NCBI RefSeq assembly: GCF_031851795.1
Contig: NZ_CP134696.1
Location: 7,006,001 to 7,070,000 of the forward strand
DNA from: Pontibacter sp. G13
GTDB lineage: Bacteria > Bacteroidota > Bacteroidia > J057
DNA: 64,000 nucleotides
Direction: 5' to 3'
The first letter of the stretch is position 1, and each line of letters begins with the position of its first letter. Shown here in pieces: positions 1 to 64,000 of the stretch. Position numbers and translations under genes: made by a program. The notes under the pieces are model-generated. The model was not told the origin of the DNA. It made no database searches and saw only the letters and a program-made list of their open reading frames with translations.

Positions 1-168
1 CCAGATTTTGGTTCATCCAAACCTCCCCCGTTGGACGAAAAGCCCCCGATTCGGCGCTCCAATATCCATTCTCTTGCCTGATATGTTCATTCTGCCCGAT
101 TTGAGCGATATGTCTCCTCGGATCTGGAGATAATGCCGCATCTTTCAGCTTTCATAAGATCGCTGAAT

Positions 169-1002
169 ATGAATCGCTACTTTACATTCTCGCTCATGGC
201 CTGTCTGGGAGGATTCCTGTGGGCTTGCCAAACATCCGCTCCCGTCACGTCCCCGTTGGATGATGCAGGATTTACCTCCCTCTTCAATGGGCAGGATCTG
301 GACAACTGGGACCTTAAGATTCGTTCTGGGGATTCAGCGGAGGCCGCCAAGGTATTCCATGTCGAGGATGGAATGGTCCATATTTTTGGGCAACACCCCG
401 ATTCCTTCATGCTCAACGATGGACAGAATCTCACCCACGGCTTGATGTACACCCGGGAGTCCTATAGCAGGTATCGATTTTCCTTCGAATACAAATGGGG
501 CACCAAAATCGCCAACAATTTCGACCAGTTTCAATACGATGCCGGGATGTACTACCATGTCTTCGATGACAAGATCTGGCCATTTGGATTGGAATACCAA
601 GTGCGCTACAATCATCTCACCGACCAAAACCACACGGGCGACTATTGGGCTTCCAAAGCGAGGATGCAATGGACCTCGGCAGATTCCGGGAAGACCTTCA
701 TGCTTCCGAGTGAAGGAGGAATGCCTCAAACGCAACGCGGCGGCGAACATCGCGCCAAAGCAGATGCGCCCTTTCATGGGTTGGATGGCGAATGGAATCG
801 CTGCGAAGTTATCGTCATGGACAGCACCTACAGCATTCATATTCTCAATGGCGAAATCGTGAATATGGCCACAGAATTGAGCCACGGATCAGGAATCATC
901 GGGTTGCAATCTGAAACTGCGGAGATCTTCTATCGGAATATCAAGATTCAGGAATATCCGGAGTTCATTCCCGCTAAGGCCTTCCTCGAGGCCCTAAAAT
1001 AA
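169..1002 (+). CDS. DUF1080 (3-keto-disaccharide hydrolase-like) lipoprotein
   Basis: Exported sugar-active protein of the DUF1080 family, a concanavalin-like beta-sandwich fold whose studied members hydrolyse 3-keto-glycosides or bind glycans. The mature part opens with the typical family start (FTSLFNGQDLDNW), and WPFGLEYQVRYN plus the C-terminal EIFYRNIKIQEYPE are characteristic. I chose the ATG at 169 rather than the in-frame ATG at 133 because it begins a clean lipoprotein signal (MNRYFTFSLMACLGGF) ending in the lipobox LWAC; the cysteine would be lipidated and the protein anchored in the outer membrane or periplasm. About 278 residues, usual for the family. The ThuA gene follows 71 bp downstream on the same strand, and such pairs are common in Bacteroidota. 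The exact substrate is not evident. Confidence 0.88.
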   Translation: MNRYFTFSLMACLGGFLWACQTSAPVTSPLDDAGFTSLFNGQDLDNWDLKIRSGDSAEAAKVFHVEDGMVHIFGQHPDSFMLNDGQNLTHGLMYTRESYSRYRFSFEYKWGTKIANNFDQFQYDAGMYYHVFDDKIWPFGLEYQVRYNHLTDQNHTGDYWASKARMQWTSADSGKTFMLPSEGGMPQTQRGGEHRAKADAPFHGLDGEWNRCEVIVMDSTYSIHILNGEIVNMATELSHGSGIIGLQSETAEIFYRNIKIQEYPEFIPAKAFLEALK

Positions 1003-1073
1003 CGCTACATCTACCGGGAGTTTGGATCTTTACCAACTGCCCGATAATTTTTGACCAAACTAACATTTACCAC

Positions 1074-1883
1074 ATGGATACATCGACTCGTTTCCCTTGG
1101 CGCCAATTTTCTTTGGTGGCGCTGTTGGCCATCATTTTGGTCGGGACCATCGCTATGAACCCGACCCTCGGGCCAGCCAAAAAATCTCCTCTCAAGGGTA
1201 AAAAGGTCCTGTTTGTCTACGGAGGCTGGAAAGGCCATGAGCCCATCAAATATCGCGACATGCTCGTGCCGTGGTTGATTGAAGAAGGGGCAAAAGTGGA
1301 CACCTTTTCCTCCTTGGAGGTCTATGCAGATTCCGCCTACATGGAAACCGTAGACTTGGTGCTCCAGATTTACACCATGTCCAAGATCACCAAGGAGCAA
1401 CAGAAAGGCTTGTTGCGGACGATCCGCAGAGGCGCAGGCTTGGCGGGCTGGCACGGTGGATTGTGCGATGCATTCCGCAACAATCCCGCCTACCAATACA
1501 TGACAGGTGGACAGTGGGTGTCCCATCCGGGGGGGCACGTAGACTACACCGTCAATTTTGCAGACGTCGATGATCCCCTTATCAAGGGCCTCAAGGATTT
1601 TGACGTGCACACCGAGCAGTACTACATGCATGTAGATCCCAACGTCAAGGTCCTAGCGACTACGACCTTCAATGGCGAGAAAGACTACTGGATCGATGGA
1701 TGCACCATGCCGATTGCCTGGAAAAAAGCCTACGGTCAAGGCCGCGTGTTCTACACCTCTTTGGGGCACCATGCGGATGTGTTTGATCAACCCGACGCCA
1801 GAAAGCTCTTGGAGCGAGGAATTCGCTGGGCTAGTGAGTCCAAGGAAAAAGGGCCAGAAGTCTGGATCACCCCCATGTACTAG
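1074..1883 (+). CDS. ThuA-like domain protein
   Basis: ThuA/trehalose-utilisation family protein with a class I glutamine-amidotransferase-like flavodoxin fold. KKVLFVYGGWKGHEP begins the domain near residue 43; GAGLAGWHGGLCDAF near residue 122, the PGGHVDYTV segment and GRVFYTSLGHHADVF near residue 222 are family hallmarks. A single hydrophobic stretch at residues 12-27 suggests a signal anchor or signal peptide, so it probably works in the periplasm. In Bacteroidota, ThuA and DUF1080 proteins recur together in degradation of keto-sugars or glycosides; the neighbour at 169 fits. Family biochemistry is weak (a link to 3-keto-sugar metabolism has been proposed), so the reaction is left open. 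Transcription probably ends at the hairpin near 1967. Confidence 0.85.
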   Translation: MDTSTRFPWRQFSLVALLAIILVGTIAMNPTLGPAKKSPLKGKKVLFVYGGWKGHEPIKYRDMLVPWLIEEGAKVDTFSSLEVYADSAYMETVDLVLQIYTMSKITKEQQKGLLRTIRRGAGLAGWHGGLCDAFRNNPAYQYMTGGQWVSHPGGHVDYTVNFADVDDPLIKGLKDFDVHTEQYYMHVDPNVKVLATTTFNGEKDYWIDGCTMPIAWKKAYGQGRVFYTSLGHHADVFDQPDARKLLERGIRWASESKEKGPEVWITPMY

Positions 1884-1966
1884 GCCTTCCGAAAAAGCTG
1901 GTTGTTGCCCTGCATAAACACTGGGCATTTGCAGCCGAAATAGGGAACCTTAAGGCGCTTCCTACC

Positions 1967-2010
1967 AAAAAAAGCAGCACTTCCACTTTTGGGACGTGCT
2001 GCTTTTTTTT
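1967..2010. terminator. Bidirectional Rho-independent terminator
   Basis: A-rich left arm ending GCAGCAC (1967-1980) pairs with GTGCTGC plus eight T (1995-2010) around a 14-nt loop. It lies between the converging ThuA gene and helicase gene and has A/T tails suited to both directions. Confidence 0.85.
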
Positions 2011-2026
2011 AGGTCTACCCAGAAAT

Positions 2027-3349
2027 TTACTTCTGAGGCTGTCTGCGGGAAGAAGAAGATCTCCGGCTTCGGGAGCGGTTGCCGCCGCCGTTTCCGTTTC
2101 CACCTCCAGAGTTGCCGTTGGGGCGTCGTCTCCGGTTTCGGTTGTTGCCGCCTCTACCGCCGCCGCCTCCACCACGGTGGATACTGCGATCTGCAGGAGG
2201 AGGAGGAGCTTCCTCGCTCGGCTCAAAGCCTTCCTTCACCTCGATCTTGTGGCGCTTGCCGAGCAGCTTTTCGATTTTACGAACCAATGGCTCTTCATCG
2301 TGGCTAAACAGCGAGATGGCTTCTCCAGCTGCACCCGCTCGACCGGTACGACCGATCCGGTGTACATAATCTTCGGCGATATTGGGCAGCTCAAAATTGA
2401 TCACATGCGGCAGGAGCGGAATGTCCAGCCCACGTGCGGCAATATCGGTCGCTACCAATACTCGGATATCATTGGATTTGAACTTTGCCAATGCCTGCGT
2501 ACGGGCCGATTGACTCTTGTTACCGTGAATCGCCGCGGCGGTAATCCCGCGCTTGGCCATCCGTTGGGCCAGTCGGTTGGCGCCGTGCTTGGTACGGGTA
2601 AATACCAGCACTTGGCTCCAGTTTCCGTCCTGGATCATCTGGCAGAGCATGGCGGGTTTCTGGCTCCTGTCCACGAAGAAAAAGCGCTGATGCACCTTTT
2701 TGGCAGTGGAGTTCTTCGGAGCAGTCTCTACCCACTCTGGTTCGTGAGAAATGTCTTTCGCTAGTCGGAGGATATCAGAGGAAAATGTCGCTGAAAACAG
2801 CAACGTCTGGCGCTCCTCGGGAACGATATGCAAGATCCGCTTGATGTCCCGCAAGAATCCCATGTCCAGCATCCGGTCGGCCTCATCGAAGATCAGGATG
2901 TCCAGATCTGCCAATGAAAGGTGGCCTTGGGTATGCAAGTCCAACAGACGTCCGGGCGTCGCAATCAAGATGTCCACGCCACGGCGAAGCGCCGAAACCT
3001 GTGGATTCTGATTGACACCACCGAAAATGACGGCGCTACGCAAGTTCAGAAACTCCCCGTAGTCGCGTACATTGTCGTGCACCTGAGCGGCGAGTTCACG
3101 CGTCGGCGTGAGCACCAAAGCACGAATCGGACGGCGTTTGCCCTTCTGGGCAGTTTTTTGGAGAATCTGCAACACCGGAAGGGTGAATGCAGCGGTTTTG
3201 CCGGTTCCAGTCTGGGCGGAAGCCAATACATCTTTCCGGTCCAGAATCAGCGGAATGGCTTGGGATTGTATGGGCGATGGGTTGGAATATCCTTTCTTAT
3301 CAATGGCTTTCAGCAAGGCAGGCGAAAGCCCAAGGGTGTTAAACGACAT
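2027..3349 (-). CDS. DEAD-box RNA helicase, RhlE-type
   Basis: ATP-dependent RNA helicase of the DEAD-box family, most like the RhlE group; likely acts in ribosome assembly, RNA turnover or cold adaptation in the cytoplasm. All core motifs are visible: Q motif ([10 protein letters not shown]), Walker A AQTGTGKT (residues 45-52), [17 protein letters not shown] followed by RMLD, SAT, then in the second RecA domain [29 protein letters not shown] and [10 protein letters not shown]. After about residue 385 the protein turns into a Gly/Arg/Asn/Ser-rich low-complexity tail, a usual RNA-binding extension. At 440 residues it has normal length. It stands alone, transcribed leftwards towards the shared terminator at 1967. 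Confidence 0.95.
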
Positions 3350-3654
3350 AAATTGTGATTGGGAAATGGCTCAAAATCAAGGAGCCAGATCGGGATGATG
3401 CCCTTGGATACCCTTCACGTTTGTCGAGGCCTGTCCACATCGGTAAGGAGGAGAAGTGGCCCTTCAGGGCGATTCCGAGCGGTGGCAGGTGGCATCCAAT
3501 AGGAATGAAAAAATGGAGGTCTATGCCTCCTTTGCGAATCGAAAGTGCAAAATAAAAACGGGGATACCTACTTTCCGCGGAAAAGGTTTAGGTTTTTGCG
3601 GAGAATGTCGGGTAGGCATTTGGGCCATTTTGGGGGATTGGCGCTGGGATGAAG
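3350..3654. other. Intergenic DNA upstream of the helicase
   Basis: About 300 bp between the helicase start and the first repeat element. It must hold the leftward helicase promoter, but I see no clear promoter match, RNA or convincing small gene here. Confidence 0.5.
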
Positions 3655-3885
3655 TGCATGTGGGCGTGCCCCCGCGTGCTGGCATTCGGCTATCTCTCGG
3701 TAGGAAAGGCGCTGGGTCAGCGTCTTCCAGGCTCGCTGTTCGCTCGGTCCCTCCGCGAAGCTCCGGGACTTCGGCTACGCCTCACCTTATAGACGCTTCA
3801 CGCCGCCACAAGCCATCCGCACATTTTGCCTGATCTTTTGTCTGGATACTGCGTCTGGAAATGTTCATTTGGGCCCAGTCATCTA
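3655..3885 (+). repeat. Dispersed palindromic repeat, element A copy 1
   Basis: Non-coding repeat opening with GGGCGTGCCCCCGCGTGC and closing with CACGCCGCC...GCCATCCGCAC, followed by TTTTGCCTGATCTTTTG and a segment with GGAAATGTTCATTTGG. A clearly related copy in the same orientation lies at 12505-12745, and a diverged, inverted relative lies at 61615-62030. GC-rich, with several internal palindromes. It forms the left flank of the ten-copy array. Confidence 0.75.
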
Positions 3886-3891
3886 CCCCCT

Positions 3892-6120
3892 CCACGTGTC
3901 ATTCTGAAAAATCTGAAGGGCAGGCTCGTGCGCTGGGGATTTATTCAGAATCTCGGCAGGAATGAATGCCCGGCCTGCCCGCCAGATCCTGAATCGCCCG
4001 CCATCGCGCTGGCCACGGCTACGGGCGTTCAGGATGACACAAGGCCTGGGCTTGAATCTATCCCGTGCCCACCTCGATGCGGGATCTCACGCCTCGTGCC
4101 TTCGCGTCTACCCCTTCCACGTGTCATTCTGAAAAATCTGCAGGGCAGGCTCGTGTGCTGGGGATTTATTCAGAATCTCGGCAGGAATGAATACCAAGCC
4201 TGCCCGCCAGATCCTGAATCGCCCACCATCGCGCTGGGCACGGCTACGGGCGTTCAGGATGACACAAGGCCTGTACTTGTTTCTATCCCGTGCCCACCTC
4301 GATGCGGGATCTCACGCCTCGTGCCTTCGCGTCTACCCCCTCCACGTGTCATTCTGAAAAATCTGAAGGGCAGGCTCGTGCGATGGGGATTTATTCAGAA
4401 TCTCGGCAGGAATGAATGCCCGCCCTGCCCGCCAGATCCTGAATCGCCCACCATCGCGCTGGCCACGGCTACGGGCGTTCAGGATGACACAAGGCCTGGG
4501 CTTGAATCTATCCCGTGCCCACCTCGATGCGGGATCTCACGCCTCGTGCCTTCGCGTCTACCCCCTCCACGTGTCATTCTGAAAAATCTGAAGGGCAGGC
4601 TCGTGCGATGGGGATTTATTCAGAATCTCGGCAGGAATGAATACCAAGCTTGACCGCCAGATCCTGAATCGCCCGCCATCGCGCTGGCCACGGCTACGGA
4701 CGTTCAGGATGACACAAGGCCTGGGCTTGAATCTATCCCGTGCCCACCTCGATGCGGGATCTCACGCCTCGTGCCTTCGCGTCTACCCCTCCACGTGTCA
4801 TTCTGAAAAATCTGCAGGGCAGGCCCGTGCGCTGGGGATTTATTCAGAATCTCGGCAGGAATGAATGCCCGGCCTGCCAGTCAGATCCTGAATCGCCCGC
4901 CATCGCGCTGGCCACGGCTACGGGCGTTCAGGATGACACAAGGCCTGGGCTTGAATCTATCCCGTGCCCACCTCGATGCGGGATCTCACGCCTCGTGCCT
5001 TCGTGTCTACCCCCTCCACGTGTCATTCTGAAAAATCTGAAGGGCAGGCTTGTGTGTTGGGGATTTATTCAGAATCTCGGCAGGAATGAATGCCCGGCCT
5101 GCCCGCCAGATTCTGAATCGCCCACCATCGCGCTGGCCACGGCTACGGGCATTCAGGATGACACAAGGCCTGGGCTTGAATCTATCCCGTGCCCACCTCG
5201 ATGCGGGATCTCACGCCTCGTGCCTTCGCGTCTACCCCCTTCCACGTGTCATTCTGAAAAATCTGCAGGGCAGGCCCGTGCGCTGGGGATTTATTCAGAA
5301 TCTCGGCAGGAATGAATACCAAGCTTGACCGCCAGATCCTGAATCGCCCGCCATCGCGCTGGCCACGGCTACGGACGTTCAGGATGACACAAGGCCTGGG
5401 CTTGAATCTATCCCGTGCCCACCTCGATGCGGGATCTCACGCCTCGTGCCTTCGCGTCTACCCCTCCACGTGTCATTCTGAAAAATCTGCAGGGCAGGCC
5501 CGTGCGCTGGGGATTTATTCAGAATCTCGGCAGGAATGAATACCAAGCTTGACCGCCAGATCCTGAATCGCCCGCCATCGCGCTGGCCACGGCTACGGAC
5601 GTTCAGGATGACACAAGGCCTGGGCTTGAATCTATCCCGTGCCCACCTCGATGCGGGATCTCACGCCTCGTGCCTTCGCGTCTACCCCTCCACGTGTCAT
5701 TCTGAAAAATCTGCAGGGCAGGCCCGTGCGCTGGGGATTTATTCAGAATCTCGGCAGGAATGAATGCCCGGCCTGCCAGTCAGATCCTGAATCGCCGCCA
5801 TCGCGCTGGCCACGGCTACGGGCGTTCAGGATGACACAAGGCCTGGGCTTGAATCTATCCCGTGCCCACCTCGATGCGGGATCTCACGCCTCGTGCCTTC
5901 GCGTCTACCCCTCCACGTGTCATTCTGAAAAATCTGCAGGGCAGGCCCGTGCGCTGGGGATTTATTCAGAATCTCGGCAGGAATGAATGCCCGGCCTGCC
6001 AGTCAGATCCTGAATCGCCCGCCATCGCGCTGGCCACGGCTACGGGCGTTCAGGATGACACAAGGCCTGGGCTTGAATCTATCCCGTGCCCACCTCGATG
6101 CGGGATCTCACGCCTCGTGC
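3892..6120 (+). repeat. Ten-copy tandem array of a ~225-bp unit (element B)
   Basis: Ten head-to-tail copies beginning at CCACGTGTCATTCTG, at 3892, 4117, 4342, 4567, 4791, 5016, 5242, 5466, 5690 and 5913 (periods 223-226 bp); the array breaks off after GCCTCGTGC near 6120. Within each unit GTGTCATTCTGAA and TTCAGGATGACAC form an almost perfect inverted pair about 145 bp apart. Copies differ by a few substitutions and 1-2-bp indels. Long open frames run through it only because the repeats lack stops; indels shift frame between copies and no start context, signal or domain is present, so I read it as non-coding. Two further copies of B occur at 13260-13456 and 13808-13996. Confidence 0.93.
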
Positions 6121-6246
6121 ATGTTGGGTCTTGTTTTTTGCCAAGCACGAGCATGATGCCTTTTTCAGTAGAGGAGCTCCTTGTGGGCTCCTTGAATGAA
6201 AAAGAAGCTTGCCTCTTAACTCCGGCTCAGTCACGCCCTTTTTTGA

Positions 6247-6480
6247 AACGTGCGGATGGCCTGCGGCGGCGATCGGGATGGGAAGGGCGAGCCGTCAGGC
6301 GAGGTCCGAGGGCTCCTGCGTTTGAAAGCCTTCGCCTCGATGTCAAGGTTCATCCAGTTGCCAAGCAGGATATCCCGAGGACGGAAGCGCTAGCGGACCC
6401 CTGGAACAGCCCAGCCCGGCGACTCATTGGCCGAGAGAGGAAGAAATTCCCCGCACGCCGGGATCGCCCAAATGCCCCCT
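6247..6480 (+). repeat. Dispersed palindromic repeat, element C copy 1
   Basis: Starts GTGCGGATGGCCTGCGGCGG, contains GGGCGAGCCGTCAGGCGAGG and ends around CACGCCGGGATCGC. A close copy is at 14126-14350. Its first ~20 bp are the inverse complement of the right end of element A (CGCC...GCCATCCGCAC), so A and C flank the tandem array as inverted arms. Non-coding. Confidence 0.78.
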
Positions 6481-6634
6481 CCCAAGCCCCAAATCTCGAT
6501 GATGGCGATGGTGCAGAAACCCAGATCCTCCAAAACCTCCGCCAAAAACTTGGATTTCGCCGAATAATTCGGAAATTGGGCATAGGTGTAAAATCAGGCA
6601 ATTTCATTGAATCACCCACTGCGATTCAACCTAC

Positions 6635-7582
6635 ATGAAAGTTGCCATTACGGATTGTACGTTTCCTCATTTTCAGGAGGAGCAGATCATGTGTGAACGG
6701 GCGGGTCATGAACTGGAAATCCACCAGTGTCAGGCTCCCGAAGAGGTTATCCGGCTATGCGCTGATGCCGACGCGCTCCTCAATCAATATGTCATCCTCA
6801 ACGAACAGGTACTTTCGAGCCTGACTCGCTGCCGAATTATCGTGCGGTACGGGATCGGTGTCGACAATATCGATCTGGCCGCAGCCGCCAGATTGGGGAT
6901 AACTGTCTGCAATGTCCCGGATTATGGAATCGGCGAAGTGGCCGACCATGCGAGCGCGCTCATCCTGTCGCTGGTCAGACAGCTCCCATATTTTGATCGT
7001 GAAGTTCGGTTGGGCAATTGGCCCGCCAAATCTCCGCTGCAGGTGCAGTCTTGTTCGGACATGACCTTTGTCGCCATCGGTTTTGGACGAATTGGGCGAG
7101 CGACGTTGAAGCGGATGCAGGCGTTTGGATTCACTTGCAAGGCGTATGATCCGTTTGTCACAGCGGAGCAAATGTATGAGTTGGATGTCCAAAAAGTAGA
7201 TCTCGACACGGCCTTTTCCGAGGGTGACGCGATTTCGCTTCACCTGCCGCACACCCCCGAGACCCACCATCTGGTCAATACCCACCGCCTCCATCAGATG
7301 AAATCTTCCGCGATCTTGGTCAATACTTCTCGTGGCCAGTTGATCGACACCCATGCACTCGCTTCGGCCCTCAAGCATGAGCAGATCGGTTTGGCGGGCA
7401 TCGATGTGTTCGAACGGGAGCCGATGGAGCGGGAGCATCCTCTGAGGCAATGTGAACGCGCGATTCTGACACCGCACATCGCTTACCACAGCTTGTCGAG
7501 TCTCAAGCGACTGCAGCAATACGCTGCCGAAGAAGTCGAGCGCGCCCTTCGTGAAGAGCCCGTCAGATGCCGGGTAGTCTAG
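6635..7582 (+). CDS. D-isomer-specific 2-hydroxyacid dehydrogenase (CtBP-like)
   Basis: NAD-dependent oxidoreductase of the D-2-hydroxyacid dehydrogenase family. The substrate domain carries VRYGIGVDNID (residues 70-80), the Rossmann fingerprint is GFGRIG (149-154), LVNTSRGQLID supplies the conserved Arg region near 225-235, GIDVFEREP the catalytic Glu region and LTPHIAYHS the catalytic His near 280. At 315 residues it is a normal-length C-terminal-binding-protein-like member. It lies 44 bp upstream of the ketoglutarate-semialdehyde dehydrogenase on the same strand and is probably co-transcribed, so a role in sugar-acid or 2-keto-acid metabolism is inferred; the substrate cannot be read from sequence. 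Confidence 0.88.
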   Translation: MKVAITDCTFPHFQEEQIMCERAGHELEIHQCQAPEEVIRLCADADALLNQYVILNEQVLSSLTRCRIIVRYGIGVDNIDLAAAARLGITVCNVPDYGIGEVADHASALILSLVRQLPYFDREVRLGNWPAKSPLQVQSCSDMTFVAIGFGRIGRATLKRMQAFGFTCKAYDPFVTAEQMYELDVQKVDLDTAFSEGDAISLHLPHTPETHHLVNTHRLHQMKSSAILVNTSRGQLIDTHALASALKHEQIGLAGIDVFEREPMEREHPLRQCERAILTPHIAYHSLSSLKRLQQYAAEEVERALREEPVRCRVV

Positions 7583-7626
7583 CGCCTTTCCTTACCTAAC
7601 ATTCCATACAAACAAGATCAATTCAC

Positions 7627-9219
7627 ATGGATTCCATGATCACATCTGCTTCCATCACGGGAGCATCTTTTCTGGCAGGCGAATGGATCATGCCTGCTGG
7701 AGAAACTTTCTCTTCCTTCGATCCCAAAGAAGAAGTCAAATTTGGGCAATTCGGAAGCTGCGGCCCGGATGAAGTGCAGTCTGCTGTCCATGCCGCTGCG
7801 GAAGCGTTTCAGGTCACCCGGACTTGGACTGGAAAAGAAGTCGCGACTTTCCTCCGTCAGGTAGCCCAAGAGATCGAAGCGCTAGGGGAGGTGCTTTTGC
7901 AGACGGCCGATCGCGAAACAGGGCTGGGGATTCCGAGACTTACTGGGGAGCGGGGCAGAACTTGCAGTCAAATTCGCGCATTCGCAGATCTGGCCGAGCG
8001 CGGAGAATGGGTGCAGGCGAGTATTGACTTGGCTGATCCCGAACGAACGCCTTTTCCCAAGCCGGATCTCCGTCGCATGATGCGCCCCCTCGGGCCTGTG
8101 GCAGTGTTTGGCGCTTCCAATTTTCCATTTGCATTTGGCGCCCTCGGAGGAGACACTGCTTCGGCATGGGCCGCTGGAAATCCTGTGGTCGTAAAAGGGC
8201 ATCCTGCGCATCCTGCCACTTCGGAGTTGTTTGCGCAGGCCGTCGAAAAAGCCATAGAAGGGACAGGAGCCCCCGCGGGAATTTTCTCCTTGCTCCAAGG
8301 TACAAGCCACGAATTGGGAAGAGCCCTCGTCAAACACCCTGTGATTGAGGCGGTCGGATTCACGGGTTCGCTTGGTGGAGGACGCGCATTGATGGATCTG
8401 GCTGCGGCTCGTACCCGTCCCATTCCTGTGTTTGCAGAGATGGGAAGTATCAATCCCATTTTCATAGGTCCAAATACCCTCAAGGCAAATGCCAAAGGGA
8501 TCGCAACAGGATTGGCGGGTTCCGTCTGCTTGGGGACCGGCCAATTCTGCACGTCTCCGGGGGTAGTGGTCACTTCTTCCAATGAAGTCTTCGAACACGC
8601 CCTCGCGGAAGCGATGCACGATGCTCCGAGAGGCACCCTGCTTCATGCGGGAATTGCGCAAGCTTTGGCGGCCGGACTGGATCGACTCAAGGCGCACGAA
8701 GAGGTCGAGGCTATCGCGACAGATGGATATAGAGGCGATACCATGACTCCGCCCAATTCCGCGTTCATGGTGTCTGCGGAGGCATTTCTGGCTGATCCAA
8801 GGTTGTCTGAGGAAATTTTTGGTCCGGTCACGTTGATTGTCGATTGTCAGACGGAGGCGCAAATGCTCGAGGTCGCCTGCCAATTGGAAGGAAACTTGAC
8901 CGCCTCCATTCATGCCGACCATGATCCTGACCTTAGAAAAGCACTTCTTCCTTGGCTGGAGCAAGCGGTGGGGCGGGTGATTTTCAATGGATATCCCACA
9001 GGGGTAGAGGTGAATAGCTCCCAACAACACGGAGGTCCCTATCCGTCGACTTCCGCGGGGAGTACGACTTCTGTGGGAATGGATGCCATCGTGCGATTTG
9101 CCCGGTTTGTGGCTTTCCAAAATGCTCCGGAGGAATTGCTCCCCGATGCCTTGAAATCCGCCAATCCTCTTGGGATTTCTCGGAAGGTAAATGGGGTCGC
9201 GACCACAGCTTCTTGTTGA
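7627..9219 (+). CDS. 2-ketoglutarate semialdehyde dehydrogenase
   Basis: NAD(P)-dependent aldehyde dehydrogenase of the 2,5-dioxovalerate (ketoglutarate semialdehyde) class, the last step of non-phosphorylative pentose oxidation, yielding 2-oxoglutarate. FGASNFPFAFG and NPVVVKGHPAHPATS (about 155-195) form the cofactor site, GFTGSLGGGRAL follows near 245, VFAEMGSINP carries the general-base Glu, GTGQFCTSPG contains the catalytic Cys near residue 305, and SEEIFGPV is the C-terminal family motif. The GHPAHPATS and AEMGSINP variants distinguish this class from ordinary ALDHs. 530 residues is normal. It converges on the xylX-like gene, whose product would make its substrate. Confidence 0.93.
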   Translation: MDSMITSASITGASFLAGEWIMPAGETFSSFDPKEEVKFGQFGSCGPDEVQSAVHAAAEAFQVTRTWTGKEVATFLRQVAQEIEALGEVLLQTADRETGLGIPRLTGERGRTCSQIRAFADLAERGEWVQASIDLADPERTPFPKPDLRRMMRPLGPVAVFGASNFPFAFGALGGDTASAWAAGNPVVVKGHPAHPATSELFAQAVEKAIEGTGAPAGIFSLLQGTSHELGRALVKHPVIEAVGFTGSLGGGRALMDLAAARTRPIPVFAEMGSINPIFIGPNTLKANAKGIATGLAGSVCLGTGQFCTSPGVVVTSSNEVFEHALAEAMHDAPRGTLLHAGIAQALAAGLDRLKAHEEVEAIATDGYRGDTMTPPNSAFMVSAEAFLADPRLSEEIFGPVTLIVDCQTEAQMLEVACQLEGNLTASIHADHDPDLRKALLPWLEQAVGRVIFNGYPTGVEVNSSQQHGGPYPSTSAGSTTSVGMDAIVRFARFVAFQNAPEELLPDALKSANPLGISRKVNGVATTASC

Positions 9220-9342
9220 CTGTTAACGGACATTGGGCGGGCTCAATCTTTGGGGTAGATGCTTCTTTGGGAAGCTTGAGGTCCCGTTTGATTACATAGA
9301 ACACGTATTAGGTTTGTACATGCTTTCGCATCATTTTTAAGA

Positions 9343-9375
9343 GAAAAGGGCCGTCCGCATTGGAGGGCCCTTTCT
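9343..9375. terminator. Convergent terminator hairpin
   Basis: AAAGGGCC (9345-9352) pairs with GGCCCTTT (9366-9373), flanked by an A-run on the left and TCT on the right, between the converging semialdehyde dehydrogenase and XylX-type dehydratase genes. Confidence 0.65.
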
Positions 9376-9445
9376 GATTAACGCTAAACACAGTTGAAGA
9401 CTATCTGCGGTAGCCTAGAGAACTGGTTATTGAAAGTAGACGAAC

Positions 9446-10612
9446 TTAGAGGAGTTGACGCTGGGCCAGATTTCGCATTAATGCAGAAATTCCAAATGTC
9501 CAAGGTGGAGCCTCGTGTGAATGAACCACCGTGTTCTGGAGCTTGCCGAGTTTGGCCGACGAAATACTGACCACATCGCCCACCTTATGTGTGAAGCCCT
9601 GCCCGACTCCATCACGATCCTGAGTCGGAGCAAAGAGCGTCCCCGTAAACAGCGCAAACCCGTCCGGATACTGGTGATTGTCCCCATAGGTCTGGGCCAC
9701 CAAATCCAACACATCTCGGCTGATCTGGGTCATGTCACTTCGGTCATCCAACAGGAATCCATCCGCTTCTCCCTCTACCTGTACCCGGACTTCTGCCTGG
9801 CGGACATCTGCCAAGCTAAACGTGTGGTCAAACAGCCGGATAAATGGTCCCAATGAGCAAGAAGCATTGTTGTCCTTGGCCTTGCCGAGTAGGAGGGCAC
9901 TGCGGCCTTCGATGTCTCTCAGATTCACGTCATTTCCCAAGGTGGCTCCGAGTACTTGGCCTCGTGCATTGACGGCGAGGACGATTTCCGGCTCGGGGTT
10001 GTTCCATTCGGAGATCGAGAGTACGCCGATCTGAGCTCCCAATCCCACAGAGGAGGTGGGCTGGGATTTGGTGAATACTTCCGCATAGGGACCGATTCCC
10101 ACTTCCAGGTATTGAGACCACATCCCTTCGGATTGTAGCATTTCCTTGAGCTGAATAGCCGCTGGCGAACCGGGAACCATTTCTGAGATGTCGCTGCCGA
10201 TTCGATCGAGGATTTTGCTGCGAATGTCCTCGGCCAAGGATGCATCACCTCCGGCGCGCTCCTCGATCACCCGTTCCAGCATGCTGACTGCGAAGGTTAC
10301 TCCACAAGCCTTGATGCATTGGAGATCGAAGGGAGAAAGAAAATGAGGCTTGGCAAAATCTTGGTTCAGGGTGTTTGTCGCCAATTCTTCGTAAGTGCCG
10401 ATAACCGGAAGATCCTTCCACTGACTAGCATTGAGACTTGGGAGATTGAGCAGATCCGCAGTGGTAGGCGCGATGCTACTGAGATCATAGACACCGGATT
10501 CCGTGATCCAAACTGGGCTTGGACCTGCCAAGGTTCCCGTGGTCCAAACGCGACCGATCAAGGTGCCGGAGAATCCATCCTCGGGCAAAAACTGGGTGTA
10601 TGTATCGTTCAT
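9446..10612 (-). CDS. xylX: 2-keto-3-deoxy-D-pentonate dehydratase, XylX type (FAH superfamily)
   Basis: Fumarylacetoacetate-hydrolase-fold dehydratase that converts 2-keto-3-deoxy-D-pentonate (from D-xylose or D-arabinose) to ketoglutarate semialdehyde. From memory it closely resembles Caulobacter XylX along its full length: DLQCIKACGVTFAVSMLERV near residue 95, MWSQYLEVGIGP, WNNPEPEIVL (metal-binding Glu residues), LGNDVNLRDIEGRSALLLGK (about 225-245), HQYPDGFALFTGT and WTFGISALMRNLA at the C-terminus. 388 residues, as expected. Its ATG overlaps the TGA of the upstream lactonase gene (ATGA), implying translational coupling. The gene order SDR, lactonase, xylX follows the order of reactions. 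Confidence 0.92.
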   Translation of the reverse strand: MNDTYTQFLPEDGFSGTLIGRVWTTGTLAGPSPVWITESGVYDLSSIAPTTADLLNLPSLNASQWKDLPVIGTYEELATNTLNQDFAKPHFLSPFDLQCIKACGVTFAVSMLERVIEERAGGDASLAEDIRSKILDRIGSDISEMVPGSPAAIQLKEMLQSEGMWSQYLEVGIGPYAEVFTKSQPTSSVGLGAQIGVLSISEWNNPEPEIVLAVNARGQVLGATLGNDVNLRDIEGRSALLLGKAKDNNASCSLGPFIRLFDHTFSLADVRQAEVRVQVEGEADGFLLDDRSDMTQISRDVLDLVAQTYGDNHQYPDGFALFTGTLFAPTQDRDGVGQGFTHKVGDVVSISSAKLGKLQNTVVHSHEAPPWTFGISALMRNLAQRQLL

Positions 10613-11499
10613 GAGATTTTGTCAAGGGGTGATGATTGGGCGAATAGGGGAGTGGGGAGGCCTTGGACCCCCGGTTTGAACGAGAAGAGGCTGCCTGCCA
10701 GCGGGAATTCCTCCAACTGTTCATCGCTCAGGAGATATTGGGCGGTGGTCACGTACAGCGTGTCCAAATTGGGGCCACCAAACGTGCAACTCGTGATATT
10801 GGGAACGGGCATGTGAATGATTTGCAAGACCTCCCCCTGAGGAGAAATCTGCGTGATCCGGCTGCCTCCAAACGAACACTGCCAGAGATTGCCGTCCGCA
10901 TCTACCGTCAATCCATCGGGATAGCCTTCCTCGCCATGTAGTCGATAGAGTACGCGCTTGTTGAGGAGCGAGCCATTGCCTGCGAGGTCAAATGCGTAGA
11001 TCTCCCGCTTGATGGTGTCATTGTGGTACATCGTCTGACCATCGGGGCTGAATGCCGGTCCATTGGTGATGATGTAGTCATGGTCCATCTCATGGATGGC
11101 AAGGTCGGGATCGAGGCGATACAGTACGCCCGTGGCCGATTTTTCTGCTTCATCCATCGTGCCGGACCAGAATCGTCCCGCGGCGTCTAGCTTGCCGTCA
11201 TTGAAGCGATTGCCAGGCAAATCCTCCTCGAAATATTGAATGGGGGTGACGGATTCCGTAGCGAAATCCACATAGGCAAATCCCTTTCGGACCGTGGCAA
11301 TGAATCCGCCCTGAGCCCGGGGAGCCAAGCTGGTGATGGCTGGGTCGAATGTCCAGGTATGGGTATTTCCGTCGGTGATCCGGTATCGATGGACCTGCTG
11401 GGAGACAATGTCGACGAAATAAATGGCCTGTTCGTTTTCCACCCAGATGGGACCTTCGCCGAGGATAGCGGGAAGGGCCCATTCACAGGTAATATCCAT
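10609..11499 (-). CDS. SMP-30/gluconolactonase-family sugar lactonase
   Basis: Six-bladed beta-propeller lactonase that would open the pentonolactone formed by the sugar dehydrogenase. LGEGPIW supplies the first metal-ligand Glu, NRFNDGKLDAAGRFWSGTMD the Asn/Asp ligands, NGPAFSPDG and YPDGLTVDADGNLW the later Asn and Asp ligands. The in-frame ATG at 11532 would add 11 residues; I prefer 11499 (MDITCEWALPAILGEGP) because family members begin shortly before the EGP motif. No signal peptide, hence cytoplasmic. It sits 91 bp after the SDR gene and overlaps xylX by 4 bp, so the three are likely one operon. Related to Caulobacter XylC in role. Confidence 0.9.
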   Translation of the reverse strand: MDITCEWALPAILGEGPIWVENEQAIYFVDIVSQQVHRYRITDGNTHTWTFDPAITSLAPRAQGGFIATVRKGFAYVDFATESVTPIQYFEEDLPGNRFNDGKLDAAGRFWSGTMDEAEKSATGVLYRLDPDLAIHEMDHDYIITNGPAFSPDGQTMYHNDTIKREIYAFDLAGNGSLLNKRVLYRLHGEEGYPDGLTVDADGNLWQCSFGGSRITQISPQGEVLQIIHMPVPNITSCTFGGPNLDTLYVTTAQYLLSDEQLEEFPLAGSLFSFKPGVQGLPTPLFAQSSPLDKIS

Positions 11500-11590
11500 G
11501 TCAATGGGTTGAATGCATGAAAAGCCACCCAATCAGGGCAGCATGGAAAAAAACAAGGCCGGATGTCACTAACTGAATCACAAGGGGGGG

Positions 11591-12391
11591 CTACAAGCTT
11601 CCGGCATATTCGGCGTCGGCACCTATGCCTTCGCCACCTAAGCCAAGATATCCGCCATCTACGGGTAGATCGGTTCCGGTAATGAAGCTGGCTTCGTCGG
11701 AGCAAAGAAACATGCACGCGCTGGCCACTTCCTCAGGGCGGCCGCAACGTCTCATCATGTGATAGTTGCCCCAGATCGGTTCGTACTTGGCCTGATCGTA
11801 ATCGGCGGCCTTCAGTACTTCACGCGTCCAGATCCATCCCGGACTCACGGCGTTTACACGGATGCCCATCGGCGCCAGATCAAGAGCGGCACATCGGGTG
11901 ATTTGCCCGACAGCTCCTTTGGCGGCATTGTAGGTCCACCGGCCGGGCTGGGCGATATGTCCCGAGATACTGCTGATATTGACGATGGCACCACCGCCCG
12001 CGGCTTGCATGGGGCCCGAAACTTCTTGGATCATCTTCGCGAATCCCATCGGTCCGACGGTCATCGAGCGGATCCATTCGGCCCGGTTGGCCTGGAGTCC
12101 TGCGGCAACAAATGAAAAGGCATTGTTGATCAGGAAGTCCAAACCACCCATCTTCTCGACGGCAAATTGGACCTGAGCCTCGCAAAAAGCCTCGTCCTGC
12201 ATGTCTCCCTGAATGAAGAAGACCTTGCCACCTTGTTCGCGGAGGGATTGGGTTGTGGCATTTCCGGTTTCCTCATCTATATCGGAAATGACCACCGAGC
12301 AGCCATAGCTCAAAAAAGCCTCCACACAGGCACGCCCGATTCCTTGGGCACCTCCTGTGACGATGGCTCTTTTGTTGGAGAGTCCTCGCAT
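11591..12391 (-). CDS. SDR-family sugar dehydrogenase (probable pentose 1-dehydrogenase)
   Basis: Classical short-chain dehydrogenase of 266 residues: TGGAQGIG cofactor motif at 12-19, INNAF near residue 89, NISSISG with the catalytic Ser, YNAAK catalytic Tyr/Lys near 155, and the usual C-terminal FITGTDLPVDGGY. SDISDEE after strand 2 contains acidic residues that favour NAD over NADP. First gene of the leftward operon with the lactonase and XylX-type dehydratase, so it probably oxidises the free pentose at C1. It is not especially close to Caulobacter XylB as I remember it, so the sugar (D-xylose, D-arabinose or another) remains open. Its promoter must lie close to the repeat locus that begins near 12.48 kb. 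Confidence 0.85.
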   Translation of the reverse strand: MRGLSNKRAIVTGGAQGIGRACVEAFLSYGCSVVISDIDEETGNATTQSLREQGGKVFFIQGDMQDEAFCEAQVQFAVEKMGGLDFLINNAFSFVAAGLQANRAEWIRSMTVGPMGFAKMIQEVSGPMQAAGGGAIVNISSISGHIAQPGRWTYNAAKGAVGQITRCAALDLAPMGIRVNAVSPGWIWTREVLKAADYDQAKYEPIWGNYHMMRRCGRPEEVASACMFLCSDEASFITGTDLPVDGGYLGLGGEGIGADAEYAGSL

Positions 12392-12504
12392 GTGAATGGT
12401 AGTTAGTACATCAAAAAACGTCTAGCCATAATGACCAGATATTCGAACTAAAACTAGCGAGAATTGGCATGCCAATCAAGTTCAGGAGGGTAGATTGAGG
12501 CTTG

Positions 12505-12745
12505 GGATGGGGATTTGGGCGTGCCCCCGCGTGCCTAGACTGGATGATGTCCCTTGGCATGAGGGTCGCAGGGTCGCGTGCTGCATGGGTTCGCTGCGCT
12601 CCGTCCTTCGCTGAAGGCTCCGGACCGCTCCTGGGGGAGCGCCATTACGCCCGCTCACGCCACACCAGCCATCCGCTTAATTTTGCTTGATCTTTTGGCC
12701 GGATCCTGCATCTGGAAATGTTCATTTGGACCCACCAAACTCACA
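12505..12745 (+). repeat. Dispersed palindromic repeat, element A copy 2
   Basis: Second copy of element A: GGGCGTGCCCCCGCGTGCC at the start, GGGTTCGCTGCGCTCCGTCC in the middle, CACGCC...AGCCATCCGC at the end, then TTGCTTGATCTTTTGG and GGAAATGTTCATTTGG exactly as in copy 1. It lies directly upstream of the SDR operon and starts the second composite repeat locus. Confidence 0.72.
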
Positions 12746-12940
12746 TTTCCTCTTGACTGAGGCAGATTTCGGCAAGTGTACTGGCCCGTGGGTAATCCGG
12801 CTCCTGCTCAATCAACATGGCATCCCAAGGAGATCGCCGAGAGTAGGCTTGGCATTCATGCTCGCGCTCTGGAGATCCCCGATCGGCGCCTACGCTGGGG
12901 CCTTGGCTATGGCCGTCGAGGATGACGAGCGAAGGAAATA

Positions 12941-12964
12941 GGGGAATCCCCTTGTGGGTTCCCC
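12941..12964 (+). repeat. Short hairpin motif shared with the 61.9-kb locus
   Basis: GGGGAA (12941-12946) and TTCCCC (12959-12964) flank CCTTGTGGG. The same motif recurs with one substitution at 61859-61882 and 61996-62019, linking this locus to the third repeat region. Confidence 0.6.
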
Positions 12965-12971
12965 GGTGAAA

Positions 12972-14110
12972 GAGCCCCAACGCTCAGGCCTCGGCGTAAG
13001 CCCTTCCGAGATTACGCATTAGATGAGAGGAATGAGCCCGGCCTGCCCGCCAACTCCTGAATCGCCCGCCAATGCCCGTTACACGTCCTTCCAGACAGGC
13101 ATGGGCCGTGGCTTGTGTGTTGGCGCCTGATGTGGAATCTCCCGAGCGCGGAGCCACATGCCACGTGAAAAAAACTCCCTCATCCCGCAAAATTTCGACG
13201 CGGTGGCACCTGTGGGTAGGGAAATTTATGCGGGATCTCACGCCTCGTGCCTTCGCGTCTACCCCTCCACCCCTCCACGTGTCATTCTGAAAAATCTGAA
13301 GGGCAGGCCCGTGCGCTGGGGATTTATTCAGAATCTCGGCAGGAATGAATGCCCGGCCTGCCCGCCAGATCCTGAATCGCCCGCCATCGCGTTGGCCGGG
13401 GCTATGGGCGTTCAGGATGACACAAGGCCTGTACTTGTATCTATTCCGTGCCCCCTCACAAGTCCCCCGAGGCGATCTCTATTGGATGCCATTCAAGCTC
13501 AGGGAGATCCCGGATAGGGCCCCAACGCTCAGGCCTCGGCGTAAGCCCTTCCGGGATGACGCGTTGGGAGAGAGCAATGAATGCCCAGCTTGCCCGCCAG
13601 ATCCTGAATCGCCCGCCAATGCCCCTTACACGTCCTTCCAGACAGGCATGGGCCTTGGGTTGTGTGTCGGGGCCTGATGTGGAATCTCCCTGCGCTCGGA
13701 GCATCATGCCACGCGAAAAAAACTCCCTCATCCCGCAAAATTTCGGAGGCATGGGATCTGTGGGCTGGGAAATTTATGCGGGATCTCACGCCTCGTGCCT
13801 TCGCGTCTACCCCTCCACGTGTCATTCTGAAAAATCTGAAGGGCAGGCCCGTGCGCTGGGGATTTATTCAGAATCTCGGCAGGAATGAATGCCCGGCCTG
13901 CCCGCCAGATCCTGAATCGCCCGCCATCGCGTTGGCCGGGGCTATGGGCGTTCAGGATGACACAAGGCCTGTACTTGTATCTATTCCGTGCCCCCTCACA
14001 AGTCCCCCGAGGCGATCTCTATTGGATGCCATTCAAGCTCAGGGAGATCCCGGATAGGGCCCCAACGCTCAGGCCTCGGCGGAAGCCCTTCCGGAATGAC
14101 GATTTGGTGA
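12972..14110 (+). repeat. Direct duplication (~540 bp) carrying element B
   Basis: A block that begins GCCCCAACGCTCAGGCCTCG repeats at 12974, 13519 and, truncated, at 14059 (periods 545 and 540 bp). Each full block has a first half (element D: text running through CGTCCTTCCAGACAGGC and CTCCCTCATCCCGCAAAATT) and then one element-B unit identical in design to those of the 3.9-6.1-kb array (starting ACGTGTCATTCTG at about 13279 and 13818). The two B copies here share a GTTGGCCGGGGCTATGG variant not seen in the first array. Non-coding; open frames inside are repeat artefacts. Confidence 0.88.
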
Positions 14111-14125
14111 GGGAAGAATGAAAGA

Positions 14126-14350
14126 AGTGCGGATGGCCTGCGGCGGCGATCGGGATGGGAAGGGCGAGCCGTCAGGCGAGGTCCGAGGGCCCTGCCATTG
14201 TCAGGCAGGAAAGAGGGTGTAATCTCCCGCTCATTTGCCAAGCGGTGCATCCCGAGGACGGGAGCGTCAGCGTACCCCTGGAACAGCCCAGCCCGGCGAC
14301 TCATTTGCGGAGAGAGGAAGAAATCCCCAGCACGCCGGGATCGCTCAAAA
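14126..14350 (+). repeat. Dispersed palindromic repeat, element C copy 2
   Basis: Starts GTGCGGATGGCCTGCGGCGG, runs through GGGCGAGCCGTCAGGCGAGG and ends around CACGCCGGGATCGC, nearly identical at both ends to the copy at 6247 but with a different centre. It closes the second composite locus just downstream of the SulP gene end. Confidence 0.76.
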
Positions 14351-14420
14351 CCACAAAATCGATGCAGCCAGAGACTACACCGATTTTGCGGGAATTGGTT
14401 GATGGAAAGCCGGGAAACTC

Positions 14421-15986
14421 CTAGGCCTGCTTTTTGGCCAATGCCGATTCGTAGTCCTTGATGGCTACGAAGTAATCCGGATCTTCCAGTACGTTGACCT
14501 TGCAGATCTTCTCGGCGCGCTTGATGAGCTTCACGCAGTCTTGGCTGAGGTGCAGCAAGTGAACGGTCTTGCCTGCCTGCTCGTATTTCTCGGCGATCTT
14601 GTTGATGGCCTCGATGGCGGATTGGTCCGCGACGCGAGACTCTTTGAAGTCGATAATCACGGATTGTGGATCGTCCTGAATCTCGAATTTGCTCATGAAA
14701 GCGGTCGTAGAGGCAAAGAACAAGGGACCGTAGATCTCATAGTGCTTCACGCCATGCTCGTCGATGCGCTTGCGGGCACGGATGCGGAGTGCATTTTCCC
14801 ACGCAAATGCCAAGGCGCTCAAGATTACCCCGATCAATACGGCTACCGCCAAATCCTCGAATACGGTGATCACAGATACTGCAATGATGACAAATACATC
14901 CATGGGCGGGATCTTGTTGAGCACGCGCAAGCTGGACCATTCGAAGGTGCCGATCGCTACCATGAACATCACACCTACCAGTACCGCAATCGGAATCATC
15001 CCGATGATCTGTCCGAGGATCAGCATGAAGGACAGCAGGAATACCGCCGCCGTGAAGGAAGACAAGCGTGCGCGGGCGCCAGAATTGATGTTGATCATCG
15101 TCTGACCGATCATGGCACATCCGCCCATTCCCCCGAAAAATCCGGTGGCAAAGTTGGCAATCCCCTGAGCGACACTCTCCCGGTTTCCGTCTCCACGTGT
15201 ATCGGTGATTTCATCCACAAGGGTCAGGGTCAACAAACTTTCGATCAGGCCGACTCCGGCGACTTTCAGCGCAAAAGGTAGAATGATCCAAAACGTATCA
15301 ATATTGAGCAGTTCGCTACTCGGGAAAAGCATGAAGAAGGGGGAAAACAGTCCCTCGGACATGGTGGTCATATCCGCTTGGTCACTGATCAGGATGGTGT
15401 CATTGAAGAAAAACATCGCCAAGACGCTGCCAACCACGATCGCAGTCAAGGCAGAAGGAACCGCCTTGGTCAGTTTGGGCAGGAAGAACATGATGCCCAT
15501 CGTCAGGGCAATCAATCCCCAGAATACCAAAAGGCCTGTTCCTTCGAGTGCATCTCCTGCCTTGTCCTTGAATTGGCTGAACTGTGCCAAGAAGATCACG
15601 ATTGCCAAACCATTGACAAACCCCAGCATCACGGAGTGGGGGATCATCCGGATAAATCGGCCCAGCTTGAGCCAACCGAATGCCATTTGGAGTACCCCCG
15701 CCATCATGATCGTCGGAAAGAGGTATTCCACGCCGCTATCAGCGATCAAAGGTGCTACCACGACAGCTACAGCACCTGTTGCGCCGGTGATCATACCCGG
15801 GCGACCTCCCAGCAGAGAAGTGATGATGCCCATCATGAAGGCGGAGAACAGGCCGATTTTGGGGTCCACGCCTGCGATGATGGCAAAGGCAATGGCTTCT
15901 GGTACGAGTGCGATGGCAACGGTCAATCCGGAGAGAATCTCATCCTTGATGTTGCCCCGCTGGCGATCTATGAAGGTATAGGTCAC
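14421..15986 (-). CDS. SulP-family anion transporter with STAS domain
   Basis: Inner-membrane SulP (SLC26) transporter for sulfate, bicarbonate or another anion. The N-terminus shows the family signature (GLTVAIALVPEAIAFAIIAG at residues 21-40), then PGMITGATGAVAVVVAPLI; about 10-12 hydrophobic segments run to residue ~400, followed by a cytoplasmic STAS domain (roughly 410-521) with the VIIDFKESRVADQSAIEAI segment. Length (521) is typical for short bacterial members of the bicarbonate/sulfate group. It stands between repeat locus 2 and a GNAT gene, with no assimilatory sulfate genes nearby, so the anion cannot be assigned. Confidence 0.92.
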   Translation of the reverse strand: MTYTFIDRQRGNIKDEILSGLTVAIALVPEAIAFAIIAGVDPKIGLFSAFMMGIITSLLGGRPGMITGATGAVAVVVAPLIADSGVEYLFPTIMMAGVLQMAFGWLKLGRFIRMIPHSVMLGFVNGLAIVIFLAQFSQFKDKAGDALEGTGLLVFWGLIALTMGIMFFLPKLTKAVPSALTAIVVGSVLAMFFFNDTILISDQADMTTMSEGLFSPFFMLFPSSELLNIDTFWIILPFALKVAGVGLIESLLTLTLVDEITDTRGDGNRESVAQGIANFATGFFGGMGGCAMIGQTMININSGARARLSSFTAAVFLLSFMLILGQIIGMIPIAVLVGVMFMVAIGTFEWSSLRVLNKIPPMDVFVIIAVSVITVFEDLAVAVLIGVILSALAFAWENALRIRARKRIDEHGVKHYEIYGPLFFASTTAFMSKFEIQDDPQSVIIDFKESRVADQSAIEAINKIAEKYEQAGKTVHLLHLSQDCVKLIKRAEKICKVNVLEDPDYFVAIKDYESALAKKQA

Positions 15987-16124
15987 AGTATGCGATACTT
16001 AAAATTGCGTGCAAATGAAGCCGCAAAGGTATGATTATCTGGGAAAGGATGACAATCTGAAAGATGAATTTGATGTGAATTTTTCGCCTAGGGAGGAAGG
16101 GGATTGAAAAAATGAAAGAAAAAG

Positions 16125-16159
16125 CCCTTGATTCATGAAAAAATATCACGAATCAAGGG
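16125..16159 (-). terminator. Rho-independent terminator of the GNAT gene
   Basis: CCCTTGATTC (16125-16134) and GAATCAAGGG (16150-16159) form a perfect 10-bp stem; on the minus strand it is followed by CTTTTTCTTTC. It lies 37 bp beyond the GNAT stop codon and separates that gene from the SulP gene. Confidence 0.85.
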
Positions 16160-16196
16160 AAATTGTTGCAAAGGTTTGAGCCGGGTTGTCGAATGA

Positions 16197-17063
16197 TCAG
16201 CCCAATTCGAAAGACGTAATGCCGAATACCTTGGGCGAAAATGCGGGCGCGGAGCCATAATACATCCGGGCGCATTCCGATTCATAGGCGGCGTCGTGCG
16301 ACTTGACCAGCATCTTGGCCTCTTTGTGATGTACGGGAATGTCCAGAAAGATGGGTTCGCCGACGAAGGCGCTCAGACATGCCTGATAGAGGGCTTTGGC
16401 GACATCGAAATTGTCAGCGAAGAGCGGCCCAATTTTATAGCCTTTTTCCACAGGGCGAATGACTGCGAACCCTTCCAAGTGATTTTCACGGACAAATTGA
16501 AAGGCTTTGGCACCGGGAATCCGAAGCCAAGGTTTCATGAAGGACTGCCGCGGTGCCCCGAAAACTTCCTGATCGTATTGGAGGACTTGGGGAATGTCAG
16601 ATTCGGTGATTTCCGAAATCCGTGGATCTACCTGAAATTCCACTCCGAGTCGCTGGTATCGTTCGTCCCGAAAGGCGATTTCGAACCCTCCACTGGCATA
16701 AAATGGCTGCATGTCCACGACGCCATCCATCCCGATTGGAGCGCCTTTGTCGAGCCTCCTGATCAACTGGTCACGACGATGGAACCAGAGCTTACGCCCG
16801 ATTCCGCGATTGCGATAACCCGGTTTGATGATGAAGAGTCCCATGAACCCCAGTTTACCTCCGTAGGATACCACCGACCCACCTCCGAGCATTTCATCGC
16901 CTTCGAATATGCCGACAAACCCTTCCGGATCTGTGTGGAAAAAGATGTCAGCGTCAAATGGGCCGGGATTCCAACCTTCTTCCCTTGCCCATCGGACGAG
17001 GGTTTGGACTCCTTTCAAGTCCAGCTGGCGAATGTCGAGGGAAATACTTTGTTGCATGGTCAT
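16197..17063 (-). CDS. GNAT-family N-acetyltransferase, two-domain (YitH-like)
   Basis: The N-terminal half is a GNAT acetyltransferase: GFVGIFEGDEMLGGGSVV, then GFMGLFIIKPGYRNRGIGRKLW, where YRNRGIGRKL is the acetyl-CoA pyrophosphate loop. The C-terminal half (from about residue 150) has the pattern of YitH/HolE-type acetyltransferases, with REN.LEGFAVIRPVEKGYKIGPLFADN. I chose the ATG at 17063 over 17132 because the upstream extension is a proline-rich low-complexity stretch not typical of the family. Acceptor substrate unknown. A single gene, ended by the hairpin at 16125. Confidence 0.82.
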   Translation of the reverse strand: MTMQQSISLDIRQLDLKGVQTLVRWAREEGWNPGPFDADIFFHTDPEGFVGIFEGDEMLGGGSVVSYGGKLGFMGLFIIKPGYRNRGIGRKLWFHRRDQLIRRLDKGAPIGMDGVVDMQPFYASGGFEIAFRDERYQRLGVEFQVDPRISEITESDIPQVLQYDQEVFGAPRQSFMKPWLRIPGAKAFQFVRENHLEGFAVIRPVEKGYKIGPLFADNFDVAKALYQACLSAFVGEPIFLDIPVHHKEAKMLVKSHDAAYESECARMYYGSAPAFSPKVFGITSFELG

Positions 17064-17348
17064 CGGAATTGAAAAGGGTTTGAGGGGAAACGGTTGGGAA
17101 TTGGGGATTGTTGTTGGGGGAGGGGCCAACATAAATCTAATCCAAGGTGTGTCAGAAACAAATAGACAGGAAAGGCGGGAGTATGTAAATTGGTAATCGA
17201 ACGTTGTTAGATTTTGAATATTACTGAATTCGGATATGATTGATTACATTGGATTTAGTATAAAGCCTAAGTTCGGTTTTTAGAAAAATATGGATTACTT
17301 GAATATATTGGGCAGCCCCATCCATGAAAGAATCTGATATCATCCTTC

Positions 17349-18365
17349 ATGAAAACCCGATTTTCCCAAACAGCCTTACTTTTCCTTTCTTTATTCAGCT
17401 GTTGGCGATGCGCCAATGTGTCTCAAATTCCATTCCCCGAAACAGCTCCTCAATTGGTGGTCAATTGCGTATTCTCGCCGGACAGTACCTGGAAGGTGAA
17501 TGTCTCGCAAACCCGCGGATTGGGGGATTTTTCGTATGAACCCCACTATATCGAACATGCAAGGGTGATCTTGTGGGAGGCTGATTCGTTGTTGGATACC
17601 CTATCCTATGACCGAAATGGAAATTACCTTTTCTCCCAAAAGCCTATCTCGGGGGTAGTATACCGAATACGTGTGGAAGCCACTGGATATGATCCCGTGG
17701 AGGCCAGTGATATGATTCCCGAACAAGTACCTGTGATCGAAAATTTGGTTTGGGATCAATCACGGAAGGTAACTCTAGGGGATGAAATGGGGGGAGTGTA
17801 TTCTTCCTTTCCTATCAATTTCGAGCTTGTGGATTCCGGGAGATCCATCAATCGATATCTACTTCAATTGACCCAAATTGATAGCTGCGATTGTCTGGAT
17901 CACCCATATCGTCCCCATTTAAATAGGAAAACAGATGGGTGGACCACTTATGGGTTAGACCATCGGGTACCGGTGGCCGAATCTGCAGGAAAAAAACATG
18001 GGCGGTTAATGTTTACAAGCGAAGCCCTGCTGACTGATAGGACCGCCATGGAGGCTTATAGTGATACTGGATATTTGTTTTACGTCCATCATATCCCAGA
18101 AACGGGAATGGATACCCTGTGGAGAGGTAATACCAGTGCTTGGGGTGAATATAATGCTCCCCGAAAGCAATACGTCCGTACCTATTTGGATGCGTGGAAT
18201 ATGAGCGATGCCTTGTACCGATATCACTTGAGCTACTGGACCCAATCCTATGCAGCGGGAGACCCTTTTGCCTACCATATCAATGCCTATAGCAATACCA
18301 CCAACCAATTAGGAATTTTTGCGGGCTATCAGCGCAAATGGTTCTTGATGTATGCACATGGATAA
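17349..18365 (+). CDS. DUF4249 lipoprotein (partner of TonB receptor)
   Basis: Exported lipoprotein of the DUF4249 family, which in Bacteroidota is encoded next to TonB-dependent receptors and is thought to sit at the outer membrane as an accessory. Signal MKTRFSQTALLFLSLFSC gives a lipobox-like LFSC. The family start follows: QLVVNCVFSPDSTWKVNVSQTRG, then ARVILWEADSLLDTL and YRIRVEATGYDPVEASDMIPE. 338 residues. The TonB receptor starts 45 bp downstream, so the two are co-transcribed; here the lipoprotein comes first, the reverse of the pair at 24.4-27.6 kb. Ligand unknown. Confidence 0.85.
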   Translation: MKTRFSQTALLFLSLFSCWRCANVSQIPFPETAPQLVVNCVFSPDSTWKVNVSQTRGLGDFSYEPHYIEHARVILWEADSLLDTLSYDRNGNYLFSQKPISGVVYRIRVEATGYDPVEASDMIPEQVPVIENLVWDQSRKVTLGDEMGGVYSSFPINFELVDSGRSINRYLLQLTQIDSCDCLDHPYRPHLNRKTDGWTTYGLDHRVPVAESAGKKHGRLMFTSEALLTDRTAMEAYSDTGYLFYVHHIPETGMDTLWRGNTSAWGEYNAPRKQYVRTYLDAWNMSDALYRYHLSYWTQSYAAGDPFAYHINAYSNTTNQLGIFAGYQRKWFLMYAHG

Positions 18366-18410
18366 CCTTGGACATTCCCCCGACTCAGTTGACCTCCCAA
18401 TTCCTACCCT

Positions 18411-20825
18411 GTGAAAAGTCTTTTGCTTGTCCTTCTGTTTTTTCTGCCTCTTGGCCTGTCTGCGCAAATCCAGATCAGCGGAATTGTCAGAACGGCACAC
18501 TCCGGAGAACCCATCTCCTATACCCGTATCCACCAATCCGGAACTGCTAATGGCCGATTGAGCAATGAGTTGGGATATTTTTCCCTCAAATGCCCAGTTG
18601 GAAAAGTCCAATTGGAATTCCATCATATGGGGTTTCAAGACTTGCAACTAGAACTGGTAGTGGCCCGGGATACCTTTCTGGAAATTTCCCTAGAAGAAGC
18701 CGAGACCTCTCTAGATACGGTATCCATTACGACCTTTCAAGGTGTGCGAGATATGCAGCTTGGGAGAACTTCTGTGCCTATGTCCCAAATTAACTTGATG
18801 CCGGCGTTGGGGGGTGAAGGAGACGTGCTGAAATCCCTTCAATTGCTTCCCGGGATTCAATTTGGGATGGAAGGAACCGCAGGGCTCTTTGTCAGGGGAG
18901 GGAGCCCTGATCAGAACTTGATCCTGCTGGACGAAATTCCTGTCTATAATGTCAATCACCTGTTCGGGTTCTTTTCCTTGTTTCCGCCCGACGTAGTTCA
19001 AGACGTGGAAGTGTATAAAGGTGCTTTCCCAGCTGAATACGGAGGCAGGCTTTCTTCGGTGATCCGTATTCAGTCCAAAGAAGGGAGCTTGGATACTTGG
19101 AAAGGGCAATTCAGTCTGAGTCCCCTTGCTGGTCAGGTTCAAGTAGAAGGTCCCCTCGTACCTGGGCGTTCTTCGATCTTTTTTGCTGGAAGGCGGTCTC
19201 TGGTAGATTTAATTCTAAGGCCTTTTACCCAAAATTCCTATCAACAAGCAGATGCGTCGGGCTCCTTGGGATATTATTTTCATGACATGGTATTCAAGGC
19301 AAACTATCTTGTGTCTGCCAAAACTCGGGTATTTCTGAGTGTTTATTCAGGTCGGGATCAGGGTCAGTTGTCCATTAGCCCTTTGGTGGCAGATTCTATT
19401 TCGACTCAAACGGACGGGGCGCTCGGATGGGGAAATTTGACTGCATCGCTGAGATTGCAACAGGTGATTGGGGAGCAGTGGTTTTCTAAGACGACTTTCG
19501 GATATACCCACTATCGGTATGCTCAGGAGTTGGGGTTTGAACTGTATGATGAATCTGATTTGATCAGTAGTTTGGAAACTGGGAATCGCTCCTTTGTACG
19601 TGATTTGATTCTCAAGCAAGATTTTGAAGGGCAATTGGGTTCTCGGCATACCCTTAAACTAGGAGGTAAACTATCTTTCAAACGGTTTGAACCTGATGTA
19701 CAAATCCTGAATACCCAGAATGGAAATGTGATTCAGGACTCTTCATTCCATGGTACAGAATATCTCAGCGGAATCGGCAGCCTATATGCAGGCTACAGAT
19801 ACGAGGATACTCGTTGGGAAATGTATGCTGGCGTAAGAGGGGATCAGTTTTGGACGGAAGGCAAGTATTGGACTTCCCTGCAGCCTAGATTGCAGGCCGC
19901 TTGGTATCCGCATGAAAAATGGAAGGCCCAAGCCGGATATAGTCGGGTACAGCAATATCTTCACTTGCTCTCGAATAGCGGCATGGGACTTCCTACAGAC
20001 CTCTGGGTACCAGCTACCCGAAATGCACCACCCGCTAGCTCTGATCAGCTTTCCATCGGGTTGTTCCATGAATGGGATCATAGAACTACTTTGAGTCTTG
20101 AAGCATATTGGAAACGCTTGGAAGGAGTAATTGCCTACCGAGATGGAACAAGCTATCTGTCAGATTTTTCGAAATGGGAAGATCGAATAGAGGGTGGAGG
20201 GGGAAATTCAAGAGGGATTGAGCTATTTCTACATCGAAAATCGGGAAGATTGAATGGATGGATAAGTTATACGCTATCCAAAGCTACTCGAAAGTTCAGC
20301 CAGATAAACGACGGGATCGAATTTCCCTTTCGATATGATCGTAGGCACAACCTTTCGATCCTCGCGAATTTTGTGTTTCCAGATCCCCGAAAAAGTATTT
20401 CGGTTACTTGGATGTATGTATCGGGGGCTCGAACTACCATTCCGGAGTTCCAGGTTTACACGCCATTCGATCTGTACCAACAGCTACAGGGGAGTTCCGA
20501 TGTCGCCATCACCTATGAACTGGCCTATCTTTTTGGCCATTCCAGTAGTTATGCCCGCACTCGCAATAACTTTCAAATCAGACCCTTTCACAAAATGGAT
20601 ATCGCCTTTCGAAGTGAAAAACAAAAGAAACGAGGCCTTAGGATTTGGGAAGTAGGAATCTACAATGCTTATGGGCAACAAAACCCCTATTTCGTGTACT
20701 TTGGCTCTGAATGGCAGGCAGGTCTCTCTGAGCCAGTTAGGTACAAACCAGTCATTCAGGAGTACAGCTATCTGATGTGGATTCCCTATCTCAGCTACTC
20801 CCTGAAATTTGGCCACCCAGGTTGA
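18411..20825 (+). CDS. TonB-dependent outer-membrane receptor (DUF4249-paired, copy 1)
   Basis: Outer-membrane transporter, 804 residues, starting at a GTG: signal peptide MKSLLLVLLFFLPLGLSAQ, carboxypeptidase-like regulatory domain (about 20-105; GIVRTAHSGEPISYTRI), then the plug: GEGDVLKSLQLLPGIQFG, GLFVRGGSPDQNLILLDEIPV and FPAEYGGRLSSVIRI (about 140-225), followed by a long beta-barrel ending in an aromatic-containing strand (WIPYLSYSLKFGHPG). The plug motifs place it in the same subgroup as the receptor at 24424. No SusD partner; instead it has the DUF4249 lipoprotein upstream. Such pairs are usual in Bacteroidota but their ligands are mostly uncharacterised. Confidence 0.92.
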   Translation: MKSLLLVLLFFLPLGLSAQIQISGIVRTAHSGEPISYTRIHQSGTANGRLSNELGYFSLKCPVGKVQLEFHHMGFQDLQLELVVARDTFLEISLEEAETSLDTVSITTFQGVRDMQLGRTSVPMSQINLMPALGGEGDVLKSLQLLPGIQFGMEGTAGLFVRGGSPDQNLILLDEIPVYNVNHLFGFFSLFPPDVVQDVEVYKGAFPAEYGGRLSSVIRIQSKEGSLDTWKGQFSLSPLAGQVQVEGPLVPGRSSIFFAGRRSLVDLILRPFTQNSYQQADASGSLGYYFHDMVFKANYLVSAKTRVFLSVYSGRDQGQLSISPLVADSISTQTDGALGWGNLTASLRLQQVIGEQWFSKTTFGYTHYRYAQELGFELYDESDLISSLETGNRSFVRDLILKQDFEGQLGSRHTLKLGGKLSFKRFEPDVQILNTQNGNVIQDSSFHGTEYLSGIGSLYAGYRYEDTRWEMYAGVRGDQFWTEGKYWTSLQPRLQAAWYPHEKWKAQAGYSRVQQYLHLLSNSGMGLPTDLWVPATRNAPPASSDQLSIGLFHEWDHRTTLSLEAYWKRLEGVIAYRDGTSYLSDFSKWEDRIEGGGGNSRGIELFLHRKSGRLNGWISYTLSKATRKFSQINDGIEFPFRYDRRHNLSILANFVFPDPRKSISVTWMYVSGARTTIPEFQVYTPFDLYQQLQGSSDVAITYELAYLFGHSSSYARTRNNFQIRPFHKMDIAFRSEKQKKRGLRIWEVGIYNAYGQQNPYFVYFGSEWQAGLSEPVRYKPVIQEYSYLMWIPYLSYSLKFGHPG

Positions 20826-20915
20826 TAGGAGGGGATTCATCCAACGACCTATCACGTAAAACCTAATCTCCGATATTTCCGTTCCTCCAAGCATCCTTCA
20901 CGAAAACCCCCAGAG

Positions 20916-21452
20916 ATGCCTGCCTTTATCCGTAAAAAACGTTTTCTACTCCCAGTTGGTAGCCTCGTAATTCTCCTGTTCGGATTCCTTTTTTCAGCTG
21001 AAATCATCAATCCCGTCAAAGGGGCATCCCAAGCTGATTACCATCCCGAATCCTTTTGGTATTACCCTTGGGGAAAATCGGTGGTGCACAAGGGAGTGGA
21101 TATCTTCGGCAAAAAAGGGAAGCCCGTCTTGGCGGCAACGGGTGGATGGATTGTGTTTGCCCGAGAATTGGGGATGGGGGGCAATGTCCTGATTGTATTG
21201 GGGCCTCACTGGCAACTTCACTATTACGCCCATCTGGACGAGTTCAAAGTAGCGCGATTTGATTGGGTAAGCCAAGGGGAGGAAATCGGAACGGTCGGCA
21301 ATTCTGGGAATGCATTCGGAAAAGCGCCGCACCTCCACTATACGATCTGGTCGATGATTCCCTATCCGTGGCTCATGGATGAAGCACCCCAAGGGTGGAA
21401 GAAATGCTACATTCTTGATCCTGTCAAGCGTCTGAATCGATTGTATGACTAG
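20916..21452 (+). CDS. M23-family (LytM/peptidoglycan hydrolase) metallopeptidase
   Basis: Small zinc endopeptidase of the M23 type acting on peptidoglycan. An N-terminal hydrophobic segment (PVGSLVILLFGFLFS) exports or anchors it. Metal site: HKGVDIFGKKGKPV gives the first His and Asp (about residues 58-62), and HLHYTIW near residue 142 supplies the HxH ligand pair; YYAHLDEF is the family middle motif. Only 178 residues, so it is little more than the catalytic domain, without LysM or coiled coils. It lies between the first receptor and the signalling genes, all in the same direction; a functional link with them is not shown. Confidence 0.88.
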   Translation: MPAFIRKKRFLLPVGSLVILLFGFLFSAEIINPVKGASQADYHPESFWYYPWGKSVVHKGVDIFGKKGKPVLAATGGWIVFARELGMGGNVLIVLGPHWQLHYYAHLDEFKVARFDWVSQGEEIGTVGNSGNAFGKAPHLHYTIWSMIPYPWLMDEAPQGWKKCYILDPVKRLNRLYD

Positions 21453-21512
21453 AAGCCTATTTGCCTAAATATCAACAAAATGCAGGGCATAGTGCTTTTC
21501 AAATAAAAGCTT

Positions 21513-22358
21513 ATGTTTCCCAGATTACCTATCCTGTTGATTCTCATGCTTGGGGTGCTTGGCCTTCCGGCTCAAAATAAAGTCTCCATCCGATATGGCG
21601 GCAACATCTACCAGTTTGAAAGCTATGAGGTCATTCAGTCCACTTTGGAGGATGGTCAGCTTCGATTGGTTGTGCAGGAATATCCGCTTCCAGATCCCGA
21701 CGATCCCAAAGCTTTGGCAGCTGGCGGGCTTGGATATCGCCTGAATGTCCTGCTGGACGATGTGGGGAGGTTTCCAATCGAAGGGGGCAATGACCTTGTC
21801 GCGACCCAGACTACCTCGGACATGGCCAAACAGGTGCAGGTGAATGCCAATCGTCTCGCTTCTTCCCAGCAAACGCAGGCCATCTTGGATCGCCGCAATC
21901 GACGTTCGTCCACAGATCAGACCGAAGCTCCACCTGCTTCGGATCTACAGGTTCAACTCCAACAGAGCGATCCAGATGCGGAACAGGGAGGAAACGAACT
22001 CGCCTCCGAAATGGTCCAAACTTCCCAAGCGCTCTCCCAGACTTTAGAGCCCGCTGCACTGCCGGAGGTCAATCCCAGTTTCGATATCCGTTGTTACCTA
22101 CCGTACAAGGAGGGTTTCTTCGAAGAGGAAGTGCTGATCAATGTCGGGACGGTTACGGTCGTGGAATGGACAGACAACCACGTGGTGTTGGATTTCTTGG
22201 GGGAAGCTGTGGGATATGCCGACAAATGGGACCGTGAGACCCTACGTGAAATGGCCAAGACCCCGGGTGATCCAGATGCCAGACAGGGGATTATGAGTCG
22301 TGGTCCCATCTCGGGTCGGGTGGAGCTGGACATCGAGGAATTCATGGACAATCGGTAG
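21513..22358 (+). CDS. Exported protein of unknown function
   Basis: 281 residues with a signal peptide (MFPRLPILLILMLGVLGLPAQ). The middle (about 110-185) is a low-complexity linker rich in Gln, Ser, Asp and Arg. The N-terminal part (KVSIRYGGNIYQFESYEV) and the C-terminal part (SFDIRCYLPYKEGFFEEEVLINVG through DFLGEAVGYADKW) look like small beta-rich domains. No catalytic motif or family was recognised. It is 42 bp upstream of the LytS-like kinase, so it may be co-transcribed and could be a periplasmic input protein, but this is only inference. Confidence 0.7.
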   Translation: MFPRLPILLILMLGVLGLPAQNKVSIRYGGNIYQFESYEVIQSTLEDGQLRLVVQEYPLPDPDDPKALAAGGLGYRLNVLLDDVGRFPIEGGNDLVATQTTSDMAKQVQVNANRLASSQQTQAILDRRNRRSSTDQTEAPPASDLQVQLQQSDPDAEQGGNELASEMVQTSQALSQTLEPAALPEVNPSFDIRCYLPYKEGFFEEEVLINVGTVTVVEWTDNHVVLDFLGEAVGYADKWDRETLREMAKTPGDPDARQGIMSRGPISGRVELDIEEFMDNR

Positions 22359-22400
22359 GGAATTTGGGCAAATGGGCCGTTTCCTGCTAATTTGCCTCCT

Positions 22401-23492
22401 ATGTCCATGCCCACAAGTCCCAGATCCGTCAAAAAACAGCTTTGGAGGATGGCGCTCATCACTTCCCCGCTCTTGGGGATCTATGGGACGCTACCTATCA
22501 TGATGTTTCTGGATGCCTATCCTGCCTTGCGTCCGGAACCGATTTTGTCGGAAGAGTTCCGCATGCTGATCGGATTGATATTCGTTTCCTTCAGCACCTT
22601 TGGCCAATGGATGATCAACCTATGGATGGTCAGGATCGAACGGAAGCTCACCCTGCACAAATTCCACCAACAGGTCCTCTTTCGCTATGTGGGCTCGTTT
22701 CTGCTGATCGGAATATTCATGGGACTGGCGATGGGCATTTTGGACACCATCAAGCCTGACCGAGTGGCCGAGACCATCGGGATTTTGCGGTTTTATCCCA
22801 TCCTGACAGCTTTCACCAATAATCTGGTGATCCTGCTGATCATTCGGGTGGTATTGGCCAATTATGAGAAATCCAAGCTGGAGCTTCAGAAGGCGCAATT
22901 GGAGATCGATCATCTCCTGTCCCAGCAGGCTCAACTCAAGCAACAGATCCATCCTCACTTTTTATTCAATGTCTTGGCGACGCTTCAAATTTTCATCTCT
23001 CGGGACCCAGAGCGGGCCAAGGCCTACACGCAGGACGTCGCGAAGTATCTCCGCAGATCGCTTGAGATGGCGGAGCGCAATCTCGTGTCCGTCAGAGAGG
23101 ATTTGGATTTTTTCAGGCAGTACATGCACCTTCAGCAAATCCGATTCGGAGAGGCGATTCAGTATGAAGTACACCTATCGGACGGGTTGCTTGAGAATGG
23201 GAGACTGCCTGTCTATACCCTCCAGATGCTCGCAGAGAATGCGATCAAGCACAATGCCGCTGATACGGAGCATCCGTTGGTGATTGAAATCCGGGAGGGC
23301 GCCAAAGGTAGGATCGAGGTATCCAATAATCGAAGGCCCAAGTTCCATTCGGAGCCGACGACCCAGATCGGATTGGCCAACCTGTCCCAGCGATTTGGGC
23401 ATTTCACCGAACAACTTCCCGATATTTCCACAGTAGATGATCGTTTTTCCGTCACCTTAGCTACCCACCTCGATGAGAGTATTGATCATTGA
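22401..23492 (+). CDS. LytS/YehU-type sensor histidine kinase
   Basis: Membrane histidine kinase of the His_kinase (PF06580) family. Four hydrophobic segments lie in the first ~155 residues (for example LITSPLLGIYGTLPIMMF and YVGSFLLIGIFMGLAMGIL), with no periplasmic sensor domain. After a coiled-coil linker comes the phosphoacceptor motif QQIHPHFLFNVLATLQ, then the N-box MLAENAIKHN and a short ATPase end (IGLANLSQRFG). I chose the ATG at 22401, three codons after an in-frame TTG. The last 20 bp overlap the response-regulator gene, so the two are translationally coupled. Input signal unknown; the membrane domain or the preceding exported protein may sense it. Confidence 0.9.
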   Translation: MSMPTSPRSVKKQLWRMALITSPLLGIYGTLPIMMFLDAYPALRPEPILSEEFRMLIGLIFVSFSTFGQWMINLWMVRIERKLTLHKFHQQVLFRYVGSFLLIGIFMGLAMGILDTIKPDRVAETIGILRFYPILTAFTNNLVILLIIRVVLANYEKSKLELQKAQLEIDHLLSQQAQLKQQIHPHFLFNVLATLQIFISRDPERAKAYTQDVAKYLRRSLEMAERNLVSVREDLDFFRQYMHLQQIRFGEAIQYEVHLSDGLLENGRLPVYTLQMLAENAIKHNAADTEHPLVIEIREGAKGRIEVSNNRRPKFHSEPTTQIGLANLSQRFGHFTEQLPDISTVDDRFSVTLATHLDESIDH

Positions 23493-24234
23493 AGATGAAT
23501 CCCTGATGGCCGAGGCATTGAGAGATGAGCTATTGGCACTGGAACCCCAGATGGAGATCATGGGCATGATGGGAAGTATTTCCGCAACACTGGCATTTCT
23601 GGAGCGGGAAGGCATGCCTGACTTGTTCTTCTCCGACATCGAATTGAGCGATGGGCTGAGCTTTGAGATTTTCCGGGTCTTGGAGCAAAAGGCTCCCGTC
23701 ATCTTCTGCACGGCTTACCACCATTATGCCTTGGAGGCGTTTCAGGCACATGGAATCGATTATCTGCTCAAACCCTTCGATCGATCTGACATTCAGGCCA
23801 CCTTGGACAAATACCATCAATTTTTTCCTCAACCATCGGTATCCCAGCCCTCGGAAGCTGTGGGGAGATTGGAGAATCTGCTTGAGCAGCAGTTTCAGCC
23901 CCAATCTTTGTTGGTTTACAAAGGCGCCGATATTTTTCCCTTACAGCTCGGGGAACTTGCCCTGCTTCAAGTGGGGGCCGGGCACGTGATTGCGCATACC
24001 TTCGATGGCCGTCAATTTGTGGTCAATCAATCCATGGACCGACTGGCGAGCACTTTGGGAAATGCGTTCTTTCGGGTCAATCGCCAGTTTCTCATTCATC
24101 GCAAGGCGATTTCCCACGTTTCTCCCTATTTCTCCCGAAAATTGCTGGTCAATCCCCGAATCGATTTTTCAGAGCCATTGGTCATCTCCAAGGCCAATGC
24201 GACCAATTTCCTGCGATGGCTGGAAATGGGATAA
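23473..24234 (+). CDS. LytTR-family response regulator
   Basis: Response regulator with a receiver domain (residues 1-115) and a LytTR DNA-binding domain (about 150-253). Acidic pocket IIEDE at the start, DLFFSDIEL with the phosphoacceptor Asp near residue 56, FCTAYHHYALEAF with the Thr/Ala switch, and YLLKPFD with the conserved Lys. LytTR features include LLVYKGADIFPLQL, FFRVNRQFLIHRKAI and the C-terminal beta strand region. It starts inside the kinase gene. Targets are unknown; the flanking receptor operons at 17.3 and 24.4 kb are obvious candidates because the second receptor starts 190 bp downstream. Confidence 0.92.
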   Translation: MRVLIIEDESLMAEALRDELLALEPQMEIMGMMGSISATLAFLEREGMPDLFFSDIELSDGLSFEIFRVLEQKAPVIFCTAYHHYALEAFQAHGIDYLLKPFDRSDIQATLDKYHQFFPQPSVSQPSEAVGRLENLLEQQFQPQSLLVYKGADIFPLQLGELALLQVGAGHVIAHTFDGRQFVVNQSMDRLASTLGNAFFRVNRQFLIHRKAISHVSPYFSRKLLVNPRIDFSEPLVISKANATNFLRWLEMG

Positions 24235-24423
24235 TGCCTGTCCTATTTGATTTTTCCGAATGAAATGAGCGACCCCGCAAAATGCCCGATTTGCCTTGGG
24301 CCTCATTGGCAAGAAAGCATGGCCGCTTCGCAGGGGAATTTGCCCGTTTCGTAGAACGAGAACATCCATTTCCCCTCCATATTCGAATATCGAGGCGATA
24401 TTTCGCATCAATATTTCCGCTAT

Positions 24424-26748
24424 ATGCTTAGAACATGTTGCTGGCTGCTGGCCATGCTTGGAATCTGCTCCTTGGGCTTTGGACAGACCAAGTTTACCAT
24501 CAGTGGTCAAATCAAGGACGCCTCCAATGGAGAGGACCTTGCCTTTGCCACCATCCTCGCCAAGGATCTCCCCGGGGTCGGGACCAATTCCAATGTCTAT
24601 GGGTTTTATTCCCTGACCTTGGAAGCTGGGGAACACACCATTGTCTATCGCTCGATGGGGTATTCGCCCATTGAAAAGACCATCAACCTCACCGCTGATC
24701 TCCGTATCGACATCGAACTGGAAACGCAGGTGACCAGCTTGGAGGAGGTGGTGATCTCTGGAGAGCGAGAAGATCAAAATATCACCCGAAACGAGGGGAG
24801 TGTCACACGTGTCAGCATGGATGATGTGAAAGCGCTTCCTGCATTTGGCGGTGAGCCAGATGTGATCAAGATCATCCAATTGAATCCCGGGATCAAGTCC
24901 GCCGGAGAAGGTAACTCCGGATTCTATGTACGTGGAGGCGGCTTGGATCAAAATTTGGTTCTATTGGATGAAGCGCCAGTTTACAATCCCTCCCACTTGC
25001 TGGGCTTTTTCTCGGTCTTCAATGGAGATGCCTTGAAATCTGCCACTGTCTACAAAGGCGGAATGATGCCGGAATATGGAGGCCGTACCGCTTCTGTGAT
25101 GGATATTCGCATGAAGGACGGAAACAAGAAGAAATACGAAGTGGCGGGCGGAATCGGCTCGATTGCCTCCCGTCTGACGGTGGAAGGCCCTATCGTGAAG
25201 GATCGCGGTTCTTTCATGGTTTCCGGACGTCGGACGTATGCGGATATCTTTCTGGCACTCTCCAATGACGAGGCGCTCAAGAAATCCATCCTGTATTTCT
25301 ACGACTTGAACCTCAAGGCCAATTACCGACTTTCGGACCGGGACCGGATTTATATATCAGGCTACTTCGGGCGGGACAAGTTTGGATTTGATGACTTGTT
25401 TGGACTCAACTGGGGAAATGCCACGGGTACTTTCCGATGGAATCACCTGTTTACCGACAAGCTATTTTCCAATACTTCCTTCATCTACAGCAATTACGAT
25501 TACCAATTCGGCTTTGGATTGGATGATGATCAGATTGCCCTTCAGTCCGTGATTCGGGACTTCAACTTCAAGCAGGATTTTTCCTATTCTGCGAATGAGA
25601 AGAACTACCTGAAATTCGGTTTCAACGTCATTCACCATACCATCGAGCCGGGCAACTTGACAGCAGGTGCCAATACGGGAATTCCCAATCAGAAGGCCGA
25701 GGAAAAATACGGACTGGAAGGAGCCGCCTACGTGCAAAACGAGCAGAAAATCGGGGAGCGCCTGTCTCTCAATTATGGCTTCCGATATTCCTTTTTCCAG
25801 CAGTTGGGGCCCGGAGCACAATACGAATATGACAGTGAAGGCAATTTGGTGTCCCAATCCAACTTTGATGATTGGGAGGGAATGCAGTTCTACGGAGGGC
25901 TGGAGCCAAGATTATCAGCGAACTTCCGATTGAGCTCAAACAACGCCATCAAATTGGCCTTGAATCGGAACTACCAGTTTATCCACTTGCTCAGCAATGC
26001 CACTTCCTCCACCCCGACGGATACGTGGATCATGAGCTCCAACAACGTCAAGCCCCAGATCGCCGATCAGATTTCCTTGGGATACTTCCACAACTTTGCC
26101 GACAACATGTACGAGTCCTCCGTGGAGGTCTACTACAAGGATATGCAGAATGTCATTGACTACCGAAACGGTGCCAATGTATTCTTCAACGATCTGTTGG
26201 AAGGCGATTTGGTCTATGGAGATGGAACGGCCTACGGCGTGGAATTTCTGATGAAGAAGAATCGTGGAAAATTGACCGGATGGTTCTCTTACACCCTTTC
26301 GCGTACCTTGCGCCAATTCGAGGAGATCAACAATGGGGATTGGTTCCCCGCGAGACAGGATCGGATTCATGACCTCTCCCTCGTGGCGATGTATCAGGTG
26401 ACTCCGAAGATTACCCTGACCGGAAATTACATCTATTACACAGGAGATGCGGTGACATTCCCAACAGGAAAATACGAGATCGAGGGCATGACCATTCCTT
26501 ACTACACCGAACGGAATGGCTATCGGATGCCTGATTACCACCGGATGGACCTCGGAATCACCATTCAGGGGAAAAAGACCGAGCGCTTCGAATCCAATTG
26601 GAACTTGTCTGTCTACAACGTGTATGGGCGAGAGAATGCCTATACCATCACCTTCCAGCCAAGCGACGATGATCCTGCCGTCACGCAGGCTGTCCAGCTT
26701 TCCCTCTTCAAATGGGTTCCATCCTTCACCTACAACTTCAAATTCTAG
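24424..26748 (+). CDS. TonB-dependent outer-membrane receptor (DUF4249-paired, copy 2)
   Basis: 774-residue outer-membrane receptor: signal peptide MLRTCCWLLAMLGICSLGFGQ, carboxypeptidase-like regulatory domain (ISGQIKDASNGEDLAFATI; about 24-110), then a plug with GGEPDVIKIIQLNPGIKS, GFYVRGGGLDQNLVLLDEAPV and MMPEYGGRTASVMDIRMKDG, and a beta-barrel ending VPSFTYNFKF with a terminal Phe. It is paralogous to the receptor at 18411 in plug motifs and length. The DUF4249 lipoprotein gene starts 3 bp after its stop codon. Ligand unknown; the nearby LytTR regulator may control it. Confidence 0.93.
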   Translation: MLRTCCWLLAMLGICSLGFGQTKFTISGQIKDASNGEDLAFATILAKDLPGVGTNSNVYGFYSLTLEAGEHTIVYRSMGYSPIEKTINLTADLRIDIELETQVTSLEEVVISGEREDQNITRNEGSVTRVSMDDVKALPAFGGEPDVIKIIQLNPGIKSAGEGNSGFYVRGGGLDQNLVLLDEAPVYNPSHLLGFFSVFNGDALKSATVYKGGMMPEYGGRTASVMDIRMKDGNKKKYEVAGGIGSIASRLTVEGPIVKDRGSFMVSGRRTYADIFLALSNDEALKKSILYFYDLNLKANYRLSDRDRIYISGYFGRDKFGFDDLFGLNWGNATGTFRWNHLFTDKLFSNTSFIYSNYDYQFGFGLDDDQIALQSVIRDFNFKQDFSYSANEKNYLKFGFNVIHHTIEPGNLTAGANTGIPNQKAEEKYGLEGAAYVQNEQKIGERLSLNYGFRYSFFQQLGPGAQYEYDSEGNLVSQSNFDDWEGMQFYGGLEPRLSANFRLSSNNAIKLALNRNYQFIHLLSNATSSTPTDTWIMSSNNVKPQIADQISLGYFHNFADNMYESSVEVYYKDMQNVIDYRNGANVFFNDLLEGDLVYGDGTAYGVEFLMKKNRGKLTGWFSYTLSRTLRQFEEINNGDWFPARQDRIHDLSLVAMYQVTPKITLTGNYIYYTGDAVTFPTGKYEIEGMTIPYYTERNGYRMPDYHRMDLGITIQGKKTERFESNWNLSVYNVYGRENAYTITFQPSDDDPAVTQAVQLSLFKWVPSFTYNFKF

Positions 26749-26751
26749 CCA

Positions 26752-27561
26752 ATGAAATCATTTACATATATCCTCATGGGCCTGATGGTGGCATTGGCCT
26801 CCACCGCTTGCGAGAAAGTGATCGACGTGGATTTGGAGGAAACGGATCGCGTGATCGTCATCGAAGCCGCTTTGTCCGAGGGAACACAGGACTTTCAGGT
26901 GAATATCTCCAAGACGACCAACTACTTCGGAGCGAGTGAAGACCTCTTTGTACCAGATGCGACGGTTGTGCTAGCCGATGATGAGGGGACTACCTGGCCG
27001 ATCGATCATGTCGGGGAAGGCGTGTATGTCGCCCCGGTTACCGCAATGGCTGGCCGTACCTATACCCTCACGGTAGAGGCCGAAGGAGAGACCTACACAG
27101 CGATTTCCAGATTGCTGCAACCAGTAACATTGGATTCCCTGACCATCGAATTTCAAGAACCCATTGGCGCCTTCGAAGGCGGCTATCTGGTCTTCCTGAA
27201 TTATCAAGATCCGGCGGGAGTCTCCAATTTCTACCGAGCGCTTCACGAGCGAAATGGAGAATTGCAGACCGGCCCGGATTTTCTACAATTGTGGGATGAT
27301 GGAATTGTGGATGGGACAGAAACCCGCCTACCGTTGTTCAATCAGTTTTTCGAAGTGGGGGATACCGTGATGGTGGAAATGCGCCATTTGGACGAACCCG
27401 TCTATGATTATTACGAGACATTGTCTGCGATCATCGGTACCGGTGGCGGAGGAGGAAGTGGCGTAGCCGCACCTGCGAATCCCAACACCAATTGGACCGG
27501 TAATGCACAAGGTCATTTCAGCACCTACAGCAGCTCCTATCAGACGATGATTGTGGAGTAG
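26752..27561 (+). CDS. DUF4249 lipoprotein
   Basis: DUF4249-family lipoprotein, 269 residues. Signal MKSFTYILMGLMVALASTAC with lipobox STAC, followed by the family opening EKVIDVDLEETDRVIVIEAALSEG, then DATVVLADDEGTTWPI and YTLTVEAEGETYTAISRL. The C-terminal third contains a short Gly/Ser/Ala-rich stretch (GGGGGSGVAAP). It is separated by 3 bp from the upstream receptor, so translation is very likely coupled. Proposed role: surface or periplasmic accessory to that receptor. Transcription ends at the strong hairpin at 27588. Confidence 0.9.
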   Translation: MKSFTYILMGLMVALASTACEKVIDVDLEETDRVIVIEAALSEGTQDFQVNISKTTNYFGASEDLFVPDATVVLADDEGTTWPIDHVGEGVYVAPVTAMAGRTYTLTVEAEGETYTAISRLLQPVTLDSLTIEFQEPIGAFEGGYLVFLNYQDPAGVSNFYRALHERNGELQTGPDFLQLWDDGIVDGTETRLPLFNQFFEVGDTVMVEMRHLDEPVYDYYETLSAIIGTGGGGGSGVAAPANPNTNWTGNAQGHFSTYSSSYQTMIVE

Positions 27562-27587
27562 ATAGTACGTTCACTATCAGGTTATCA

Positions 27588-27623
27588 GGCGGAATCGGTT
27601 GTGGATCGATTCCGCCTTTGTTT
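27588..27623 (+). terminator. Rho-independent terminator of the receptor/DUF4249 operon
   Basis: GGCGGAATCG (27588-27597) and CGATTCCGCC (27607-27616) make a perfect 10-bp stem with a 9-nt loop, followed by TTTGTTTG, 27 bp after the DUF4249 stop codon. Confidence 0.9.
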
Positions 27624-27719
27624 GTAGGGAAAAGGATCATTCTCCATGCATGGGGGAATTTTGGTACCAATCATGGAATCATGTGGTGGCATATTGGAGA
27701 TATAAACCACTCAAGAGGC

Positions 27720-28388
27720 ATGAAAATATTGGTATCAGGCGCCATCGCAATGATGGTGCTTACAACAGCCTGGGCTCAGACACCCCTTCAGATCGGTCTG
27801 GACATCTATCCGCATTTTATGAGGTACTCAGGAAACAGCGGTTCCCAAGCAGAATCTACGGGTGCCTATGGGGTCGATATTGGGCCGGAGTTTCGCCTGA
27901 TGCTTCACCCGAACTTTTCCATCTTGGGCAGATCCCAGATCCGGGCCATGAACGGGGCCCAGCGATTTACCCTCATAGACTCGATAGGAATGGAAGAGGA
28001 CTTCGGGCAGGTGAGACGCACTGAATTTGGCGGAGTTGTCTCTGCATTGCTCCGATGGCATCAAACACGTGGCCAAGGCTGGTATGTAGGACTTGGGGGC
28101 TTCGTATCTGCACGCCTTAGTGCTGTAGTAACGATCACTGATGAATCGCCAACGCCACCAGGTTTTCCGATACCTACTGATCCATTTTTGCTGTATGAAC
28201 CGGTCAATTACGGGATGATCTTGGAGGCTGGATATGGCATCCAGATGAAACCACTGATGAGGCTCGAAATGGGTATTCGGATGAAGGAGGGAATGCGAGA
28301 TTTATGGGATGTCCAGTTTTTCCGAAATGTCGTGGTGACGAGCCGACAAATGGGTGTTCATGTCTTGGTGAATTATGAGATCAGATAA
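27720..28388 (+). CDS. Small outer-membrane beta-barrel protein, unknown function
   Basis: 222-residue protein with signal MKILVSGAIAMMVLTTAWA ending at AQ. I chose the ATG at 27720 over the upstream in-frame ATG at 27618 because only the shorter form begins with a signal peptide and the upstream stretch overlaps the preceding terminator. The rest alternates hydrophobic and polar residues in a beta-barrel pattern (GPEFRLMLHPNFSILGRSQIRAM; GWYVGLGGFVSARLSAVV; LEAGYGIQMKPLMRLEMGIRM) and ends VLVNYEIR. No specific family recognised; an outer-membrane protein fold is inferred. Confidence 0.7.
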   Translation: MKILVSGAIAMMVLTTAWAQTPLQIGLDIYPHFMRYSGNSGSQAESTGAYGVDIGPEFRLMLHPNFSILGRSQIRAMNGAQRFTLIDSIGMEEDFGQVRRTEFGGVVSALLRWHQTRGQGWYVGLGGFVSARLSAVVTITDESPTPPGFPIPTDPFLLYEPVNYGMILEAGYGIQMKPLMRLEMGIRMKEGMRDLWDVQFFRNVVVTSRQMGVHVLVNYEIR

Positions 28389-28402
28389 GCCCAGAAAACA
28401 GG

Positions 28403-28432
28403 GGTCCGCATCTCCATGTGGAAGCGGACCCA
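28403..28432. terminator. Convergent hairpin
   Basis: GGGTCCGC (28403-28410) pairs with GCGGACCC (28425-28432) between the converging barrel-protein and phosphatase genes. There is no strong T-run, so it may be a weak or Rho-assisted terminator. Confidence 0.5.
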
Positions 28433-28460
28433 CTCAAGTACATGAATCGACGGGGTCTGC

Positions 28461-29441
28461 CTACTGTACAGGTAGTAGGGCCTCCCGAATTTGGCGGATT
28501 TCCACCTCTGTCAATCCTAATCCTTCCACGAGATATTGATTGAATGAGCCGTATTGTGTTTGCACAGTATGGAGGGCGGCCATCATCTGGGCTTCATGAG
28601 CACCGATAGCGGGCCGGAGCTTTTGGGAACTTTTTTCCCACTGTGCCTGCAGGTCCTGCGCTTGATATAGATTCGTGGTCAGGTAATCCCGGATGATTTC
28701 GGAATCTCCATACCCAAGTGCGCCAAGTACCATCGCTCCTGCAAAGCCCGTCCGGTCCTTGCCGCCTTGACAATGGTATAGCACCGGATAATGGGCTGTA
28801 TCCGCCAAGATCCGCATGAATTCGCCATAAGGCTTCACGAATTCGGTGACAAATTCTTGATAGCGCTCAATCCGGGCAGCGGCAATATCGATATGGGCAG
28901 ATTCGAGCAAGGAATCGACTGCCTCAACATTGCCCGCAATAAAAAGTGCCCGGATTTCGGAGATCATTTCTGGCGGCAATAATTCCTTCACCTCGCTCGG
29001 ATTCCGACCGATAGGCAGATGAATTGTTTGGGTGCCGGGAATGACTCGGTCTGGATACTGTTCCATTTCCTCTGCCGACCGGAAATCCACGATGGTTCTG
29101 ATTCCCATCTCGGTCATTTTGGCGATATCCTCCTCTGTCAGTGCATGCAAGGCATCTGACCGATACAATTTGCCCGGCGTTGCCAAGGGCGGTTCTTGGG
29201 AACTGTAGGCAAATTCACGGAAGTTCTTGAGGCCTTCAAATGGATGAAAGACTTCAATTTCCCGGCAGTTTGTAGGAAGTGGAATGTCGAGAGAATCTCC
29301 GCAAGTTGAACTCACCGAGGCTTTCCGGGCTTCGACTTCCTGATCTGCTTGGGAGGAAGGGGGAGATTGGCAATAGGCTAGGGAAAGGATGCTGACGATT
29401 GCCAGCACCATTTTTGGACCCCGTTTGATTGGTTGAAACAT
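28461..29441 (-). CDS. Exported PTP-like tyrosine/lipid phosphatase (lipoprotein), copy 1
   Basis: Cysteine-based phosphatase of the bacterial Y_phosphatase3 (MptpB/LipA-like) group. Signal with KRGPKMVLAIVSILSLAYC and a lipobox-like LAYC. The phosphatase domain starts with NFREF and LYRSDALHALTEED; TIVDFRSAEEME is the general-acid/substrate region, and the P-loop is HCQGGKDRTGFAG, with the extra Lys-Asp seen in atypical dual-specificity and phosphoinositide phosphatases. 326 residues. It lies 9 bp after a homologous phosphatase gene and in the same direction as a TonB receptor. Being exported, it likely dephosphorylates an extracytoplasmic phosphoester rather than acting in cytoplasmic signalling. 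Confidence 0.88.
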   Translation of the reverse strand: MFQPIKRGPKMVLAIVSILSLAYCQSPPSSQADQEVEARKASVSSTCGDSLDIPLPTNCREIEVFHPFEGLKNFREFAYSSQEPPLATPGKLYRSDALHALTEEDIAKMTEMGIRTIVDFRSAEEMEQYPDRVIPGTQTIHLPIGRNPSEVKELLPPEMISEIRALFIAGNVEAVDSLLESAHIDIAAARIERYQEFVTEFVKPYGEFMRILADTAHYPVLYHCQGGKDRTGFAGAMVLGALGYGDSEIIRDYLTTNLYQAQDLQAQWEKSSQKLRPAIGAHEAQMMAALHTVQTQYGSFNQYLVEGLGLTEVEIRQIREALLPVQ

Positions 29442-29450
29442 CCGACGCGT

Positions 29451-30575
29451 TTATTGGTCTAGAGAAATCATCACACTGTCTTGAACGGGCGTATATCCGT
29501 CCAGCAACAATCCTTTGAGTTGTTCTCGCTCAGTTGGACCCACTCCCAAGGCCGTCTCCAGATAGTTGTCCATTCCCCCAAATTCATTGTCGATCACGTT
29601 GAGTGCCTGCTGAATATATTCCGCACGAACTTCCATGAGGGGGCCGAGTTTATGGGCATTGTCGCCAAAGATCATGGCTGCTTTTTGCAACTGTTCTTCA
29701 GCAAAAGGAAGGATGTGATGATTGGATAAGAGATAGTCCTGAACCACAGTTTCACGATCAACGCCAATTGCGGACAATACTAGCACCGAAGCCAAGCCTG
29801 TACGATCTTTTCCCGCTGTACAATGGTACAGCATGGGGTAGGAATCAGGTTTCAGCAAGGTCTCGAAGTATTGGGTGAATTGTGGTTGGGTAATTTTGGG
29901 AAAATCGCGATTTCCCTTGATGAGGACTTGCTCCGGTTGGAACGTGTCCTGCTGAATCAATTCGATCAATTTGTCTCTACTCAGGGAAGTGTCCCCAATC
30001 GGCACGTGAAGGTAGTTGACCCCCATTTCTTCCCAAGGATCAGGCTCGGCCTCGATTTCTTCGTGTCTCCGAAAATCGAAGAAGGTGCTGAAGTTGATTG
30101 TGTTCAGCAAGGCCTTGTCGTCTTCAGATAGATCTGCCAGAGATCCCGATCTGAACAATTTGTTGAATTTCACTGTGTATCCATCGATGGTTTTGATTCC
30201 ACCCATATCACGGAAATTGTAGGATCCATCGAGTGGTAGACGACGTTGAGCCACCATTTGGGTGTCCTTCCCCTGAATGTAGACGAAATGCGGATGGGCA
30301 TTCACTCGGAAAGAAGCGGGAAGCAAACCAGCGGTATCGAGTTCAACAGGATGGACATAGTCTGCCTGACCTTCCGCGTCCAGTGAAAATAACTGGCCAA
30401 GGGTACCTTTCTGTTGAGCCTTGAGCTGTAGTCTGCCGGAAGTATGGGGAACCAATTCGGCATCTGCGAGGATGGGAAGCGGCCCTAAATCGTCAAACAT
30501 GGGTTCTGAATGACAAGCCATCAAGATCGTGGTTCCGAGAATTGCTCCTCTGGAAATCCATTTGGAAATATTCAT
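29451..30575 (-). CDS. Exported PTP-like tyrosine/lipid phosphatase (lipoprotein), copy 2
   Basis: 374-residue paralogue of the next gene. I start it at the ATG at 30575 (MNISKWISRGAILGTTILMAC, lipobox-like LMAC); the longer frame upstream overlaps the receptor gene and has no signal. An extra N-terminal domain of ~100 residues precedes the phosphatase domain: YNFRDMGGIKTIDGYTVKF, LFRSGSLADLSEDD, FFDFRRHEEIE and the P-loop HCTAGKDRTGLAS. The GKDRTG loop is characteristic of lipid/phosphoinositide-type and MptpB-type phosphatases. It is 68 bp downstream of the TonB receptor, making a receptor-phosphatase-phosphatase operon. The physiological substrate is unknown. Confidence 0.88.
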   Translation of the reverse strand: MNISKWISRGAILGTTILMACHSEPMFDDLGPLPILADAELVPHTSGRLQLKAQQKGTLGQLFSLDAEGQADYVHPVELDTAGLLPASFRVNAHPHFVYIQGKDTQMVAQRRLPLDGSYNFRDMGGIKTIDGYTVKFNKLFRSGSLADLSEDDKALLNTINFSTFFDFRRHEEIEAEPDPWEEMGVNYLHVPIGDTSLSRDKLIELIQQDTFQPEQVLIKGNRDFPKITQPQFTQYFETLLKPDSYPMLYHCTAGKDRTGLASVLVLSAIGVDRETVVQDYLLSNHHILPFAEEQLQKAAMIFGDNAHKLGPLMEVRAEYIQQALNVIDNEFGGMDNYLETALGVGPTEREQLKGLLLDGYTPVQDSVMISLDQ

Positions 30576-30643
30576 GTGGATGTATGATAAGTGCAGACGG
30601 CACAAAGGCCGCCTGCGAGTGAGGGATGTAAGTGTGATAGGGA

Positions 30644-33532
30644 TTACAAGCTGATCCGGATTCCGGCTTGTCCACGAATGGAGTAGTATTCCTCCTGCTC
30701 CGTGCGTTCGCGAGACCCGTGATAGTATCTCAGTGGCTCGTTGGTGAGGTTGTTGACCTCGACGAATACACGGATCTGGTTGTTGATCGCGTAGGCCGCG
30801 TTGAAGTCTACTGTGAAGTTTTTGTCGTACCAACGGTAGTGTGCAGGGCCGGCAGCGAGACGATATTCGTCTACATATTCACCCTTGTAGTTACCAGCAA
30901 TTCGTGCAGTGATCCCATGCTTTTCGTAAAAGAGGATCGCATTGAAGATATGCTCAGGCTGATTGATCAATGGTTGTTTGTCATCGAACCCAGGAACTGC
31001 GACCTCAGATTGGGTGAAGGTATAGTTGGTGTTTACCCCAAATCCGCTGAGGAATCCAGGCAGGAAGGTCAGACGCTTGGAGAATCCTACCTCCACACCG
31101 AACAGCCATGCATCTTCGGAGTTTTCGGGCTGAACGAGGTTGACCAATTGGCCGTCCATTTCCAGCTGGGTGGTGTTGCTGAAGATCACATCTTTCAGAT
31201 CCTTGTAGAACACGCCCCCAGAGAGAATCCCCACATCCTTGAAGTAGTAGCTACCCAACAGGTCGAAGTTGTTGGAGAAGGTAGGCTTCAAGTTCGGATT
31301 ACCTTGGGAAATGGTTGGGATGGTTCCCGGATCGACCAATGCACTTGGATTCAGGTCGGAGAAGTTTGGACGAGCAAAGGTCCGGGTGTAGGCCGCACGT
31401 ACGTTGAGGTTTTCGGTAGCCTCCCATTTTGCGTGAACCATCGGCTGTACGGCATGGTAGGAGTTGGTCGCCTCGATTTCAGTCAGAACCAACTCTTCGT
31501 CTACTTCTTCCCCATAGAATCCATTCAATTCCACTTGGGTGAATTCGTAGCGAAGACCACCCACAAAGCTCAAGTCTTTGGTTGCCTGCCATTCAGCCAT
31601 TCCGTAACCAGCGGTCACTTGTTCGGAACCATCAATTTTGGAAATGGCATCTTCCCCTGTATTGGTGGCATCAAGATATACTTGTTGGCCTTCTGGGCTT
31701 ACTGCGAATGCCAGTAGCGCTTCCAGTTGGTCCTCAGTGATGTTGTCGATGAAGAGGTCTTCATAAGGAGATCCCAATTCCTTGAGCATGCCTCCTTTGG
31801 TGTCATAAGGTTCACGCTCCAATTGATCCAATGTCTGCACCAATTCAGGCATTCCGATGAATTTGCCGAGCGGGAGATAGGGTCCGATGGAGAAGAAGGA
31901 CTGCTTGGACTTGCTACGGTATTTCGCACCGAACTTGATTTTCCATTCGGAGGCGGGTTCCAGTTCGAAGTTCACCTGACCGACGAAGTCTTCTTCCCGG
32001 GAATCAGAACCGAAGTTTAGCAGTTGTTGGAGTTCCATTTGGCTGGCATCCAACGGGGTGGAGGTTCCGGCTGCGAATGGTGCTTCCATGGGGCCAACTC
32101 CATCTGGAGCATCAAATCCCCAGTATTGGTAGCCGTCGGAGCTCACGTTGTCGTAATCCACCTCTTGACGGAAAATCGCGATCGCAAGACCCGGAGCCTC
32201 TACAGGCAAATCGGAATCTGCACCCGTAGTCAAATCCGACAAATAGTAGGAACCCTTCCAATCTACCTTCATGGTGCTGCTCAATTGGTGCTCACCACCA
32301 ATTTCGCCTCCGTAGAGAGTCGTAAGAAAATTGGCGTTCCGGGCCATCAATTCAGCGTTGCCTGCAGCACTCAGCGGGAAGATTCCGGCTACTGGGTTTA
32401 GAGGGTCTGGGTAGTAGAAGTCATGCTGGCGAACAAATTCCCGGTCTTGGAATCGATTGTACAATCCGCGGGCAAACAATTGATTGTTATCGTCGATCTG
32501 GTAGTCAGTCGCCAAGTTGAACCCAATTGTCTGGCGGCTACCTTCGTAGTCGCGCAATTGCATATTGTTGATGGAGAAACCCTGCTCTCCGGGGTATTGG
32601 AAATTATATTCCAATTCGTAGTTGTCGGATGCCCATTTGCGGGTCCAGATAGCGGCTGTAGCAATGACGCCGAGCTTGTTGTCGAGGAATCGATCTCCAA
32701 CTACTATTGAACCGTTATAGGTTCCATCTTGAACTTGGGCATTGTACCCACCCGCCAAGCTGACATTGAACATCCCATCCACAGGAGCGGTGCGAGTCTG
32801 GAAATCGATGACACCCCCGATGACATCTCCCTCCATATCAGGCGTGATGGCCTTGGTTACGGTCACATATTCGATCAACTCTGATGGAATGACATCCAAA
32901 GCGGTAGAGCGAGATCCATCCAAAATATCGGTTGATGGAATACGGTCGCCATTGATTCGAGCGGAGTTCCATTCGATTGGGGTACCCCGGACGATGGCAA
33001 AACGGCCTTCTCCTTGATCTCGTTCGATGGTCACGCCGGGGATCCGCTGTACGGCCTCGGCTGCATTGCGATCTGGAAGTTTTCCGATGGCATCGGAAGC
33101 CAGTACATTCTGGATAGCATTGGATTCTTTCATCATGCTCAAAGCCCGCATCTGGGAGGGAAGATATGAGCCCAAGATCATGACATCATTCAATTCCAAT
33201 GTGGCTTCACTCAGTTCGATATTTCCGAGGTTAACCACCTGTGAGGCGGAAACCGAGATGGATTGCTCTAGGGTGTTGTACCCGATGATGGAAACCAACA
33301 GCTTGTATGATCCAGCTTCCACGTTGGTGATGCGGAAGGAACCTTGATTGTCAGATACTGCACCGATGGTGGTGGACTCCAGGCGGACAGTGACGCCCGG
33401 AAGTGGCCCGTTAGCGTCGATCACGCGGCCAATGATACTTGCTTTGCCTTGTGCCAGCATCGTGTTCGTGCCCAAGAGGGAGCCTGCAAACACCATGACC
33501 AACGACAAGATCATAGGTAGAATTCGTTTCAT
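30644..33532 (-). CDS. TonB-dependent receptor, TonB-Xanth-Caul-like
   Basis: 962-residue outer-membrane receptor of a different subgroup from the two DUF4249-paired ones. Signal peptide with LVMVFAGSLLG; carboxypeptidase-like domain (about 35-115; IIGRVIDANGPLPGVTVRLES); plug with SDAIGKLPDRNAAEAVQRIP, FAIVRGTPIEWNSARINGDR and DVIGGVIDFQTRTA, the pattern of the TonB-Xanth-Caul family common in Xanthomonas and Caulobacter; beta-barrel ending RGQAGIRISL. No SusD or DUF4249 gene follows; two exported phosphatase lipoproteins do. I infer uptake of a phosphorylated compound or its dephosphorylated product. A terminator at 33627 separates it from the regulator upstream, so it probably has its own promoter. 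Confidence 0.93.
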   Translation of the reverse strand: MKRILPMILSLVMVFAGSLLGTNTMLAQGKASIIGRVIDANGPLPGVTVRLESTTIGAVSDNQGSFRITNVEAGSYKLLVSIIGYNTLEQSISVSASQVVNLGNIELSEATLELNDVMILGSYLPSQMRALSMMKESNAIQNVLASDAIGKLPDRNAAEAVQRIPGVTIERDQGEGRFAIVRGTPIEWNSARINGDRIPSTDILDGSRSTALDVIPSELIEYVTVTKAITPDMEGDVIGGVIDFQTRTAPVDGMFNVSLAGGYNAQVQDGTYNGSIVVGDRFLDNKLGVIATAAIWTRKWASDNYELEYNFQYPGEQGFSINNMQLRDYEGSRQTIGFNLATDYQIDDNNQLFARGLYNRFQDREFVRQHDFYYPDPLNPVAGIFPLSAAGNAELMARNANFLTTLYGGEIGGEHQLSSTMKVDWKGSYYLSDLTTGADSDLPVEAPGLAIAIFRQEVDYDNVSSDGYQYWGFDAPDGVGPMEAPFAAGTSTPLDASQMELQQLLNFGSDSREEDFVGQVNFELEPASEWKIKFGAKYRSKSKQSFFSIGPYLPLGKFIGMPELVQTLDQLEREPYDTKGGMLKELGSPYEDLFIDNITEDQLEALLAFAVSPEGQQVYLDATNTGEDAISKIDGSEQVTAGYGMAEWQATKDLSFVGGLRYEFTQVELNGFYGEEVDEELVLTEIEATNSYHAVQPMVHAKWEATENLNVRAAYTRTFARPNFSDLNPSALVDPGTIPTISQGNPNLKPTFSNNFDLLGSYYFKDVGILSGGVFYKDLKDVIFSNTTQLEMDGQLVNLVQPENSEDAWLFGVEVGFSKRLTFLPGFLSGFGVNTNYTFTQSEVAVPGFDDKQPLINQPEHIFNAILFYEKHGITARIAGNYKGEYVDEYRLAAGPAHYRWYDKNFTVDFNAAYAINNQIRVFVEVNNLTNEPLRYYHGSRERTEQEEYYSIRGQAGIRISL

Positions 33533-33626
33533 TATCTTCTTGTTTGCTGAAAAGGAAACAACGGATTGTGCAAGTATCGGAGATCGACGAGAGCGGCGCG
33601 AACACCCCGTCCGGCACGAACCAGAA

Positions 33627-33654
33627 AACGTCCGTCCCCAACGGGACGGACGTT
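33627..33654 (-). terminator. Rho-independent terminator of the membrane AraC gene
   Basis: AACGTCCGTCCC (33627-33638) and GGGACGGACGTT (33643-33654) form a perfect 12-bp stem with a 4-nt loop; on the minus strand TTTT follows. It lies 85 bp past the AraC gene end and ~95 bp before the receptor start. Confidence 0.85.
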
Positions 33655-33738
33655 CAATATGCTGATGTAGAGGGGTTTGTGGGTTTGTTAAGCTTCTGTA
33701 ATCAAATCGTTTCGAACGACTTAATGTGCCTGAAGTAT

Positions 33739-34827
33739 CTAGGCGGCATGCTTCGAAGGTGCATGGGTCTTGCGGTATTGGGAAGGAGAAACGCCAACGA
33801 TCTTTTTGAAATAAGCGTTGAAGGAGGTCTTGGAGTTGAAGCCTGCGGCATAGGCAAGTTGAAGCAAATTCTCTTCCGAGCCAGATTTGATAAGTGCCTG
33901 AGCCGTCTGGACCCGGTAGGTGTTGATGTATTGGTAGAAAGTCTTGCCCAAAGTCCGATTCAAGGTTTCGGTGAGGTGGTGCTTGTTGATTCCGGAAGCT
34001 GTCGCCAATTCTCCCAGAGAGAGTGAAGCATTCAGGTAAGGCTTCTCTGTCTGCATGAGATGTTCTAGCTGTTCCAGATAGGCTATCGCTCGCGCTTCTG
34101 TGAGGCCGGATTTTTCATATTTGCTCTTTTCCTCCATAGATTCGGTCGGCGCTTCAGGTTGAAGAGGTTCAATGGATGGAGAAGTCGAGGAAATCTCCTT
34201 TTTCTTGAGCAATTCCGTCATAATGGCCAACATCAGGAAACACATTTCTCCATATCCGACATACCTGATGATGGAGAGATCTACCTCCACAAATAGACTC
34301 CCCAAGAGTGCAATATGCGGAAGCAGGGACAGTAATGCCGGAACCTTCAGCCAAGCCAAAACCCCTTGGGAATCATGTTTGAGAATTGCCCATACTACAT
34401 AGACCCAATAGCCGCCACCTGAGACCAGAACCGCCATTCCTGCAATCCTCGAATAGGTGATGAGAATGGCTGGATTTTGAGTGATCATATACCATGCCCC
34501 TACCAATACATAGACAATGGCCAATACCCCCATTAAGGCAAAATGAATGCGACGGGTAGGCTGGGGGACTGGCTTTTGGAACAATTTGGCTTTGACATAG
34601 AAGTAGATCGGCGGTCCATATCCCACGGCGAAGCACGTCACCATGTGATTGAACATGAAGGAATCCTGTAGAATTTCCCGGAGGAAAAACTTGAGCCCCA
34701 TGTGTATGGACATCAGGAACACCAGATAGAAAAGGTACCGCTCAGGATCCTGCCGGCGGAAATCCTTCCACAGCAGGTAACTGGCCAACAAGGCCTGTGT
34801 CAGGGAGGTAGATAACAAAAATCCCAC
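33739..34827 (-). CDS. Membrane-anchored AraC-family regulator
   Basis: 362-residue regulator: the first ~225 residues contain six to seven hydrophobic segments (for example YLFYLVFLMSIHMGLKFF and FALMGVLAIVYVLVGAWYMI), then a linker with charged residues, then a C-terminal AraC-type HTH domain (about 255-355; LGELATASGINKHHLTETLNRT and AYAAGFNSKTSFNAYFKKIVGVSPSQYRK). This membrane-plus-AraC design is common in Bacteroidota and presumably couples a membrane or periplasmic signal to transcription. Placed directly upstream of and co-directional with the TonB receptor/phosphatase genes, so it likely controls them. Confidence 0.9.
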   Translation of the reverse strand: MGFLLSTSLTQALLASYLLWKDFRRQDPERYLFYLVFLMSIHMGLKFFLREILQDSFMFNHMVTCFAVGYGPPIYFYVKAKLFQKPVPQPTRRIHFALMGVLAIVYVLVGAWYMITQNPAILITYSRIAGMAVLVSGGGYWVYVVWAILKHDSQGVLAWLKVPALLSLLPHIALLGSLFVEVDLSIIRYVGYGEMCFLMLAIMTELLKKKEISSTSPSIEPLQPEAPTESMEEKSKYEKSGLTEARAIAYLEQLEHLMQTEKPYLNASLSLGELATASGINKHHLTETLNRTLGKTFYQYINTYRVQTAQALIKSGSEENLLQLAYAAGFNSKTSFNAYFKKIVGVSPSQYRKTHAPSKHAA

Positions 34828-34964
34828 GGTCGTTTAGGATGATTGGTGGCTTTTGAAGCGTCCCACGTTCAGATTTATGGGAGAGTTGAGCAAATGGAAT
34901 CTTTCAATGGGACGTTGGACAAATCTATCCCCAGCAAATTGCCTCCACATTATCTATGGATTAA

Positions 34965-34990
34965 GTCATTCTTAATGACCTGTAAATTTG
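34965..34990 (+). promoter_or_regulatory. Candidate promoter with overlapping inverted repeat
   Basis: TAAATTTG at 34983-34990 matches the Bacteroidota -7 consensus TAnnTTTG. Just upstream, GTCATT-CTT-AATGAC (34965-34979) is a perfect 6-bp inverted repeat, an operator-like palindrome located where it would interfere with polymerase. No good -33 TTTG is visible, so confidence is moderate at best. It would serve the AraC/cupin gene starting near 35.0-35.1 kb. Confidence 0.35.
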
Positions 34991-35076
34991 GGAGGAAGGT
35001 TATTTGGATGTATTGATAATGAGTGCGATATGGAAATGAGTGTGAGACTTGTCCGGATTTTCCGAAGAGTAAGAGC

Positions 35077-36018
35077 ATGTCGCTTCTAGTGGAAATTCCA
35101 GTTTTTGATGAAAATCTGTTTGAGAAAATCTACTTGATGGGTCTATCTTTTGATGCCCTTGAAAGCATCCGATTCCCAAGTTTGACAGTCGATTGCCCTA
35201 GAGATTACCTGAATCGATCAGATATGAAATTACCTAGCGGAACATATTTTGGCGATCGAGCAGAGGCCCTGTCTGTAGGGAGATACCAATTGACCTGGCA
35301 TCGATACCCACCCAAAGAGCGGCTTCCTGCTCATGTGCATACCCACCCGTACCTGAGTGTGGCCGTTTCCGGAAAATACCAAGAGTGCTTTTCTGCGAAT
35401 AAGGAAATGCAGGTGAATCCCATGCAGGTCCTACTTCGACCATCGGGTTACCGTCACGCCAATACGTTTGGGAAAGAAGCAGGCTGGTGCTTCAATTTGG
35501 ATTGGGAAGGCAAATTTCCGGATTGGATGCCGGAATTATTCTCTTTGGATCAGCCCAAAAATTGGGAGGTAAGTCCCTGGGAATTGACTCTACTCATGCA
35601 TGCCTCTATCATGGATTTTGCCGAAGATGAACTGAACTTGTTGGCAGATGAGGCCATGATTGGCTTGGGAAAATATGCACACACGAATCGATACACAGAA
35701 AAGGTAACCTCCATGCTGGAATACCTTCATGGCCGGTATGCTGAGCCATGTTCGTTGGAGGAAATGGGATTGACGCTGAAGGTTCATCCGGTTTATCTGA
35801 GCCGGATCTTCAAACGTGTTATGGGGATGACCATCGGCCAATACTTACGTAGACTGCGAATCACCAAGTCCTGGGGAGACTTGTGGGGAAATGAATCTCT
35901 GACCGGAATCGCACATGATCGGGGATTTTGCGATCAGGCCCATTACTCCAAAACCTTCAAAAACCTATTGGGGCAAACTCCCTCCCAGGCCCGAAAAAAA
36001 ATGCGGAAACTCGAATAG
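35077..36018 (+). CDS. AraC-family regulator with cupin-like sensor domain
   Basis: Soluble AraC regulator. The N-terminal half has a cupin-like pattern (LPAHVHTHPYLSVAVSGKYQE and MQVLLRPSGYRHANTF), the usual small-ligand sensor. The C-terminal ~100 residues form two HTH motifs (SLEEMGLTLKVHPVYLSRIFKRV and LTGIAHDRGFCDQAHYSKTFK, then LGQTPSQARK). The start is uncertain: a GTG at 35023 and ATGs at 35077 and 35224 are all in frame; I chose the first ATG. It is divergent from the membrane AraC gene at 34827, with about 250 bp between them, so both may regulate the shared intergenic region. Ligand unknown. Confidence 0.85.
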   Translation: MSLLVEIPVFDENLFEKIYLMGLSFDALESIRFPSLTVDCPRDYLNRSDMKLPSGTYFGDRAEALSVGRYQLTWHRYPPKERLPAHVHTHPYLSVAVSGKYQECFSANKEMQVNPMQVLLRPSGYRHANTFGKEAGWCFNLDWEGKFPDWMPELFSLDQPKNWEVSPWELTLLMHASIMDFAEDELNLLADEAMIGLGKYAHTNRYTEKVTSMLEYLHGRYAEPCSLEEMGLTLKVHPVYLSRIFKRVMGMTIGQYLRRLRITKSWGDLWGNESLTGIAHDRGFCDQAHYSKTFKNLLGQTPSQARKKMRKLE

Positions 36019-36105
36019 AGTCTCCGCTACGGACATGCTAGATACACGGGGTGTTATCTTAAATAGCTGGACGATTTACAGGGGCTCAATACCTTGTCCA
36101 ACTAC

Positions 36106-37050
36106 CTAAGCCTGAACAGGTTTGCTGGTTCCCGTTCTCGTTTGAAGGAATTCATTCACGGCGTCCTTCCCTGCCTTGACCAATGCATCTTGTTGTGCTT
36201 GGGTCAGGTCAAAATCAGTGGCTTTAACATGGCAATCGCTGACCATAACCGTCCGAGTTACGTCGGATGGGTCCATATGGAAATCCAGAACCTGAGCGCT
36301 CAATATGGTCTCAAAGTTGTTGGCGATGAATTTGATGAGATGGTCGTACCCAAACGGATGATAGGTGGGAGGAGTACCCGGGGCAGGCTTGAAGTAGAAG
36401 CCGAGTGTCTCGGGATTGACGGTGCTCTGAAGACCGGTAGGAAGGAATTCGGGTTCATCGAACACACTCATCGGATAGTTGTAGACCATTCCACCATCCA
36501 CGTACAGGTCTTCTGTCAATTCTCCCACAGAAAATTTAAAGGCATCGAAAAACAATGGGATAGACATGGAAGCCCTTGCGGCCTCAGCGATTTGGGTATT
36601 GGGGGTTTTACGATCGCTCAGTTCTTCAATGGTTTGGCGGTTGACATTGGTGGCAAACAGGAAGGTGTCCCGACCTCCAGCTGCCTTTAGATCTGCAAAT
36701 GTCGCGTCCTCCGTCAAATTCAAAGGGGATTTTGCGACCTTCTCCTTGAGCCATTCGAGGGCGAATTCTCCCTTGTAGTAGCCATATTTGGAAGCTATTC
36801 GCAACGGATTGGGCTTGTCCATGAAGTCCTTGAAACTCGTGGAGGAGAGAATCTCCATGATGTCTTTGGGTTCGTAGCGTAGTCCAATCAACAAACTGGT
36901 AATGGCCCCTGCGGAGGTTCCCCCAACTCGGGTGATCGAATCATACATGCCGTGTGCATCAAGCGCTTCCAGCACACCTGCGTAGGCGATTCCTTTGACA
37001 CCGCCTCCACGGAAAACGAGGTTCTTGTACACGGGATTTTCGTTGCTCAT
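36106..37050 (-). CDS. Patatin-like phospholipase
   Basis: Cytoplasmic patatin-family acyl hydrolase with a Ser-Asp dyad. The oxyanion-hole motif is RGGGVKGIAYAGVLEAL (residues ~14-30), the nucleophile elbow is GGTSAGAI (near 44), and the catalytic Asp is in DGGMVYNYP (near 200). 314 residues, no signal peptide or membrane segment, so it probably acts on membrane lipids from the inside. Monocistronic, convergent with the AraC gene at 36018. Bacterial members may be housekeeping lipases or effectors; nothing around it indicates an effector role. Confidence 0.9.
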   Translation of the reverse strand: MSNENPVYKNLVFRGGGVKGIAYAGVLEALDAHGMYDSITRVGGTSAGAITSLLIGLRYEPKDIMEILSSTSFKDFMDKPNPLRIASKYGYYKGEFALEWLKEKVAKSPLNLTEDATFADLKAAGGRDTFLFATNVNRQTIEELSDRKTPNTQIAEAARASMSIPLFFDAFKFSVGELTEDLYVDGGMVYNYPMSVFDEPEFLPTGLQSTVNPETLGFYFKPAPGTPPTYHPFGYDHLIKFIANNFETILSAQVLDFHMDPSDVTRTVMVSDCHVKATDFDLTQAQQDALVKAGKDAVNEFLQTRTGTSKPVQA

Positions 37051-37369
37051 GAGCGTAGTGATTTGGGCGTTTGCAGGTATCTTGGCCTGCGAAATGAATA
37101 AATGGATGTGTTCTCTAACGATCCCGTGCTTGAATTCCTTGCCTCAAGAATCAGAAAGTGAATCCATTGTATCATAAATAAGATATTTCGATTTGGGTTA
37201 ATTTTATGGAAATCATGGAGGTTTTTCAAATTCTCGGGTTGAATATTATAGAAACAGATCTTTTTGCGGGGTACTTATGGACAAAGTAAGGGGGGCATGG
37301 AGGGCATCACTCCCTCAAAAGGTTTATCCTATACAAGTTTGGGGGGAATCCTTCGAATAGGTTTGCCTC
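37051..37369. other. Divergent intergenic region
   Basis: A/T-rich ~320 bp between the divergent patatin and HEGQH-protein genes. It should hold both promoters. I see no confident promoter match, hairpin or small gene. Confidence 0.4.
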
Positions 37370-38500
37370 ATGAACCAAAAAACAATCCTCAAAATTTATC
37401 TATGTGGCGCATGGGTTTTCGCCCTGATGGCTGCTACAGGTGCATGCGCCCAAGACCATGCTACTTCCATCTCGCTCGAATCCATGTACGCCAAATGCCT
37501 TCAAGGGCAGATGAACGATGTGCTGGAATGGTGGGACCAACAGGATCACGACGATTTGACCGACGATCAAATCGCCCTCAGAAAGCGGTATGAATCCCGA
37601 TTTGTCAATGGTAAGGATCTGCCATCTGATCATATTTCCCATCCAGAAATCGCCCAATTGCAGCGAAGTTTTGAGCGATATTGGCTCTCTGCGCTGATAC
37701 ATCCAGATGAAGTGGATCAGGCCGAGCGCACCCTTGCGAAGGAGCTGGAAACCCTTTCTGGCATCGAACATGGAGCTCAAATGTCTCCGGATACCTTCAA
37801 GGTTCATCTGGAAGCATGGGCTTTAGACCGTGGCTACCATGCCTTGCTGGTAGGCAAGACTGCGCATTTGCGAGACTGTTTCATTTGGAAGGTCGATTCA
37901 GTGGCGAGATATACCATTCCATTGGTCCAAGATACGGTAATGGTTGAGGTTCACCTGATGTCTGATTTTTTGTCATTCGGCTGGATGGGATTTACTACTT
38001 TCGATCGAACCCATGCAGGAGGTTGGGCAACTCGGGAAGCGTTATTCGCAGTCAAGGAATCCTATGATCTCGAAAGTGAATCCTATCAAGTCAGTTATCT
38101 CTGTCACGAAGGCCAGCACTTTCTCGATTATCAGCACTTTCCCCGCCTGACAGGAACGGATTTGGAATATCGAGCCAAGCTTGTGGAATTGATTATGGCT
38201 CAGGAGCGGCATCATATCCTACTTCAGCATTTCCAGACTCATGCTGCCGATTTACCCGGCCAGCATCATCCTAGGGCCAATTTTTTGCTGACCACTCATT
38301 TGCAGCAGTGGATGAGGGAGCAGGTGGCTGATTTCGATGGGGATTGGAATTCGGTATCCAAGGCTGATATTCGCAAAGGGAGTTTAGCCCTCTTGAAGGC
38401 CCACACGAAATTGTTGAACGCTCTGGGAGCCGATCGAGTGGAATCGGCCTGGGACATTCCTGAAAAAGTCGAGGACAAGAGTGCTGCCCAGCATGAATGA
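37370..38500 (+). CDS. Exported putative zinc metallopeptidase (HEGQH), unknown family
   Basis: 376 residues with signal MNQKTILKIYLCGAWVFALMA and a lipobox-like TGAC at residue 26. No known family was recognised by eye, but SYLCHEGQHFLDYQHFP contains an HExxH motif (His246, Glu247, His250), and acidic residues 16-23 positions downstream (DLEYRAKLVEL) could supply the third zinc ligand, a gluzincin-like arrangement. The upstream region (residues 35-200) is mostly helical and charged; HLMSDFLSFGWMGFTTFDR precedes the motif. A metalloprotease function is inference from the motif only. Genes for a lipoyl-like protein and a helical protein follow on the same strand after 129- and 132-bp gaps. Confidence 0.75.
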   Translation: MNQKTILKIYLCGAWVFALMAATGACAQDHATSISLESMYAKCLQGQMNDVLEWWDQQDHDDLTDDQIALRKRYESRFVNGKDLPSDHISHPEIAQLQRSFERYWLSALIHPDEVDQAERTLAKELETLSGIEHGAQMSPDTFKVHLEAWALDRGYHALLVGKTAHLRDCFIWKVDSVARYTIPLVQDTVMVEVHLMSDFLSFGWMGFTTFDRTHAGGWATREALFAVKESYDLESESYQVSYLCHEGQHFLDYQHFPRLTGTDLEYRAKLVELIMAQERHHILLQHFQTHAADLPGQHHPRANFLLTTHLQQWMREQVADFDGDWNSVSKADIRKGSLALLKAHTKLLNALGADRVESAWDIPEKVEDKSAAQHE

Positions 38501-38629
38501 TTTCCTGCTGAATCCAACTGCCTTTCAAGGTAGCTGTTTGCGACGTTTACCTATGACAAGATTCAAGCTTGTTCCATGAGATCATTCCCCAAATAGCCTC
38601 GGTTTTTTGAAAATACCCTATATTCCGAA

Positions 38630-39052
38630 ATGAAAAATTTTTGGAATCGACTGACCAACCTTTTTTCGGAAGAGCAGCAACTACCAGCACCGACTCCGGG
38701 CGATTCGACGTCTTGGGAGGATCGAGAACGTTCAAAAAAAGAAGAAGCCTTTCTGAAATATTTCGGATTTGAAGCACAGATTGTAGAAGTGCCGGAATTT
38801 GTCTCCAAATCTGGACCCATTAAAGATTTTACCTTCACGCCGCAAACTTCCCGAGGATCCAGAATCGAAAAAGATGCCATCCTTGGAGAGCTGGAGACGG
38901 ACAAAATGGTCATGGATTTGGCAAGCTTGGGGGCGGGATGGGTGGTCTATCTGGCAGAACCGGGTCCTGTAAATAAAGGGACTGTATTGGCGGTCATCTC
39001 GCAGGAGGAAGTGGATGCCTATACGGTTTGGGATTGGCTGATGCCACGATAG
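38630..39052 (+). CDS. Stand-alone lipoyl/biotinyl-like domain protein
   Basis: 140-residue cytoplasmic protein. Residues ~75-125 have the biotinyl/lipoyl carrier fold pattern: ILGELETDKMVMDLASLGAG, with Lys92 in an ETDKM hairpin as in lipoylated E2 and GcvH-like domains, then GWVVYLAEPGPVNKGTVLAVIS, which matches the second half-barrel. An acidic/basic N-terminal region (residues 1-60) has no recognisable domain. It carries no acyltransferase or peripheral-subunit-binding domain and lies far from any dehydrogenase complex here. Whether it is really lipoylated, and what it serves, cannot be seen from the sequence. Confidence 0.72.
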   Translation: MKNFWNRLTNLFSEEQQLPAPTPGDSTSWEDRERSKKEEAFLKYFGFEAQIVEVPEFVSKSGPIKDFTFTPQTSRGSRIEKDAILGELETDKMVMDLASLGAGWVVYLAEPGPVNKGTVLAVISQEEVDAYTVWDWLMPR

Positions 39053-39184
39053 CCGTATTTTCGAATTTTGGCATTCGATGAAACCAGAATATTTGGTTAT
39101 TTGCATATTCGGGAAGGGAAGGAGATCACCAGTGATGCTTTCCTTTCCCGATACGATTTCTGGACGGGAAGCTAAATCGGTACC

Positions 39185-40681
39185 TTGAAACGAATCCTCG
39201 AACTTGGCAATATCATTTATCAGCATTTTCCTACCGTATTGGAGGGCGCATTTCGCTCGGACTCCAAATTGGAACAGCTGTTCTCTGCGATCATGAGCGG
39301 AGAGGTGAATTCAGATGAAGAGGCCTCGCAACTCATCTACGAGCAAGCAGAGTTGGGCAAGAAGTACTTCATGCTCAAGCGCAATCTCATCCGAAAACTC
39401 TGGAGCCTCGCTGAAGATCAATTGGGCTCAGCTGGACTCGTAGAACCCACCCATTCGCAGGAAGAAGACTGCCGCCGGAAATTGGCGACCTCCAAGGCGC
39501 TGTTGAATCTTGGGGTCTATGAAAACCCCGAAAAGATCCTCATGGAAGTGCAAGAAACGGCAGAGGAACTGTGCCTTTCTTCCGTGATGATCGAGGTCTG
39601 CCAGCAATTCATCCTCCAGTATGCCCTTCGCAAAGATCCAGAGCAGGTATTGGCTTGGGAGCATCGGCTCAGGAAGTGGAACCAGATCTCGACAGATGAG
39701 GGATCGGCCCGGAATTTTGTGTTGATGGCGGAGTCTAGGCCCGCTTGGCATTCCTTGAATGCTCAGATTGCCCAAGAAGCTTCCGATCATGCTGCGTTGG
39801 TCAAAACTTGGCTGGATACGCATCCGACTCCCGTATTGGAGATGGCTTGGATATGTCTCAAAATGTACCAATGCTTCAACAAAAATGAGCTGGGTCAACT
39901 GATTCCCCTCCAACAGAGGATGGGTGCATTGGTCACGCAGCATCCTGCATTGGCTTCCTATACCGACATCGAAACTTGGCATCAATTTGCAGCCAAAGCA
40001 TTTCGGGCGCATGGCAACCTCGATGAAGCCGCCCATCACTTACAGGTTTGCATGGATCTGTCGGATTACCGTTTTTTCAGGCTATTTGTCTATCAGGAAA
40101 CGAATTTCGACTTGCTCCTCAAGCAACAGGACTATGCCGGAGCGATGCAAATCGTTGAAGACATCCAGACTGTTCGTCAATATAAATACCTCTGGATAGC
40201 AGATAAGGCCGCCTGGCAGATACGGACCGCATTCTTGTATGTGGTGATGCAAATGTCAGGTCAGGGGGAATGGTTCTTGGAGCGGTTTCCCGAATGGGAA
40301 TCTAGTCAGATCATCCACGAATTGGATCAGACCTGCAAGTCTATTACCGTCGATCGGCAAGGATACCAGATGCAGTATCAGATGGCACGCCTGCTGCTCT
40401 TTTGGCTCAAAATGCCGGAGCAGGTAGACAATATTGGCAAGAATATGCAGGCCTTCTATTATCGACATCTCAAGGATCTTCCCGAACTCCGAACAAGGAC
40501 CTTTTTCAAGTCGCTTTCTGAAATTGCGATCAAGGATTTTGACAAGCAGGTGATACTGAAGAAGCGGCGCAAATTTATCGAGCAAGTGGCAGATTATCCC
40601 TACACATTCGATCACAACGAACTGGTCGGCTTTGAACGAATGTTCGATTTGATGATTCATCCTATCTCCACTCGATCTTAA
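39185..40681 (+). CDS. Helical protein of unknown function
   Basis: 498 residues beginning at a TTG (MKRILELGNIIYQHF); the first internal ATG would remove 36 residues that look like a continuous helix, so TTG is favoured. No signal peptide. The sequence is almost entirely amphipathic helices of 30-40 residues (for example AAKAFRAHGNLDEAAHHLQVC), suggestive of a TPR-like alpha-solenoid scaffold, but no clean TPR consensus. Closest neighbours are the lipoyl-like and HEGQH proteins on the same strand. It converges on the T9SS nuclease gene. Confidence 0.72.
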   Translation: MKRILELGNIIYQHFPTVLEGAFRSDSKLEQLFSAIMSGEVNSDEEASQLIYEQAELGKKYFMLKRNLIRKLWSLAEDQLGSAGLVEPTHSQEEDCRRKLATSKALLNLGVYENPEKILMEVQETAEELCLSSVMIEVCQQFILQYALRKDPEQVLAWEHRLRKWNQISTDEGSARNFVLMAESRPAWHSLNAQIAQEASDHAALVKTWLDTHPTPVLEMAWICLKMYQCFNKNELGQLIPLQQRMGALVTQHPALASYTDIETWHQFAAKAFRAHGNLDEAAHHLQVCMDLSDYRFFRLFVYQETNFDLLLKQQDYAGAMQIVEDIQTVRQYKYLWIADKAAWQIRTAFLYVVMQMSGQGEWFLERFPEWESSQIIHELDQTCKSITVDRQGYQMQYQMARLLLFWLKMPEQVDNIGKNMQAFYYRHLKDLPELRTRTFFKSLSEIAIKDFDKQVILKKRRKFIEQVADYPYTFDHNELVGFERMFDLMIHPISTRS

Positions 40682-40713
40682 AATCTCCCCAAATCACTCT
40701 CCAAACCAAAAGA

Positions 40714-40732
40714 GGCCGCTCAATGGCGGCCC
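40714..40732 (-). terminator. Terminator hairpin of the T9SS nuclease gene
   Basis: GGCCGC (40714-40719) pairs with GCGGCC (40726-40731); on the minus strand TCTTTTGG follows. It sits between the converging genes ending at 40681 and 40785. Confidence 0.65.
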
Positions 40733-40784
40733 CTTCGAATGGGTTGCGATTGACTCGCACGACTAAGTAAATCTTTTCCCAGCC

Positions 40785-43700
40785 TTATTTTCGGATGATG
40801 AATGATTGGCTGAGGTGGCTGTGCGCCAGTTCTACCATCAGCATGTACTGCCCTTCTGGTAGCTGTGCAACGTTTAATTTCCAGTCCTTTCCGCTCCAAG
40901 TTTCTGTAGTGCGGAAGACTTCCTGTCCTTGGAGATTGTAGATCACCAAATTGGCTGGGGTCGCCTCTAATTCTCCGATGATGCGAACTTGCATCATTCC
41001 GGGGTTCGGATTGGGGAAGAGAGACAGTTGAAATGGTTCGGCGCTAGCCTCGTCCAAATTCGCCATCCGGGCACTTCCTGATGAGCCGAATACTGCGTAT
41101 GCAATCGCCTCTGGTGTATGTGCACGTTCGGTGTCATTGACTTGATCTTCATCGAACATCGCGGTCATGGAAGAGCTTGATACAGGGTTGTTGCCGAACA
41201 AGACCGGCCATCCACCATTGGCGCCATCCATTCCCGCGACGGAAAGAATCGCACCCTCTGCATTTCCCAACGTGTGGGAAAGCGCATATCCGACCGTGGA
41301 ATTGCCAGGTCCGCGTACAACATCCGCACTCAGGCCAGCCTCGATAGATACCCCATCTGCCGTACCGTTTCCTGCTTCGAAAATGATCAGCCCGATGGTT
41401 TCATTGGCACGGGCAACTGTGGGATCTTCTCCTACATTCTTGCCTGCGTTGAACACCGAAGCCGTAGGTTCATCTGAGCGCGCGGAGCCATTCGCCCAGA
41501 ACGTACTCCAATTGGCATCTTGCTGGCTCATGATCTGCCCCAGGACAATCGGCTGGGAATAGGACTGCTGGTAGCTTTGAGATTCAGTGACCCAGCTATT
41601 GTTGTCAGCAGTGAGACTGGAAGTCACGGTTTGGGCTTCCATTTTGATTCCGTCTTGGGCAACGGAATACGTTCCCGCTTCTACGGCCAAGAAGTGCACC
41701 TCCACCCCAGAAAGGGTATTTCCTGCCGGGTTTTGAACTCGGAGATCGAAACCTGTTCCAGACACATTTTGGATACGGGTGGTCACAGGGACATCCGTAG
41801 CGGCTGCCAACACGGGCGTTGCTACGATGACTGGATTGGTGAAGGTCTTGGTGAACGAAACGGTCGTCCAAGAACCACTTGCCACATTGCTCAACACGCC
41901 TTGCTCGACCACAAGTGCGGATGAGGGGGTAGAAGTGGTGGTGACAACCGTGATTGCCGAGTAAGCGGAAGTGTTTCCCGCGGCATCGCTCGCACGTACA
42001 ACTACGTCATAGCTGGTACCGGCCGCTAAGCCGGAAACAGACAGAGTAGTATTTGCTGTGGATCCATAGACGGAGGAGCCGCCGTCCATGGAGATTTCGT
42101 ATTGGGTGACAGCTATGTTGTCGGTGGAGGCGGTCCAGGAGAGATCAAAAGATTGCTCGCCCAGATTGGTCGCTCCGATTCCGGTAGGCACAGAGGGAGC
42201 TTGGGTATCAGCAGGTGTGCCCGTTCCGAGATCGAGGCGGGTTTTCACAGGATCGTGATCGGATACCGCAGAAGAAAGGATCTCATTGCGCAGCGCGGCT
42301 GGTACAGCCAAATACTCGGCTTCAAGCTCATTGGAGATCAAGATATGGTCAATATCGCCATAGGAAAGATCTGCAACCGATCCGGCAGCGTGTGAAAAGT
42401 CTGGATTCCCGTCATTGTCATTGTCGCTGTAAACTCCCCATGTGGCAATCTCGCCATTCGCACCTCCATTGTCTGCGACGTTGAGGTCCCCCAGAATGAT
42501 CACTTCTTCCTGAGCATAATAGGTGTCGAGATCGGAAACGAGGGCTTGCATAGAGCTCAATCTACGACTCGCGCTTCCTGTACAGCATTTCAAGTGAAGA
42601 TCGACGAAGTGGAGACGCTGCGTGGCCCCATTTACTGTGACGTCCGCCACCAGCATGAAAGGCAATCTGCCGGATGCGAATCGGTTGTCCCCCGAGGGAA
42701 TCCAAGTCAACAATGTGGTGTCTTGTACGTGAGAAACGATACTGGTCTTGTAGACAAATGCCTGACGTTGGGCGGGGAAACTGTTGAAATCCGGATTCCA
42801 CCAATAGGAGAAGTACTGGTTGTAGACTCCGCCCCATGTCTCTGAAGGATCGAGTGCATTCAGCTCTGTGAGCAGGTCTGCAAGGGCATCGCCATTGACT
42901 GGGTCAATGACGATTTCTTGCAAGGCGAATACATCACCGTCCACATTCAATATCTCTTGTGCCGCAGCCGTGATCTGCTGGGCGCGGGTCATGCTCAAGC
43001 CTGCGCGGGTAGGATCTCCCAACCATTCGATGTTGAAGGTCACTACATCCAGATAATCCTCCAGAACCGTGTAGCTAGCCACGCTGGAATTAGCGGTGTT
43101 GCCATCGTTGTCGGTGGCGGATACCTGATAGTAAATGGTGGTTCCCGCTACTTGGGCAGGAATGCTGCCGCTGGTGTAGGTCGTTCCGCTCCCCAAGGTC
43201 ATGGTGGAGGTATTGCCCAAAGTGCTTGTCGTTCCCCAATTCAGGGTCGCTGAACTGACGGTTCCTTCATTGTCGGAAATATCAGCTGAAACTGTCACCG
43301 TTTCGGTAGGCAAAACCTGCCCCAACGGATTGCGGGAAATGTTGGAGAGGGTTGGAGGATTGGAACCAGAAGGGTAAGCTACTTCCACCAAAACATTGTC
43401 CAACTCCCAAGTACCCGCTGAAGAAGTGGTGGACAAGTATTTGAATCCTAGGTAAACGCTGCTCTGGCCAACGTATGCAGCCAAATCGACTGTTCCGGTA
43501 CTAATGAATGTCCAGCTGGCACCGCCAGTTCTAGAAGGCATGGACAGGGTCGTCCAAGTAGCTGCGTTGGGATTGCCGGTGCCGCTGTAGTCTGAAGAAA
43601 TCAGTACTTGGCAGTTTCCGGATACATTGCTCTCATAGTTGGCTGCCTCGTCAAAAGACATTTGGGCCGTAGCAACAGTACTGAGGTCTATTGAGGGCGA

Positions 43701-44918
43701 AATCAACCAATCTTCATTGGCATTGTTGGTGCCCGTATAGCCAGTCATTTTGGCGCATGGGGCAGGCTGGCCAAAATTGTCGCTGACCCAAACCTCTGCT
43801 CCGGCAACGCTATATTCCGTAAATCCACCCAAAGCATTGTCAAATCCTTCCTCCAATATGGCTACATCAGAACCATTGCCTCCGTTGCCGCCATTTCCTC
43901 CATTGCCTCCGCCGTTGAAAGTGTGGCTGCCCAGATCTGTGATATCGTTTTGAGCCAATGTGGTCCATTCTGCTACATCGTAGGTGGTGGTCGGATCTGC
44001 TACATCTGCATTTCTTACAAGGGTAACATCCTTGGCAAAGTCTGCGGAACTGCCGATGGGACCTATTACATCGATCACACTGCCGCCATTGGAAAGCGAT
44101 ACCGCATCATTTCCGTTGAAATTGATGACACCGGAGGCTGTAGTGGTGGTCCCTCCGTAAATGGTTGCGCTTCCGTGCTGAAGTACCAGTACCTCTCCAT
44201 CTGCCAAAGTGCCAGACAAGGAATAGGTATTGCTGGCAGTGGTAGCCCCATTGGAATACAGTTCCACGGTGTAGGTGCCCAGGGAAACAGATGCACCTGT
44301 ACCATTGAAGATTTCTAGGTATTTGTTGTAGGAGCTACCTTCTACATATTCGGAGAGGATCAATTCGCTAGCTACGCTTCCTGCATCCATGGTATGACTC
44401 CCAAGATCAGAGACATCATTTTGAGAAAAAGAAGCCCAAGTCGCAGCATCATAAATGGGGGTAGGAGCGGTAATATCCGAGTTTCTGACAAGCGTAATAT
44501 CTTTTGCAAAATCGGAAGAACTGCCGATGGTGCCTACGACATCAATGTTGCTACCTGAAAGTGCAAGGGCTACTGCATCATTGCCATTGAAGTTCATGAC
44601 ATTGGAGGCAGAGGTGGTTGTACCTCCATAAATGGTTGCGCTGGCATGTTGGTAAACTGCTGTGGCTCCGTCCGCCAAAGTTCCGGACAGGGTCAGGGTA
44701 TTGCTGGGGCTGGTAGCTCCATTGGAATAGAGTCTCAGCTCGTAGCTGGAAAGATCTACGGCAGAACCAGTGCCATTGTAGATCTCAACGTATTTGTTGT
44801 AGCTGCTTCCCTCAACGTATTCAGAGATGATCAGGTCACTCGCCTGACCGAATCCGATCGTTGGCAGCAGGATCGACAGGCAGGCGATCCATCGTAAAGC
44901 GGCAAAGTTGTCCAACAT
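40785..44918 (-). CDS. Giant secreted nuclease-like protein with two lamin-tail domains and T9SS sorting tail
   Basis: 1377 residues with signal peptide (LRWIACLSILLPTIGFGQ). Domains in order: two homologous lamin-tail domains (about 27-175 and 187-340; LIISEYVEGSSYNKYVEIYN and the matching second copy), a Gly/Asn linker, a choice-of-anchor-J-like beta domain (about 355-535), an Ig-like domain, an endonuclease/exonuclease/phosphatase domain (about 645-910; DVVTFNIEWLG, FALQEIV, ILGDLNVADNG and VSDHDPV are the metal-binding and catalytic motifs), a fibronectin III domain, a Ser/Thr-rich region, and a C-terminal type IX sorting domain (FQLSLFPNPNPGMMQVRI to FIIRK). Likely an extracellular or cell-surface DNase/phosphodiesterase. 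Its presence implies a T9SS elsewhere in the genome. Confidence 0.93.
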   Translation of the reverse strand: MLDNFAALRWIACLSILLPTIGFGQASDLIISEYVEGSSYNKYVEIYNGTGSAVDLSSYELRLYSNGATSPSNTLTLSGTLADGATAVYQHASATIYGGTTTSASNVMNFNGNDAVALALSGSNIDVVGTIGSSSDFAKDITLVRNSDITAPTPIYDAATWASFSQNDVSDLGSHTMDAGSVASELILSEYVEGSSYNKYLEIFNGTGASVSLGTYTVELYSNGATTASNTYSLSGTLADGEVLVLQHGSATIYGGTTTTASGVINFNGNDAVSLSNGGSVIDVIGPIGSSADFAKDVTLVRNADVADPTTTYDVAEWTTLAQNDITDLGSHTFNGGGNGGNGGNGGNGSDVAILEEGFDNALGGFTEYSVAGAEVWVSDNFGQPAPCAKMTGYTGTNNANEDWLISPSIDLSTVATAQMSFDEAANYESNVSGNCQVLISSDYSGTGNPNAATWTTLSMPSRTGGASWTFISTGTVDLAAYVGQSSVYLGFKYLSTTSSAGTWELDNVLVEVAYPSGSNPPTLSNISRNPLGQVLPTETVTVSADISDNEGTVSSATLNWGTTSTLGNTSTMTLGSGTTYTSGSIPAQVAGTTIYYQVSATDNDGNTANSSVASYTVLEDYLDVVTFNIEWLGDPTRAGLSMTRAQQITAAAQEILNVDGDVFALQEIVIDPVNGDALADLLTELNALDPSETWGGVYNQYFSYWWNPDFNSFPAQRQAFVYKTSIVSHVQDTTLLTWIPSGDNRFASGRLPFMLVADVTVNGATQRLHFVDLHLKCCTGSASRRLSSMQALVSDLDTYYAQEEVIILGDLNVADNGGANGEIATWGVYSDNDNDGNPDFSHAAGSVADLSYGDIDHILISNELEAEYLAVPAALRNEILSSAVSDHDPVKTRLDLGTGTPADTQAPSVPTGIGATNLGEQSFDLSWTASTDNIAVTQYEISMDGGSSVYGSTANTTLSVSGLAAGTSYDVVVRASDAAGNTSAYSAITVVTTTSTPSSALVVEQGVLSNVASGSWTTVSFTKTFTNPVIVATPVLAAATDVPVTTRIQNVSGTGFDLRVQNPAGNTLSGVEVHFLAVEAGTYSVAQDGIKMEAQTVTSSLTADNNSWVTESQSYQQSYSQPIVLGQIMSQQDANWSTFWANGSARSDEPTASVFNAGKNVGEDPTVARANETIGLIIFEAGNGTADGVSIEAGLSADVVRGPGNSTVGYALSHTLGNAEGAILSVAGMDGANGGWPVLFGNNPVSSSSMTAMFDEDQVNDTERAHTPEAIAYAVFGSSGSARMANLDEASAEPFQLSLFPNPNPGMMQVRIIGELEATPANLVIYNLQGQEVFRTTETWSGKDWKLNVAQLPEGQYMLMVELAHSHLSQSFIIRK

Positions 44919-45244
44919 GGTGGGTGGTAGGTTTTTGGAGTTGGGTGATTTGGGTGAAGAGAGGTGTTGCTCCAGTTGCTAGGTACCTGCAACTTGCTTT
45001 CATGCAGTTGAAATTTCATGCTGAAATGTGCAACTCCGGTAAACCCAAATATTGCCGAAATGGGAGCATGCAAGAAAGGAGAAATGGGGAGGTAGCGAGG
45101 TGGGGAAACCGATAATTCCCTCGAAAAAGGGGCGAGTTAGGGATAAGGCAAGGGTAGATTAAGCAACTGTAAATATTTTTTCGACAATTTCCCTGAAATG
45201 GTAAGAATTGCCCGATCTCGTGGCCCTAGGAAGTCGATAAGCCC
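44919..45244. other. Upstream region of the T9SS nuclease gene
   Basis: About 325 bp upstream of the leftward nuclease gene; holds its promoter. I see no convincing coding sequence. The right side leads into the candidate RNA described next. Confidence 0.4.
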
Positions 45245-45370
45245 TGCCAAAAACAAAGAAGGCCGCAATGAATGCGGCCAACCTGAACTTAAAACATGGG
45301 TCGTCATGTTGTAAGCTGAAGATATGGTAGGTATGCGACGGAGCATGTTTCAGACTCCGCATGCAAAGTG
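45245..45370 (-). ncRNA. Candidate structured small RNA with terminator
   Basis: Read on the minus strand: hairpin 1 (GGAG/CTCC with outer GCAT/ATGC arms, 45333-45362), hairpin 2 (CTTACAACATG pairing with CATGTTTTAAG across one mismatch, 45288-45315) and hairpin 3 (GGCCGCA/TGCGGCC, 45261-45279) followed by TTCTTTGTTTTT, a good Rho-independent terminator. The sulfatase gene upstream has its own terminator at 45667-45696 and no good open reading frame ends here, so the terminator appears to belong to a separate transcript. A GCACTTTG box near 45363-45370 resembles a -7 element. Stand-alone sRNA, not proven; exact ends unknown. Confidence 0.38.
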
Positions 45371-45666
45371 CACGCGTTTTTCGGGGAAATCATTTTCATT
45401 TTTAGCCAATCGGTAAATATCGATTTCGGAGAAAAATCAGGATCTATTTCCCTTTTTTGAAAGAAATTTTGACCCTAGGCAACCCATCCTTTCTATCCGT
45501 CGTTTTGGCCAAATTCATTCAAATGAACAGAATATGGCGGTTTTAATCCCGATTTCTCCTTGCTTAGGGGATAAATTGCCTTTTTACAGTTTGCATGATT
45601 TGGTAACCATTTTGGATCGCTTTGCCGGCAATTATCCTCCTTCCTTTCCCCTCAATCATAGAAAAA

Positions 45667-45696
45667 TCCCCATTCGCCAGAATCGACAAATGGGGA
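45667..45696 (-). terminator. Terminator of the sulfatase gene
   Basis: TCCCCATT (45667-45674) pairs with AATGGGGA (45689-45696); on the minus strand TTTTTC follows. It begins 20 bp past the sulfatase stop codon. Confidence 0.8.
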
Positions 45697-45715
45697 ATAA
45701 GTGTGAACGGTTAGG

Positions 45716-47278
45716 CTAGTTGCGTCCCGGTAAATGGAAGCCCTGTTTATTCAGGTTATCCATGATTTCCTTGACCTTGATGGTCATGTAGGAGATGTTG
45801 GACGCGCTCAAGCTGGAACCCGCTTGGTAGGGATATTCGGGGATCGTCGCCAGAAATTCCTGTACTTTTTGCTGGATGGGAACAAAGATCCACATGGTAT
45901 TTTCTGCATACCAGCGCAGGTACATCTCGGATTCCAAGGCTGCTTTTTCATAAGGATCAGCCTTTAGATGGATGACGAGCGGCCAAGCGGTTACTTCCCG
46001 AATGGCCGTGTTGATTCCTCCCTTGAGCTGGGCAAAATGAACCTTCCAATCTCCATATCGCACCGCATTCAATTCTCCTGTAGCTCCAAAATAGAAGATT
46101 TCTTCCCGGGGACTTTTCTCCACATCTCCCTTGAAAAATGGCATGAAGTTGTAGCCATCCAGATGCACCTTGAAGTTCTTCCCTCCAGAGGAAAATCCGG
46201 TTTTCATTTTTTCGACGATGTCATCTTCTCCAGCTGCGGCCATCAAGGTGGGCAGCCAATCTTCTTGGGACATGATGTTGCTGTATTTACTTCCCGGCTC
46301 GATCACGCCCGGCCATCGCACAATACATGGTACCCTGAACCCGCCTTCCCAGGTAGTCCCTTTTTCGCCGTGGAAGGGAGTGGTGCCCCCATCAGGCCAA
46401 GAGATGGTTTCTGCGCCGTTATCTGTGGAGTAGATCACGATCGTATTGTCCGTAATTCCGAGGTCATCCAATTGTTTGAGGAGCATGCCGACATGTGTAT
46501 CGTGCTCCGCCATTCCGTCCGGATACAATCCCAATCCCGTCAGGCCTACAGATTCCTTTTTGAGATGCGTCCAAACGTGCATTCGGGTGGTATTCATCCA
46601 CACGAAGAATGGTTTGTCCTGTTCGTTGGCTTCTTTGATGAAGTCCATAGCTGCACCCAGAAATTCCTGATCGACGGTCTCCATTCGCTTTTTGGTCAAT
46701 GGACCTGTATCCTCGATGTTTCCGTCAGAGGAGGATTTGATGACTCCGCGAGGGCCATATTTCTTGCGGAAGTTGGGATCTTTGGGATAAAAGTATCCTT
46801 CGGGCTCCTCCTCGGCATTGAGGTGATAGAGATTTCCGAAAAACTTGTCGAATCCGTGATTGGTAGGCAAATGTTTGTCTTGATCGCCGAGGTGGTTTTT
46901 GCCAAACTGCCCTGAGGTATATCCTTGAGCCTTCAGCACATCTGCGATCGTAGGCGCCCAATCGGGAATCCCGTGCGGAGAACCCGGCATCCCAATGGTG
47001 AGGAGCCCCGTGCGGAAGGGATGTTGACCCAAGATAAAAGAAGCGCGACCTGCTGTACAGCTATTCTGTGCATAGAAATGTGTCATCATCGCTCCCTCCT
47101 TGGCGATCCGGTCGATGTTGGGGGTTTCGTAGCCCATCACGCCGTTGTTGTAGGCGCTGATATTGTGGACCCCAATGTCGTCGCCCCAAATGACGAGGAT
47201 ATTGGGTTTCTTCTGTGCATGTGCGCCTCCAATTGATAGCATGAGCCCCAACAGGATGGCCATTTTGAATGTATTCAT
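45716..47278 (-). CDS. Exported sulfatase (arylsulfatase type)
   Basis: Type I sulfatase of 520 residues with a signal peptide (MNTFKMAILLGLMLSIGGAHA). KPNILVIWGDDIG supplies the first metal ligands (Asp-Asp), SCTAGRA is the formylglycine signature C-x-A-x-R with the modified Cys near residue 75, GQFGKNHLG carries the conserved Lys/His, and IVIYSTDNGAE provides the late Asp/Asn ligands. WGDDIGVHNISAYN and a long C-terminal subdomain match arylsulfatases in marine Bacteroidota. Cys-type, so an anaerobic (anSME) or FGE maturase is needed; none is encoded here. Substrate (sulfated glycan or aryl sulfate) unknown. Confidence 0.93.
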   Translation of the reverse strand: MNTFKMAILLGLMLSIGGAHAQKKPNILVIWGDDIGVHNISAYNNGVMGYETPNIDRIAKEGAMMTHFYAQNSCTAGRASFILGQHPFRTGLLTIGMPGSPHGIPDWAPTIADVLKAQGYTSGQFGKNHLGDQDKHLPTNHGFDKFFGNLYHLNAEEEPEGYFYPKDPNFRKKYGPRGVIKSSSDGNIEDTGPLTKKRMETVDQEFLGAAMDFIKEANEQDKPFFVWMNTTRMHVWTHLKKESVGLTGLGLYPDGMAEHDTHVGMLLKQLDDLGITDNTIVIYSTDNGAETISWPDGGTTPFHGEKGTTWEGGFRVPCIVRWPGVIEPGSKYSNIMSQEDWLPTLMAAAGEDDIVEKMKTGFSSGGKNFKVHLDGYNFMPFFKGDVEKSPREEIFYFGATGELNAVRYGDWKVHFAQLKGGINTAIREVTAWPLVIHLKADPYEKAALESEMYLRWYAENTMWIFVPIQQKVQEFLATIPEYPYQAGSSLSASNISYMTIKVKEIMDNLNKQGFHLPGRN

Positions 47279-47679
47279 GGGGTTGGTTGATGTGTTTGGA
47301 GGAAAAGCTAGATTCGAAATCCGAATAATCCATTTCGTGTTTGGCTTGTCTCTGTCAACCGTTCATCCATGTTGGGTTTAGGGAAATATGGGAGATGTGA
47401 TTGCTGGCGGTTTTGGGGGAAAGAGGGGAGCGGTGAAACTACTCCAGAAGGCTTGAGTGCTAGTTTGTATCGCTGATTCGAAATGTCAAATGAATGACGG
47501 CTGGGTGAATGCAAAACATCCCATTTCCAAAAGGAAACAGGATGTTATTCTGAAGGGTGTATTGTTCGACTTGGATGGGCAGGCCAAAAAATGTGAACCT
47601 TTTGTGCAGGGTGCTTGATGATTAATCCCGTGAGAAATCAAGCAAAGGATCGCAATATTTTGTCTCCTGCATAAGAAAA
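47279..47679. other. Intergenic region upstream of the sulfatase
   Basis: About 400 bp. The only structure seen is an interrupted hairpin AACATCC/GGATGTT (47515-47546), which on the minus strand is followed by TTGC and might weakly terminate the small gene at 47680. No gene or clear promoter recognised. Confidence 0.4.
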
Positions 47680-48072
47680 TCAAGTGAGTTTGAGTAGTTC
47701 CCAATTTGTCAGTTCGCAGTCATGATGGTATCCCATCCGGAAGAGATCTTCGATCAAGGTCTGGATTTTGCCTGAATCGGGAACCATCCGTCTGGTGGTC
47801 CCTTCAATCGTGGCTTGGCCCGTTGAATCTCCTTCCTGAAGCGTGGTTTGATGCATCAATCTTCCAAGTTCCTTGGACAGCTGGGCTGCCTTGACTGGAG
47901 AATTGGTGGCAAAAGCGTACTGAAGTTTGAGAAACGTGGTTTCTTCGGTTTCTTGCACAATAGCGGTCAGTCGATTTGGGACTTCAGCCATGGCGTCTCG
48001 GCATTTGGCTGGAAATTCGCTGTCAGAGACAAATTTGCCAGTAGATTTCGATTGTCTGTTAAATAAACCCAT
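47680..48072 (-). CDS. Small protein of unknown function
   Basis: 130 residues from the ATG at 48072 (MGLFNRQSKSTGKF); an in-frame ATG four codons earlier is less likely. Mainly helical and charged, no signal peptide or membrane segment, no motif recognised. Pro-poor helices (LTAIVQETEETTFLKLQYAF and VKAAQLSKELGRLMHQT) suggest a compact helical bundle. Stands alone; the codon use fits neighbouring genes, which supports it being real. Confidence 0.6.
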   Translation of the reverse strand: MGLFNRQSKSTGKFVSDSEFPAKCRDAMAEVPNRLTAIVQETEETTFLKLQYAFATNSPVKAAQLSKELGRLMHQTTLQEGDSTGQATIEGTTRRMVPDSGKIQTLIEDLFRMGYHHDCELTNWELLKLT

Positions 48073-48258
48073 AGTCGGTTTCACTGATGTGGATGGAACC
48101 GGATATATCGTGTGCGAACAATAACCAATCTACAAAACGGTGTACCGGTAAAGTTATTTAACCTTTCGGAAAATTCACCCAAATAATTTCAGAAAATAAC
48201 CAAATAGGCCATAAAATGAATAAATCATCAAAATTCTGGATGGTGAATATTGGGATTT

Positions 48259-48963
48259 TCAGGGCAATTGGGTTCCCATGCGTTCGATATACTGAAACGT
48301 CGGCAGGATTTTGTGGAAGATTCCCTGCGTTTCGAATCCTTTCCAATCTTGTAGCCCGACCTCCTCATGGGCGAGGCAGGTGATGACCACTGAATGCAGC
48401 AATTGGTCCTGAGTGGGAAGGGTGATCCACGTGAGCATGCGATATTTGCCCGGATAATGCGGGTCCTGGAAGGGCCTGAAATCCATCTCGCCAGTCAAGA
48501 GATACCCTTTCCGATCTTGAAATTTGACCTGCCCCACCAATTCAAATTGCGCTTCCGGCATGGCCATGCTGAGTTCGTCCTTGATGATTTGAAGGAGCTG
48601 GGTGGCATATCCGGGACCATTGGCTAGATTGAAATCCGTAGCGCCAATGCTGATTTCTTCCAAAATTTTCTGGCCGGACCTTTGGCGGAAGATCACATAA
48701 TCTCGCCCATTTTTGGGGCTCTCCATTTCTACCGAATCTGGATATTCCACCGAAAACTGAGTAGCTGCCAGTTGCATCAATTCGCAATCCAATTCATCCA
48801 CAGAGAAAATATGATCGAGTACTTGTGCTTTTGGTCGCTCGAACCCAATCCCGGGTTGTTGGATTTCCGGGATGGAATCAGTGGTGTCTGCCTGTTGAGA
48901 ATCGGAGGGTTGACAGCTCAGGAGAAAACTGAGAAAGAAGATGGAAAGGAAAGCACGAACCAT
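48259..48963 (-). CDS. Lipoprotein of unknown function
   Basis: 234 residues, signal MVRAFLSIFFLSFLLSC with a textbook lipobox LLSC. After an Asp/Gln/Ser-rich linker (about 18-40) comes a single domain with no recognised family; QILEEISIGATDFN-like and GKYRMLTWITLPTQD segments suggest a mixed alpha/beta fold similar to small stress or motility-type domains, but no catalytic residues stand out. Divergent from the aldehyde dehydrogenase gene, with a ~100-bp shared promoter region. Confidence 0.7.
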   Translation of the reverse strand: MVRAFLSIFFLSFLLSCQPSDSQQADTTDSIPEIQQPGIGFERPKAQVLDHIFSVDELDCELMQLAATQFSVEYPDSVEMESPKNGRDYVIFRQRSGQKILEEISIGATDFNLANGPGYATQLLQIIKDELSMAMPEAQFELVGQVKFQDRKGYLLTGEMDFRPFQDPHYPGKYRMLTWITLPTQDQLLHSVVITCLAHEEVGLQDWKGFETQGIFHKILPTFQYIERMGTQLP

Positions 48964-49061
48964 TTTTTTGCCGGAAAGATCGTCCCAAAATGTCGGATTG
49001 GCAACAGGGCAGGGGAGGGAGGAGAAGAATGTGTATCTTGTGTACGCTCAATTCACGATTC

Positions 49062-50504
49062 ATGACCGATTTTCGTCACCTACTCGCAGAAGCCAATTGG
49101 ATCGCAGGCAAATGGTCCAATTCCGGCACCAGTCGATTCATCACCGTTTTTCACAAATGGACCCAGCAGCCTTTGGCTCAGATTCCGCTGGCGACTCCCA
49201 AACAGATGGAAGAGGTGATTGTCGCCTCGGAAACTGCTTTTGAGGAATTCAGGCAATGGTCGGCCCAAGACCGAGCCCGAATTCTACACCAGTTAGCGGA
49301 TTTGCTTGAAAAGGAAGAGGAACCATTTGCCTCGCTGATTTGTGCCGAAGCTGGAAAGCCGATTTCCTATGCCCGAGGAGAAGTCGCCAGATGTCTGGTA
49401 ACCCTGAGAACAGCCGCCGCCGAAACGCTGCGTTTTGACGGAGAAAAGGTCCCAATGGATTTTGCGGCGGGAGTGGGCAAGACTGCTTTCACCCGGAGAT
49501 TCCCCAAAGGCCCAATTGCCTGTATTTCTCCTTTCAATTTCCCGCTGAACCTAGCCCTTCATAAGATCGCTCCTGCATTGGCCACGGGCTGTTCGGTAAT
49601 CCTCAAACCGAGTCCCTACGCACCGCTCAGCTCATTGGCGTTTGCCAAATTGGTGGAACAAACCGATCTGCCTGCGGGTGCCTTGAATGTCCTGCTCTGT
49701 GATATTCCCGAAGCAGAGCATTGGATCAAGGACGAGCGCATGAAGGTGCTGTCCTTCACCGGAAGTCCCGCAATCGGATGGATGCTCAAAGCCAAAGCGG
49801 GCAAAAAACCGGTCATCCTTGAGCTGGGAGGAAATGCTGCCGTCATCGTGGATGAAACTGCCGATCTCGCACATACAGCCAAAAGATGTGCTCTGGGGGC
49901 TTTTCTATACGCAGGACAAATCTGCATTTCCACCCAACGAATCTATGTAGAACAATCAGTCTTCAAGCAGTTTCAGGAATTGCTCGTCAAGGAAACTCGG
50001 GCGCTCCTATCAGGCGATCCAAGTGGTGAAAAAATCACCAACGGCCCCTTGATTCATCAGGTCCATCTCAAGCGTATTTCAGACTGGGTAGATCATGCCG
50101 TGGAACAGGGTGCCAAGGTGCTGGCAGGTGGTAGTGTGCTTGACGAGGAGCGGAACCTGTACGCTCCGACTTTGCTTACCCAGACGCAGCCTCACATGGA
50201 GGTGGTGCGGGAAGAGGCATTTGGTCCGGTAGCGATTCTCGAGCCCTACGAACATTTCTCCGAAGCCATCACAACGGTGAACGATTCCAAGTTTGGTCTA
50301 CAGGCAGGCGTATTTACCCAACGTATCGACCGGATGCAGGAGGCTCACGCTAAGTTGGAAGTCGGTGCCGTCATTGTCAATGAAGTACCGGGATTCAGGG
50401 TGGATTCCATGCCCTATGGTGGGGTCAAGGAATCTGGACTGGGAAGAGAAGGAATCCGGTATACAATGGAGGATTACACCGAACCTAGATTGCTGGTCTT
50501 TTAG
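49062..50504 (+). CDS. NAD-dependent aldehyde dehydrogenase
   Basis: Aldehyde dehydrogenase, 480 residues from the ATG at 49062 (MTDFRHLLAEANWIAGKW); an in-frame start at 48990 would add 24 residues resembling no ALDH. Motifs: PFNFPLNLALHKIAPALATG and VILKPSPYAPLSS (cofactor site), VLSFTGSPAIGW, PVILELGGNAAVIV with the general-base Glu, GQICISTQRIYV with the catalytic Cys near residue 285, and REEAFGPVAIL. It differs from the pentose-pathway enzyme at 7.6 kb and looks like a general or glyceraldehyde/lactaldehyde-type ALDH. Ends 9 bp before the converging MscS gene. Confidence 0.9.
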   Translation: MTDFRHLLAEANWIAGKWSNSGTSRFITVFHKWTQQPLAQIPLATPKQMEEVIVASETAFEEFRQWSAQDRARILHQLADLLEKEEEPFASLICAEAGKPISYARGEVARCLVTLRTAAAETLRFDGEKVPMDFAAGVGKTAFTRRFPKGPIACISPFNFPLNLALHKIAPALATGCSVILKPSPYAPLSSLAFAKLVEQTDLPAGALNVLLCDIPEAEHWIKDERMKVLSFTGSPAIGWMLKAKAGKKPVILELGGNAAVIVDETADLAHTAKRCALGAFLYAGQICISTQRIYVEQSVFKQFQELLVKETRALLSGDPSGEKITNGPLIHQVHLKRISDWVDHAVEQGAKVLAGGSVLDEERNLYAPTLLTQTQPHMEVVREEAFGPVAILEPYEHFSEAITTVNDSKFGLQAGVFTQRIDRMQEAHAKLEVGAVIVNEVPGFRVDSMPYGGVKESGLGREGIRYTMEDYTEPRLLVF

Positions 50505-50513
50505 CGGAAATCA

Positions 50514-52280
50514 TCACTTCGAATCTTCTGGGGGCGGGTTTTTGTCCTCAGTTGATTGGGAGTCTTTTCGTTCTTCCCGACCTAGTTGCAGGAGATTTTC
50601 GGGAATGGTGAGATCGTTGCCATCTCGATTGGCGCGATAGGCGGGAGAGAGAATTTCGACATTGGCCTTGCCGAATTCGATGATGATGTTCTTGTGCAAT
50701 TCGGAGTAAATGGCCGGCATCTTGGTCGGCTTGTCCGTGTAGGCATTGATTTCGTAGGCCACGTAGTAATCATCCAAACTGGTTTGTAGGACAAAGGGCT
50801 GTTTCATTTCATTATCCGTGATGATGCCTTTGGTCTTATTCGCAGCTGTGATCAGGAGTTCCTGCACTTGTTCCCAAGGCACGTCATAGCCAATTGTTAC
50901 GGAAGTGTGGAGGATCAAATTCCCCATTTTAGAGGCCGTAGTGTAATTGATCGCATGGCTGTTGACGATCTGGGCATTCGGCACCGTGACGACCTCGTTT
51001 TTAGGCGTGCGAATCCGCGTGACTAGAATATTCCGCTCCACCACATCGCCCGTTACATTGGCCGCCTGAATACGGTCGCCCTTTTTGAATGGCCGCATAT
51101 AGGTCAATACCACCCCGCCCACAGCATTGGCCACAACGCTCGAACTCCCCAATGAGATGACGGCCCCCAGAAACACAGAGATCGCCTGGAAGGTCTGCCC
51201 ACTGGAGCCTGGCAGAAGGGGGAAGGTGAAGATCAGCAGGAATATGATCCCCAGAAACTTAAGCAGATTCAACGTCGGAATCGCCCATTCGGAGTAGAAA
51301 CCGTTGATCCGAATATTGCCAGCCCCAATTTCCTGAAAGATATAGACCAATCCTCGCAGGATAAACCGATAGATCATGATGTAGATGATGATCGTGATCA
51401 GGTTGGGAATGAAGGCGACGAGTGAATTGAAGAATCCGGTGATCGGGTCGATGATCCAACCCATGAGGGTATTGCCGATGTCCCGGGTCAGTCCGAATTT
51501 GGTGAGGATCACGGGCAATAGGCTGTAGGCAACAAACAGCAATATCACCCACCTGAGAATCCCCAGAATACCCAAAATGGTCCTTTCGGCATTGTCTGGA
51601 GTGACGAGTTGGACGTGCTTGAAGGTTAGGACTTTGGAAATCTTGGCGAGGGTGTTGTTGCTTTTTCCTACCCGTTTCCTGACCCAGGAGAACGCGAAGT
51701 TGATGGCGAGGATCAAGAGAATGGTGATGATCAGCGACGCCAACAGGAACCAGTATTTCCCTTTGAGAATGTCGGCATGATTGGCCTGAAGGTCTCCCCA
51801 GATTCGGTCTGCATACCATCTGGCAACCTCTTCTTCACTATGTCTGAGTAGGGAGGATTCCTTGAGTCCAATCCGGGTGATGAGGGAATCTCCGTACAGG
51901 ATGATCAGTCCGGCACTGTCCGCCTTGATCCCTAGAGAATCTGGAACGAATCGGTCTCGATTGGCCAAGTCAATGAGGTAATGTTCGATGCGCCTACGTT
52001 CCTGACGTGCCAATCTCCAAGGCTGTCTACGGCTTGGGTAGAGCCCAAACAGGGTATCTCCAAAAGGCCGAACGGGTACGCCACGACCATGGACCATGAG
52101 GGAGTCTTGATAATACAGGAGCGATTGGTCTCCCGGCCGTAGGACAAATCGCTCGGTTTCCTCATAGAATTCAGAAGAGTCGATGACAATGCCCAGCGTG
52201 TCTGGAGTCTGTCCCCAGCCAGTCATCGGAGCAAGCAGCCATGCCGCCCAGCTTATCCATCGAATGATCCAATCCTTCAT
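50514..52280 (-). CDS. MscS-family mechanosensitive channel
   Basis: 588-residue channel for osmotic release of small solutes. Signal peptide (MKDWIIRWISWAAWLLAPMTGW), a ~150-residue extracytoplasmic domain, then five or so membrane segments (about 180-400; LLASLIITILLILAINFAF, ILGILRWVILLFVAYSLLPV and ITIIIYIMIYRFIL). The pore-lining helix is around AISVFLGAVISLGSSSVVANAVGG, followed by the beta domain (RIQAANVTGDVVERNILVTRI) and the alpha/beta vestibule. The long N-terminal exported domain places it among larger MscS relatives of Bacteroidota. Ends next to the ALDH gene. Confidence 0.93.
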   Translation of the reverse strand: MKDWIIRWISWAAWLLAPMTGWGQTPDTLGIVIDSSEFYEETERFVLRPGDQSLLYYQDSLMVHGRGVPVRPFGDTLFGLYPSRRQPWRLARQERRRIEHYLIDLANRDRFVPDSLGIKADSAGLIILYGDSLITRIGLKESSLLRHSEEEVARWYADRIWGDLQANHADILKGKYWFLLASLIITILLILAINFAFSWVRKRVGKSNNTLAKISKVLTFKHVQLVTPDNAERTILGILGILRWVILLFVAYSLLPVILTKFGLTRDIGNTLMGWIIDPITGFFNSLVAFIPNLITIIIYIMIYRFILRGLVYIFQEIGAGNIRINGFYSEWAIPTLNLLKFLGIIFLLIFTFPLLPGSSGQTFQAISVFLGAVISLGSSSVVANAVGGVVLTYMRPFKKGDRIQAANVTGDVVERNILVTRIRTPKNEVVTVPNAQIVNSHAINYTTASKMGNLILHTSVTIGYDVPWEQVQELLITAANKTKGIITDNEMKQPFVLQTSLDDYYVAYEINAYTDKPTKMPAIYSELHKNIIIEFGKANVEILSPAYRANRDGNDLTIPENLLQLGREERKDSQSTEDKNPPPEDSK

Positions 52281-52365
52281 GTGTCTCAGCCTGTTTTCAA
52301 AGACACATATTTTCTTCGATAATACACTTTGGTTATCGAAGTGTTTCTTTCATAGAATGGATTTT

Positions 52366-53433
52366 CTAGGGATTTTCGGGCGCCCACTTCAGCCCATCCC
52401 ACAGGGAGCGCTGCGATTCCCAGAAGGCAAGGTTATCTTCTGGAAGGATAATGATGAAGTGTAGAGTTGCTTCTGTGGAGGCCATCACGCGACTGATCAC
52501 CCAGCGATGGCTGCCGGGTTGAAGGTCCTGAATGACAGTCTCAATCACCTTCCAAGATCTTGTGCCATTGCCCGGTGCCTCATAGGTCGTGGTTTCCATC
52601 GGGGCGAATTGGAGCGTTTTGAGGATTTCGTGATTTCTGCGAATCTCCTCTTCCGCTTCCTTAGGCTTTACAAGAAGGTTGAAGTCTGGAGGGGATTGGC
52701 GGGCGATGATCTTGGCTGATTCCTTCGAATGCTGCCAAACGTGGGTCTGATCTTGAGTTTCAGCCAATTCCCAAGAATGCTCTTCTGAGGGGAATCGGTA
52801 CCCAATCTCTTCTCCCTGCGGAATAGGGAAATATGGATTTAAATAGACTTTGGAAATGTCTCCACCGATGAACCTATGACGAGACCTTTCGAGGGAAACG
52901 GGAAAATGATGCATGACTGCGGCAGAATGCGTGTCATGCCCGAAGATATGGATGTCGATACCGCCTGATTCTCCGAGGTATACCTCTGCTGCCCAGATGT
53001 TCACTGTATCGAGAAGTATGCTGTCTCGAATTCTCCATTCCTCGACATTCATCCCTTCCAGTTTGGTCAATATTTCTCGTTTGGTTGCCTTAAAAGACTG
53101 CCCAGTGCGATCGAAGAACCTGAATTCCTCCCCAAATCCATCCGTAGTACCCCGAAAAAATGGAGACACCTCTTGCTCTTTTGGTAGGTTGAACCATAGG
53201 TGAGTTCCCAATATGCGCGTCATAAAGGGGTGAACCTGCAGCATATTCGAGTCGAAGAACCAAGGAGCATGTACAGTGAGTCCATCCGAGGGAATCGGTG
53301 GAGGAGGGGGAAGATCGCTCATGTTGATGGTGATGGGAGCACCTTCACCTTGAAGCGTATGATGCCAAATCAATTCTTGGGCTTGGAGATGCACCAGATT
53401 GATACCAAGCACCAATAGAAAGAGCCTTTTCAT
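52366..53433 (-). CDS. Exported protein of unknown function, coupled to the carotenoid desaturase
   Basis: 355 residues with signal peptide MKRLFLLVLGINLVHLQAQ. A short Pro-rich stretch (LPPPPPIP) follows near residue 40. No known family or catalytic motif was recognised; the sequence is rich in aromatic residues and His (IFGHDTHSAAVMHHFP), and the last 100 residues (TEATLHFIIILPEDNLAF) look like an alpha/beta domain. Its ATG overlaps the desaturase TGA (ATGA), so it should be translated together with that enzyme. Functional connection to carotenoids unknown. Confidence 0.72.
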   Translation of the reverse strand: MKRLFLLVLGINLVHLQAQELIWHHTLQGEGAPITINMSDLPPPPPIPSDGLTVHAPWFFDSNMLQVHPFMTRILGTHLWFNLPKEQEVSPFFRGTTDGFGEEFRFFDRTGQSFKATKREILTKLEGMNVEEWRIRDSILLDTVNIWAAEVYLGESGGIDIHIFGHDTHSAAVMHHFPVSLERSRHRFIGGDISKVYLNPYFPIPQGEEIGYRFPSEEHSWELAETQDQTHVWQHSKESAKIIARQSPPDFNLLVKPKEAEEEIRRNHEILKTLQFAPMETTTYEAPGNGTRSWKVIETVIQDLQPGSHRWVISRVMASTEATLHFIIILPEDNLAFWESQRSLWDGLKWAPENP

Positions 53434-54926
53434 GGATGTAACCTATATGAAGTTGCAGTGGGGACCATTTCCCCCACAATCTTGGCACCCAGCAAGCTCA
53501 GGGGAATACCGCCTCCGGGATGCACAGATCCTCCGCAAAAATACAGATTTTCAATTTTTCGGGAAAAATTGGGATGCCTTAAAAACGCAGCAAATAGATT
53601 GTTGGAACTGGTGCCGTAAAGCGCGCCTTGATAGGAACTCGTCTTGGATTCAATGGTCCGGGGCTCCAAAATGGATTCTGTTCGGATCAGCGGCTCGATG
53701 TCTTTGCCCAATTGGCGCTTGAGCTTGTCGAGTATGTGTTGGCGGGTCTGGGCAATCAAGGTGTCCCAATCTTGTCCGGTATTGGCGGGCGCATTGACCA
53801 TGACAAACCAGTTTTCGCAGCCTTCGGGGGCGTCTTCTGGAACCAGTTTGCTGGTGATATTCACATAAATGGTCGGATCGTGGTAAATGGATTTTTCCTC
53901 CCACATACACGCGAATTCAGCTTCGTAACTTTCCGAGAAGAAGATATTGTGCAGGTCCAGTTCGGGAAATTCAGCTCCTATTCCCCAGTAGAAGATCAGC
54001 GCAGAACTACTCCTTGGTTGCGTCAACGTACGTTCCGGATGCGGTTGGTCAGGAAGCAGTTTGCGATAGGTGGGGACCACATCGGCATTGGACACGACGA
54101 GATCTGCCGAGATAGATGCCCCATTCACCTGCACGCCTACGGCCTTTTTTCGCTCGACGAGAATCTGCTCAACCGGCGTATTGAGATGGAATTTCACCCC
54201 TAGTTTTTTTGCCAACTTCACGATGGATTCCGTGATCTGGTACATGCCGCGCTTGGGGAGATAGGCACCCATGTTGAATTCCAGATGGGGAATGATGTTG
54301 AGGGTGGCAGGTGCCTCGTAGGGATTGGACCCGTTGTAGGTGGCGTATCGGTTGAAGAGCTGCACAACCCTTGGGTCTTCAAATTGAGATCTGTTGGCCT
54401 GATCCATACTTCTGAAGGGATCTAGCTGTGGAAGCCTCAACGTGGATATGACCGTGCCCATACGGGTGTAAGTGCTCAATTTGTGGAGCGAGCGTTCCAA
54501 AAAGACGTGATGGGTGATATCGTACAGTTTGCGGCTGTGTTCGAGAAATGCGGCAATTCGTTCTGAGGGTTCCCCGGTTTGGCGCTCGACCTCCTCTGAG
54601 AATGCCCGAGGTTGCGCGAATGCCTCTATGGACGTGCCATCTGGATAAAAATACTTTGTCAGAACCTCGAGGGTGTGGTAGTCAAACCAATCTTCCGGTT
54701 TTTCTCCCGCCAGCTCAAATAGCTCCATCACCAGTTGCGGCATCGTGAAGAGGGAAGGGCCGGTGTCAAATCGGAACCCCTGATCCTCCAAGATATTGAG
54801 CTTGCCTCCAGGATATGAATTGGCTTCGTAGACGGAGACTTGATATCCTTTTACCTGAAGTCTGATGGAAGTGGCGAGGCCGCCGATTCCGGAGCCAACG
54901 ATGATGGCGTGAGGTTGCTGTTGCAC
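53430..54926 (-). CDS. Phytoene desaturase / carotenoid desaturase (CrtI/CrtD family)
   Basis: FAD-dependent carotenoid desaturase, 498 residues. N-terminal dinucleotide fold GSGIGG (residues 12-17) with ANSYPGGKL; FDTGPSLFTMP; central RYATYNGSNPYEAPAT, which is typical of bacterial desaturases; and a C-terminal FAD segment LYFCGGSVHPGGGIPLSLLGAKIVGEM. It may be phytoene desaturase (crtI) or the 3,4-desaturase crtD, which by sequence alone I cannot separate; no crtB, crtY or crtZ gene is nearby. The organism is therefore likely pigmented. It overlaps the following exported protein gene by 4 bp. Confidence 0.9.
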   Translation of the reverse strand: MQQQPHAIIVGSGIGGLATSIRLQVKGYQVSVYEANSYPGGKLNILEDQGFRFDTGPSLFTMPQLVMELFELAGEKPEDWFDYHTLEVLTKYFYPDGTSIEAFAQPRAFSEEVERQTGEPSERIAAFLEHSRKLYDITHHVFLERSLHKLSTYTRMGTVISTLRLPQLDPFRSMDQANRSQFEDPRVVQLFNRYATYNGSNPYEAPATLNIIPHLEFNMGAYLPKRGMYQITESIVKLAKKLGVKFHLNTPVEQILVERKKAVGVQVNGASISADLVVSNADVVPTYRKLLPDQPHPERTLTQPRSSSALIFYWGIGAEFPELDLHNIFFSESYEAEFACMWEEKSIYHDPTIYVNITSKLVPEDAPEGCENWFVMVNAPANTGQDWDTLIAQTRQHILDKLKRQLGKDIEPLIRTESILEPRTIESKTSSYQGALYGTSSNNLFAAFLRHPNFSRKIENLYFCGGSVHPGGGIPLSLLGAKIVGEMVPTATSYRLHP

Positions 54927-55177
54927 GTTGAGGTCTTTGATGGGAAAATGAGCATGAATGCTCTGCGCAAATTAGCTGTTTAATGATTTATTCGCAAAAT
55001 TAAACAGAAGGGCCGTTTGGATGCCTTTTCCTCGTGGAGGTGTAACGGGGATGTTAACAATTGGATTTGATTTCCGAACATTCGGGATTTGCCGTTAATT
55101 TCCGAATCTATTCGATGGGTTTGTTTCCCCAAACCGAGGGGAAATCAGGTCAAACGAGTATTTCAAACAACTGTATC

Positions 55178-56584
55178 ATGGATAATAGCCGTCGAGATTT
55201 TCTGAAAAGGGCCTCAGTGGCCAGCTTGGGCTTCATGGGATTGGGGACATTTGCCTGTACCCCGAATCGTCCAGCAGGAGCGGTAGCAGAAGGGGTAGGA
55301 TTTGGGAATCTGGTTCCTGACCCTGCTGGATTGTTTGATCTTCCGGAGGGGTTCACCTATCAGGTGATCTCGAGATGGGGACAGGAAATGGCGGATGGTC
55401 TTCGCCTACCGAACCGTGCGGATGGCATGGCTTCCTTCCCCGGGACTGATGGTCGTGTCATTCTCGTGAGAAATCACGAAGTAAGTACAGATGATCTCAC
55501 AAGCGGCGCATTTGGGGACGAGGCGGAATTGCTTGGGAAGACCCAGTCAGAAGAATTCTATGATTTCGGTGCTGGTGAGCATCCCGGTTTGGGAGGTACA
55601 TCCACCTTGATATACAACGAGGAAACCGGTGAGGTAGAGCGTCAGTTCATGTCCTTGCTCGGTACGGTCCGCAACTGTGCAGGAGGCCCGACCCCTTGGG
55701 GTTCTTGGATCACTTGCGAAGAAACGGTGGTCAAGGCAGGGGAAGATGGTCATACCCAGGATCATGGTTACAACTTCGAAGTACCCGCCACCGAAAACAT
55801 TCAGCGCGCCAACCCGATTCCCCTCAAGGAGATGGGGCGATTCAACCATGAAGCGGTCTGTGTCGATCCGAAAACGGGAATCGTCTACCAGACAGAAGAT
55901 CGCGGTGATGGATTGATTTACCGATTCATCCCCAATGTCCCCGGAGAATTGGCCAAAGGCGGCAAATTGCAGGCGCTCGTTGTCAGGGATACGCCCTCCA
56001 TGGATACACGCAACTGGCCTGAGCATGGTCAACCCTTGGTGCCGGTAGGGCAATGGTTTGAGACTGAATGGGTGGATCTCGACGATGTGGAATCTCCCAA
56101 GGATGATCTGCGCCACCGTGGATTTCAGGCTGGAGCAGCTCGTTTTGCCAGAGGGGAAGGCATGTGGTTCGGAAAAGGAGAGATGTATTTTGCCTGTACC
56201 AATGGCGGAGAAATCGCCAAAGGCCAAGTCTTTCGATATGTTCCCAGTGAATTCGAAGGGACAGATCAGGAAGCTCAAGCTCCGGGCCGTCTTCAGTTGT
56301 TTGTCGAACCGAATGACACCGACATCTGCAAAAACTGCGACAACCTCACCGTCGCTGCCTCTGGGGATGTCTTCATGTGCGAAGATTCAGAAGATCCCAA
56401 TATCATCGGAGTGACTCCCAACGGTGAACTCTTCATCTTTGGTACCAATGTTGGCCATCCTGATTCAGAGTTGACTGGGGTGAATTTTTCTCCAAGTGGC
56501 AAGACGATGTTTGTCAATATCCAGCACAAGGGATTGACCTTGGCGATCACCGGACCTTGGGATGCGATGAAACGAAATGCCTAG
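55178..56584 (+). CDS. Tat-exported PhoX/DUF839-family phosphatase-like protein
   Basis: 468 residues from the ATG at 55178; upstream in-frame TTG and other starts lack the signal. MDNSRRDFLKRASVASLGFMG is a twin-arginine signal (RRDFLK) followed by a lipobox-like TFAC. The body has the DUF839/PhoX beta-propeller segments: LVRNHEVSTDD, AGGPTPWGSWITCEETV, FNHEAVCVDPKTGIVYQTED and GEGMWFGKGEMYFACTNGG, which supply metal ligands in PhoX (Ca/Fe alkaline phosphatase). A role in phosphate-ester hydrolysis is likely but PhoX-like propellers vary. Ends with a strong terminator at 56606. Confidence 0.87.
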   Translation: MDNSRRDFLKRASVASLGFMGLGTFACTPNRPAGAVAEGVGFGNLVPDPAGLFDLPEGFTYQVISRWGQEMADGLRLPNRADGMASFPGTDGRVILVRNHEVSTDDLTSGAFGDEAELLGKTQSEEFYDFGAGEHPGLGGTSTLIYNEETGEVERQFMSLLGTVRNCAGGPTPWGSWITCEETVVKAGEDGHTQDHGYNFEVPATENIQRANPIPLKEMGRFNHEAVCVDPKTGIVYQTEDRGDGLIYRFIPNVPGELAKGGKLQALVVRDTPSMDTRNWPEHGQPLVPVGQWFETEWVDLDDVESPKDDLRHRGFQAGAARFARGEGMWFGKGEMYFACTNGGEIAKGQVFRYVPSEFEGTDQEAQAPGRLQLFVEPNDTDICKNCDNLTVAASGDVFMCEDSEDPNIIGVTPNGELFIFGTNVGHPDSELTGVNFSPSGKTMFVNIQHKGLTLAITGPWDAMKRNA

Positions 56585-56605
56585 CAAAAAATAACAGCTA
56601 CAATC

Positions 56606-56637
56606 AAAAAAGGCAGCCGTTGATGGCTGCCTTTTTT
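56606..56637. terminator. Strong bidirectional terminator
   Basis: AAAAAAGGCAGCC (56606-56618) pairs over 13 bp with GGCTGCCTTTTTT (56625-56637) between the converging PhoX-like and metalloprotease-TPR genes. Confidence 0.93.
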
Positions 56638-56656
56638 GATGAGATGATGATGGGTT

Positions 56657-58540
56657 TTAGAGTCGTCCCAGTGCGTCGCGAAGAGCTTCCCGGGCATCGT
56701 CGTAGTCGGGATCGATCCGGAGGGCGGCATTGAAATCGTCGATCGCGCTGTGGACATCATTGACTTCCATATAGGCACGGCCTCTCCAGTACACATTGTA
56801 CTTGTCATCTGGGTCGATATTGACCGCTTTGGTGAAGTCATAGATGGCGGAACGAGCGTTGCCATTTTCCATGCGACATTGCGCACGGTAATAGTAGGCA
56901 TCCTCGTACTCGGACTTGATGCGGATGGTTGCCGTGAAGTCGTCAATGGCATCACTGCAATTGCCCATGCTGCGATACGTGCGACCTCTCCAATACACAT
57001 TGTAATAGTCATTGGGGTCGATATTCACCGCATAGTTGTACTCGCGGATAGCTGCGTAGTACTGTTCGGTTTTGCGGTAGCAATCTGCCAAGTAGTAGTG
57101 CGCATCTTCATGATCGGAATTGTGTTCAGTCGCTTTTTTCAGCTGCTCGATGGCATCCTGATAGCGTTTTTCCTCACGAAGGGCACGCCCGTATTCGTAG
57201 CGCATCTCGAAGTTGTCATACCCCTTGTAGGCGGCCTGACGGAAGTAGTCGATGGCTTCGTCGTATTCTTGGCTTTGGTAAGCTGAGCGGCCAATCCAAT
57301 AGTACGGCCCTGCCTCGTCAGAATCGATTTCATTGGCTTGTTTGAAATCGCGGTATGCACGATCGAATTGATCCAGTTCCCAGAGGGTCCGGCCTCTCCA
57401 GTAATGGTTGTAGTAATCGTGTGCATCGATTTCGTTGGCACGGTCATAATCGCGCAAAGCCTGATCGTATTTTCCATTCCGGCGATACACATCTGCACGA
57501 TAATAATGCGCATCCTCATGATCGGATTTCAGTCGAATGGCCGTCGTGAAATCCTGAATGGCGTCATTGTCATATTTCAGCTCGCGGTTCATTCGGCCTC
57601 TCCAGTAGACGTTGTAGAAGTCATTCTGGTCAATGCGTACTGCCCGGTCGAAATCCGACAATGCGGAGCTGTAGTTTCCTTGCTTTTTCTTCGCCATCCC
57701 ACGATAGTAGTACGCATCCTCATATTCGGAATAGTACTGGATCGCCTTGGTGTAGTAATTCACCTGCTCCTCAAGATCGTCTGCATGGCGGGCCTTTTCA
57801 TAGTAGGCACGTGCTGTCTCCATGCTAGAGCTGGAGGAAGAACTTCCCGAGGAGGTCGAGCTCCCAGAGGAAGAACCGCTAGAGGTAGAGCTCCCGCTTC
57901 CAGAGGTGCTGACTGTGCTGCCGCTTGGAGAAGTACCGCGCCCAAAGAGCTGCTTGGCGCGATTCCATCCAGTTTCGATGGAGGCAAGGCGTTTGGCTTT
58001 GGCTGGGTGAGTGGATGATCCATAATCCGAGGCGACTGTACGCATGGCTGCTTGCGCATCTTGCAGCGTAGCCCCCAATTGGTACATTACAAATCCGGAG
58101 AACTCATCGGCTTCCAGTTCCTTGTCGGGACGGCTACCGATTCCGTCAAGTGTGTGACCGTTCAGGTGGTGGCCAACCTCATGTGCGAGGATGCTGACAG
58201 CGGCCCAGTTGGTATTGGATTCGAAATCGATACTTTCCAGAAACGCGTTGTCATAGATGATGTAGCGGAGCATTCCGATATCGGAAGGCAGGTTCACCGC
58301 AAAGGCGTTGTCGGTGTTGGGGCACTCGACGATGATGAAGTTTCGTTTGAGGCCCACTCGGCTCAGGATTTCATCCACGACATCTTCTGCATGGCGGTTG
58401 GAGGTAAATCCAAAGTGGTTACAGATATCGGAGTGATCGTCATGGGCATGGTTGCCATAGTATCCGCAGACAAAGGATTGCTGCGCAAAAAGCCCCATGC
58501 TCAAAGTCAAACACAGCGAGAATAAGATAATTCGTTTCAT
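56657..58540 (-). CDS. Exported metallopeptidase fused to TPR array
   Basis: 627 residues with signal peptide MKRIILFSLCLTLSMGLFAQ. N-terminal zinc peptidase domain resembling the M48 group: AHEVGHHLNGH (HExxH at residues 120-124) and ELEADEFSGF (Glu143 as third ligand), with TDNAFAVNLPSDI upstream. A Ser/Gly-rich linker (about 205-240) separates it from nine or so tetratricopeptide repeats (about 240-620) with consensus YYRG/YYRA and RIDPN motifs such as ALSDFDRAVRIDQNDF and AIEQLKKATEHNSDHEDAHYYL. Likely periplasmic; the TPRs may bind substrates or envelope partners. Convergent with the PhoX-like gene. Confidence 0.9.
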   Translation of the reverse strand: MKRIILFSLCLTLSMGLFAQQSFVCGYYGNHAHDDHSDICNHFGFTSNRHAEDVVDEILSRVGLKRNFIIVECPNTDNAFAVNLPSDIGMLRYIIYDNAFLESIDFESNTNWAAVSILAHEVGHHLNGHTLDGIGSRPDKELEADEFSGFVMYQLGATLQDAQAAMRTVASDYGSSTHPAKAKRLASIETGWNRAKQLFGRGTSPSGSTVSTSGSGSSTSSGSSSGSSTSSGSSSSSSSMETARAYYEKARHADDLEEQVNYYTKAIQYYSEYEDAYYYRGMAKKKQGNYSSALSDFDRAVRIDQNDFYNVYWRGRMNRELKYDNDAIQDFTTAIRLKSDHEDAHYYRADVYRRNGKYDQALRDYDRANEIDAHDYYNHYWRGRTLWELDQFDRAYRDFKQANEIDSDEAGPYYWIGRSAYQSQEYDEAIDYFRQAAYKGYDNFEMRYEYGRALREEKRYQDAIEQLKKATEHNSDHEDAHYYLADCYRKTEQYYAAIREYNYAVNIDPNDYYNVYWRGRTYRSMGNCSDAIDDFTATIRIKSEYEDAYYYRAQCRMENGNARSAIYDFTKAVNIDPDDKYNVYWRGRAYMEVNDVHSAIDDFNAALRIDPDYDDAREALRDALGRL

Positions 58541-58935
58541 AAGTTGTTTCCTATGAGGTCAGGTATCAGAGATGAGAGCGTATACGTATAGGATGGAATT
58601 TCACCCTGTAGCCAACGTATGAGGATCTATCCTCACATTTGGGAATTCATGACAAGGGCAAAATTTGGTAGCGGTAAAAGTATAGAATGGACGGGATCAA
58701 ATCTAACAATTGTTTCGCTTATTCCCAATACATGTTAGGCTTCAAAATCCCCACCGATCAAAGGCGAAATTTTGTCGGGAACAATCGCAATGCGCGGATA
58801 CCGAAGTCCCAGAAATCGGGCTGATCGTTCCTTAGATCTGCCAGTTGGGCGTCCTGTTCCCCCAAAATATCGCTATTATTGTACTTTGTCTCATATCTCA
58901 CGTTGCTCGCGTGGGACCCATATTCCCGCAAACCC
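58541..58935. other. Divergent intergenic region upstream of trehalase
   Basis: About 395 bp between the divergent metallopeptidase-TPR and trehalase genes. I see no reliable small gene, hairpin or -7/-33 pair; a minus-strand frame of 76 codons overlaps the trehalase start and has no start context. Confidence 0.45.
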
Positions 58936-60567
58936 ATGTTGGATCTGAATGCCACCGCAATCCGTTTTTTTCTACTCGTGAGTATCATCCTGACTAGCTG
59001 TCGGGAACCAAACCGCCCGGAAACCTTCGACTTCTATCAATCCGAATGTTTCCGGGAAGTACAATTGTCCGGTTTGTTTTCCGATTCCAAGACCTTTGCC
59101 GATATGGATCCGCGGCTACCGCTGGCCGAGATCAACGAAATCTATGAGACGAAGAAGAACCAGCCCGGATTTGTGCTGGATTCATTTGTGACGGAATACT
59201 TTGAAATGCCGGTTTCGCCGACCAGCAATTTCGTGGCGGATTCCTCCCTCGATGTTCGTGCCCACATTCGCAGGCTTTGGCCGTATCTGACGCGCCAGCC
59301 GAGCGATGCCAATGAAAATTCCTCCTTGATCGCCTTACCGAATCCCTATGTGGTACCGGGTGGCCGATTTGGGGAAATCTACTATTGGGATAGCTACTTC
59401 ACGCAGCTTGGTCTCATGGCAGATGGCCAAAAGGCATTGGTCCGCGACATGGTGGATAATTTCGCCTACCTAATCGATACGCTGGGATTCATCCCCAATG
59501 GCAATCGCGACTATTTTCTGGGTCGGAGTCAGCCGCCGTTTTTCGCCCTGATGGTGAAATTGCTGGCGCAGGATGATCCCGCCCAAGCAGTCAATTATCT
59601 GCCTCAGTTGCTGAGGGAACATGCCTTCTGGATGGAGGGTGAGGCAGGATTGAATCAGAGTCAGGCTCGACACAGACGGGTCGTCTTGATGCCCAACGGC
59701 GCGATCTTGAACAGATATTGGGACGACTCTCCAGCGCCTCGTCCAGAGAGCTACAAGGAGGATGTAGGGCTTGCCGCAGCTTCAGGTCGCAACCGGCAGA
59801 AGCTCTATCGGGATATCCGCGCTGCTTGCGAGTCGGGTTTCGATTTCTCCAGCAGATGGTTCCCCGATCATCGCAGTTTGGCGGGAATCCATACCACGGA
59901 CATCGTGCCTGTGGACCTCAATGCGCTGCTCTGGCAGATGGAGGACTGGATCTCGCAAGTGGCCTATGCTGCGGGAGATACCGCCAAGCAGAGTGCATTT
60001 GCTCATCGGGCCAATCTCCGGAAGGAAGCCGTAGCGGAATATCTGTTCGATTCCGAATCTGGATTCTTCGTGGATTATCACCTGGAAAAACAAGCTCCGA
60101 CAGGCGTGCTTTCCATGGCTGGTGCTTACCCGATGTTCATGGGGATGGCTACGCAAGGACAGGCTGATTCTGCCAAGTTGGTGCTTGAAAATCAATTGCT
60201 TCAGGCGGGAGGGTTCACGACAACTACCCGGGAGTCCGGACAGCAGTGGGACGCGCCCAACGGTTGGGCACCCATGCAATGGATCGGAATCAAGGGACTC
60301 CTTAATTACGGATTCGAGGAACTTGCGCAGGAAGCAGCAGGACGTTGGATCGCCGCCAATGAGGAAATTTACGAAAGCAAGGGTAAATTGGTGGAAAAAT
60401 ACAACGTCTACCGCCCCTTGGACGAAGCAGGTGGAGGCGAATATCCCAATCAGGATGGGTTTGGATGGACCAATGGTGTCCTCTCCAAATTACTGGACAT
60501 GGGGTATGAAGCCATTCCGGAAGCGAAGCTGAAATCGCTTCAGATGGAACCTGCGGTTGTCCAATGA
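58936..60567 (+). CDS. Trehalase (GH37), lipoprotein
   Basis: Glycoside hydrolase family 37 alpha,alpha-trehalase, giving two glucose. 543 residues from the ATG at 58936; a TTG at 58879 is in frame but the shorter form begins with MLDLNATAIRFFLLVSIILTSC, a lipoprotein signal with Cys22, so the enzyme is probably anchored in the periplasm or outer membrane. Both trehalase signatures are present: PGGRFGEIYYWDSY (residues 141-154) and QWDAPNGWAPMQW near 435; MSMAGAYPMFMGMA and GGGEYPNQDGFGWTNGV are also family-specific. The aldo/keto reductase gene follows 14 bp downstream. Confidence 0.94.
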   Translation: MLDLNATAIRFFLLVSIILTSCREPNRPETFDFYQSECFREVQLSGLFSDSKTFADMDPRLPLAEINEIYETKKNQPGFVLDSFVTEYFEMPVSPTSNFVADSSLDVRAHIRRLWPYLTRQPSDANENSSLIALPNPYVVPGGRFGEIYYWDSYFTQLGLMADGQKALVRDMVDNFAYLIDTLGFIPNGNRDYFLGRSQPPFFALMVKLLAQDDPAQAVNYLPQLLREHAFWMEGEAGLNQSQARHRRVVLMPNGAILNRYWDDSPAPRPESYKEDVGLAAASGRNRQKLYRDIRAACESGFDFSSRWFPDHRSLAGIHTTDIVPVDLNALLWQMEDWISQVAYAAGDTAKQSAFAHRANLRKEAVAEYLFDSESGFFVDYHLEKQAPTGVLSMAGAYPMFMGMATQGQADSAKLVLENQLLQAGGFTTTTRESGQQWDAPNGWAPMQWIGIKGLLNYGFEELAQEAAGRWIAANEEIYESKGKLVEKYNVYRPLDEAGGGEYPNQDGFGWTNGVLSKLLDMGYEAIPEAKLKSLQMEPAVVQ

Positions 60568-60581
60568 TACAACCTTAGTTT

Positions 60582-61577
60582 ATGCCATATCACGCAAATG
60601 ATTCGAGGTATGACCAGATGAAAACCCGCCGTGCAGGAAAAAGTGGATTGATCCTCCCTGCGCTTTCTTTGGGACTCTGGCACAACTTCGGCCACGTCGA
60701 TCGATATCAAGACATTCAGGAAATTCTCCGGTACGCTTTTGACCGGGGAATTTTCCATTTTGACCTCGCCAATAACTACGGCCCCCCTCCAGGATCTGCC
60801 GAGGAGAATTTCGGACGGGTATTTCGGGAGGATTTTCGCCCGTATCGGGATGAAATGATCATCTCTTCGAAGGCTGGGTACCGCATGTGGCCCGGACCAT
60901 TCGGGGAATGGGGTTCTCGAAAGTATCTCCTCGCTTCCCTGGATCAAAGTCTACAGCGTATGGGCCTCGAATATGTGGACATTTTCTACTCCCACAGATT
61001 CGATCCCGATACGCCGCTAGAAGAAACGATGGGCGCGCTCGATCATGCTGTTAGGTCTGGAAAAGCGCTTTATGCAGGGATTTCCAGCTATACAGCAGCT
61101 CAAACGCGAGAAGCCGCCCGAATCTTGAAAGATCTGGGTACGCCCTGTGTGATCCATCAGCCCAAGTACAATATGTTTGACAGATGGATCGAGACAGACC
61201 ATCTGGTGGAAGCATTGGATGATACCGGGATGGGTTCCATTGTGTTCTCTCCATTGGCTCAAGGATTGTTGACCTCCAAGTACCTAAAGGGGATTCCGGA
61301 AGGTTCTCGGGCGGCGCTGGATCACGGGTTTTTGCAGAAAAGTGAAATTACCGAGAAGCTCCTGACTCGCGTTCAGGCGTTGAATGATCTCGCCGCTTCC
61401 CGCAACCAGACCTTGGCTCAGATGGCGCTGATGTGGTGTTGGAGATTGCCTCAGGTGACTTCCGTGCTCGTGGGCGTGAGTTCGCTCAAACAGCTGAAGG
61501 ATAATCTAGGTGCGCTTGAGCACTCAGATTTCACGGAGGAGGAAGTCAATCAAATCGAACAAATCCTCCAAGGATAA
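60582..61577 (+). CDS. Aldo/keto reductase, YghZ/L-glyceraldehyde-3-phosphate reductase-like
   Basis: NADPH-dependent aldo/keto reductase, 331 residues, resembling E. coli YghZ from its very N-terminus (MPYHANDSRY, then LPALSLGLWHNFG) so the start at 60582 is well supported. Catalytic tetrad members are visible: ANNYGPPPGSAEENFG (Tyr), SKAGY (Lys) and IFYSHRFDPDTPLEETM (His region). FSPLAQGLLTSKYLKGIPEGSRA is the YghZ-type cofactor segment. Only 14 bp separate it from trehalase, so co-expression is likely; the link to trehalose is unclear (general aldehyde detoxification is possible). Ends at a strong terminator at 61581. Confidence 0.9.
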   Translation: MPYHANDSRYDQMKTRRAGKSGLILPALSLGLWHNFGHVDRYQDIQEILRYAFDRGIFHFDLANNYGPPPGSAEENFGRVFREDFRPYRDEMIISSKAGYRMWPGPFGEWGSRKYLLASLDQSLQRMGLEYVDIFYSHRFDPDTPLEETMGALDHAVRSGKALYAGISSYTAAQTREAARILKDLGTPCVIHQPKYNMFDRWIETDHLVEALDDTGMGSIVFSPLAQGLLTSKYLKGIPEGSRAALDHGFLQKSEITEKLLTRVQALNDLAASRNQTLAQMALMWCWRLPQVTSVLVGVSSLKQLKDNLGALEHSDFTEEEVNQIEQILQG

Positions 61578-61580
61578 TGA

Positions 61581-61614
61581 ATGGGTTGCCGATCTCGGCA
61601 ACCCATTTTGTTTG
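61581..61614 (+). terminator. Rho-independent terminator of trehalase/AKR operon
   Basis: ATGGGTTGCCGA (61581-61592) and TCGGCAACCCAT (61595-61606) pair perfectly, then TTTGTTTG. Starts 4 bp after the stop codon. Confidence 0.93.
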
Positions 61615-62030
61615 TGTCTCGGGTGCGGCAGGCCTGCGGCGGCGTGAGGGCTCCGCAGTGGCCGCCCATAGGCGGAGTCGTGGATCTGGGGGCGGCGATC
61701 TATCGCCCCCAGATCCACGACCGAGTGCCAACGAGCGCGGAGGAGCCCGACCCCGCGACCTATTTGCCGGACGGAAACCTCCTCGCAGGTACGCGGGGAC
61801 ACGCCCAAGCCTACATCCTCCAATGTCTGGAGCGGATGGGATTTTGGGCTAGGAAGAAGGGGAATCTCCTTGTGGGTTCCCCGATTTCAGGGCGACCTGT
61901 TTGCCGGGCGGAAACCTCCTCTCAGGTACGCGGGGACACGCCCAAGCCTACATCCCCCAATGTCTGGAGCGGATGGGATTTTGGGCTAGGAAGAAGGGGA
62001 ATCTCCTTGTGGGTTCCCCGATTTCTCCAA
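61615..62030 (-). repeat. Third repeat locus (inverted relative of element A, with 137-bp tandem duplication)
   Basis: On the minus strand this reads GGGCGTGTCCCCGCGTACC twice, related to the start of element A, and ends with CACGCCGCCGCAGGCCTGCC. It contains a very strong 18-bp palindrome (GTCGTGGATCTGGGGGCG, 61677-61694, and its complement 61704-61721). A 137-bp block starting CGACCTxTTTGCCGG repeats at 61756 and 61893, each ending with the GGGGAA/TTCCCC motif also present at 12941. Non-coding; the short open frames are artefacts of the repeat. Confidence 0.78.
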
Positions 62031-62084
62031 AACATCCAGGGCCGGCAGCGTGTCCTATTCATAGCATCTTAGAAAGCCTCGTTC

Positions 62085-62720
62085 ATGAAATATATCGATC
62101 GGTCCAATTGGGCCCGAAGACAGCATTTTGAGTTTTTCACCAGCCTCGATTATCCGCCTTTCAATCTGACTGCGATGGTGGATATCGCCCCACTTTCCCG
62201 ATTTGCGAAAGCTCGTAATTGGTCCATTTTCCGGACAGTCCTGTACCTGACTTCAAGGGCTGCGAATGAGATTCCGGAATTTCGGCAGCGGATACGCGGG
62301 GAAGATATTGTGGAGCATGAGGTGGTTCACCCTTCCTATACCTCCATGACGGACGCCAATGTGTTCAGCTTCACGGAGGTCGATTATCAGCCTGATATTG
62401 AGCAGTTTTTTGCCGAATGCCTCGCGGCTGAATCAGCGGTCAAGTCCGAGGCCAGCTTGGAGGACGATCCCAATCGGGATGACTATTTGTTCCTATCCTG
62501 TGTGCCTTGGGTGCACTTCACGAGTTTTGTGCATCCCGTGCATATCAGTGGGGTGGACAGCGTGCCGAGGATCACGTGGGGCAAGCATGTCTGGAAGGGG
62601 GACCGGCTGGAAATGCCGCTGAGTATGCAAGCACATCACGCCCTCGTGGACGGCTGGCATACTGGACAGTTTTTCAAGCTGATGGAGGAAATGGCTCAGA
62701 CCCCCGAAGCCTTCCTTTGA
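62085..62720 (+). CDS. CatA-family (chloramphenicol acetyltransferase-like) protein
   Basis: 211-residue trimeric-type acetyltransferase of the CAT superfamily. It opens with the family pattern (RSNWARRQHFEFFTSLDYPPFNLTAMVDI) and has the catalytic motif QAHHALVDGWHTG near residue 185 (HHxxxDG with catalytic His). The SxV...FVHPVHISGVDS-type middle strand is also usual. Closest relatives in Bacteroidota are chromosomal, and several have no chloramphenicol resistance role, so resistance should not be assumed. The stop codon overlaps 25 bp with the 3' end of the converging glycosyltransferase gene. Confidence 0.85.
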   Translation: MKYIDRSNWARRQHFEFFTSLDYPPFNLTAMVDIAPLSRFAKARNWSIFRTVLYLTSRAANEIPEFRQRIRGEDIVEHEVVHPSYTSMTDANVFSFTEVDYQPDIEQFFAECLAAESAVKSEASLEDDPNRDDYLFLSCVPWVHFTSFVHPVHISGVDSVPRITWGKHVWKGDRLEMPLSMQAHHALVDGWHTGQFFKLMEEMAQTPEAFL

Positions 62721-63886
62721 TCCAGCCAGCGCGAGACCGAGTAGGCGACCCAGCCCATGAGGAGTGGGTCGATGGGAATTCGATATCTGGGTTCTCCGTG
62801 GAGGAATGCATGTACTCCACTGAAATACAGGATAGTGAGTAGGATGGGGAACCAGAGAATCCCTCGGTTGGACATCCGCAGCCAACCCACCAAGGCCCAT
62901 GCAAACAGCATCACAAGCGCGAGGGAAAGGCCCCAGACGATCCATCCACGGAGTCCCCAGAAAACTTCTGAAGGACCCAGCCAAAATTTGCGGAGATTGA
63001 GGAGCGGAGCGCGTAGCAAGTCGATCGGATGCTCGGCAAAATGTTGCATGACGGCCTCTCGCAATGCCTGATCTCGTTGAATGGGGTCTGGGATGTCTGC
63101 ATAAATTCCCAAATCGTAGAGGTGGTCTCCGACCCAGATTCCGGTTGTGTCGCTGGGGACATTGACTTGGCCGTGGTACCAGACTTCGCCCATGCCATGG
63201 TTGAGTCGGACGAATTGATCGTATTTCTGGGTATTGTGCCACCACCAAGGTGCGAGGAACAGGAGGTAAATGAAGACGTATTTGCCCATTTCCATGAAAA
63301 TCGTTCTGCGCGGCGACCGATGGACGAGCAGGTAGGAAAGCAATAGGAGCGGTGCCAATATATCCAAGGTGGGACGAATGAGGATCGACAGCACGGCAAT
63401 CATGCTTCCTTGCCAGAAATACCGGTGATGCCAGCACCAGACGATCGCAATCAGGCACGTGGTAAATGGCACTTCCGTGTAGGCATGATCCGAAAAATAT
63501 ATAAGCGTAGGCCAGCAGGCATACCCAATCGCCGCCCAAACGCCTGCCTGATGTGCGCGATCTCTTCCCAAAGCGTGGGAAATGCTGCTAGTCCAACTGT
63601 ACAGCAGCCAGCATCCGAGTGCCGACAGCAGCCAATTGAAGTAAATCACATTCGGGAATCCTCCGACCAATACCAAGATGGCTGGATAGCCCGGCATGAT
63701 CTTGATGCTCGAAAGCAGTTGTCCCGCCTTCAATTCCTCCATCGCCAATTGATACACCCCATCATCTCGGGTGAGGTGCGAATAGCCATCAGGATGGTAA
63801 ATCGTCATCCAGATCAGCATGCGAATGGCCACAGTCAACAGGCAGATGTGCCATATCCGGATATGTCTCCAACTGAATCTGGTCAA
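62696..63886 (-). CDS. Multi-pass membrane glycosyltransferase (GT39/PMT-like)
   Basis: 396-residue inner-membrane protein with about ten hydrophobic segments, of the dolichyl-phosphate/polyprenyl-phosphate-mannose transferase (GT-C) type. The first extracytoplasmic loop has DDGVYQLAMEELKAG, giving the GT-C acidic pair; IKIMPGYPAILVLVGG and WRHNTQKYDQFVRLN are other typical segments, and HGEPRYRIPIDPLL near the end is common in the family. It starts at a TTG at 63886, 3 bp after the upstream alpha/beta hydrolase stop, implying coupling. Acceptor glycan or lipid unknown. Confidence 0.85.
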   Translation of the reverse strand: MTRFSWRHIRIWHICLLTVAIRMLIWMTIYHPDGYSHLTRDDGVYQLAMEELKAGQLLSSIKIMPGYPAILVLVGGFPNVIYFNWLLSALGCWLLYSWTSSISHALGRDRAHQAGVWAAIGYACWPTLIYFSDHAYTEVPFTTCLIAIVWCWHHRYFWQGSMIAVLSILIRPTLDILAPLLLLSYLLVHRSPRRTIFMEMGKYVFIYLLFLAPWWWHNTQKYDQFVRLNHGMGEVWYHGQVNVPSDTTGIWVGDHLYDLGIYADIPDPIQRDQALREAVMQHFAEHPIDLLRAPLLNLRKFWLGPSEVFWGLRGWIVWGLSLALVMLFAWALVGWLRMSNRGILWFPILLTILYFSGVHAFLHGEPRYRIPIDPLLMGWVAYSVSRWLDQRKASGV

Positions 63887-63889
63887 AGC

Positions 63890-64000
63890 TCAGGAGAGGT
63901 TAGGGGTGGGGGCGAGCATCATTTCAAGCGCGGCGCGTCCCCATCGATCGGGATCTTCCAGCATGGGGTAGTGCCCCAATTGATCCAGGAGCTTAAGTTG
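63890..64000 (-). CDS. Alpha/beta hydrolase, C-terminal part (runs off the right edge)
   Basis: The last 36 codons of a gene continuing beyond position 64000: LDQLGHYPMLEDPDRWGRAA is the characteristic C-terminal helix of alpha/beta hydrolases, with the catalytic His in GHYP. The TGA at 63890-63892 lies 3 bp before the TTG start of the glycosyltransferase. Substrate cannot be judged from this fragment. Confidence 0.8.
   Translation of the reverse strand, partial: QLKLLDQLGHYPMLEDPDRWGRAALEMMLAPTPNLS

Follow-up and report, generated by a model that had tools for sequence, protein, structure and literature searches.

The window analysed here, a 64,000 nt stretch of the Pontibacter sp. G13 genome, contains a TonB-dependent receptor gene, two genes for exported phosphatases (PTP1 and PTP2) and a gene for a membrane-spanning AraC-type regulator, all on the minus strand (Table 1), as described in the initial annotation. 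The PTP1 and PTP2 genes are separated by 9 bp, and the PTP2 and receptor genes by 68 bp. The mechanically predicted ORF of PTP2 begins at 30833, within the receptor gene, and this start was rejected because of the overlap, with the selected ATG being located after the receptor stop codon. Promoter and terminator scans gave fewer sites than were found in shuffled sequences, with a shorter version of the hairpin between the AraC and receptor genes among the sites listed.

Table 1. Features of the receptor-phosphatase locus, with positions numbered within the window
Feature	Position	Strand	Details
PTP1, exported Y_phosphatase3 (MptpB-type) phosphatase, added second enzyme	28461..29441	-	P-loop HCQGGKDRTG, non-canonical lipobox LAYC
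PTP2, lipoprotein Y_phosphatase3 phosphatase, standard enzyme of the module	29451..30575	-	P-loop HCTAGKDRTG, lipobox LMAC
TonB-dependent receptor, TonB-Xanth-Caul subfamily, CarboxypepD_reg-like N-terminal domain	30644..33532	-	
Terminator-like hairpin of 13 bp with a short T run, between the AraC and receptor genes	33626..33655	-	-26 kcal/mol, z -4.4
AraC-type regulator, approximately 5-7 N-terminal membrane segments, C-terminal HTH_18 domain	33739..34827	-	

PTP1 (326 aa) and PTP2 (374 aa) match Pfam family PF13350 with 185 and 222 bits, respectively, share 26–27% identity, and are the only PF13350 matches in their own genome. The HCxxGKDRTG loops originally read from the sequence are present in both proteins with the catalytic residues kept, and they conform to the P-loop definition HCxxGKDR[TA]G of the 'atypical lipid phosphatases' (ALP) given in PMC3091653. 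Sequence and fold place both enzymes with the MptpB-type members of this family, with phmmer matches to the MptpB sequence 1ywf (E 4.9e-17 for PTP1 and 2.6e-18 for PTP2), and fold matches to MptpB 2oz5 (Z 25.7 and 27.0) and to the C. difficile phosphatase CdPTP 8dhj (Z 24.9 and 28.7). Among the PTP2 fold matches listed, the next were AtPFA-DSP1 (Z 15.3) and Siw14 (Z 14.0); the structure entry title of Siw14 names it a PP-IP phosphatase, which we take AtPFA-DSP1 to be as well. The two enzymes share catalytic domain, P-loop and fold with the MptpB-type ALP. Members of that family consist of the phosphatase domain alone; neither window enzyme has another named Pfam domain, although PTP2 carries an extra N-terminal beta-rich part (approximately residues 36–110). 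Further differences are that genes for an outer-membrane receptor and a regulator accompany them, and that Arg replaces the P-loop Lys in 34 of 56 related enzymes of such loci.

A relationship to PTP-like phytases had also been proposed, and this holds only as far as the shared PTP fold. The PTP-like (cysteine) phytases belong to the PTP superfamily, with its CX5R catalysis. Membership of the PTP-like phytases themselves was dropped for PTP1 and PTP2: PF14566, presumably the family of these enzymes, had no match at this locus (Pfam, E <= 0.001), and no PTP-like phytase fold was recognised among the 50 matches listed per search. According to PMC3091653, tested ALP members act on mono-phosphorylated phosphoinositides and not on PI(3,4)P2, PI(4,5)P2 or PI(3,4,5)P3, and they cleave pNPP and phosphotyrosine peptides efficiently and 5′-AMP weakly. 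This makes intact phytate a doubtful substrate, and the specificity of the enzymes may be broad.

The receptor scores 503 bits against the TonB-Xanth-Caul model TIGR01782 (curated cut-off 310), which agrees with its original description, while a SusC identity is ruled out by the 60 bits obtained with TIGR04056 against a cut-off of 368. No SusD family member was found among the ten genes scanned around the receptor, and the receptor stays far below the cut-offs of siderophore-receptor models. The AraC protein carries PF12833, and a strict threshold gives it 5 hydrophobic segments and a looser setting 7, which fits the six to seven segments first noted.

A search of genome contigs with PTP2 alone retrieved no relative, and a receptor alignment proved a working query, yielding 250 receptor relatives, of which the best 80 were kept and all 80 loci used. 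Every one of these 80 receptor genes is adjoined by a same-strand gene for an exported phosphoester enzyme, and the linkage is thus far beyond chance. The enzyme is a PTP of the PF13350 type in 53 of these loci and an unrelated phosphoinositide-type phospholipase C (PI-PLC-C1) in 27, with two of the PLC proteins confirmed as PF16670 and the others identified from their clustering and a motif in common; a similar membrane AraC is found at position -1 of the receptor in 71/80. With the biased addition of two loci found through the enzyme, the enzyme is adjacent in 82/82 loci (55 PTP, 27 PLC) and the AraC present in 73, and the enzyme gene follows the receptor gene in 80 (median gap 18 bp) and precedes it in 2. 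Of the other neighbour families, the commonest is present in 10 loci. Receptor, exported phosphoester enzyme and membrane AraC form a conserved module, in which PTP and PI-PLC are alternative partners of one receptor family.

Conservation of the four-gene set across Bacteroidota, the check suggested at the outset, holds for the receptor-phosphatase linkage in many genera and largely for the AraC, but two phosphatases are not the rule. Among the 82 other loci, two enzymes were seen only in L071, which has a pair of PTPs, and in L066, with a pair of PLCs, and PTP2 represents the standard enzyme of the module, with PTP1 as an added paralogue. The PLC locus L066 occurs in Echinicola arenosa together with a PTP locus (L105), so that PTP and PLC do not necessarily share a substrate. 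Phosphatases unlinked to the receptor in related genomes would have counted against the original proposal; linkage is complete on the receptor side for the best 80 of 250, and uncommon on the enzyme side, where 2/15 strong non-own PF13350 matches in 392 genomes of the phylum adjoin such a receptor. Individual loci vary: Emticicia has a receptor and PTP pair, with no AraC at position -1, beside a receptor and phytase cluster, and on a Sphingomonas plasmid the receptor before the PTP gene has no match to the window receptor, the related receptor being the one after the PTP gene.

On the receptor tree the PLC loci form one clade (1 change, support 100), which points to a probable exchange of one enzyme for the other with the receptor retained. 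The rooted tree places this clade inside the PTP loci with an SH-aLRT of 89, a value from a quick search on a tree with very long outgroup branches and a long-branch warning. In the AraC tree the PLC loci are not one clade (2 changes) and branches are long, so that regulator and receptor are only partially congruent.

The group of 29 sister receptors mostly adjoins phytase genes, with a strong beta-propeller phytase match in the adjacent gene for 18, a weak one for 5, a metallophosphoesterase for 2 and none recognised for 4; plasmid examples include receptors adjoining a histidine phosphatase or a metallophosphoesterase. The common theme of the partners is inositol phosphates or phosphoinositides, and the phytases of the sister receptors make uptake of an organic phosphoester, most likely inositol-based, the best reading, which agrees with the nutrient system originally suggested. 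Pontibacter sp. G13 itself has a receptor and beta-propeller phytase pair elsewhere in its genome, with a receptor 31.7% identical to the window receptor and the genome's only PF02333 match, there being none at the window locus; the PTP module therefore probably targets something else. Classic inositol catabolism as the aim of the module is unsupported, since IolG (102 bits, cut-off 355) and IolE (62 bits, cut-off 290) do not reach cut-off in this genome.

We slightly favour, at little better than an even chance, a module for the TonB-dependent uptake of a phosphorylated organic compound, the likeliest candidates being an inositol phosphate or a phosphoinositide head group. The receptor would bind the compound and carry it intact across the outer membrane, after which PTP2, together with the additional PTP1, would remove phosphate by cysteine-based (CX5R) catalysis, both enzymes being located in the periplasm or facing it, and the membrane-spanning AraC may sense the substrate or product and turn on the receptor-enzyme operon. 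The initial annotation had instead placed dephosphorylation at the cell surface by two lipoproteins, followed by import of the product; import is retained, and surface cleavage we regard as unlikely. Bacteroidota can display lipoproteins on the outside, and a simple lipobox pattern near the N-terminus was matched at the enzyme scored in 7/10 group-A loci, a count that misses the plausible lipobox of the L060 enzyme and takes the first of two enzymes for L071. However, the same pattern was matched by 0/45 group-B PTPs (the test is weak for 8 of them, whose start predictions are over-long) and by 6/27 PLCs, which belong to the same kind of module, and the group-B relatives look from their sequences like soluble periplasmic proteins, which makes import first and subsequent cleavage in the periplasm likelier. 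Inspection by eye revealed no clear surface-export signal after the Cys. As for the window enzymes, the lipobox of PTP2 is clear and this lipoprotein could face outwards; lipoprotein status is doubtful for PTP1, which has a Tyr before the Cys.

The same architecture might serve a different or broad range of phosphoesters, such as phosphopeptides, nucleotides or sugar phosphates, as phosphorus source, with the PTPs as general periplasmic phosphatases. The activities of the tested ALP members cited above, the presence of a phytase pair in the genome, and the finding that no inositol catabolic gene family is recurrent near the loci all fit this reading, but a generalist phosphatase would leave the inositol-linked partners, PI-PLC-C1 in the same receptor family and phytase in the sister receptors, unexplained, and we consider it somewhat unlikely. 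Iron chelates are the classical cargo of TonB receptors, and inositol phosphates are iron binders, so that the receptor could be mainly an iron or metal carrier, with the phosphatases freeing the metal from inositol phosphate chelates; this is very unlikely, as no iron gene family was noticed by eye among the recurrent neighbours and siderophore models match only poorly. The most improbable explanation is signalling, in which the phosphatases act on the cell's own envelope proteins or lipids in a regulatory receptor neighbourhood. The Pfam name denotes a tyrosine phosphatase, and the window phosphatases show a distant fold similarity to TpbA, a periplasmic PTP with a regulatory role, but the tight operon structure and the PLC as alternative partner argue against such a role, and the genome (98.1% complete) has no match to inositol-1-phosphate synthase (PF01658), which makes lipids from self-made inositol, and with them the cell's own inositol lipids, unlikely substrates.

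Pairs of a TonB receptor and a beta-propeller phytase (3-phytase) have been described (PMC3400609, PMC8115612), and in F. johnsoniae a receptor and 3-phytase are induced on phosphate depletion (PMC8115612). In such pairs, which occur in the sister group of the receptor tree and in the Pontibacter sp. G13 genome, the gene of a related receptor likewise precedes that of an exported phosphatase, whereas the enzyme here is of an unrelated fold, either a cysteine PTP or a PI-PLC, and the receptor has a conserved membrane AraC beside it. The phosphate utilisation systems (PUS, PusCD) of Flavobacterium johnsoniae also couple outer-membrane uptake to phosphatases or phosphodiesterases, and in a table of PMC8115612 the rows for PUSI name a Ca2+-dependent phosphoinositide phospholipase C and list pf16670. 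PUSI and PUSII use SusC/SusD pairs, in contrast to the single TonB-Xanth-Caul receptor with its own AraC and no SusD among the neighbours scanned. The statement in the initial annotation that no system with two such phosphatases and a receptor was known thus needs qualification: the general kind is described in PMC8115612 and PMC3400609, and the second enzyme is not typical. Among the papers listed by a literature search that covered only a minority of subscription journals, none was seen to pair a TonB receptor and an MptpB-type phosphatase. The PTP/PLC module with membrane AraC is a variant of the known receptor-phosphatase pairs, and what is new is the receptor, enzyme and AraC set as a conserved module with either PTP or PI-PLC as partner.

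PMC3091653 describes ALP members from pathogens and regards the biological role of the family as unknown; the conserved link to a receptor and the phosphoinositide-cleaving alternative partner provide a testable physiological role for this phosphatase family in free-living bacteria. We tentatively suggest, as a possibility below even chance, that one Bacteroidota-wide receptor lineage serves inositol-phosphate compounds and has been combined with exchangeable exported enzymes, which would include the MptpB-type phosphatase, PI-PLC and beta-propeller phytase and perhaps also histidine or purple-acid phosphatases, with the membrane AraC conserved in the PTP/PLC branch. Many of the 'tyrosine/lipid phosphatases' familiar from pathogens may, on this view, ordinarily serve to scavenge phosphoinositides or inositol phosphates in environmental bacteria. 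Flavobacterium, Pedobacter, Chitinophaga and Chryseobacterium are among the widespread genera that carry the module, which may therefore matter for the turnover of organic phosphorus.

The four genes of the locus, encoding two phosphatases (PTP1 and PTP2), a TonB-dependent receptor and an AraC-type regulator, were all found on the minus strand, as placed by the initial annotation. Both phosphatases matched Pfam family PF13350 (Y_phosphatase3; 185 bits for PTP1, 222 bits for PTP2) and are the only PF13350 genes found in the whole 7.67 Mb genome. The receptor belongs to the TonB-Xanth-Caul subfamily, scoring 503 bits where the cut-off is 310. The regulator carries an HTH_18 domain, and its hydrophobic segments number 5 to 7 according to the threshold applied. 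The start of PTP2 is at 30575, and the mechanical ORF call at 30833 was rejected. PTP2 has a clear lipobox, but the annotation of both enzymes as lipoproteins is doubtful for PTP1, which has a Tyr before the Cys. A strong hairpin between the AraC and receptor genes (−26 kcal/mol, z −4.4) is terminator-like, though its T run is short.

Features of the window and of related loci
Feature	Location	Coordinates
PTP1	window	28461-29441 (-)
PTP2	window	29451-30575 (-)
TonB receptor	window	30644-33532 (-)
Hairpin	window	33655-33626
AraC regulator	window	33739-34827 (-)
Kinase, LytTR, TonB receptor and DUF4249 genes	window	22392-27561
Second AraC-type regulator	window	35023-36018
Patatin-like phospholipase	window	36106-37050
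Large secreted protein	window	40785-44918
Receptor and phytase	own genome, L146	5772-9818 (G000:C1 5590771-5594817)
Two PTPs	Aestuariibaculum, L071	10871-12835
Two PI-PLCs	Echinicola arenosa, L066	10800-13611
AraC-PTP pair	L047	3674-5369
Receptor, PTP and phytase region	Emticicia agri, L091	7977-17322

Genomes were scanned with an alignment of three receptors, and the best 80 of 250 relatives were kept. In all 80 loci a same-strand enzyme gene adjoined the receptor, encoding a PF13350-type phosphatase in 53 and a phosphoinositide phospholipase C (PI-PLC) in 27, and a relative of the membrane AraC regulator adjoined it in 71/80. The conservation that the initial annotation had left to be examined extends, in these best 80, over many genera, including Flavobacterium, Pedobacter, Chitinophaga, Chryseobacterium, Bacteroides, Spirosoma and Algoriphagus. 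Linkage to the receptor in relatives, on which its reading depended, holds from the receptor side but is uncommon from the enzyme side, as only 2 of 15 strong PF13350 matches outside the own genome, among 392 genomes, adjoin such a receptor. With two further loci (L046 and L051), a biased addition since they were found via the enzyme, an enzyme was adjacent in 82/82 (55 phosphatase, 27 PI-PLC) and the regulator in 73; one of the nine loci lacking the latter lies at a contig edge. The enzyme gene follows the receptor in 80 of these loci (median gap 18 bp) and precedes it in 2, and the next commonest neighbour family occurs in 10 loci only. The PLC proteins form a single cluster, and the two tested both matched PF16670 (Ca2+-dependent phosphoinositide phospholipase C). 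Besides the window, the only two-enzyme loci seen were in Aestuariibaculum, where the first P-loop reads HCQAGQDRAG with the Lys replaced, and in Echinicola arenosa. The AraC-PTP pair of L047 resembles group B, one of two sets of PTP loci (A and B), and has no receptor within the 15 kb examined, which seems to have been lost or never present.

Alignments of 46 and 29 relatives (of 54), including PTP1 and PTP2, showed invariant H, C, G, D, R and G in the HC..G.DR.G loop, N and R in the NFR motif and D, R and E in the DFR...E motif. Among the 56 enzymes of the phosphatase loci, the P-loop Lys position is Lys in 21, Arg in 34 and Gln in 1. The predicted structures (pLDDT 87.5 for PTP2, 78.3 for PTP1) best matched a C. 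difficile PTP (Z 28.7 for PTP2, 24.9 for PTP1) and MptpB (Z 27.0 and 25.7), followed by AtPFA-DSP1 and Siw14 (Z 15.3 and 14.0 for PTP2). The Siw14 structure entry is titled PP-IP phosphatase. AtPFA-DSP1 has the same role. The family of PTP1 and PTP2 is that of the "atypical lipid phosphatases", which, according to PMC3091653, have the P-loop HCxxGKDR[TA]G, are active on mono-phosphorylated phosphoinositides and phosphotyrosine peptides and inactive on PI(3,4)P2, PI(4,5)P2 and PI(3,4,5)P3, and have a biological role called unknown.

When the window receptor and all 82 others were placed on one tree, the PLC loci grouped in a single clade (support 100), needing one change where shuffled labels needed about 23 on average. 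A second tree, built from 44 of the 82 loci and rooted with seven receptors that are more distant, nested this clade among the PTP loci (SH-aLRT 89; outgroup branches long). Most likely, therefore, PI-PLC replaced PTP once, and the receptor was retained. The regulator tree was only partially congruent with the receptor tree, and the PLC loci require 2 changes on it. The sister of PTP2 is the enzyme of Algoriphagus marincola (support 91), and the window receptor is likewise sister to the receptor of that species. PTP1, a long branch, groups weakly (82) with receptor-unlinked enzymes and the extra Aestuariibaculum enzyme, and so seems to have been added to a module that normally has one enzyme. 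No strong PF13350 match was found in 12 genomes of the same family (best 106 bits). The module is patchy near Pontibacter sp. G13, by loss or transfer, as the best match to its receptor in 20 relatives reaches 32% identity and adjoins a phytase.

The initial annotation proposed cleavage at the surface before import. A lipobox, counted by a simple pattern and not a signal-peptide program, was present in 7/10 group-A loci, 6/27 of the PLC group and 0/45 group-B enzymes, 8 of which have over-long predicted starts. In Bacteroidota, exported proteins that are soluble and lack a type IX sorting tail generally remain in the periplasm. Because of these two points the opposite order is favoured, in which the receptor would import the intact phosphoester across the outer membrane and cleavage would follow in the periplasm.

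We infer that the substrate is an inositol-phosphate type compound, since phytase, PI-PLC and phosphoinositide phosphatase share this chemistry. Against intact phytate count the known preferences of atypical lipid phosphatases and a separate receptor-phytase pair in the own genome, where the gene of a second, related receptor (31.7% identical) precedes that of a beta-propeller phytase whose start is lipoprotein-like. Profile searches of the genome gave no match for inositol-1-phosphate synthase and none above cut-off for IolG/IolE, so the gain would be phosphate, not inositol carbon by the classic route.

Sister receptors were sampled from 247 genomes with the own-genome phytase receptor as query. 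In the best 29 loci from other genomes, the adjacent gene was a strong beta-propeller phytase match in 18, a weak one (13–48 bits) in 5 and a metallophosphoesterase in 2, with no recognised partner in 4. In plasmid records, the neighbours of such receptors include a histidine phosphatase as well as metallophosphoesterases, of which one is of purple-acid type. Emticicia agri may have an inositol-phosphate island, in which a receptor-PTP pair with no AraC gene at −1 lies immediately before genes for another receptor, a beta-helix protein and a beta-propeller phytase. Receptor-PTP coupling may reach beyond Bacteroidota, since PTP genes flanked by two TonB receptor genes occur on alphaproteobacterial plasmids of Sphingomonas and Asticcacaulis (L142, L143); in Asticcacaulis one of the receptors next to the PTP gene is related to that of the window (24.6%), and in Sphingomonas the related receptor is the one after the PTP gene.

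Our limited literature search found no published description of the module. According to PMC8115612, phosphate depletion in F. johnsoniae induces a receptor with 3-phytase and also PUS clusters, for one of which a table row names a phosphoinositide phospholipase C; the word "tyrosine" does not occur in its text. A receptor adjoining a phytase is noted in PMC3400609. The module differs from these systems in enzyme, receptor type and regulator.

Elsewhere in the window, a sensor kinase and LytTR regulator pair adjoining a TonB receptor and a DUF4249 protein is a separate outer-membrane unit, and a patatin-like phospholipase adjoins a second AraC-type regulator. The large secreted protein, encoded some 6 kb away from the AraC gene, combines lamin-tail and endonuclease/exonuclease/phosphatase domains with a type IX sorting domain, and is possibly another phosphorus-scavenging enzyme.
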